Source: a virus. From it: a stretch of 27,162 nt of DNA. The notes below the pieces were generated by a model. It was not told where the DNA came from and made no database searches. It worked only from the letters and a program-made list of their open reading frames with translations. The stretch covers positions 1 to 27,162 of IMG/VR virus record IMGVR_UViG_3300007734_000535; one strand, written 5' to 3'. How positions within the stretch are numbered: the stretch's first letter is position 1; each line of letters opens with the position of its first letter. Positions 1 through 27,162 of this stretch are shown in pieces. Made by a program: the position numbers and the translations under genes.

Positions 1-2
1 TT

Positions 3-71
3 GCAGCTAGTGAAACACCAGAGAATTCCGAAGCAACCGCTGAGGAGCAAACAAAAACACAGGAGGACATT
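3..71 (+). other. 3' part of protease-capsid linker, cut by window start
   Basis: The frame of the capsid gene at 72 is open upstream to the window edge and encodes the same Glu/Thr/Gln-rich linker as residues 149-171 of the complete fusion in copy 2 (14699-16279). Copy 1 therefore also belongs to a protease-capsid fusion whose protease half lies outside the window. AGGAGG at 61-66 lies within this linker. Confidence 0.85.
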
Positions 72-74
72 GTG
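61..74 (+). promoter_or_regulatory. Internal Shine-Dalgarno and GTG start for capsid protein
   Basis: A perfect AGGAGG (61-66) stands 5 nt before an in-frame GTG (72) inside the protease-capsid reading frame. In copy 2 the same AGGAGG (15201-15206) precedes TTG (15212) at the same spacing. The codon changes only between two legal start codons, as expected if initiation is selected. It would make capsid protein without the protease domain. Confidence 0.7.
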
Positions 75-1139
75 TCAGATACACAAACAGCTCCTATCGC
101 GACCGAAGCGGTAGAAGCTACAAAATCTGAGCCTGTGGCAATTCAAGCAACTCAACCAGTTGCTTACACAAAGCCACGCTCACCAATCAATTCACAAGCT
201 CGTTTCTTAGAGCATTCAATCAAAGCATCAATGGGCAGCCATGAGAGTGCATCTTATGTTGCATTAGCAAAAGATGAGGCAAAAAGAGTTTTAACTGCTG
301 CTGATGATAGCTTTACAACTAACCCAGCGTTTAAGCCAATTCAATATGTTTCAACAGTTATTGATACACAAATTGGCGCACGCGGTGCAATTGATGCAAT
401 TGGAACAAAGAGATTGCCAAATTTCGGAATGCAGGTTTCTGTTCCAAAAATTACCACAAATTCTACTGTCGCAAGCACCGGAGAAGGATCAGCACCATCT
501 GAAACAGGAATTGTTTCAAGTTATGTTGATTTGCCTGTAACCAAGTATGCAGGATTACAACGCTACAGCGTTGAGATTGCAGATAGAGCAGATCCATCTT
601 TTTATGATGCGATGCTTGAAAACCTTCGTAGATCTTACGCACAAGCTACTGAGGCAGCCGTAATTGCAGCACTTACATCAGGTGGCACACAATCAACAGC
701 AACATCAGCTGATCTTGATGGAATTGTTGCATTCGTAAAGACTGAAACACCTGCTGCATACCTTGCAACTGGTGAGTTAGCAACACGCTACATTGCTGGA
801 ACATCACAATGGGGCTTACTAATTGGCGCACAAGACAGTTCAAAGCGACCAGTATTTTCTGCAAGCCAACCATTTAATGCTGCTGGTTCAGTTTCAACAC
901 AGAGCCTACGCGGAAATGTTATGGGCTTGGATCTTTATGTTTCAAATAAGGCTGTATCTACAACAATTGATGAGAGCGCATTTATTGTCGTTCCATCAGC
1001 TGTTGCAATTTACGAAAGCCCAACACTACAACTAGCAACTAATGTTGTTACAAGTGGTGAGATTGAAATCATGCTTTACGGATACCTAGCAACTGGTGTT
1101 TTGGTTGCCGGTGGAGTTCGCCGCTATAACCTAACCTAA
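72..1139 (+). CDS. HK97-fold major capsid protein (C-terminal part of a protease-capsid fusion)
   Basis: The 355-aa product from the internal GTG forms the icosahedral shell. The sequence has the order of HK97-like major capsid proteins: an N-terminal Gln/Ala/Pro-rich arm (about residues 1-65), then a segment ending in SETGIVSSYVDL and the YAGLQRYSVEI motif (about 135-170), then the peripheral-domain half with DLDGIVAFV and a C-terminal GVRRYNLT. The frame continues upstream to the window edge, so this is also the C-terminal part of a fusion with an S78 prohead protease, seen complete at 14699. The downstream neighbour is a connector gene, separated by a structured 67-nt gap. Compared with copy 2 the protein differs mainly at residues 50-75, 115-140 and 280-300; the C-terminal half is the most conserved. 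Confidence 0.9.
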   Translation: MSDTQTAPIATEAVEATKSEPVAIQATQPVAYTKPRSPINSQARFLEHSIKASMGSHESASYVALAKDEAKRVLTAADDSFTTNPAFKPIQYVSTVIDTQIGARGAIDAIGTKRLPNFGMQVSVPKITTNSTVASTGEGSAPSETGIVSSYVDLPVTKYAGLQRYSVEIADRADPSFYDAMLENLRRSYAQATEAAVIAALTSGGTQSTATSADLDGIVAFVKTETPAAYLATGELATRYIAGTSQWGLLIGAQDSSKRPVFSASQPFNAAGSVSTQSLRGNVMGLDLYVSNKAVSTTIDESAFIVVPSAVAIYESPTLQLATNVVTSGEIEIMLYGYLATGVLVAGGVRRYNLT

Positions 1140-1206
1140 TAATGGTCATGCCTGTGGTTGCTCCCGATCACAGGCAGTTGCTCTAGGGAGACTTAAAGGA
1201 GATGAC
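1140..1206 (+). promoter_or_regulatory. Structured intergenic RNA: hairpin with possible H-type pseudoknot
   Basis: The stem TGCCTGTG (1149-1156) pairs with CACAGGCA (1169-1176). In copy 2 the stem is TGCCTGAG/CTCAGGCA, so pair T1155-A1170 is replaced by A-T: a compensatory change. Loop bases CTCCC (1161-1165) can pair with GGGAG (1186-1190), giving an H-type pseudoknot conserved in both copies. It ends 5 nt before the Shine-Dalgarno AAGGAG (1196-1201) of the connector gene at 1207. No T-tract follows, so it is not a canonical terminator. Control of translation or mRNA stability between capsid and connector is inference. Confidence 0.7.
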
Positions 1207-1779
1207 ATGCCAACCATAATTACAGCTGCACAGTTGCGAAGTGTGCTTGGTGTGTCATCTGCCTTGTATGACGACACTTATCTAAATCAAATAATAAATA
1301 CAGCTGAAACAGTTGTCTTGCCAATGCTTGCACAATATAAGAGTTTTGTGCAAAAAACTTCATTGACAGATAATGTCGCAACATTTACAACTTTAGGAAC
1401 ACATGAATTTACCGAAGGACAATCAGTCGTTATTGCCGGATGCCTTAGCCCATACAACGGAACTCGCACAGTATTGGCTGGCGATCTTACAGATACTACC
1501 TTTACAGCAGCGATCACAAATGCAAATGTATTGGAAGCTAATGTCATCCCATCCGGAACTGCTACCTTATCAAATGCAACGACTTATGTTGGAAACGCAG
1601 CAGTCGAAAGCGCAATCTACACAGTATCAGTAGAAGTATTTCAAGCAAGACTTGCTGGCGGAGGACAAATCGAAGGAGTAGATTTTACTGCAACTCCGTT
1701 TCGCATGGGGAGATCGCTTTACAATAAATGCGTAGGCCTGTTAGGTTCTTACATAGATCCCGAAGGCATGTGTCAATAA
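1207..1779 (+). CDS. Head-tail connector/adaptor protein (gp6-like)
   Basis: This 190-aa protein follows the capsid gene, where siphoviruses encode the adaptor ring that joins portal to tail. The N-terminal ~45 residues (AAQLRSVLGV, then a helix over 27-41) and the C-terminal ~55 residues (VEVFQARLAGGGQ to the end) resemble the helical halves of gp6-like connectors. Between them, about residues 57-117, lies a beta-rich, Thr/Gly-rich insert (FTEGQSVVIAG, PYNGTRTVL), which makes the protein longer than a minimal adaptor. The start is ATG with AAGGAG 5 nt upstream. The stop abuts the next gene. The insert varies most between copies, while the DNA of the last ~50 codons is nearly identical. Confidence 0.65.
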   Translation: MPTIITAAQLRSVLGVSSALYDDTYLNQIINTAETVVLPMLAQYKSFVQKTSLTDNVATFTTLGTHEFTEGQSVVIAGCLSPYNGTRTVLAGDLTDTTFTAAITNANVLEANVIPSGTATLSNATTYVGNAAVESAIYTVSVEVFQARLAGGGQIEGVDFTATPFRMGRSLYNKCVGLLGSYIDPEGMCQ

Positions 1780-2169
1780 ATGCCAGCATCAACAATTCTT
1801 TCACAAATTCGCACACCTTTAGCCACAGCTCTTGCTGGTGTTGCAGGAAACATTTATTCATTTGTGCCTGAAACTGTTATTCCACCAGCTGTCGTTTGCA
1901 TGCCGGATAGCCCATACATTGAATTAGAAACAATTAACAAATCTACTATTCACGCAAAACTCAATTACACAATCTCAGTTGCCGTTGCTTACAATAGCAA
2001 TCCTGCTTCATTGGATAATATCGAGCAACTAATAATGAGCGTTCTGGCAGTTATCCCAACAGGATATGTTGTCAGTTCAGTAGAAAGACCTACTGTTACA
2101 CAAGTTGGAGCAAGCACGCTGCTAATTGCAGATGTTCGAGTTTCTACCTACTACACACAAACCGCATAA
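1780..2169 (+). CDS. Probable tail terminator / tail completion protein
   Basis: A 129-aa protein beginning directly after the connector stop. It has an N-terminal helix (ILSQIRTPLATALAGV), a PDSPYIELE segment and alternating strand/helix segments ending in VRVSTYYTQTA. Size, position between connector and tail tube, and overall pattern fit the small alpha/beta tail-terminator proteins that cap the tail tube at the head side. The call rests on position and pattern, not on a diagnostic motif. Six residues differ from copy 2, and the DNA from about 1788 to 2070 is almost identical. Confidence 0.55.
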   Translation: MPASTILSQIRTPLATALAGVAGNIYSFVPETVIPPAVVCMPDSPYIELETINKSTIHAKLNYTISVAVAYNSNPASLDNIEQLIMSVLAVIPTGYVVSSVERPTVTQVGASTLLIADVRVSTYYTQTA

Positions 2170-2178
2170 GGAGAAATC

Positions 2179-2586
2179 ATGGCAACCACAGTAATAACCG
2201 GTCGCGATATTTCGTTGTCTTTCACAGGTGGAACAGACATCGAAGCGCAAGCGACTAGCGCAATTTTGACAAAGGTTTTAGAGCGACAGACCTATCAAAC
2301 ACTTGATGGCGAGGCTTACAAAACCACAAATGTATCAGCTACATTCGCACTAGAAATGTTAGCCGATTGGGGCAAGACAAGTTCCGTATGTGAGGCACTT
2401 TGGACTGCATGCGATACCGCACCAGATACAGACATTACAATTACATTAGTAAGTGCAACAGGCGCATCATTTTCATTTCCAATTAAGCCAAGTTACCCAA
2501 CAGTTGGTGGATCAGGAATGGATGCACAAACAGTTACTTATGAATTTTTAGTTACAGGTGGCGCAGTAACTGAAACATTTAGTTAA
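2179..2586 (+). CDS. Major tail tube protein
   Basis: A 135-aa, Thr/Ser/Ala-rich, beta-strand-rich protein lying between the tail terminator and the tail assembly chaperone, the usual place of the siphovirus tail tube subunit. The start is ATG with AAGGAG (2168-2173) upstream. ISLSFTGG near the N-terminus and SFPIKPSYPTVGGSGMDAQTV near the C-terminus are conserved with copy 2. The middle (residues 28-60) varies between copies, consistent with a surface-exposed region. The protein is short compared with many tube proteins and carries no Ig-like domain. Confidence 0.7.
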   Translation: MATTVITGRDISLSFTGGTDIEAQATSAILTKVLERQTYQTLDGEAYKTTNVSATFALEMLADWGKTSSVCEALWTACDTAPDTDITITLVSATGASFSFPIKPSYPTVGGSGMDAQTVTYEFLVTGGAVTETFS

Positions 2587-2606
2587 GATCTAACAACGGG
2601 AGCAAA

Positions 2607-2888
2607 ATGAAACTACCAATCACAATTGAATACAGCTCAGGCGAACAAGTTACTTATGTAGCCCAACCGCCTGAGTGGGCAAAATGGGAAAAGCAGACAG
2701 GACATACCATTGGTCAAGCAGCTGAGAAGTTGGGTGTTTGGGATCTTATGTTTTTGGCTTATCATGCTCATAAGCGTGAAGTTGCCGGAAGCAAACCAAT
2801 CAAACCAATGGATACTTGGATGGAAACAATAGCCGATGTGATTGTTGGTGATGGTGAAAACCCAAAAGCCACAAAGCAGGAAGCCTAA
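2607..2888 (+). CDS. Tail assembly chaperone, short form (gpG-like)
   Basis: A 93-aa product translated without frameshifting. It has an N-terminal beta part (LPITIEYSSGE) and a helical part with PPEWAKWEKQTGHT and VWDLMFLAYHAHKRE, as in tail assembly chaperones that hold the tape measure protein before tube polymerisation. Position between tail tube and tape measure agrees. Near its 3' end it contains the slippery heptamer CCCAAAA (2861-2867), which allows a longer frameshift product. Six residues differ from copy 2. Confidence 0.75.
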   Translation: MKLPITIEYSSGEQVTYVAQPPEWAKWEKQTGHTIGQAAEKLGVWDLMFLAYHAHKREVAGSKPIKPMDTWMETIADVIVGDGENPKATKQEA

Positions 2889-3001
2889 GCAGACTATTGG
2901 TTGAGTTGGCAATAGCCACACAAATACCAATGAGCGAATGGGTTGAAGCCGAGGACATTTTAACAGCGATCGAGATATTGGAGAAACGGAATGGCAACTA
3001 G
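2607..3001 (+). CDS. Tail assembly chaperone, -1 frameshift long form (gpGT-like)
   Basis: A -1 slip on C_CCA_AAA (2861-2867) takes ribosomes from 87 codons of the chaperone frame into a 44-codon extension ending at TAG 2999-3001, for about 131 aa. The extension is helical and acidic (LLVELAIATQIP, WVEAEDILTAIEILEKR), typical of the T-type extension of lambda GT-like chaperones. The -1 frame is open and conserved in copy 2 with only three residue changes (K3P, S23K, E24D of the extension). It overlaps the next gene's start (2991) by 11 nt. Frameshifting itself is inferred from the heptamer, open frame and family behaviour. Confidence 0.7.
2861..2867 (+). promoter_or_regulatory. -1 ribosomal frameshift slippery heptamer CCCAAAA
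   Basis: C_CCA_AAA is in the correct phase with the chaperone gene (codons AAC CCA AAA) and fits X_XXY_YYZ. It lies 7 codons before the short-form stop and is identical at 18008-18014. I did not identify a convincing downstream stimulatory structure by eye. Confidence 0.7.
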
Positions 3002-3503
3002 CACCGAACCTCTAATAGTTTATGACAAAAGAGAACTTGCTTCATTTGCTAGAGTAATTAAAAGCATGAGCGATATTGCTGTTGAGGAAACTAAGCGCAG
3101 AGTTGGCGAATTAGCACAAAGAGAATTAAATGAAATTCGCAATGTTGCTAAATCAAGAGGCAAAGTTTCTGATCGTGTTGCTCAAGGCGGTAAGGTAAAG
3201 AAATCCTCATTACTTGGCGAGATCTCATTTGGATTTGCTTCACAAAGATTTTCAGGTGGTGCAACAACTCAATTCAATACTCGCAATGATCCTAAAGGTA
3301 ATCGTAAAGGTATTGGTGCAGCATCAGAATTTGGTTCAGGTAAATATCCACAATTCCCAAGATGGTCAGGGCCGATGCCTAAAGGGCCGGGTTCAAGAGG
3401 TTGGTTTATTTATCCAACCATTAGACATTTACAACCTACAATTATTAAAGAGTTTGAGGAAATCATTCTAGATATAAAGAAGGAATTCTCTGATGGCAAG
3501 TAA
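2991..3503 (+). CDS. HK97 gp10-like minor head-tail / tail protein
   Basis: A 170-aa basic protein. It starts with helices (residues 14-55, rich in Arg/Glu) and has the motif GAASEFGSGKYPQFPRWSG (about 107-125) followed by GPGSRGWFIYPTIRHL (about 130-145). This combination resembles the HK97 gp10-like family, with its E-F/Y-G then a conserved Trp/Phe-Pro-Ile/Leu-R segment. It normally sits near the connector genes; here it sits after the chaperone. Only three residues differ from copy 2, so it is among the most constrained proteins. Its start overlaps the chaperone frameshift extension and its end overlaps the tape measure start by 11 nt. Confidence 0.55.
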   Translation: MATSTEPLIVYDKRELASFARVIKSMSDIAVEETKRRVGELAQRELNEIRNVAKSRGKVSDRVAQGGKVKKSSLLGEISFGFASQRFSGGATTQFNTRNDPKGNRKGIGAASEFGSGKYPQFPRWSGPMPKGPGSRGWFIYPTIRHLQPTIIKEFEEIILDIKKEFSDGK

Positions 3504-4788
3504 TAGTAGAACATTAACGCTTGCCTTAGCAGCTGATATTGATGGCTTAAAAAAAGGCTTAGATGACGCCAATAAGGTAGTCAATAAATCTGCCGATCAA
3601 ATCTCCGACTTTGGCAAAAAAGCAGCATTGGCATTTGCAGCCGTTGGAGCAGCAGCCACAGCATTTGCAGTATCAGCTGTAAAGGCAGCAGCCGAGGATG
3701 AGAAGGCTCGAAAGTCTTTAGAACAAACAATCAGAGCCAATACAAAGGCAACAGACGATCAGATCAAATCAATCGATACTTACATCACAAAGCAATCAAT
3801 TGCTACTGCAACTACCGATGATGTTTTAAGACCTGCATTTGCTCGATTAATTCGATCAACAAATGATGTTGCAAAGGCTCAAGATCTTTTGGCTTTATCT
3901 CAAGAAATTGCAACTGCCACCGGTAAGCCACTTGAGGTAATAACAAATGCTTTGGGCAAGAGTTTTGATGGACAAAATACAGCTCTTGGCAAACTTGGTT
4001 TAGGTATTGATGCCGCTACCCTCAAGACCAAATCTCATGAGGAAATCATGCAGATGCTTAAAGGAACTTATAAAGGCTTTATTGAAAATGAGGCAACTAA
4101 CGCAGAATTTAAGATGAGGCAATTAGAGATTGCATTCTCTGAAACCAAAGAACAAATTGGGAATGCTTTACTTCCAATCATGAAACAATTTGCTGATTAT
4201 TTGCTGGCAGTAGTTGTTCCTAATGTTCAGGCTTTGGCTGCTGGTTTGACTGGTGAGAGAAGCGTTACCGCTGGCATTACTGATGCAACGCAAGGAGCAT
4301 ACAAATTTGGTCAGCAATTAAAAGATACTTTGAAATTTATTATAAGCATTAAAGATGAATTAATTATTCTTGCTGGAATTATTGCAACTGTATTTGTTGC
4401 CAATAAAATTGCTGCTTTTGTTACTGCAATCCTTACATTAGTTTCGGCGATGAAAGCCTTGAGGACTGCTGCTGCTGGTGCTGCTATTGCTACCGCATTT
4501 GCAACCGGAGGAACATCTGTTGGATTGGCTTCCGCTGCTCTTGCTGGTATTGCTGCAACTTATGGTTTATCACAATTGGCTGGCGATCAAGGTTTATCTA
4601 TACCTCAAACTTCATTTGCTCAATCCTCAGGAGGAACTCCATTTGGTCAAGCAGGTGGCAACACTTACAACATTGCAGTCCAGTCAATCGATAGTGAAGG
4701 TGCTGCAAGAGCCGTTGCAAAGGTGTTAAATGACAGCGCATCAAGATCAGTTCCACAGCTGTTTAATAACGGCATCAAAGGCAACTAA
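3493..4788 (+). CDS. Tail tape measure protein
   Basis: At 431 aa this is the longest tail protein, located after the chaperone, and would set tail length. The N-terminal half is helical, with an Ala-rich hydrophobic run (about 43-65, KKAALAFAAVGAAATAF). KSFDGQNTALGKLGLGID and the following helix (to about residue 225) resemble tape measure proteins of small siphoviruses. A strongly hydrophobic segment (about 287-320, IILAGIIATVFVANK) and an Ala/Gly-rich tract follow. GTPFGQAGGNTYNI and SIDSEGAARAVAKVLN close the protein. At roughly 0.15 nm per residue this predicts a tail near 65 nm. Copy 2 is six residues shorter, in the Ala-rich/linker tract. Confidence 0.85.
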   Translation: MASNSRTLTLALAADIDGLKKGLDDANKVVNKSADQISDFGKKAALAFAAVGAAATAFAVSAVKAAAEDEKARKSLEQTIRANTKATDDQIKSIDTYITKQSIATATTDDVLRPAFARLIRSTNDVAKAQDLLALSQEIATATGKPLEVITNALGKSFDGQNTALGKLGLGIDAATLKTKSHEEIMQMLKGTYKGFIENEATNAEFKMRQLEIAFSETKEQIGNALLPIMKQFADYLLAVVVPNVQALAAGLTGERSVTAGITDATQGAYKFGQQLKDTLKFIISIKDELIILAGIIATVFVANKIAAFVTAILTLVSAMKALRTAAAGAAIATAFATGGTSVGLASAALAGIAATYGLSQLAGDQGLSIPQTSFAQSSGGTPFGQAGGNTYNIAVQSIDSEGAARAVAKVLNDSASRSVPQLFNNGIKGN

Positions 4789-6035
4789 TGACAGTCTGGA
4801 CACCAGATTGGAAACTTACTGTTGCAGGTGTTGATTACACAGATTTAACCATTAGCGACATTATTCATCAAGCAGGTCGGGATGATATTTATACGCAACC
4901 AAACCCATCTTATTTGCAATGCACAATTGTGGCTTTGGCTGGACAAACAATTGATTTTGATATTAATGATAGTTTGAGTTTGCAAGTTAAAAACAGCGCA
5001 GGAACTTATGTAAATCTATTTGGTGGAGATATAACCGATATTACTGTTGAGGTTGGGCGAACTGGATCAGTTGCAGCTGTTATTCAATACACCATTCTTG
5101 CAATGGGATCTTTAGTTAAATTAGCAAAAGAAATTTGGGATGGAAATATTCCTCAAGATGAAGATGGCGAACAAATCTATCAAATACTTTCTAGCGTATT
5201 GCTTGGGGCTTGGAATTCTGTGCCAGCAGCTTCCACTTGGGCAACTTATGACCCAACAGAAACTTGGGCAAATGCTGTCAATTTAGGACTTGGCGAAATT
5301 GATCGCCCAGGACTTTACACAATGCAACATCAACCAAGCACAACTGATACCATTTACAACATTGTTTCAAATATTGCTAACAGCGCATTTGGATACATTT
5401 ACGAGGACAATTCTGGAAATATTGGATATGCCGATCAAGACCATAGACAGACCTATTTGACCGCCAATGGATATGTAGATCTAACTGGTCATCATGCAAT
5501 TGGATCTGGATTAAGAACTACGAAAAAAGCAGCTGATGTTAGAAATGATATTTACATTAATTATGGCAATAATTATGGCTCACAAAAAACTGCCACGTCA
5601 GCGGCTTCCATCGCCCTTTATGGATATAAAGCCGAGAGTATAAATTCATTGATTCATGATGCTGCCGGTGCTCAAGAGGTTGCTGATCGATACATTAGCC
5701 TTCGAGCCTTTCCTCAGCCTTTATTTGATAGCATCACTTTCCCAATTACCAATCCAGAGATAGACAACTCAGATCGAGATAACCTATTAAGCATATTTAT
5801 GGGTATGCCTTTGAACATTTCCGAATTACCACTTCAAATCAATAATGGTCAATTTCAAGGATATGTTGAGGGCTGGAAATGGAGCACTCGATTTAATGAA
5901 TTGTTCCTGACGATCAATCTATCACCGGTCAGCTTTAGCCAAGTTTCAATGCGTTGGAATGCTGTGCCAATAGGCGAGGCATGGAACACTTTAAGCCCAA
6001 CTTTAACATGGGAATACGCTACAATCGTAGCCTGA
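4788..6035 (+). CDS. Minor tail / tail-tip (baseplate hub) protein
   Basis: A 415-aa protein directly after the tape measure (TAATG overlap), where siphoviruses encode distal tail and hub proteins. The beginning (TVWTPDWKLTVAGVDYTDLT) looks like the beta-rich start of tail-tip hub proteins. The middle has WANAVNLGLGEIDRPG and IANSAFGYIYEDNSGNIGYAD, a pattern of beta-domains that bind the central hub. The C-terminus repeats Trp-rich strands (RWNAVPIGEAWNTLSPTLTW). No enzymatic motif was found. The copies differ mostly at 100-230, with conserved C-terminal domains. Combining distal tail and hub roles in one gene is plausible in such a small genome. Confidence 0.65.
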   Translation: MTVWTPDWKLTVAGVDYTDLTISDIIHQAGRDDIYTQPNPSYLQCTIVALAGQTIDFDINDSLSLQVKNSAGTYVNLFGGDITDITVEVGRTGSVAAVIQYTILAMGSLVKLAKEIWDGNIPQDEDGEQIYQILSSVLLGAWNSVPAASTWATYDPTETWANAVNLGLGEIDRPGLYTMQHQPSTTDTIYNIVSNIANSAFGYIYEDNSGNIGYADQDHRQTYLTANGYVDLTGHHAIGSGLRTTKKAADVRNDIYINYGNNYGSQKTATSAASIALYGYKAESINSLIHDAAGAQEVADRYISLRAFPQPLFDSITFPITNPEIDNSDRDNLLSIFMGMPLNISELPLQINNGQFQGYVEGWKWSTRFNELFLTINLSPVSFSQVSMRWNAVPIGEAWNTLSPTLTWEYATIVA

Positions 6036-6048
6036 TAATAGGAGAAAA

Positions 6049-6777
6049 ATGGCAACTACTACAAACTATGGCTGGACAACGCCTGACGATACTGCGTTGG
6101 TTAAAGATGGTGCATCAGCAATTCGCACGCTTGGTTCATCTGTTGATACAACTACCAAAGCATTAAATCCAGAAACAACACTTGGTGATATTGCTTATCG
6201 ATCATCATCGGCAAATGTAAAAACTAGACTTGGAATTGGATCAACTGGTCAAGTTTTAACAGTATCTGGTGGCGTTCCTGCATGGCAAAGTATTTCAGCG
6301 GGTGGATTTACTGAACTTGCTTCTGGATCATTACCATCAAGCACAGAATTAAATCTAACTAGCATTTCAGGATCTTATAAGAATCTTCAGTTGGTTGTAA
6401 GAAATTTAACAACAAGTTCAAACCAAACTGTTAGAGTAAGATTTAATGGTGCAACAGGTGGATACCAAAACATCTCTGTTTATTATCCGGGTGGTGCAAT
6501 TGGCACAGCTACAACAAACGCATTTGATCCATATTATTTTGACATTAAAGCCGGTATTGGTTATGGCACTTTAGTAGTCAATGCTTACGATTATGCAAAC
6601 ACAGAGGGATACAAAATGTTTGATGGTCAGGCTTCTGTTTATAACACAAGCAATCAAGATGCAAACGCTTTTGCTTATGGTTGTTTGAGAGAATCACCAG
6701 CAATTACCAGCATTAAAGTATTTATAGCATCAGGAACATTCACCGCAGGAACTTATGCATTATATGGAGTTAAATAA
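6049..6777 (+). CDS. Tail fibre / receptor-binding protein
   Basis: A 242-aa, Ser/Thr/Gly-rich protein after the tail tip gene, with AGGAG upstream. The N-terminal ~40 residues (MATTTNYGWTTPDDTALVKD, then an Ala/Ile/Arg-rich helix) form the tail-attachment part and are shared with copy 2. LGIGSTGQVLTVSGGVPAW (about 61-79) resembles a fibre connector repeat. From about residue 40 the sequence is unrelated to copy 2 and ends in a beta-rich domain (about 90-242), the likely receptor-binding head. This conserved base with exchanged tip is what host-range modules look like. It overlaps the next gene by one nucleotide (TAATG). Confidence 0.75.
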   Translation: MATTTNYGWTTPDDTALVKDGASAIRTLGSSVDTTTKALNPETTLGDIAYRSSSANVKTRLGIGSTGQVLTVSGGVPAWQSISAGGFTELASGSLPSSTELNLTSISGSYKNLQLVVRNLTTSSNQTVRVRFNGATGGYQNISVYYPGGAIGTATTNAFDPYYFDIKAGIGYGTLVVNAYDYANTEGYKMFDGQASVYNTSNQDANAFAYGCLRESPAITSIKVFIASGTFTAGTYALYGVK

Positions 6778-6977
6778 TGAAAATAACTGAACACAATGTT
6801 GAAACTGGCGAAATCATTGAAAGAGATGCAACTGCCGAGGAATTGGCTCAATACGAACTAGATGCAGCAGAGCGAGAAGCACAATTGGCAGAAGCAGAAG
6901 CAAAAGCAACCGCTAAGGCTGAATTACTTGAGCGTTTAGGCATTACCGAGGATGAAGCAAAACTGCTCCTTGCGTAA
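6777..6977 (+). CDS. Small Ala/Glu-rich fibre-associated protein
   Basis: A 66-aa protein: MKITEHNVETGEIIERDAT, then an Ala/Glu-rich helical run (about 20-52), then a conserved tail LLERLGITEDEAKLLLA. Small proteins of this kind commonly follow fibre genes in phages and may help fibre assembly or attach to the baseplate; that role is inference. Copy 2 keeps only the C-terminal ~20 residues and has an unrelated 62-residue N-terminus, so the front of this gene travels with the fibre cassette. It overlaps the endolysin start by one nucleotide. Confidence 0.6.
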   Translation: MKITEHNVETGEIIERDATAEELAQYELDAAEREAQLAEAEAKATAKAELLERLGITEDEAKLLLA

Positions 6978-7396
6978 TGAAACCATTTTTATCTAAAGCT
7001 GCCGTTCAACTCCGGGAACAGATTGATGATTTATTCCCGGATCGCAGCCGTAAAAGTGATGGATGGATAGCCTCGGCACAACATCAAATGCGATCAAAGA
7101 TTTCGGATCACAACCCGCTTCCTTCGGGTGAAGTGTGTGCTATCGACATCACAGCAGATCTTGGCGCAGCTGAAGGAATATCCGCATATCTTGCTGATCA
7201 AATCCGCATTGCTGGCAAAACAGATAAGCGAATCAAATATGTAATTCATAATCATCATATTGCCAGCAAACTATTAAATTGGCGTTGGCGGAAATATAAG
7301 GGCGCATCACCGCACACAGCTCATGTGCATATTTCATTCCATCCAAATCAATCAGGCGAATTTTTCAACATCCCACTACTAGGAGGCAACGCATGA
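6977..7396 (+). CDS. M15-family peptidase endolysin
   Basis: A 139-aa zinc metallopeptidase-like protein, predicted to cut peptidoglycan peptide stems (D-Ala-D-Ala carboxypeptidase / L-Ala-D-Glu endopeptidase type) at lysis. The zinc-site pattern is SDHNP (His45), a downstream Asp57 in CAIDI, and a C-terminal H-x-H-x-S motif (His116/His118, HVHISF). There is no signal peptide or separate cell-wall binding domain; the length fits a minimal catalytic domain. It is translationally coupled to the small gene before it and overlaps the holin gene by 4 nt. Residues ~31-65 around the first ligands differ strongly from copy 2. Confidence 0.8.
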   Translation: MKPFLSKAAVQLREQIDDLFPDRSRKSDGWIASAQHQMRSKISDHNPLPSGEVCAIDITADLGAAEGISAYLADQIRIAGKTDKRIKYVIHNHHIASKLLNWRWRKYKGASPHTAHVHISFHPNQSGEFFNIPLLGGNA

Positions 7397-7596
7397 AACT
7401 ATCAAACAAACACAAGGCTGCAATTAAGTCATATTTGAGAGCTGTGGCTGCTTCTGGAATAACTGTCCTTTTGGCAATCGTTGCTGATATTCGACCAGAG
7501 TTTGCAATCCTTGCTGGTGCGTTAGTTGCACCTATCGCAAAAGCATTAGATCCAAAGTCCGGTAAAGAATCTGATTATGGAATTAATGCGAAATGA
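7393..7596 (+). CDS. Holin-like membrane protein
   Basis: A 67-aa protein with a short basic N-terminus, two hydrophobic segments (about 14-32, SYLRAVAASGITVLLAIVAD, and 37-52, FAILAGALVAPIAK) and a charged tail beginning LDPKSGK. Size, two predicted membrane segments and position directly after the endolysin fit a small holin, which would permeabilise the membrane at lysis. AGGAGG (7381-7386) precedes the ATG. Only two residues differ from copy 2. Confidence 0.7.
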   Translation: MKLSNKHKAAIKSYLRAVAASGITVLLAIVADIRPEFAILAGALVAPIAKALDPKSGKESDYGINAK

Positions 7597-7787
7597 CAGC
7601 CAACGAATGGGTTGGTATCGCCGTTGGCGTATCCGCCATATCAACAAGTTTGTTGCTGGGTCTGCGCTGGGTTATTAAATCCTACTTACAAGAATTGAAG
7701 CCCAATTCTGGAAGTTCGATCAAAGATCAAATTACACGATTAGAACAGCGTGTCGATGATCTGTTTGTTTTAATGTCTAAGCGATAA
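7593..7787 (+). CDS. Single-pass membrane protein of the lysis cassette
   Basis: A 64-aa protein overlapping the holin gene by 4 nt. One hydrophobic segment (about 5-27, EWVGIAVGVSAISTSLLLGL) is followed by a predicted coiled coil (IKDQITRLEQRVDDLFVL). It could be a second holin-type protein, a holin regulator, or a small spanin-like anchor; nothing in the sequence decides. Five residues differ from copy 2. Confidence 0.6.
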   Translation: MTANEWVGIAVGVSAISTSLLLGLRWVIKSYLQELKPNSGSSIKDQITRLEQRVDDLFVLMSKR

Positions 7788-7795
7788 TTTTATTT

Positions 7796-8053
7796 ATGGC
7801 GAACACTCGAAAACCTATCAAACGCAAAAAGATCAATCGTCGTGTCGTTCGCCAATCTCCTGAACCATTAACAAAGATAGATCAGCATTACACCGCACTA
7901 CACGAATGCTACAAAGCAGCTCGTAAAGCAGGATTTACTCCAGAGCACGCATTCTGGTTGATGACCGAGCATAAGACTTTTCCTGATTGGATCGTAGGCG
8001 ATGGCGGAATCATTCCTTCCATAGATCCAACTGACGATGAGGATGACGATTAA
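7796..8053 (+). CDS. Conserved 85-aa protein of unknown function
   Basis: I do not recognise its function. The first 25 residues are strongly basic (KPIKRKKINRRVVR), the middle is helical with aromatic residues (YTALHECYKAARKAG, PEHAFWLMTEHKTFPDWIVG), and the end is acidic (DPTDDEDDD). The protein is identical in both copies although the DNA carries several silent changes, so selection on the protein is strong. No Shine-Dalgarno is obvious before the ATG. It overlaps the metallophosphatase gene by 17 nt. Its charge pattern would suit a nucleic-acid or protein-binding accessory factor, which is inference. Confidence 0.7.
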   Translation: MANTRKPIKRKKINRRVVRQSPEPLTKIDQHYTALHECYKAARKAGFTPEHAFWLMTEHKTFPDWIVGDGGIIPSIDPTDDEDDD

Positions 8054-8801
8054 AGCCAATCGCAGGTATCTCATAACGCCAGATTTGCAAATTCCACTTC
8101 ATCACCCACAAGCTGTAAAAAACCTCATTCGCATGAGCAAGCATGAAAAATTTGATTATGTATTAAATGTTGGTGATGAACTAGATATGACTTCTCAGAG
8201 CCGTTGGGTAAAACATACAAAATTAGAGTTTGCCGAAACACTTGATGAAGAAAGAACTATTGCTCAAAACATTCTTTACGATTTAGGCACAACAGATATA
8301 ATTAGATCCAACCATACAGATCGATTATTTACGACCTTGCTGAAAGGTGCTCCATCATTACTTGGATTGCCCGAACTGGTTTATGAAAAATTTATGAACT
8401 ATTCAGATCTCGGCATTCGTTTCCATAAAAGAGCTTATGAATTTGAAAAGGGCTGGTATTTGGCTCATGGCGATGAAGGCGTTATGTCTAAGCATGCAGG
8501 TATAACTGCCCTAAATCTGGCTAAAAAATGGGGAAATAGCGTGGTTTGTGGGCATACCCATAGGCAGGGTGCTACTCGACACCAAACTGGCTTAAACGGG
8601 CGTTATTCAACGATTTGGGGTATAGAAGCCGGTCATCTTATGGACATGAAGAATAAAGCCTCTTACCTAAAATATGCGTCAGCCGACTGGAATATGGGAT
8701 TTGTTGTGCTGAGTTTTGGCAAGAAAGGCATGAGCGTAGAAGTTGTGCCGGTCAATCATGATGGGTCATTCAGCTACAATAAGCGTTCTTATGGGTCGTG
8801 A
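8037..8801 (+). CDS. Calcineurin-like metallophosphoesterase
   Basis: A 254-aa protein with the metal-binding motifs of the calcineurin-like superfamily in order: Asp16 in TPDLQIPLHH, Asp47 in VGDE, Asn92-His93 in SNHTDR, His144 in AHGDEG, and His173/His175 in CGHTHRQG. The first motif has DLQ in place of the usual D-x-H. The superfamily hydrolyses phosphomono- or diesters, including nucleotides and nucleic acids; the substrate here is unknown. Lying between lysis and replication genes, a role in DNA end processing or nucleotide metabolism is possible. All ligands are conserved in copy 2. Confidence 0.8.
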   Translation: MRMTIKANRRYLITPDLQIPLHHPQAVKNLIRMSKHEKFDYVLNVGDELDMTSQSRWVKHTKLEFAETLDEERTIAQNILYDLGTTDIIRSNHTDRLFTTLLKGAPSLLGLPELVYEKFMNYSDLGIRFHKRAYEFEKGWYLAHGDEGVMSKHAGITALNLAKKWGNSVVCGHTHRQGATRHQTGLNGRYSTIWGIEAGHLMDMKNKASYLKYASADWNMGFVVLSFGKKGMSVEVVPVNHDGSFSYNKRSYGS

Positions 8802-8868
8802 AACAGACTATATCGAACGCACGATTGATACTCATATCGATGAATTTGAGGATCTTGGCTTTATCTAA
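8791..8868 (+). CDS. Tiny conserved ORF, 25 aa, acidic
   Basis: The ATG at 8791 lies inside the end of the metallophosphatase gene (11-nt overlap). The peptide is acidic (MGRETDYIERTID..., ...DEFEDLG). In copy 2 (23947-24024) the same 25 codons are kept with three residue changes (E9D, T14N, F24V). Function is unknown. Constraint on an overlapping or regulatory sequence is the alternative. Confidence 0.45.
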   Translation: MGRETDYIERTIDTHIDEFEDLGFI

Positions 8869-8965
8869 TCGTTATAAAACACGCCGTAGGTCAGGTAGAT
8901 AAAAGACTTGATTTAGGTCAAACTTTATGTATTCACAGAGATACTGTGGATATGTAGGGAGCGAC
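8869..8965 (+). promoter_or_regulatory. 97-nt intergenic region before the replication module
   Basis: This is the longest gap in the unit. TCGTTATAAAACACGCCG at its left end and everything from 8926 to 8965 are unchanged in copy 2, while the part between (8887-8925) has diverged. It is the natural place for an early promoter, but I find no -35/-10 pair with standard spacing that is conserved in both copies (TTGATT at 8908 and TATGTA at 8926 are only 12 nt apart). The ribosome binding site AGGGAG (8956-8961) serves the Prim-Pol ATG at 8966. Confidence 0.4.
8926..8956. promoter_or_regulatory. 31-bp imperfect palindrome upstream of Prim-Pol, candidate operator or RNA hairpin
   Basis: The arms TATGTATTCACAG (8926-8938) and CTGTGGATATGTA (8944-8956) are inverted at 10 of 13 positions around AGATA, with a perfect core CACAG/CTGTG. 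The element is unchanged in copy 2 (24082-24112). It ends at the ribosome binding site. A repressor binding site, origin element or mRNA hairpin would all fit. Confidence 0.5.
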
Positions 8966-9454
8966 ATGTTATTAGATACAAGTAATCGAGGCTTTGCCTT
9001 AGATTATGCAGAGCGAGGATGGGCAGTCTTGCCATTGTTGCCACGCAAGAAAGATCCGCACTTTGACTTGGCTCAAAGGGCTTACTTATCAGCTACAACC
9101 GACCAGAAACTTATTAACTTTTGGTTTGATTATGATGAAAATATCAACATTGGAATAGCCTGTTATCAGTCAGGCTTGGTTGTATTTGATATTGATTATC
9201 GCAATGGCGGTGAATTGCTATCAGAGTTTGAGCCAACATACACAGTTCAAACTGGTGATGGTTTGCACCTTTATTACACAGCTGACAAATCTGATGTTTT
9301 TAAGGGTAAGTTAGTTGATGGAATTGATATTAAGTGGAAAGGTTATGTTGCAACTGCACCATCAATCCATCCGTCAGGAGCAAGATATACAGTAATCGAT
9401 GACCGAAATCCGGTTGCGATGCCTAAAGCAATAAGGGAGTGGGCAACAAAATGA
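8966..9454 (+). CDS. Stand-alone primase-polymerase (Prim-Pol) domain protein
   Basis: A 162-aa protein with the bifunctional primase/polymerase N-terminal fold: ALDYAERGWAVLPLLPRKKD at the start, metal-binding VFDID (Asp75, Asp77), the histidine motif GLHLYY (His101), and GIDIKWKGYVATAPSIHPSG (about 119-138). Such domains make primers and extend DNA; in larger phages they are joined to a helicase, which is absent here. I chose ATG 8966 because AGGGAG lies 4 nt upstream. An earlier ATG (8927) would place the palindrome inside the gene and has no ribosome binding site. The copies differ mainly at residues 82-115. Confidence 0.8.
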   Translation: MLLDTSNRGFALDYAERGWAVLPLLPRKKDPHFDLAQRAYLSATTDQKLINFWFDYDENINIGIACYQSGLVVFDIDYRNGGELLSEFEPTYTVQTGDGLHLYYTADKSDVFKGKLVDGIDIKWKGYVATAPSIHPSGARYTVIDDRNPVAMPKAIREWATK

Positions 9455-9666
9455 ATATCTATAACGAATTAAAAGATCTTGGATATGTGATTATGTGGTC
9501 AATTGTGGCTTTAACAATTGCAATATGGATAATCCACGAAATCAAAGAAACTGCATTTCAGTCAGGCTACTGGAAAGGTCGCAAAGACGGCTGGGACATG
9601 TATCGCAGAATGGCTGAAACAAAGCGTAAGTCAGATGAGGTTTTTGACTATGACAAGCAGAACTGA
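9451..9666 (+). CDS. Small single-pass membrane protein
   Basis: A 71-aa protein whose ATG overlaps the Prim-Pol stop (ATGA). One hydrophobic segment (about 11-28, GYVIMWSIVALTIAIWII) is followed by a conserved charged/aromatic tail HEIKETAFQSGYWKGR and GWDMYRR. The N-terminus before the segment is unrelated to copy 2, but the tail motif is shared. An upstream GTG (9439) is possible but lacks a spaced ribosome binding site. Function is unknown; membrane attachment of replication proteins is a guess. Confidence 0.55.
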   Translation: MNIYNELKDLGYVIMWSIVALTIAIWIIHEIKETAFQSGYWKGRKDGWDMYRRMAETKRKSDEVFDYDKQN

Positions 9667-9946
9667 GTTTTTGGATGAGATCGCAACAATTCTCTCAGCT
9701 AGAGGATCGGTTTACGGAAGCAGTCAAAGCAATCACGAACGAATCTCAGAGTTGTGGTCTGCTTACTATGGAGATTACATATCGCCAATGCAGGTCAGCA
9801 TCATGCAACTGCTTGTTAAGGTCAGCAGACTTGCCGAAACTGCAAATCACCAAGATAGTGTTAAAGACATCATTGGTTATGCAGTCATCTACAAAGAATT
9901 GCACGACCATTACGACCAAGAGTTTGGAGTAGCTGATGGCATTTAA
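9650..9946 (+). CDS. DUF6378-like phage protein
   Basis: A 98-aa helical protein with the recurring pattern ARGSVYGSSQSNHERISELW, then LLVKVSRLAE and DSVKDIIGYAVIY. This layout (R-G-x-Y-G, N-H, W, K-x-x-R, D-S-x-x-D-x-x-x-Y) matches the DUF6378 phage family, distantly like all-alpha nucleotide hydrolases. Activity is not established. It overlaps the membrane protein gene by 17 nt. An in-frame ATG at 9635 would add five residues. It is one of the most divergent proteins between copies, though the pattern residues are kept. Confidence 0.55.
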   Translation: MTSRTEFLDEIATILSARGSVYGSSQSNHERISELWSAYYGDYISPMQVSIMQLLVKVSRLAETANHQDSVKDIIGYAVIYKELHDHYDQEFGVADGI

Positions 9947-10598
9947 TCTTGAGGATTATGAGGATGTGGCTACTTTGAACAAATGGTTTATTGCCAATTA
10001 TCCAATGGGTCGATCTGATATATCAGTTATTAGCCATGATCCTGAAAAGGGTTATATCTTGGTGCAAGCAACTTTGTGGCGAGATGCAGCAGATCCAGCA
10101 CCGGCAGTTAGCAACATTGCATTTGGATCTAGAGAAACCTATATGGCGAATATGAAAAAATGGTATGTCGAGGATACTGCCAGCAGTAGTTTGGGAAGGG
10201 CAATAATAATTCTTAAAGGCTCAAACAAAACTGCTACAAAAGACAGCATGGAAACTGTCAAGGCAGATCAATCCTTTAAGGAGAAATTAGAAAGTCGCCA
10301 AAACATGTATGGCAAGGCAGGATCAAAGTCAGCACAAATTGAAACAATCCTTAGAGATAGTTTTGAAGCTGATAAACCTAAAGATCCGGTTGCATGGTCT
10401 GTTGGTGATGTAGTTGCTGAGATTGGTGCATCAATACCTAATGAGCCACCTGCATGTCAGCATGGTCATATCTTGAAAGAAGGAATCTCAAAAGGAGGTA
10501 AGCCTTATTATGGGTATGTTTGCAAAACAAAAGCATGTGAACCTAAATGGGCAAAACTTACAGCTAATGGAAAATGGTATTTTGAAGGAGGTGAATAA
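9936..10598 (+). CDS. Putative single-strand annealing / ssDNA-binding protein with C-terminal zinc finger
   Basis: A 220-aa protein. Residues 1-110 contain a beta-rich core (YILVQATLWRD), then EDTASSSLGRAIIILKG (79-95), which resembles the conserved T-S-x-x-G-R-A helix of Erf/Rad52-like single-strand annealing proteins. The C-terminus (about 174-201) holds a likely zinc site: Cys174, His176/His178, Cys196, Cys201. It would act in recombination or protection of single-stranded DNA next to Prim-Pol. Only nine residues differ from copy 2. An annealing role is an inference from a short motif and gene context. Confidence 0.5.
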   Translation: MAFNLEDYEDVATLNKWFIANYPMGRSDISVISHDPEKGYILVQATLWRDAADPAPAVSNIAFGSRETYMANMKKWYVEDTASSSLGRAIIILKGSNKTATKDSMETVKADQSFKEKLESRQNMYGKAGSKSAQIETILRDSFEADKPKDPVAWSVGDVVAEIGASIPNEPPACQHGHILKEGISKGGKPYYGYVCKTKACEPKWAKLTANGKWYFEGGE

Positions 10599-10799
10599 AT
10601 GGGTGAATTACAGATAATTGACGGCTCTGGTCTAACTGCAACCTTTACGGATGATGGAGTTATCGTAGAGCCATCAACAATCAAATGCGACACTTGCAAT
10701 GATGACAGATTACTTCACGAGGGCGATCTGCTTCGATGCTATGTGTGCCACACAATCAACAGAATTCCTTATCCGGTGCATAAGGACTTAAATGCCTAA
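10599..10799 (+). CDS. 66-aa Cys4 zinc-ribbon protein
   Basis: The gene starts directly after the previous stop. A strong ribosome binding site (AAGGAGGTGA) lies at the end of the preceding gene. Residues 1-27 are beta-rich (GELQIIDGSGLTATFTDDG). Two cysteine pairs, CDTC (30-33) and CYVC (47-50), form a zinc ribbon. Function is unknown; small zinc ribbons of this kind bind nucleic acid or protein. Copy 2 lacks the last six residues. It overlaps the FmdB-like gene by 8 nt. Confidence 0.65.
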   Translation: MGELQIIDGSGLTATFTDDGVIVEPSTIKCDTCNDDRLLHEGDLLRCYVCHTINRIPYPVHKDLNA

Positions 10800-10962
10800 T
10801 TACGAATACTTCTGTGATGGTGAGGGGTCGATGATTGTATTGGATTTACCAATGGATCATAAAATCCCTCATTGTCAAGCATGCAACGCACCTTTAAGGC
10901 GTATCTATACAGCTGTGCCAACTATCTTTAAGGGAACTGGATGGGCTGGCAAACTTGGTTAA
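10792..10962 (+). CDS. FmdB-family zinc-ribbon-like protein, 56 aa
   Basis: The start MPNYEYFCDGEG, central CQAC and the end FKGTGWAGK match the FmdB-type small zinc-ribbon layout (M-P-x-Y-x-Y-x-C, C-x-x-C, a final K-G-x-G-W). The usual first C-x-x-C knuckle has lost its second cysteine (CDGEG) in both copies, so classical four-cysteine zinc binding is not possible without another ligand. Fifteen residues differ from copy 2, more than in its neighbours. Function is unknown. Confidence 0.65.
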   Translation: MPNYEYFCDGEGSMIVLDLPMDHKIPHCQACNAPLRRIYTAVPTIFKGTGWAGKLG

Positions 10963-11191
10963 ATTCAAATGCAATGGCTGCTCAGGCAACACCGAATTCA
11001 TATGGCTTGAGGGTTATTCCACAGCTCATGGATTTAGGGTTTATCAATGCCTTAGATGCAATTGCATTGGAACAAAGAATCTAGCAGAAGCAACTGACAC
11101 TCAAGAGCCTGTAATTAGATGCACTAAATGCGGATCTTGGATGTTCGTAGATCAGGAGTGCCATACATGTGCGCTAATCATGACGAAATGA
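10955..11191 (+). CDS. 78-aa double zinc-ribbon protein
   Basis: Cysteine pairs CNGC (6-9), CLRC (32-35), CTKC (56-59) and CHTC (69-72) suggest two zinc ribbons in tandem. The start is TTG here and GTG at the same place in copy 2 (26091), both legal starts, overlapping the FmdB-like stop by 8 nt. Only one residue differs between copies (V65A), so it is tightly constrained. It may bind nucleic acid or RNA polymerase; that is inference. Confidence 0.65.
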   Translation: MVKFKCNGCSGNTEFIWLEGYSTAHGFRVYQCLRCNCIGTKNLAEATDTQEPVIRCTKCGSWMFVDQECHTCALIMTK

Positions 11192-11286
11192 CGCATCAGA
11201 TCAATTGGGCTTATCAAAACAAGCTGCGTGAGCAATGGTTGTTAAATAATCCAGATGCACAATACATCGGATGGATGTCGATATGA
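11188..11286 (+). CDS. Tiny conserved ORF, 32 aa
   Basis: The ATG overlaps the preceding stop (ATGA, 11188-11191) and the stop overlaps the next tiny ORF (ATGA). The peptide contains INWAYQNKLREQWLL and ends YIGWMSI. In copy 2 (26324-26422) all 32 codons are kept with three residue changes, and most other differences are silent third-position changes, the signature of a translated gene. An ATG at 11167 would add seven residues in copy 1 (TTG in copy 2). Function is unknown. Confidence 0.55.
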   Translation: MTHQINWAYQNKLREQWLLNNPDAQYIGWMSI

Positions 11287-11387
11287 GTGTTGCCGGATAC
11301 GATGAAACTTGGATTGAGTTGATGGGATACAAGATCATGACTTGCCGTCTGACCTGCGATTATGCTGATGGATTTGGAAGCGTATGA
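11283..11387 (+). CDS. Tiny conserved ORF, 34 aa
   Basis: This ORF is coupled by ATGA overlaps at both ends. The peptide has GYDETWIELMGY and a pair of cysteines in TCRLTC. Copy 2 (26419-26523) keeps length and frame with three residue changes (K17T, D26G, S33I). Function is unknown. It could pass translation from the zinc-ribbon genes to the transglycosylase. Confidence 0.5.
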   Translation: MSVAGYDETWIELMGYKIMTCRLTCDYADGFGSV

Positions 11388-11794
11388 TACCCTTAAACGC
11401 AAATTCGCTTTCAGAGCGAAAGGGCGATCTGCGAAGCAGAAAGATCGCAAGGTTTGGTTTGGTGATATCTCTGTTCATAGTCTTGAACATAGGCCTTTTA
11501 AAAGATGATTCCGTTGCTTCATTAGATAGAACTAATCATTACAGACAATGGGCTTTCATACAGCTTAACAACCTAGATCAATTCTATTGTTTAGATGAAT
11601 TGAATTTTAAGGAGAGCCGGTGGGATCCTAAGGCTCGGAATGGTTCGCACTTCGGTATTCCACAAGGTAGATCTAAATGGCTTGCATCAGTTGATGGATA
11701 CAAACAGATTGATTGGCAATTGAAATACATAAAGAAGCGATACTCTAATCCTTGTAATGCTTTGGCTCATCATAAGATTAAGGGATGGTATTGA
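11384..11794 (+). CDS. Membrane-anchored lytic transglycosylase-like protein
   Basis: A 136-aa protein. After a basic N-terminus there is one hydrophobic segment (about 24-39, FGLVISLFIVLNIGLL), a signal anchor or signal peptide. The domain that follows has the transglycosylase/resuscitation-factor-like pattern: KESRWDPKARNG (Glu77, the likely catalytic acid), GIPQG (91-95), then an Asp-Trp pair, KKRYSNPCNAL and H-H-x4-GWY at the end. Cys69 and Cys124 could form a disulfide outside the membrane. It would cut glycan strands, complementing the M15 peptidase, at lysis or during entry. It overlaps the HNH gene start by 4 nt when TTG 11791 is used. Confidence 0.75.
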   Translation: MIPLNANSLSERKGDLRSRKIARFGLVISLFIVLNIGLLKDDSVASLDRTNHYRQWAFIQLNNLDQFYCLDELNFKESRWDPKARNGSHFGIPQGRSKWLASVDGYKQIDWQLKYIKKRYSNPCNALAHHKIKGWY

Positions 11795-12096
11795 GTAAGA
11801 GTGCATTAAGATCAACAGGATCAACAAGGCATTGGAGATCTATTAGGTCTAGAGTATTAAGGCGTGATGGGTTCATCTGTCAATACTGCAATCAAGAGGC
11901 TACAACTGTGGATCATGTAATACCTAGACGGCTTGGTGGATTAGATAGCGATGACAACCTAGTTGCAAGCTGCACAAGGTGCAATTTAAGCAAGGGTGGG
12001 CGGTTTTTTGTGAGCAAGAGGACACCACCGACCCCCCGTTCCTTTTCTAACCCACAAAACACCTCGATCGCTCACGATCAGACTGAATCGCTTTGA
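11791..12096 (+). CDS. HNH endonuclease (packaging-associated)
   Basis: A ~101-aa HNH nuclease: GSTRHWRSIRSRVLRRDGF, a CQYC zinc pair, VDHVIPRRLGG (catalytic Asp-His), and DNLVASCTRCNLSKGGR with the second CxxC. HNH proteins next to the large terminase are required for cos cleavage and packaging in many HK97-type phages. The Pro/Ser/Thr-rich C-terminus is likely disordered. TTG 11791 has AAGGG at suitable spacing and overlaps the previous stop (TTGA); ATG 11785 is the alternative but AAGGG touches it. It overlaps the terminase gene by 4 nt. Confidence 0.85.
   Translation: MSKSALRSTGSTRHWRSIRSRVLRRDGFICQYCNQEATTVDHVIPRRLGGLDSDDNLVASCTRCNLSKGGRFFVSKRTPPTPRSFSNPQNTSIAHDQTESL
12023..12041. other. 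C-rich stretch, candidate cos region
   Basis: Within the 3' end of the HNH gene lies CACCACCGACCCCCCGTTC, a sharp local change in base composition in an A+T-rich genome. GGTGG (11995-11999) and CCACC (12025-12029) form inverted repeats around it. Cohesive ends often lie near HNH/terminase genes in such phages. The assignment is speculative. Copy 2 stops at the equivalent of 12026. Confidence 0.25.
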
Positions 12097-13568
12097 TCAA
12101 TTTACAAACGGGAGAGATCCTAAGTGATCCGACCTATTCAGGATTAGGAGGTGTGCAAACTCCTCGTATTCACTCCAAACTCAATGATTTGCCGTCTAAA
12201 GGTCAGGAAATGATTGACTTTGCAGATCAGGTTGGCATACAGCTGATGGATTGGCAAAAGTTTGTTGCAATTCATGCTCATAAAGTAAAAGAGGATAATC
12301 GTTGGGCTACCGCCGAAGTGGGATTGTGTCTTAGTCGCCAGAATGGAAAGAGCACCTTGATGATGCTTCGAATCCTGACCGGCATGTTTGTATGGGGCGA
12401 GGGATTGCAACTTGCATCAGCTCATAGATTGACTACATCACTTGAAACATTTAGACAGATTGTTGCACTAATTGAACAACATCCGGAACTTGAAAAAGAA
12501 GTAAAGAAAATCCGATGGCAACATGGTGCAGAAGAAATTGAATTGTTTGGAAATAGGCGGTTCGTTGTAAAGGCTGCTAACAATGCTGCGAGAGGGTTGA
12601 GCAAACCCGAATCCATACATATGGATGAGTTGCGTGAATATAAGGATGAGGATGCTTGGTCATCAATGCGTTATTCAATGATGAGTGCTAAAAATCCGCA
12701 GGTATGGGTCTATTCTTCAGCAGGAGATCAACATTCAGTTATTCTAAACAAATTGCGTGAGAGGGCGTTGGCATCAGCTACAACCAACGATCCGATTGGG
12801 TGGTTTGAGTGGAGTGCCGAACCAGATGCGCCGATCCACCTTCCGTCAGGCGATGTCAATTGGTCAGCATTTGCTCAAGCCAACCCATCATTGGGAATAA
12901 CAATTCATCCAGATAATATCTTGGCTGCAATAAATGATCCTCCTGATATTGTGCGAACCGAACTCCTTACACAATGGGTGGATACAATAAATTCAGCTAT
13001 TGATCCGCAAAAATGGGCAATGTGTCAAATTGATCCAATACCACTAGATCCTGAACAACCTACTTGGCTTGGGTTGGATTTGTCGCCGGATAGAAAATTT
13101 GGGGCGTTAGTGGCTGCCCAGCGAATGTCTGGAGAAAGATTTTATGTGCAATTGCTTCACACTTGGTCAAATGATTACAGCTTAAATGATTTAGCAGTTG
13201 CAAATGATATTGCGCCTTATGTCAGAAAATACAACACACAAACTGTGGCTTTTAGCAAAAGAACAAGTCAGGCAGTTGCTTCAAGATTAGTTCCTGCTGG
13301 AATACAAGTAACTGATATGGATGGAGCTATTTACGCAGAATCGTGCGACCGATGGCTCGGGGCAATAAATTCTCATAGGTTGCAACATTCAGGGCAAGAG
13401 GAATTAACTCAACAAACATTATCAGCTGCTAAATTGCCCTACGGAGATGGTTCATGGATTATTGGTAGGAGAGCGAGCAGGGTAGCCGTTTGTGCCAGCG
13501 TTGCCACAGCATTGGTTTCCTATTTTGCGACACAAGTAGAAACGGAAATTGATATACAAGTCGGATAA
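12093..13568 (+). CDS. Terminase large subunit (TerL)
   Basis: A 491-aa packaging motor with an N-terminal ATPase and C-terminal nuclease. Visible motifs are Walker A-like SRQNGKS (81-87), Walker B IHMDE (175-179), a coupling motif YSSAGD (207-212), and LGLDLSPDRKFGAL (326-339), where Asp329 is the first nuclease-site acid; Asp410 and Asp419 are candidates for others. The length is close to the usual 450-550. The start is TTG at the HNH stop (TTGA); no alternative start exists before residue 40. It is present once in the window. No small terminase gene was recognised; the HNH protein sits where it would be expected. Confidence 0.9.
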   Translation: MINLQTGEILSDPTYSGLGGVQTPRIHSKLNDLPSKGQEMIDFADQVGIQLMDWQKFVAIHAHKVKEDNRWATAEVGLCLSRQNGKSTLMMLRILTGMFVWGEGLQLASAHRLTTSLETFRQIVALIEQHPELEKEVKKIRWQHGAEEIELFGNRRFVVKAANNAARGLSKPESIHMDELREYKDEDAWSSMRYSMMSAKNPQVWVYSSAGDQHSVILNKLRERALASATTNDPIGWFEWSAEPDAPIHLPSGDVNWSAFAQANPSLGITIHPDNILAAINDPPDIVRTELLTQWVDTINSAIDPQKWAMCQIDPIPLDPEQPTWLGLDLSPDRKFGALVAAQRMSGERFYVQLLHTWSNDYSLNDLAVANDIAPYVRKYNTQTVAFSKRTSQAVASRLVPAGIQVTDMDGAIYAESCDRWLGAINSHRLQHSGQEELTQQTLSAAKLPYGDGSWIIGRRASRVAVCASVATALVSYFATQVETEIDIQVG

Positions 13569-13595
13569 ATTGCATTTATGGTATATTATGTGCTA

Positions 13596-14702
13596 ATGGG
13601 ATTATTTGATCGTTTTAATACAAAACCAACAATTACGGCAACAACCGATGTGGCTGCATCTTATGCGCCTTACAATTTGCAAGCTGCGGTTGGCGGCATA
13701 TTTTTTGGAACACAATCTGCAACTCGTGAGCAAGCAATGTCAGTTCCAGCTGTTGCAAGAGCAAGAAACATAATTTGTTCAACTGTTGGATCATTGCCAA
13801 TTGAAACTTATAATCATTTTACAAAAGAGCATATTCGACCAACAAGAGTTTTAATGCAACCAGATGCAAGAATTCCAGGGTCTGCAACCTATGCTTGGAT
13901 TGCTGAAGATTTATTATTCCATGGTTTTGCTTATGGTCAGGTTTTGGATAGTTATTCCGACAGCGATGGCGCAAGAGTTAGAGCATGGACAAGAATTTCG
14001 CCAGATAGAATTACCTATCAATTGAATTACAATCAAACGGAAATTTTGTTTTACAAAATTGATGGTGAGGAATTGCCTTTACATGGAACGGGCAGTTTAG
14101 TTGTATTTAGCGGATTAGATGAAGGCGTATTAAATAGAGCCGGTCGCACAATAAGAGCAGCACAAGAATTAGAAAAAGCAGCTGAGATGTATGCTAAAGA
14201 GCCAGTTCCAACAATGGTGTTAAAGTCAAATGGCACAAACCTTACTCCAGAGCGAATTACAAGATTACTTGAAAGTTGGAAAGCAAGCAGAGCAACCAGA
14301 TCAACTGCATTCTTAAATGCTGATGTTGAATTACAAGCACTTGGATTTGATCCGGCTAAATTACAATTAAATGAAGCCCGTCAATACCTCGCTCTGGAAT
14401 GTTCTCGTGCGGTTGGTATTCCGGCAAGTTTTGTGTCTGCTGAAACTACCTCAATGACTTATTCAAACATGACAGCTGAAAGAAAAGCATTGATCGATTT
14501 TTCTTTACGACCAGTATTAACTGCAATTGAACAAAGACTTTCAATGGCTGACTTTGTGCCAAATGGTGTTGAGGTCAGATTCGACATTGACGATTTCTTG
14601 CGTGGATCTGCATTAGAGCGTGCGCAAGTCTATGAAATCCTAAACCGCATTGGCGCAATGAGCGTTGAGCAAATACAAGAGGAGGAGGACTTGATCCGAT
14701 GA
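13596..14702 (+). CDS. Portal protein (HK97 type)
   Basis: A 368-aa portal forming the ring through which DNA enters and leaves the capsid. It has the MGLFDRF start, MSVPAVARARNIICSTVGSL (about 48-67), a WTRISPDRIT wing region, GSLVVFSGLDEG, the long helical stem, and YLALECSRAVGIPASFVSAE typical of HK97-type portals. The ATG at 13578 would add six residues; neither start has a clear ribosome binding site, and 13596 is preferred because MGLFDRF is a common portal N-terminus. The gene ends with an acidic helix and overlaps the fusion gene by 4 nt (ATGA). Present once. Confidence 0.85.
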   Translation: MGLFDRFNTKPTITATTDVAASYAPYNLQAAVGGIFFGTQSATREQAMSVPAVARARNIICSTVGSLPIETYNHFTKEHIRPTRVLMQPDARIPGSATYAWIAEDLLFHGFAYGQVLDSYSDSDGARVRAWTRISPDRITYQLNYNQTEILFYKIDGEELPLHGTGSLVVFSGLDEGVLNRAGRTIRAAQELEKAAEMYAKEPVPTMVLKSNGTNLTPERITRLLESWKASRATRSTAFLNADVELQALGFDPAKLQLNEARQYLALECSRAVGIPASFVSAETTSMTYSNMTAERKALIDFSLRPVLTAIEQRLSMADFVPNGVEVRFDIDDFLRGSALERAQVYEILNRIGAMSVEQIQEEEDLIR

Positions 14703-16279
14703 GTAAAAAATTACAGATCAATTTCCCAATAACACTAACTGCAGCCGATAGTCGGAAGCGAACAATTTCTGGCACGATTGTGTCATGGAATGAAAAAGGC
14801 ATGACAAGTGCCGGCGCAACAGTATTTAAGGAAGGCAGTATTGACTTTTCAAAGCCTGTAAAATTATTACTAGAGCATGACCGCACTAGACCTATTGGCA
14901 AACTAATTGACATTACAGCTGACGATAAAGGCATCCAAGCAACATTTAAGATTGCAGGAACAATTGCCGGAGATGACAGCATCCTTGAAGCAGCCGAAGG
15001 CTTAAGAGATGGATTTAGCGTTGGCGTAGTTGTTGATGATTTTGATGCCAACAAAGGAGTAATGACTGTTAAAGCATCTAGATTGATGGAAGTTAGCCTT
15101 GTCGCTGAACCCGCCATTAACAGCGCACGAGTTGAAGAAATAGCAGCTAGTGAAACACCAGAGAATTCCGAAGCAACCGCTGAGGAGCAAACAAAAACAC
15201 AGGAGGACAAATTGTCTGACACACAAACAGCTCCTATCGCCACCGAAGCGGTAGAAGCAGCAAAGTCTGAGCCTGTGGCAATTCAAGCAACACAACCAGT
15301 TGCTTATACAAAGCCACGCTCACCAATTAACACACAGGCTCGATTCTTAGAGCACTCAATCAAAGCATCACTTGGAAATCGTGATTCTGCTGAGTGGGTA
15401 GCACACGCAAAGGCTGAGGATGCAAAAATCCTTACAGCAGCTGATGACAGTTTTACAACTAACCCAGCATTCAAGCCAATTCAATATGTTTCACAGGTAG
15501 TTGATACACAAATCGGTGCTCGAGGTGCAATTGATGCAATCGGCACACGCAGACTGCCAAACGCAGGCATGACTGTAAGTTTTCCAAAGATTACAACCTC
15601 AGGAAGCGTTGAGGAAAAGGGTGAGGGTGTTGCACCATCCGAAACCGGAATTGTTTCATCCTATGTGGATGCGACAGTCAAAGCCTACAAGGGTTTGCAA
15701 CGCTACAGCGTTGAGATTCTTGATAGAGCGGATCCCAGCTTTTATCAGGCAATGCTTGAAAACATGCGCCGAGTTTATGCGCAAGCAACTGAAGCTGCAG
15801 TAATTGCAGAACTAACTGCTGGCGGAACAGCTGGAACTGCAACATCTGCTGACCTTGATGGAATTGTTGCATTCGTAAAGACTGAAACACCTGCTGCATA
15901 TCTTGCAACTGGTGAGTTAGCAACACGCTACATTGCTGGAACTTCACAATGGGGATTACTAATTGGAGCGCAAGATACTACAAAGCGACCAGTATTCTCA
16001 GCTGCTAATCCACAAAATGCTGGAGTTGCAGTTTCACCATTATCACTTCGTGGAAATGTAATGGGTCTTGACCTATATGTTTCAAACAAAGCAGTTTCAA
16101 CTTCAATTGATGAAAGCGCATTCATTGTTGTTCCATCATCTGTTGCAATTATGGAAAGCCCAGTTCTACAACTTTCAACAAATGTTGTTTCAACTGGCGA
16201 AATCGAAACAATGCTTTACGGCTACTTGGCTGTTAAGACACTTGTTGCCGGTGGAGTTCGTCGCTTTAACCTTACCTAA
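14699..16279 (+). CDS. Prohead protease - major capsid protein fusion
   Basis: A 526-aa fusion. Residues 1-145 are an S78-type prohead protease with the triad His60 (LLLEHD), Ser107 (DGFSVG) and Glu131 (LMEVSLVAEPAI). Residues ~146-171 form a Glu/Thr/Gln-rich linker. Residues 172-526 are the HK97-fold capsid protein (SETGIVSSYVDA, YKGLQRYSVEI, GVRRFNLT). In most HK97-like phages these are separate genes. Fusion would place the protease inside the prohead, where it cuts capsid N-termini. An internal Shine-Dalgarno and TTG at residue 172 suggest that free capsid protein is also made. The start overlaps the portal stop (ATGA) and AGGAGGAGG lies just upstream. Confidence 0.9.
   Translation: MSKKLQINFPITLTAADSRKRTISGTIVSWNEKGMTSAGATVFKEGSIDFSKPVKLLLEHDRTRPIGKLIDITADDKGIQATFKIAGTIAGDDSILEAAEGLRDGFSVGVVVDDFDANKGVMTVKASRLMEVSLVAEPAINSARVEEIAASETPENSEATAEEQTKTQEDKLSDTQTAPIATEAVEAAKSEPVAIQATQPVAYTKPRSPINTQARFLEHSIKASLGNRDSAEWVAHAKAEDAKILTAADDSFTTNPAFKPIQYVSQVVDTQIGARGAIDAIGTRRLPNAGMTVSFPKITTSGSVEEKGEGVAPSETGIVSSYVDATVKAYKGLQRYSVEILDRADPSFYQAMLENMRRVYAQATEAAVIAELTAGGTAGTATSADLDGIVAFVKTETPAAYLATGELATRYIAGTSQWGLLIGAQDTTKRPVFSAANPQNAGVAVSPLSLRGNVMGLDLYVSNKAVSTSIDESAFIVVPSSVAIMESPVLQLSTNVVSTGEIETMLYGYLAVKTLVAGGVRRFNLT
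15201..15214 (+). promoter_or_regulatory. Internal Shine-Dalgarno and TTG start within the fusion gene
   Basis: AGGAGG (15201-15206) lies 5 nt before in-frame TTG (15212), exactly at the protease-linker/capsid boundary. Copy 1 has the same layout with GTG (72). Confidence 0.7.
15212..16279 (+). CDS. Major capsid protein, internal-start product (copy 2)
   Basis: Initiation at the internal TTG would give a 355-aa capsid protein, the same length as the copy 1 product starting at GTG 72. This fits a need for several hundred capsid subunits but few protease molecules per prohead. Residues 70-330 carry the HK97 capsid core. Whether the protein is made by internal initiation or only by proteolysis of the fusion cannot be settled from sequence; the ribosome binding site argues for initiation. 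Confidence 0.6.
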   Translation: MSDTQTAPIATEAVEAAKSEPVAIQATQPVAYTKPRSPINTQARFLEHSIKASLGNRDSAEWVAHAKAEDAKILTAADDSFTTNPAFKPIQYVSQVVDTQIGARGAIDAIGTRRLPNAGMTVSFPKITTSGSVEEKGEGVAPSETGIVSSYVDATVKAYKGLQRYSVEILDRADPSFYQAMLENMRRVYAQATEAAVIAELTAGGTAGTATSADLDGIVAFVKTETPAAYLATGELATRYIAGTSQWGLLIGAQDTTKRPVFSAANPQNAGVAVSPLSLRGNVMGLDLYVSNKAVSTSIDESAFIVVPSSVAIMESPVLQLSTNVVSTGEIETMLYGYLAVKTLVAGGVRRFNLT

Positions 16280-16353
16280 TAAGTAAGTAAATTCATGCCT
16301 GAGGTTGCTCCCGATCTCAGGCAGTTGCTCTAGGGAGAACCTAAGGAGATGAC
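16280..16353 (+). promoter_or_regulatory. Structured intergenic RNA (copy 2)
   Basis: The stem TGCCTGAG (16296-16303) pairs with CTCAGGCA (16316-16323), the covarying counterpart of TGCCTGTG/CACAGGCA at 1149-1176. Loop CTCCC (16308-16312) and GGGAG (16333-16337) retain the pseudoknot pairing. The sequence upstream of the stem differs in length and bases, while stem, loop and the GTTGCTCTAGGGAG tail are conserved. The connector Shine-Dalgarno AAGGAG (16343-16348) follows. Confidence 0.7.
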
Positions 16354-16926
16354 ATGCCAACCATAATTACAGCCTCACAGTTGCGATCTGTGCTTGGTGT
16401 GTCATCTGCCTTGTATGACGACACTTATCTAAATCAAATTATTGACACAGCAGAAACAGTTATTCTGCCAATGCTTACGACTTTCAAAAGTCCAATCCAA
16501 GCAACTGAATTGTCAGCCAATATTGCTACATTTACCACACTAGGAATTCATGAATTTACCGAAGGACAATCAGTTGTCATCACAGGATGCGGAACACCTT
16601 ACAACGGAACAAGAGTTGTGTTGGCAGATAATCTTGGACAATATACCTTTTCGCAATCGATCACTAATGCCGACATACTCGAGGCTAATGTCATCCCATC
16701 CGGAGTTGCTGCCCTTTCTGGCGGATCAACTTATGTTGGAAATGCAGCTGTTCAATCAGCCGTCTATACAGTTTCAGTCGAAGTTTTCCAAGCAAGACTT
16801 GCCGGTGGAGGACAAATCGAAGGAGTAGATTTTACTGCAACTCCGTTTCGCATGGGGAGATCGCTTTACAATAAATGCGTAGGCCTGTTAGGTTCTTACA
16901 TAGATCCCGAAGGCATGTGTCAATAA
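16354..16926 (+). CDS. Head-tail connector/adaptor protein (copy 2)
   Basis: A 190-aa counterpart of the connector at 1207, same length and same two-part layout. The helical N-terminus is nearly unchanged and the last ~50 residues (VSVEVFQARL onward) are identical. The inserted beta domain (about 50-125) carries most substitutions, e.g. TGCGTPYNGTRVVLAD here, which suggests an exposed insert rather than part of the ring core. AAGGAG lies 5 nt before the ATG. The stop is followed at once by the next ATG. Confidence 0.65.
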   Translation: MPTIITASQLRSVLGVSSALYDDTYLNQIIDTAETVILPMLTTFKSPIQATELSANIATFTTLGIHEFTEGQSVVITGCGTPYNGTRVVLADNLGQYTFSQSITNADILEANVIPSGVAALSGGSTYVGNAAVQSAVYTVSVEVFQARLAGGGQIEGVDFTATPFRMGRSLYNKCVGLLGSYIDPEGMCQ

Positions 16927-17316
16927 ATGCCTAAGCAAACAATTCTTTCACAAATTCGCACACCTTTAGCCACAGCTCTTGCTGGTGTTGCAGGAAACAT
17001 TTATTCATTTGTGCCTGAAACTGTTATTCCACCAGCTGTCGTTGTTGTGCCGGATAGCCCATACATTGAATTAGAAACAATTAACAAATCTACTATTCAC
17101 GCAAAACTCAATTACACAATCTCAGTTGCCGTTGCTTACAATAGCAATCCTGCTTCATTGGATAATATCGAGCAACTAATAATGAGCGTTCTGGCAGTTA
17201 TCCCTACGGGATATATTGTCAGTTCGGTCGAAAGACCAACAGTTCAGCAAGTTGGAGCAAGCACTCTGCTTATTGCAGATGTTCGAGTTTCTACCTACTA
17301 CACACAAACCGCATAA
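16927..17316 (+). CDS. Probable tail terminator / tail completion protein (copy 2)
   Basis: A 129-aa counterpart of 1780-2169 with six substitutions (A3K, S4Q, C40V, M41V, V96I, T106Q). It begins right after the connector stop. Its function is inferred as in copy 1 from size, position and alpha/beta pattern. The Cys-Met to Val-Val change shows that Cys40 is not essential. Confidence 0.55.
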   Translation: MPKQTILSQIRTPLATALAGVAGNIYSFVPETVIPPAVVVVPDSPYIELETINKSTIHAKLNYTISVAVAYNSNPASLDNIEQLIMSVLAVIPTGYIVSSVERPTVQQVGASTLLIADVRVSTYYTQTA

Positions 17317-17325
17317 GGAGAAATC

Positions 17326-17733
17326 ATGGCAACCACAGTAATTACGGGTCGCAATATTTCGTTGTCTTTCACAGGTGGAACAGACATCGAAGCACAGGCG
17401 ACCAACGCAGTATTAACTAAAAACAATGTTCGTCAAGCATACGAAACTCTTGATGGTGTTGCTTACAAAACTGTTGATATTACAGGCACATTTCAATTAG
17501 ATATGTTAGCTGATTGGGGCAAAGCAAGTTCTGTTTGTGAAGCTCTTTGGACAGCAGCAGAAAGCGCACCAGACACAGATATATCTATTACGCTTACAAC
17601 CGCAACAGGCGCACAGTTTGTATTTCCAATTAAACCAGAGTTTCCAACAGCTGGAGGCTCAGGAGTTGATGCTCAAACTGTTTCATTAACTTTTACTGTT
17701 GCAGGTGGAGCAGTAGTAGAAACATTTAGTTAA
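17326..17733 (+). CDS. Major tail tube protein (copy 2)
   Basis: A 135-aa counterpart of 2179-2586, preceded by AAGGAG. The N-terminus (MATTVITGRNISLSFTGG) and LADWGKASSVCEALWTA are shared. Residues 27-60 and 85-135 have many substitutions, including NNVRQAYETLDGVAYKT in place of the copy 1 loop. The length is unchanged, as expected for a tube subunit under strict structural limits. Confidence 0.7.
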   Translation: MATTVITGRNISLSFTGGTDIEAQATNAVLTKNNVRQAYETLDGVAYKTVDITGTFQLDMLADWGKASSVCEALWTAAESAPDTDISITLTTATGAQFVFPIKPEFPTAGGSGVDAQTVSLTFTVAGGAVVETFS

Positions 17734-17753
17734 AAACTAACAACGGGAGCAAA

Positions 17754-18035
17754 ATGAAACTACCAATCACAATTGAATATAACTCAGGCGAGCAAGCAAC
17801 TTATATTGCCCAACCGCCTGAGTGGGCAAAATGGGAAAAGCAGACAGGACACACCATTGGTCAAGCAGCTGAGAAATTGGGTGTTTGGGATCTTATGTTT
17901 TTGGCTTATCATGCTCATAAGCGTGAAGTTGCCGGAAGCAAACCAATCAAACCAATGGATATTTGGATGGAAACAGTAGCCGATGTGATAGTTGGTGATG
18001 GAGAAAACCCAAAAGCCACCCAGCAGGAAGCCTAA
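17754..18035 (+). CDS. Tail assembly chaperone, short form (copy 2)
   Basis: A 93-aa counterpart of 2607-2888 with six substitutions. It keeps PPEWAKWEKQTGHT, VWDLMFLAYHAHKRE and the slippery CCCAAAA near its 3' end. It lies between tail tube and tape measure genes. The gene start follows an AACGGGAGCAAA leader, as in copy 1. Confidence 0.75.
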   Translation: MKLPITIEYNSGEQATYIAQPPEWAKWEKQTGHTIGQAAEKLGVWDLMFLAYHAHKREVAGSKPIKPMDIWMETVADVIVGDGENPKATQQEA

Positions 18036-18148
18036 GTAGATTATTGGTTGAGTTGGCAATAGCCACACAAATACCAATGAAGGATTGGGTTGAAGCCGAG
18101 GACATTTTAACAGCAATCGAGATATTGGAGAAACGGAATGGCAACTAG
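17754..18148 (+). CDS. Tail assembly chaperone, -1 frameshift long form (copy 2)
   Basis: A slip at 18008-18014 gives a product of about 131 aa with the same 44-codon extension (LLVELAIATQIP, WVEAEDILTAIEILEKR), ending at TAG 18146-18148. Between copies the extension keeps its frame; changes in it are mostly silent in the -1 frame, with three residue changes. That supports translation of the region downstream of the zero-frame stop. Confidence 0.7.
18008..18014 (+). promoter_or_regulatory. -1 frameshift slippery heptamer CCCAAAA (copy 2)
   Basis: Same heptamer, same phase and same distance to the zero-frame stop as at 2861-2867. Confidence 0.7.
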
Positions 18149-18650
18149 CACCGAACCTCTGATAGTTTATGATAAAAGAGAACTTGCTTCATTTGCCAGA
18201 GTAATTAGAAACATGAGCGATATTGCTGTTGAGGAAACTAAACGCAGAGTTGGCGAGTTAGCACAAAGAGAATTGAATGAAATTCGCAATGTTGCTAAGT
18301 CAAGAGGCAAGGTTGCTGATCGTGTTGCTCAAGGCGGTAAAGTTAAGAAATCTTCATTGCTTGGTGAAATCTCATTTGGATTTGCTTCACAAAGATTCTC
18401 AGGCGGTGCAACAACTCAATTTAACACCCGCAATGATCCTAAAGGTAATCGTAAGGGTATTGGAGCAGCATCAGAGTTTGGTTCTGGTAAATATCCACAA
18501 TTCCCAAGATGGTCAGGGCCGATGCCTAAAGGGCCGGGTTCAAGAGGTTGGTTTATCTATCCAACTATTAGACATTTACAACCTACAATTATAAAAGAAT
18601 TTGAAGAAATCATTTTGGATATAAAAAAGGAATTTTCTGATGGCAAGTAA
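18138..18650 (+). CDS. HK97 gp10-like minor head-tail / tail protein (copy 2)
   Basis: A 170-aa counterpart of 2991-3503, with three residue changes (K24R, S25N, S61A) although the DNA differs at many silent positions. It has the EFGSGKYPQFPRWSG and RGWFIYPTIRHL motifs. It overlaps the frameshift extension upstream by 11 nt and the tape measure start by 11 nt. The strong conservation suggests many contacts in the head-tail joint. Confidence 0.55.
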   Translation: MATSTEPLIVYDKRELASFARVIRNMSDIAVEETKRRVGELAQRELNEIRNVAKSRGKVADRVAQGGKVKKSSLLGEISFGFASQRFSGGATTQFNTRNDPKGNRKGIGAASEFGSGKYPQFPRWSGPMPKGPGSRGWFIYPTIRHLQPTIIKEFEEIILDIKKEFSDGK

Positions 18651-19917
18651 TAGTAGAACATTAACCCTTGCCCTAGCAGCAGACATTGATGGCTTAAAAA
18701 AAGGCTTAGATGATGCCGGTAAAATAGTTGATAAATCTGCCGATCAAATTTCTGATTTTGGTAAAAAAGCAGCATTGGCTTTTGCAGCCGTTGGCGCAGC
18801 CGTTGGTGCATTTGCGATCTCAGCTGTAAAAGCAGCAGCCGATGATGAAAAGGCTCGCAAATCTTTAGAACAAACTATTCGCTCAAGCACCAAAGCAACT
18901 GAGGATCAAATTGCAGCAATCGATACTTATATCACAAAACAATCAATTGCTACCGCAACAACTGATGATGTTTTAAGACCTGCTTTTGCTAGATTAATTC
19001 GATCAACAAATGATGTTGCTAAAGCACAAGATTTATTGTCTTTATCTCAAGAGATTGCAACCGCTACTGGCAAGCCACTTGAAACAATTGCAAATGCTTT
19101 AGGCAAAAGTTTTGATGGACAGAATACAGCTCTCGGCAAACTTGGTTTAGGTATTGATGCGGCTACCCTTAAAACCAAATCTCATGAGGAAATCATGCAG
19201 ATTCTTAAAGGAACTTATAAAGGATTTATTGACAACGAAGCCACCAATGCCGAATTCAAAATGCGTCAATTGGAGATTGCTTTCTCAGAAACAAAAGAAC
19301 AAATTGGAAACGCTTTATTGCCAATCATGAAACAATTTGCGGATTATTTGCTTGCTGTAGTTGTGCCAAATGTTCAGGCATTGGCTGCTGGCTTGACTGG
19401 AGATAATAGCGTTGCTGCTGGAATAACAGATGCAACAGCGGGTGCATACAAATTTGGGCAACAACTTAAAAGCACTTTAGTGTTTATTGTTGGCATTAAA
19501 GAGGAATTATTGATTTTGGCTGGAATAATTGCCACAGTATTTGTTGTTAATAAGGTAATCGCTTTTGTGGTTGCAATCCAAACTTTAATAACCGCAATGG
19601 TGGCTTTAAGAAATGCTGCTGCTGCTGCTGGAGTGGCCACCGCTTTTGCAACTGGTGGTGCATCTGTGGGAACTGCTGCTGCTGCTTTGGCTGCTGCTGC
19701 TGCAACCTATGGTTTAACTCAAATTGCGCCAAGTAGCAATAACACACCTTCAACATTTGCGGGAACTCCATTTGGTCAAGCCGGTGGCAATACTTACAAT
19801 ATCTCAGTTCAGTCAGTAGATAGTGAAGGTGCTGCAAGAGCCGTTGCAAAGGTCTTAAATGACAGCGCATCTAGATCAGTTCCACAGCTCTACAATAACG
19901 GCATCAAAGGAAACTAA
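18640..19917 (+). CDS. Tail tape measure protein (copy 2)
   Basis: 425 aa, six shorter than copy 1; the difference is in the Ala-rich/linker tract near residues 335-385. Here the tract is almost pure alanine (GCT/GCA runs around 19610-19700) and the following linker is APSSNNTPSTFAGTPFG. The N-terminal helical half and C-terminal SVDSEGAARAVAKVLN are conserved. Tail length would differ by less than about 1 nm if it scales with the protein. The stop overlaps the next ATG (TAATG). Confidence 0.85.
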   Translation: MASNSRTLTLALAADIDGLKKGLDDAGKIVDKSADQISDFGKKAALAFAAVGAAVGAFAISAVKAAADDEKARKSLEQTIRSSTKATEDQIAAIDTYITKQSIATATTDDVLRPAFARLIRSTNDVAKAQDLLSLSQEIATATGKPLETIANALGKSFDGQNTALGKLGLGIDAATLKTKSHEEIMQILKGTYKGFIDNEATNAEFKMRQLEIAFSETKEQIGNALLPIMKQFADYLLAVVVPNVQALAAGLTGDNSVAAGITDATAGAYKFGQQLKSTLVFIVGIKEELLILAGIIATVFVVNKVIAFVVAIQTLITAMVALRNAAAAAGVATAFATGGASVGTAAAALAAAAATYGLTQIAPSSNNTPSTFAGTPFGQAGGNTYNISVQSVDSEGAARAVAKVLNDSASRSVPQLYNNGIKGN

Positions 19918-21164
19918 TGACAGTCTGGACACCTGACTGGAAACTGACTGTTGCTGGAGTTGAATACACCGATTTAACTATTAGCGACATAAGTCATCAG
20001 GCAGGTCGAACTGATATTTACACCCAACCCAACCCATCTTATTTGCAATGCACAGTTTTGGCTTTGGCTGGAAACACAATCAATTTTGACATAAATGATA
20101 GTTTAAGTTTGCAAGTTAAAAACAGCGCAGGAACTTATGTAAATCTATTTGGTGGCGATATAACCGACATAACTGTTTCCGTTGGTGCAACCGGTTCAAT
20201 TGCAACTGTTGTTGAATACACCATTCTTGCAATGGGTTCTTTGGTTAAATTAGCAAAAGAAATTTACAATGGAACAATTTCTCAAGATGAGGATGGCAAC
20301 CAAATTTATGATTTGCTTTCAAGCGCATTACTTGGGGCTTGGAATGATGTACCAGCAGCTTCTACTTGGGCAGGATATTCAGCAACTGAAACTTGGGCAA
20401 ATGCCGTCAATCTTGGATTAGGTGAAATCGATCAGCCTGGTCTTTACACAATGGAAAACAGGGCTGCTTCCCCTGACACCATTTACAACATTGCTTCACA
20501 AATTGCTAATAGTGCGTTTGGTTATATGTACGAGGACAACGAGGGCAACATCGGTTATGCCGATGCTGACCACAGACAGACTTATTTGATCACTAATGGT
20601 TATGTTGATCTATCCGCTAATCATGCGCTTGGCTCAGGATTGCGCACAACCACAAAAGCAGCTGATATTCGTAATGACATATTTATTAACTATGGCAACA
20701 ATTATGGATCTCAAAAAACTGCAACATCGACTTCATCTATTGCCCTTTATGGATATAAGTCTGAAAGCATCAACTCGGTTATTCATTCAGCGGTAGATGC
20801 TCAAGAGGTCGCAGATCGATACATTAGCCTTCGAGCCTTTCCACAACCCATCTTTGACAGCATTACTTTCCCAATTACAAATCCAGAGATTGATAACTCA
20901 GATCGAGATAACTTGTTGAGTGTATTTATGGGAATGCCATTAAATATTGCAGATCTACCAAGTCAAATTAATAATGGTGAATTTTCTGGTTATGTTGAAG
21001 GATGGCGTTGGAGCACTCGCTTTAATGAATTGTTTTTGACGATCAACCTATCGCCGGTCAGCTTTAGCCAAGTGGCCATGAGATGGAATTCCGTGCCTGT
21101 GGGAGAGCGTTGGAACACTTTAAGCCCAACTTTGACATGGGAATACGCTACAATCGTAGCCTGA
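19917..21164 (+). CDS. Minor tail / tail-tip (baseplate hub) protein (copy 2)
   Basis: A 415-aa counterpart of 4788-6035, same length. The N-terminus (TVWTPDWKLTVAGVEYTDLT), the QVADRYISLRAFPQP-like helix region and the Trp-rich C-terminus are conserved. The most substituted parts are about residues 100-230, including ETWANAVNLGLGEIDQPG followed by a changed loop. It is followed by AGGAG and the fibre gene. Confidence 0.65.
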   Translation: MTVWTPDWKLTVAGVEYTDLTISDISHQAGRTDIYTQPNPSYLQCTVLALAGNTINFDINDSLSLQVKNSAGTYVNLFGGDITDITVSVGATGSIATVVEYTILAMGSLVKLAKEIYNGTISQDEDGNQIYDLLSSALLGAWNDVPAASTWAGYSATETWANAVNLGLGEIDQPGLYTMENRAASPDTIYNIASQIANSAFGYMYEDNEGNIGYADADHRQTYLITNGYVDLSANHALGSGLRTTTKAADIRNDIFINYGNNYGSQKTATSTSSIALYGYKSESINSVIHSAVDAQEVADRYISLRAFPQPIFDSITFPITNPEIDNSDRDNLLSVFMGMPLNIADLPSQINNGEFSGYVEGWRWSTRFNELFLTINLSPVSFSQVAMRWNSVPVGERWNTLSPTLTWEYATIVA

Positions 21165-21177
21165 TAATAGGAGAAAA

Positions 21178-21885
21178 ATGGCAACTACTACAAATTATAG
21201 CTGGACTACTCCAGATGATACTGCTTTGGTCAAAGATGGCGCAGCAGCTATTAGATCATTGGGAACAGCAATTGACACAACAGTATTCAATAATGCTGGA
21301 GCAGCAATTGCAAAAACAATTGTTGATGCAAAAGGCGACATTATTGCAGCAACCGCTGCTGATACAGTTGCAAGATTAGCTGTTGGAGCAAATGCCACAG
21401 TATTGACCGCTGATTCATCAACAGCAACAGGACTTAAATGGGCTGCTCCTGCAAGCAGTTTGCAAATTTTACAAATTGTGCAAGGAACTTATAGCACCGA
21501 AACTTCAACAACCAGTTCTTCATTATCAGATACAGGATTGACCGCAACAATAACACCATCATCAACAAGCAATAAAATTTTAGTTTTATGCACTCAGGCT
21601 GGTAATGCTAAAACAGCAACAAGCGCACTTGATAATGCAATGACAGTATTTCTCAATCGTAATGGAACAAGTCTTGTAAAGATAATGGCATATGCTGGAC
21701 AAACATCAACAAACGCTGAAGTAAATTGGGGAACTTCTCATTTAAGTTATTTAGATGCTCCTGCAAGCACATCTGCTTTAACATACAAAACACAGTTTAG
21801 GCGTGAAGGAACTGGTGGCGTTGTTAAAACTCAAGTAGATAGTTCAGTTTCAACAATGACTTTATTAGAGATTTCAGGAGTTTAA
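21178..21885 (+). CDS. Tail fibre / receptor-binding protein, different tip (copy 2)
   Basis: 235 aa. Residues 1-38 (MATTTNYSWTTPDDTALVKD and the following helix) match copy 1. Residues 40-90 contain an Ala-rich segment with DAKGDIIAATAADTVARLAV and a fibre repeat-like AVGANATVLTADSSTATGLKW. The C-terminal domain (about 95-235) is beta-rich and unrelated to the copy 1 tip. It probably recognises a different receptor. A 2-nt gap rather than an overlap separates it from the next gene. Confidence 0.75.
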   Translation: MATTTNYSWTTPDDTALVKDGAAAIRSLGTAIDTTVFNNAGAAIAKTIVDAKGDIIAATAADTVARLAVGANATVLTADSSTATGLKWAAPASSLQILQIVQGTYSTETSTTSSSLSDTGLTATITPSSTSNKILVLCTQAGNAKTATSALDNAMTVFLNRNGTSLVKIMAYAGQTSTNAEVNWGTSHLSYLDAPASTSALTYKTQFRREGTGGVVKTQVDSSVSTMTLLEISGV

Positions 21886-21887
21886 TT

Positions 21888-22136
21888 ATGGCAAAAGGTT
21901 CAGATGTTTTGAATATGTTATTACCAAACGGCGGATGGGTAATATCTGGTGATAGTTTTGATTCTATTGTTTATGATGATGGAATTAAGCCAATAACTAA
22001 AAAAGAATTTGAAGCAGGGTTTGCTCAATTTGATTCATGGAAAGCAGAGCGAGATGCAACTAAAGCAGCAACTAAAGCAGCATTGCTTGAGCGTTTAGGC
22101 ATTACCGAGGATGAAGCAAAACTCCTTCTTGCCTAA
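21888..22136 (+). CDS. Small fibre-associated protein with alternative N-terminus (copy 2)
   Basis: 82 aa. The first ~62 residues (MAKGSDVLNMLLPNGGWVIS, DGIKPITKKEFEAGF) are unrelated to the copy 1 protein, while KAALLERLGITEDEAKLLLA at the C-terminus is shared. The exchanged front end is contiguous with the exchanged fibre tip. AGGAG lies upstream of the ATG. It may be a fibre assembly or tip-associated factor matched to its fibre; that is inference. Confidence 0.6.
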   Translation: MAKGSDVLNMLLPNGGWVISGDSFDSIVYDDGIKPITKKEFEAGFAQFDSWKAERDATKAATKAALLERLGITEDEAKLLLA

Positions 22137-22555
22137 TGAAACCATTTTTATCTAAAGCTGCCGTTCAACTCCGGGAACAAATTGATGATTCATTCCCGGA
22201 TCGCAGCCGTAAAAGTGATGGATGGTTGGGTGATGCTCGTCATTCCACAAAAAAATCTGACCACAATCCAGACTTTGATGGGTGTGTCAGAGCCATTGAT
22301 ATTGATGCTGGCTTGGGTAAGCAAGAAGGAATTTCTGCTTATCTCGCTGACCAGATCAGAGAATGCGGAAAATCAGATAAACGCATATCTTATGTAATCC
22401 ATAATTATCATATTGCTAGCAAATTGCTTAATTGGAAATGGCGTCGATACAAAGGCATTAATCCTCACACTAAACATATCCATATCAGCTTTAATAAAGT
22501 AGGCGATAAAGATTCATCATTTTTTAACATCCCATTATTAGGAGGCAATTCATGA
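22136..22555 (+). CDS. M15-family peptidase endolysin (copy 2)
   Basis: A 139-aa counterpart of 6977-7396. The zinc-site motifs are SDHNP (His43), RAIDI (Asp55) and HIHISF (His114/His116). The region 30-62 is strongly changed (GWLGDARHSTKKSDHNPDFD) and two residues shorter before the zinc site; a longer C-terminal loop (KVGDKDSSFF) restores total length. Ends and helix ASKLLNW are conserved. The DARHS-x-SDHNP form is closer to typical M15 endolysins than the copy 1 version. Confidence 0.8.
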   Translation: MKPFLSKAAVQLREQIDDSFPDRSRKSDGWLGDARHSTKKSDHNPDFDGCVRAIDIDAGLGKQEGISAYLADQIRECGKSDKRISYVIHNYHIASKLLNWKWRRYKGINPHTKHIHISFNKVGDKDSSFFNIPLLGGNS

Positions 22556-22755
22556 AACTAAGCAAAAAACATAAGGCAGCAATTAAGTCATATTTAAGAG
22601 CTGTTGCAGCTTCTGGAATAACTGTCCTTTTGGCAATTGTCGCTGACATTCGACCAGAATTTGCAATCTTGGCTGGTGCGTTAGTTGCACCTATCGCCAA
22701 AGCACTTGATCCAAAGTCCGGTAAAGAAGCTGATTATGGAATCAATGCGAAATGA
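22552..22755 (+). CDS. Holin-like membrane protein (copy 2)
   Basis: A 67-aa counterpart of 7393-7596 with two substitutions (N5K, S60A). It has the same two hydrophobic segments and the same 4-nt overlaps with endolysin and the next membrane protein. AGGAGG precedes the start. Confidence 0.7.
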   Translation: MKLSKKHKAAIKSYLRAVAASGITVLLAIVADIRPEFAILAGALVAPIAKALDPKSGKEADYGINAK

Positions 22756-22946
22756 CAGCCAACGAATGGGTTGGTATCGCCGTTGGCGTATCCGCCATAT
22801 CAACAAGTTTGTTAGTGGGTCTGCGCTGGGTTATTAAGTCTTACTTAAATGAGTTGAAACCAAACGGAGGCTCATCAATTAAGGATCAGATTAATCGACT
22901 TGAACAGCGTGTCGATGATCTATTTGTTTTAATCTCTAAGCGATAA
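22752..22946 (+). CDS. Single-pass membrane protein of the lysis cassette (copy 2)
   Basis: A 64-aa counterpart of 7593-7787: hydrophobic segment at about 5-27, coiled-coil end IKDQINRLEQRVDDLFVL. Five substitutions. The role remains open between a second holin, a holin modulator and a structural membrane protein. Confidence 0.6.
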   Translation: MTANEWVGIAVGVSAISTSLLVGLRWVIKSYLNELKPNGGSSIKDQINRLEQRVDDLFVLISKR

Positions 22947-22954
22947 TTTTTGTT

Positions 22955-23212
22955 ATGGCGAACACTCGAAAACCTATCAAACGCAAAAAGATCAATCGTC
23001 GTGTCGTTCGCCAATCTCCTGAACCATTAACAAAGATAGATCAGCATTACACCGCATTGCATGAATGTTATAAAGCAGCTCGTAAAGCAGGATTTACTCC
23101 AGAGCACGCATTTTGGTTGATGACCGAGCATAAGACTTTCCCTGATTGGATCGTAGGCGATGGCGGGATCATTCCTTCCATAGATCCAACTGACGATGAG
23201 GATGACGATTAA
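22955..23212 (+). CDS. Conserved 85-aa protein of unknown function (copy 2)
   Basis: Identical in all 85 residues to the protein at 7796-8053, although codons such as CTA/TTG, CAC/CAT, TGC/TGT and TTC/TTT differ. Basic start, aromatic helical middle, Asp-rich end. It overlaps the metallophosphatase gene by 17 nt. This is the only protein in the unit that is fully unchanged between copies. Confidence 0.7.
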   Translation: MANTRKPIKRKKINRRVVRQSPEPLTKIDQHYTALHECYKAARKAGFTPEHAFWLMTEHKTFPDWIVGDGGIIPSIDPTDDEDDD

Positions 23213-23957
23213 AGCCAATCGCAGGTATTTAATAACACCAGATTTGCAGATTCCATTACACCATCCAAAAGCGGTGTCTAACCTAATTAAAATGGCACGC
23301 CATGAGAAGTTTGATTTTGTATTAAATGTTGGTGATGAAATGGATCTTGGCAGTCAATCTCGTTGGGCAAAAGGCACTAAGTTAGAATTTGCAGAAACAC
23401 TTGATGAGGAAAGAAAATTAGGTCAAGAAATTCTTTACGATCTAGGCACGACCGATATTGTCAGATCAAATCATACAGATCGAATTTATCAAACATTGTT
23501 AAAAGGTGCGCCATCACTTATCGGATTGCCAGAATTGGCTTATGACAAGTTTATGGATTTCATCAGCTTGGGAATTAGATTTCATAAGAGAGCCTATGAG
23601 TTTGAAAAGGGCTGGCACTTGGCTCATGGCGATGAAGGCAATATGTCCAAGCACGCAGGTATAACAGGGCTTAATTTGGCTAAAAAGTGGCATTCTAGCG
23701 TAGTTTGTGGGCATAGCCATAGGCAGGGTGCAGTCCGACATCAAACTGGCTTAAACGGGCGTTATTCAACGATTTGGGGCATTGAGGCAGGGCATCTTAT
23801 GGATATGCGTAAAGCCTCCTATCTAAAATACAATTCAGCAGATTGGAATATGGGTTTTGTAGTCCTAAGTTTTGGCAATAAAGGACATCAAGTTGAGTTA
23901 ATACCTGTTAATCATGATGGCTCATTTACTTACAATAGACGGACTTATGGGGCGTGA
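23196..23957 (+). CDS. Calcineurin-like metallophosphoesterase (copy 2)
   Basis: 253 aa; all metal-ligand motifs are retained: PDLQIPLHH, VGDE, SNHTDR, AHGDEG and CGHSHRQG. It is one residue shorter than copy 1 (MDMRKASYL versus MDMKNKASYL). Substitutions concentrate in helices outside the active site (residues 25-60 and 160-170), as expected for an active enzyme under purifying selection. Confidence 0.8.
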   Translation: MRMTIKANRRYLITPDLQIPLHHPKAVSNLIKMARHEKFDFVLNVGDEMDLGSQSRWAKGTKLEFAETLDEERKLGQEILYDLGTTDIVRSNHTDRIYQTLLKGAPSLIGLPELAYDKFMDFISLGIRFHKRAYEFEKGWHLAHGDEGNMSKHAGITGLNLAKKWHSSVVCGHSHRQGAVRHQTGLNGRYSTIWGIEAGHLMDMRKASYLKYNSADWNMGFVVLSFGNKGHQVELIPVNHDGSFTYNRRTYGA

Positions 23958-24024
23958 AACAGACTATATCGACCGCACGATTGATAACCATATCGATGAA
24001 TTTGAGGATCTTGGCGTTATCTAA
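23947..24024 (+). CDS. Tiny conserved ORF, 25 aa, acidic (copy 2)
   Basis: Counterpart of 8791-8868 with the same 11-nt overlap with the metallophosphatase gene and the same stop position. Acidic peptide (DEFEDLG near its end). Unknown function. Confidence 0.45.
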   Translation: MGRETDYIDRTIDNHIDEFEDLGVI

Positions 24025-24121
24025 TCGTTATAAAACACGCCGAAAGTGATTAACACAGCCTCCTTGATCTAGGTCATACTTTATGTATTCACAGAGATAC
24101 TGTGGATATGTAGGGAGCGAC
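24025..24121 (+). promoter_or_regulatory. Intergenic region before the replication module (copy 2)
   Basis: 97 nt, the same length as in copy 1. The left 18 nt and right 40 nt are unchanged, while the middle (about 24043-24075) is rearranged or substituted. This keeps the spacing between the upstream stop and the palindrome. No promoter with standard boxes could be assigned. Confidence 0.4.
24082..24112. promoter_or_regulatory. 31-bp imperfect palindrome upstream of Prim-Pol (copy 2)
   Basis: Unchanged from 8926-8956, including the core CACAG-AGATA-CTGTG. The ribosome binding site AGGGAG and ATG 24122 follow. Confidence 0.5.
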
Positions 24122-24610
24122 ATGAAACTAGATACAAGTAATCGAGGCACAGCCTTAGATTATGCAGAGCGAGGATGGGCAGTTTTGCCATTATTGCCAC
24201 GCAAGAAAGATCCGCACTTTGACTTGGCTCAAAGGGCATATCTATCAGCTACAACCGACCATAAACTTATCAATTTTTGGTTTGATTATGATGAAAGTAT
24301 CAACATTGGCATTGCCTGTTATCAGTCAGGTTTAGTTGTGTTTGATATTGATTTCCGTAATGGTGGAAACATTGATGAGCGATTTGCGCCAACTTATACT
24401 GTAAAAACTGGCGACGGCTATCATCTTTATTATCAAGCAAACCCAACTGATGTTTTTGCCGGCAAACTTGAAACTGGCATTGATATTAAATGGAAAGGTT
24501 ATGTGGCTGCTCCACCATCAATTCATCCGTCAGGAGCAATCTATACAGTAATCGATGACAGAGATCCTGTCGTTGTGCCAAATGAACTAAGGGAGTGGGC
24601 AACGAAATGA
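24122..24610 (+). CDS. Stand-alone primase-polymerase (Prim-Pol) domain protein (copy 2)
   Basis: A 162-aa counterpart of 8966-9454. It keeps LDYAERGWAVLPLLPRKKD, VFDID, the histidine motif GYHLYY and GIDIKWKGYVAAPPSIHPSG, here with the more typical A-P-P-S. The stretch between the metal site and the histidine motif (NIDERFAPTYTVKTGDGYHL) and residues 105-115 are changed. AGGGAG lies 4 nt before the ATG. No helicase is fused or adjacent. Confidence 0.8.
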   Translation: MKLDTSNRGTALDYAERGWAVLPLLPRKKDPHFDLAQRAYLSATTDHKLINFWFDYDESINIGIACYQSGLVVFDIDFRNGGNIDERFAPTYTVKTGDGYHLYYQANPTDVFAGKLETGIDIKWKGYVAAPPSIHPSGAIYTVIDDRDPVVVPNELREWATK

Positions 24611-24807
24611 CCGCAAAAGATGACATGCTACAACTGGCTTGGATATTTATGGGCTTAGGTATAGGCGCATGGATTATTCATGAAATCAAAGACACCGCAT
24701 TCCAGAATGGATATTGGAAAGGTCGGGCGCATGGCTGGGATTCACACCGCCGATTGATGAACACCAAAACAAAGTCTGATGAAGTATTTGACTATGACAA
24801 AAACTGA
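24607..24807 (+). CDS. Small single-pass membrane protein (copy 2)
   Basis: 66 aa. The ATG overlaps the Prim-Pol stop. The hydrophobic segment (about 8-25) and preceding residues differ from copy 1, but HEIKDTAFQNGYWKGR and GWDSHRR in the tail are shared, so the cytoplasmic tail appears to be the functional part. Unknown function. Confidence 0.55.
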   Translation: MTAKDDMLQLAWIFMGLGIGAWIIHEIKDTAFQNGYWKGRAHGWDSHRRLMNTKTKSDEVFDYDKN

Positions 24808-25090
24808 GCAATTGCTTGATGATGTCATTACTACGATCCAGCAGCGTGGAAGTGTCTATGGACATCCATACTATAACCACAAACGAATTGCAGGTCTTTG
24901 GTCTGCATATCTTGATTTCCCAATCACACCACACCAAGCTGCATTGTGCATGGCACTTGTCAAGGTTTCTCGGCTTAGTGAAACCTCAGATCATTACGAC
25001 AGTATCAAAGACTTCATTGCCTATGGGGCTGTATATAACACAGTCCTTGAAGCAGTCAAAGATGACCAATTTGAATGGGGTGATAAGTAA
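24794..25090 (+). CDS. DUF6378-like phage protein (copy 2)
   Basis: 98 aa, with the family pattern QQRGSVYGHPYYNHKRIAGL, ALVKVSRLSE and DSIKDFIAYGAVY. It is much diverged from the copy 1 protein outside these pattern residues, while the next gene is nearly identical, which points to a recombination boundary near 25090. The stop overlaps the next ATG (TAATG). An in-frame ATG at 24779 would add five residues. Confidence 0.55.
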   Translation: MTKTEQLLDDVITTIQQRGSVYGHPYYNHKRIAGLWSAYLDFPITPHQAALCMALVKVSRLSETSDHYDSIKDFIAYGAVYNTVLEAVKDDQFEWGDK

Positions 25091-25752
25091 TGGCATTTAA
25101 TCTTGAGGATTATGAGGATGTGGCTACTTTGAATAAATGGTTTATTGCCAATTATCCAATGGGTAGATCTGATATATCAGTAATTAGTCATGATCCTGAA
25201 AAGGGTTATATCTTGGTGCAAGCAACCTTGTGGCGAGATGCAACAGATTCAGCACCGGCAGTTAGCAACATTGCCTTTGGATCAAGGGAAACATATATGG
25301 CTAATATGAAAAAATGGTATGTCGAGGATACAGCTAGCAGTAGTTTGGGAAGGGCAATAATAATTCTAAAAGGATCAAATAAGACTGCTACGAAAGACAG
25401 CATGGAAACTGTCAAGGCAGATCAATCTTTTAAGGAAAAGTTAGAGAGCCGCCAAAATATGTATGGCAAGGCAGGATCTAAGTCAGCACAAATTGAAACA
25501 ATCCTAAGAGATAGTTTTGCAGCTGATAAACCTGCCGATCCGGTTGTCTGGTCTGTTGGCGATGTTGTTGCTGAGATTGGTTCATCAATTCCTAATGAGC
25601 CACCTGCATGTCAGCATGGCCATATTCTGAAAGAGGGAATCTCTAAAGGAGGCAAGCCGTATTATGGATATGTTTGTAAAGCAAAAGAATGTGCGCCCAA
25701 ATGGGCAAAACTCACAGCTAATGGAAAATGGTATTTTGAAGGAGGTGAATAA
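25090..25752 (+). CDS. Putative single-strand annealing / ssDNA-binding protein (copy 2)
   Basis: A 220-aa counterpart of 9936-10598 with nine substitutions. EDTASSSLGRAIIILKG and the zinc-site residues Cys174, His176/178, Cys196, Cys201 are kept; the changes fall mostly in the linker (144-166) and around the last cysteine (KAKECAPKW). The role in recombination or ssDNA handling is inferred as in copy 1. Confidence 0.5.
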   Translation: MAFNLEDYEDVATLNKWFIANYPMGRSDISVISHDPEKGYILVQATLWRDATDSAPAVSNIAFGSRETYMANMKKWYVEDTASSSLGRAIIILKGSNKTATKDSMETVKADQSFKEKLESRQNMYGKAGSKSAQIETILRDSFAADKPADPVVWSVGDVVAEIGSSIPNEPPACQHGHILKEGISKGGKPYYGYVCKAKECAPKWAKLTANGKWYFEGGE

Positions 25753-25935
25753 ATGGGTGAATTACAAATCATTGACGGCTCTGGTCTAACTGCAACTTTT
25801 ACAGATGATGGAGTTAAGGTAGAGCCATCAACAACATATTGCGACATGTGCAACGATGACAGATTACTTCATGAGGGCGATCTGCTTCGGTGCTATTCCT
25901 GCCACGCAATCAATCGAATTCCGTATCATGCCTAA
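25753..25935 (+). CDS. 60-aa Cys4 zinc-ribbon protein (copy 2)
   Basis: Counterpart of 10599-10799, six residues shorter at the C-terminus. Cysteine pairs CDMC (30-33) and CYSC (47-50). It is preceded by AAGGAGGTGA. It overlaps the FmdB-like gene by 8 nt, as in copy 1, so the length change is compensated upstream of the overlap. Confidence 0.65.
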   Translation: MGELQIIDGSGLTATFTDDGVKVEPSTTYCDMCNDDRLLHEGDLLRCYSCHAINRIPYHA

Positions 25936-26098
25936 TTACGACTACAAATGTGATGGCGAGGGGTTGAGTATTGTATTGGATCTTTCAATGGAGCACGAAA
26001 TCCCTAGTTGTCAAGTATGTGGGGCTAAGTTAAGGCGTGTCTATTCAGCAGTTCCGGCAATCTTTAAGGGAACTGGATGGGCTGGTAAAGGTGGTTAA
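25928..26098 (+). CDS. FmdB-family zinc-ribbon-like protein, 56 aa (copy 2)
   Basis: Starts MPNYDYKCDGEG, with CQVCGAKLRR and FKGTGWAGK. It is closer to typical FmdB proteins (Y-D-Y-K-C, C-x-x-C-G) than copy 1, but also lacks the second cysteine of the first knuckle. I chose ATG 25928 over an upstream in-frame ATG at 25856, which lies deep in the preceding gene. Confidence 0.65.
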   Translation: MPNYDYKCDGEGLSIVLDLSMEHEIPSCQVCGAKLRRVYSAVPAIFKGTGWAGKGG

Positions 26099-26327
26099 AT
26101 TCAAATGTAATGGCTGCTCTGGCAACACCGAATTCATTTGGCTAGAAGGTTATTCTACAGCTCATGGATTTAGGGTTTATCAATGCCTTAGATGCAATTG
26201 CATTGGAACAAAGAATCTAGCAGAAGCAACTGACACTCAAGAGCCCGTCATTAGATGCACTAAATGCGGGTCTTGGATGTTCGCAGATCAGGAGTGCCAT
26301 ACTTGTGCGCTAATCATGACGAAATGA
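26091..26327 (+). CDS. 78-aa double zinc-ribbon protein (copy 2)
   Basis: Counterpart of 10955-11191 with one substitution (V65A). The start is GTG where copy 1 has TTG; an upstream ATG at 26037 lies within the FmdB-like gene and is not conserved, so GTG is preferred. Four cysteine pairs are intact. Confidence 0.65.
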   Translation: MVKFKCNGCSGNTEFIWLEGYSTAHGFRVYQCLRCNCIGTKNLAEATDTQEPVIRCTKCGSWMFADQECHTCALIMTK

Positions 26328-26422
26328 CACACAACATCAATTGGACTTATCAAAACAAGCTGCGTGAACAATGGCTGTTAGATAATCCTGATGCACAATA
26401 CATAGGATGGATGTCAATATGA
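26324..26422 (+). CDS. Tiny conserved ORF, 32 aa (copy 2)
   Basis: Counterpart of 11188-11286. ATGA overlaps on both sides are preserved. Three residue changes, other differences silent. Unknown function. Confidence 0.55.
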   Translation: MTHNINWTYQNKLREQWLLDNPDAQYIGWMSI

Positions 26423-26523
26423 GTGTTGCTGGATACGATGAAACTTGGATTGAGTTAATGGGATACACGATCATGACTTGCCGTCTGACCTGCGGTTATG
26501 CTGATGGATTTGGAATCGTATGA
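26419..26523 (+). CDS. Tiny conserved ORF, 34 aa (copy 2)
   Basis: Counterpart of 11283-11387, same length, three residue changes, TCRLTC retained. It is coupled by ATGA to the transglycosylase gene. Unknown function. Confidence 0.5.
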   Translation: MSVAGYDETWIELMGYTIMTCRLTCGYADGFGIV

Positions 26524-26930
26524 TACCCTTAAACGCAAATTCGCTTTTAGAGCGAAAGGGCGATCTGCGAAGCAGAAAGATCGCAAGGTTTGGTTTGGTG
26601 ATACATCTGTTCATAGCCTTAAACATAGGTTTATTAAAAGATTATTCCGTTGCTTCATTAGATAAAACTAATCATTACAGACAATGGGCTTTCATGCAGC
26701 TTAACAATCTAGATCAATTCTATTGTTTAGATGAATTGAATTATAAAGAATCTAGATGGAATCCAAAGGCTCAAAATGGTAGTCATTATGGTATTCCTCA
26801 AGGTAGGTCTAAATGGTTATCAACAGTTGATGGATACAAACAGATTGATTGGCAATTGAAATACATAAAGAAGCGATACGATAATCCTTGCAATGCATTA
26901 CAACATCATAAGATTCAGGGATGGTATTGA
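26520..26930 (+). CDS. Membrane-anchored lytic transglycosylase-like protein (copy 2)
   Basis: A 136-aa counterpart of 11384-11794. The membrane segment (about 24-39) is retained with changes (VIHLFIALNIGLL). The catalytic region is KESRWNPKAQNG (Glu77), GIPQG, and RYDNPCNAL with H-H-x4-GWY. Cys69 and Cys124 are kept. The W-N-P-x-A-x-N-G form matches the family pattern slightly better than copy 1. Confidence 0.75.
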   Translation: MIPLNANSLLERKGDLRSRKIARFGLVIHLFIALNIGLLKDYSVASLDKTNHYRQWAFMQLNNLDQFYCLDELNYKESRWNPKAQNGSHYGIPQGRSKWLSTVDGYKQIDWQLKYIKKRYDNPCNALQHHKIQGWY

Positions 26931-27162
26931 GTAAATCAGCTCTTAGATCAACCGGATCAACAAGGCATTGGAGATCTATTCGCAGTAGGGTGTTAAGGCG
27001 TGATGCTTTCATCTGTCAATACTGTAATCAAGAGGCTACAACTGTGGATCATGTAATACCTAGAAGGCTTGGTGGGTTGGATAGCGATGACAACCTAGTT
27101 GCAAGCTGCACAAGATGCAATTTAAGCAAGGGTGGGCGGTTTTTTGTGAGCAAGAGGACACA
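26927..27162 (+). CDS. HNH endonuclease, 3' end cut by window edge (copy 2)
   Basis: The open frame runs to the window end. It contains GSTRHWRSIRSRVLRRDAF, CQYC, VDHVIPRRLGG and CTRC, nearly the same as copy 1, with Gly to Ala after RRD. The window ends after the GGRFFVSKRT segment, just before the position of the C-rich stretch in copy 1. The start is chosen as TTG (TTGA overlap), as at 11791. Confidence 0.85.
   Translation, partial: MSKSALRSTGSTRHWRSIRSRVLRRDAFICQYCNQEATTVDHVIPRRLGGLDSDDNLVASCTRCNLSKGGRFFVSKRT

Follow-up and report, generated by a model that had tools for sequence, protein, structure and literature searches.

From a single operon, tailed phages have to produce capsid subunits by the hundreds but only about a dozen connectors, and the way in which very small genomes set this capsid:connector ratio is, to our knowledge, largely unknown. 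In the phages M13 and phiX174, intercistronic hairpins behind the coat genes grade the expression of neighbouring structural genes, as the element described here may also do; they serve chiefly to terminate transcription weakly and to stabilise 3' ends, and we know of no comparable loop family among them. In T7, the only terminator for the phage RNA polymerase, T-phi, lies right after capsid gene 10, and the expression of genes 11-12 depends wholly on read-through (PMC5592923). The likeness lies in an RNA element directly 3' of the major capsid gene that sets, or in the present case probably sets, head-tail genes below capsid; T-phi, however, terminates the phage polymerase, whereas the present element lacks a U-tract, has a C-rich hexaloop that does not vary and is followed in one clade by its possible partner GGGAG. 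In T4, gp32 is an autogenous translational repressor that acts on a pseudoknot in its own mRNA, and the gene 32 operator of T4 and RB69 is likewise a small hairpin/pseudoknot 5' of the Shine-Dalgarno sequence of a phage mRNA, diverging between related phages (PMC535899). The locus studied here differs from it in the gene concerned, in the absence of UUAAA repeats, in a pseudoknot that is not kept between clades and in a binding protein that is hypothetical. The preQ1-II riboswitch (Rfam RF01054) is also a pseudoknot-capable leader before a ribosome binding site, but the element scores far below its gathering cut-off: Rfam 15 returned no family at gathering for the window or the other clades, and the best match of a permissive search with the element was preQ1-II at 16.4 bits against a cut-off of 47. 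No earlier description of the element was found in the literature searched, which was largely the openly accessible part. As far as that search reaches, the element is undescribed as an RNA family and ordinary in its probable purpose.

The window is the whole stretch of DNA analysed, a contig of 27,162 nt (an IMG/VR virus record, G+C 41%). It holds about 1.8 genome units from two strains of about 83% identity, arranged head to tail with an offset of 15147. The tandem copies of about 15.1 kb correspond as 8-12025 and 15148-27161, with exact common runs of up to 157 nt, and the contigs of relatives are in many cases 15-16 kb and in some 22-32 kb long. The arrangement may reflect an assembly walk across co-occurring strains or a true concatemer, and the two copies of the element are probably orthologues of two head-to-tail genome units, not a duplication within one phage. 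In these phages of about 15.1 kb the gene order is HNH, large terminase, portal, protease-capsid fusion, connector and tail genes, and the element occupies the capsid-connector junction:

72-1139, + strand: major capsid protein part of the protease-capsid fusion, unit 1, its 5' part lost at the contig start (PHROG 2263)
1149-1159, + strand: 5' arm of stem S1, 11 nt, TGCCTGTGGTT; pairs with 1166-1176 and is 100% paired in 51 distinct relatives
1160-1165, + strand: hexaloop GCUCCC (CUCCC at 1161-1165); across clades, GCUCCC in 56 of 58 distinct hairpins and UCUCCC in 2 of 58
1166-1176, + strand: 3' arm of S1, GATCACAGGCA (comparative pairing)
1177-1185, + strand: linker L3, 9 nt (8-10 in relatives), whose sequence correlates with MCP type within the clade
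1186-1190, + strand: GGGAG, complementary to CUCCC and the same in all 111 distinct elements; could form an H-type pseudoknot, in clade 1 only
1196-1201, + strand: connector Shine-Dalgarno sequence AAGGAG (from sequence), with the ATG at 1207
1207-1779, + strand: gp6-like head-tail connector with an inserted beta-barrel at residues ~43-123 (weak Phage_connect_1; AlphaFold pLDDT 81.5; structure matches)
14699-16279, + strand: protease-capsid fusion, unit 2 (PHROG 2263/80; Pfam Peptidase_S78)
16296-16306, + strand: 5' arm of S1, unit 2, TGCCTGAGGTT (sequence; comparative pairing)
16307-16312, + strand: hexaloop GCUCCC, unit 2, with CTCCC at 16308-16312 (sequence; cross-clade hairpins)
16313-16323, + strand: 3' arm of S1, unit 2 (sequence; comparative pairing)
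16333-16337, + strand: GGGAG, unit 2 (sequence; core pattern match)
16354-16926, + strand: connector, unit 2 (ORF; alignment)

A first-pass annotation of the window had described an 8-bp stem in two copies, TGCCTGTG (1149-1156) with CACAGGCA (1169-1176) and TGCCTGAG (16296-16303) with CTCAGGCA (16316-16323), which differ by one pair changed on both sides. Both copies are present as described, and exactly one pair, 7-22, has passed from T-A to A-T. The stem itself proved real but longer, 11 bp instead of 8, as G9.U20, U10-A19 and U11.G18 pair too and vary compatibly. The loop and its partner, CTCCC and GGGAG, lie where they had been placed (1161-1165 and 1186-1190; 16308-16312 and 16333-16337), and the spacing of 5 nt to the connector ribosome binding site (GGGAG, five bases, AAGGAG) and the lack of a T-tract were also borne out, with 0 intrinsic-terminator sites matched. 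Within the window the core pattern has two matches, against 0 expected in shuffles. The folding of single sequences is by itself only modestly special (z of -2.1 to -2.9); it is the comparative evidence that is decisive in judging the element to be far beyond chance. A covariance model run on the window found the two copies as the sole convincing matches (E 5e-14; next 0.32), and on other genome-length records it found at most one strong site each, apart from weak partial matches. The capsid stop codon lies 7-20 nt upstream of the stem (mode 10), and the 3' end of the hairpin roughly 25-35 nt upstream of the connector start.

Relatives were gathered by protein-based scans, which are unbiased towards the element, plus pattern scans, one of which covers the matches listed. 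Among these, 307 connector homologues have 70 nt or more of upstream sequence, and all 307 carry the element, in 111 distinct versions that always follow the pattern TGCC-(stem)-GCTCCC-(stem)-GGCA-(8-10 nt)-GGGAG; this group, to which the window belongs, is referred to as clade 1. In 51 distinct elements all of the 561 cells of the 11-bp stem are standard pairs; the four outer pairs (UGCC/GGCA) are invariant, and the seven others vary, five of them on both sides and two on one. The covariation score reaches 0.399; shuffles give 0.127 (0/500), and sliding the partner leaves no more than 0.094. Pair states change many times on trees of the connector, the capsid or both, although the counts of both-sided changes (104-118) are upper bounds, inflated by recombination that moves stems between lineages. 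A test of covariation beyond relatedness, which the first-pass annotation had proposed, supports a structured RNA: no phylogeny-preserving simulation comes up to pairs 6-23 and 7-22, whereas the other pairs do not stand out in this way within clade 1 alone, and stems have been swapped wholesale between clades. Additionally, the wobbles in the stem are G.U on the + strand only and never A.C, which indicates that the conserved molecule is the + strand (sense) RNA. Judged from the aligned sequences, the hairpin demonstrably exists as a + strand RNA under strong selection, and the comparative support is strong enough to define the element of 40-60 nt as a new RNA family.

Wider relatives were obtained with the capsid fusion of Curtobacterium phage Penoan as query and with three further connector scans. 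Distant relatives carry a hairpin at the same site with a wholly different stem, most of them with the same kind of loop. The stems found at this site are strong, with 11-14 bp and a mean dG of -22 to -30 kcal/mol. The 58 distinct hairpins compared across clades share the hexaloop (G/U)CUCCC, closed by a Y-R pair, and their pairs 3-10 outward are 97-100% paired compared to roughly 50-70% on random re-pairing. One large clade (clade 4) has the loop GCCCUU instead, with a stem that covaries equally; in nearly all of its leaders (L524-L603), UCUUUAGAAAG is kept 3' of the stem, even where the Shine-Dalgarno sequence lies further downstream. In the cultured relatives MooKitty, Adaia and Atraxa, the capsid-connector gap also holds strong hairpins, though with different loops. 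On the other hand, capsid and adaptor are just 3 nt apart in Decurro and Penoan, two 15-kb relatives, so that phages of this kind can do without the element. Its carriers form a very common group of tiny (~15 kb) freshwater bacteriophages, represented by hundreds of contigs. The connector had no relative in 84,980 host genomes and no match in 50,697 phage records, and in the latter the DNA of the element had no meaningful match either.

The element was found to travel with the gene downstream of it. Capsid and connector types show little association (rho 0.11), and the loop class is tied to the connector (rho 0.76), not to the capsid (rho 0.11), with CUCCC accompanying connectors of the MPTIITA type and GCCCUU those of the MALTT type. 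Locus pairs with close connectors and distant capsids (distance <0.2 and >0.4) share the loop class in 100% of cases, compared to 33% of pairs with close capsids and distant connectors. A similar trend was seen with the gene ends only. All these statistics have phylogeny and the sampling by connector query in common and do not count as independent. Within clade 1, linker L3 correlates with capsid type (0.45) more than with the connector (0.17), and some exchange points must therefore lie downstream of the hairpin. Overall, from the pattern of inheritance, the element behaves as the leader of the connector gene. In the loci of the protein scans, several unrelated capsid C-terminal types combine freely with one connector family, which points to heavy recombination at the capsid-connector junction.

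We favour the reading, at a probability of about 50%, that the element is a cis-acting leader or insulator of the connector cistron in the late mRNA, which would keep connector and tail output well below capsid output. It is based on a hairpin that is unique in the genomes searched (bar weak matches) and on a loop class that is inherited with the downstream connector gene. A stem that starts about 10 nt past the capsid stop codon lies close to the front of a ribosome that terminates at this codon. The hairpin could thus block run-on or reinitiation by ribosomes that finish the very abundant capsid gene, limit ribosome access to the connector start and/or mark a protected mRNA end; in clade 1, GGGAG can moreover close an H-type pseudoknot with the CUCCC loop. 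In its simplest form, the scarce connector and tail genes would be uncoupled from the heavily translated capsid gene by an RNA insulator or brake. The control of capsid:connector expression that had been suggested from the window alone is plausible and, in our opinion, the favoured function. Some observations sit uneasily with it: Decurro and Penoan manage with their 3-nt gaps, L3 in clade 1 follows the capsid more than the connector, a good connector Shine-Dalgarno sequence is by itself no hint of repression, and co-inheritance with the connector may be linkage only. With one RNA element of 40-60 nt marking the junction, the question of the ratio becomes testable, and a laboratory route is offered by 15-kb Arthrobacter phages in culture, some with a hairpin (Adaia, MooKitty, Atraxa) and one lacking it (Decurro).

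The main alternative to this leader or insulator is a transcription attenuator or an mRNA 3'-end/processing hairpin after the capsid gene, where some transcripts would end or be trimmed or protected. The site directly 3' of the capsid gene and the strong stems suit such a role, as does the precedent of the T7 terminator behind its capsid gene (PMC5592923). Intrinsic terminators combine a G+C-rich hairpin, which is present, with a U-tract directly 3' of the stem, which is absent from all leaders inspected. Moreover, a plain terminator or exonuclease block needs neither an invariant loop nor GGGAG. We regard termination or processing as improbable, roughly a one-in-five prospect, and still the strongest of the competitors.

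A conserved loop implies a further specific contact, which could be with GGGAG in cis in clade 1 and with a protein or another RNA elsewhere. The cis contact, generalised, would be an H-type pseudoknot in which CUCCC pairs with purines further downstream, either GGGAG or the Shine-Dalgarno sequence, and masks the ribosome binding site, and the pseudoknot had already been proposed for the window. Both strands, CUCCC and GGGAG, are complementary and invariant across the 111 distinct elements of clade 1, and loop-3' complementarity there amounts to 4.86 nt compared to 3.58 nt in shuffled leaders. GGGAG lies 8-10 nt from the stem against 12-20 nt from the start codon, and it belongs with the hairpin because the former distance is the steadier. 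The geometry, with an L1 of 1 nt, an L2 of 0 nt and an L3 of 8-10 nt along an 11-bp S1, would allow the fold, and GGAG is present in 6 of 8 class F leaders. However, neither S2 strand varies at all in clade 1, so that nothing is able to covary there, and the two strands covary nowhere else. GGGAG is also not the nearest Shine-Dalgarno sequence. Above all, in clades 2 and 3, where the loop is still CUCCC, GGGAG or GGAG follows downstream in 0 of 56 and 0 of 23 distinct leaders (0/79 together), and loop-3' complementarity in these sister clades is not above shuffled. The pseudoknot therefore cannot be the general reason for the conservation of the loop, and as a general principle it is doubtful; what stands of the proposal is, at best, an addition specific to clade 1, where the pseudoknot may be real or GGGAG may serve as an upstream ribosome-standby tract. 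Pairing of the loop with the Shine-Dalgarno sequence as a rule for all clades was discarded on the clade 2 and 3 leaders and the complementarity test. By inspection, the Shine-Dalgarno sequence of clade 2 sits at about the position of GGGAG in clade 1. Leaders of clades 2 and 3 (L437 and L482, for instance) never have GGAG and use GAGAGGA or GAAAGGA as Shine-Dalgarno sequence, as if pairing with the loop were avoided.

In the case of a contact in trans, a phage or host protein would specifically recognise the hexaloop as presented on its stem. The loop is invariant despite freely exchanged stems and tracks the connector family. It is also kept in clades that have no cis partner, which makes the protein-binding role raised in the first-pass annotation possible. 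As a complete explanation an operator of this kind seems unlikely, about on a par with the general pseudoknot. The connector itself, for instance, could be the protein and act as an autogenous translational repressor. Slightly less likely still is a loop recognised by a dedicated trans-acting factor, most attractively the head-tail connector; if true, the mRNA operator would let a tailed phage sense how much free connector it has, and operator and connector gene would evolve together as one unit. Here too, linkage alone can explain co-inheritance. In the AlphaFold model the inserted connector domain has six strands and lies between helices of the gp6-like adaptor. The barrel resembles the endosialidase (tailspike) of phages phi92 and K1F and ubiquitin E1 domains (Z ~9-10), which are not a known RNA-binding family, and the whole connector matches neck proteins of phages Milano, DT57C and T5 and of a gene transfer agent (Z 7-8). 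The fold search had no RNA-binding family among its matches, although absence from that list is not evidence, and the modelled fold neither supports nor excludes RNA binding. Cultured phages with short adaptors have hairpins too. A tie between the hairpin and connectors with the inserted beta-domain was suggestive at first and was weakened by the hairpins of the short-adaptor phages MooKitty, Adaia and Atraxa.

A metabolite riboswitch for the connector cistron is very improbable: a compact hairpin/pseudoknot before a ribosome binding site does resemble small translational riboswitches, and there is the very weak preQ1-II score, but the ligand-binding RNA once suggested for this site finds no Rfam match, no conserved multi-residue pocket or riboswitch-like set of conserved unpaired residues, and a structural-gene context without an obvious ligand. 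Equally far-fetched is a translated leader peptide (ATG or GTG, then CCT, at 1148) or a DNA-level inverted repeat in place of an RNA: an ATG or GTG directly precedes the stem in every clade-1 element and inverted repeats can be operators, but the start codon has no Shine-Dalgarno sequence, changes in L3 length shift the frame, and the peptide was rejected on the absence of this codon from the other clades, while the abundant G.U, the lack of A.C and the fixed loop orientation favour + strand RNA over DNA. A -1 frameshift pseudoknot was rejected, as no slippery heptamer precedes the stem and the capsid stop codon intervenes.

Two minor observations concern the capsid gene. Within the protease-capsid fusion there is an AGGAGG-like tract with GTG after it in the first copy (61-74 of the window) and TTG in the second (15200-15214), as if translation of the capsid domain could also begin at a start of its own. 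Additionally, Pseudomonas phage Hadban (OR067381.1) matches the capsid region of the Arthrobacter phages MooKitty and Adaia, and its host label may be wrong.
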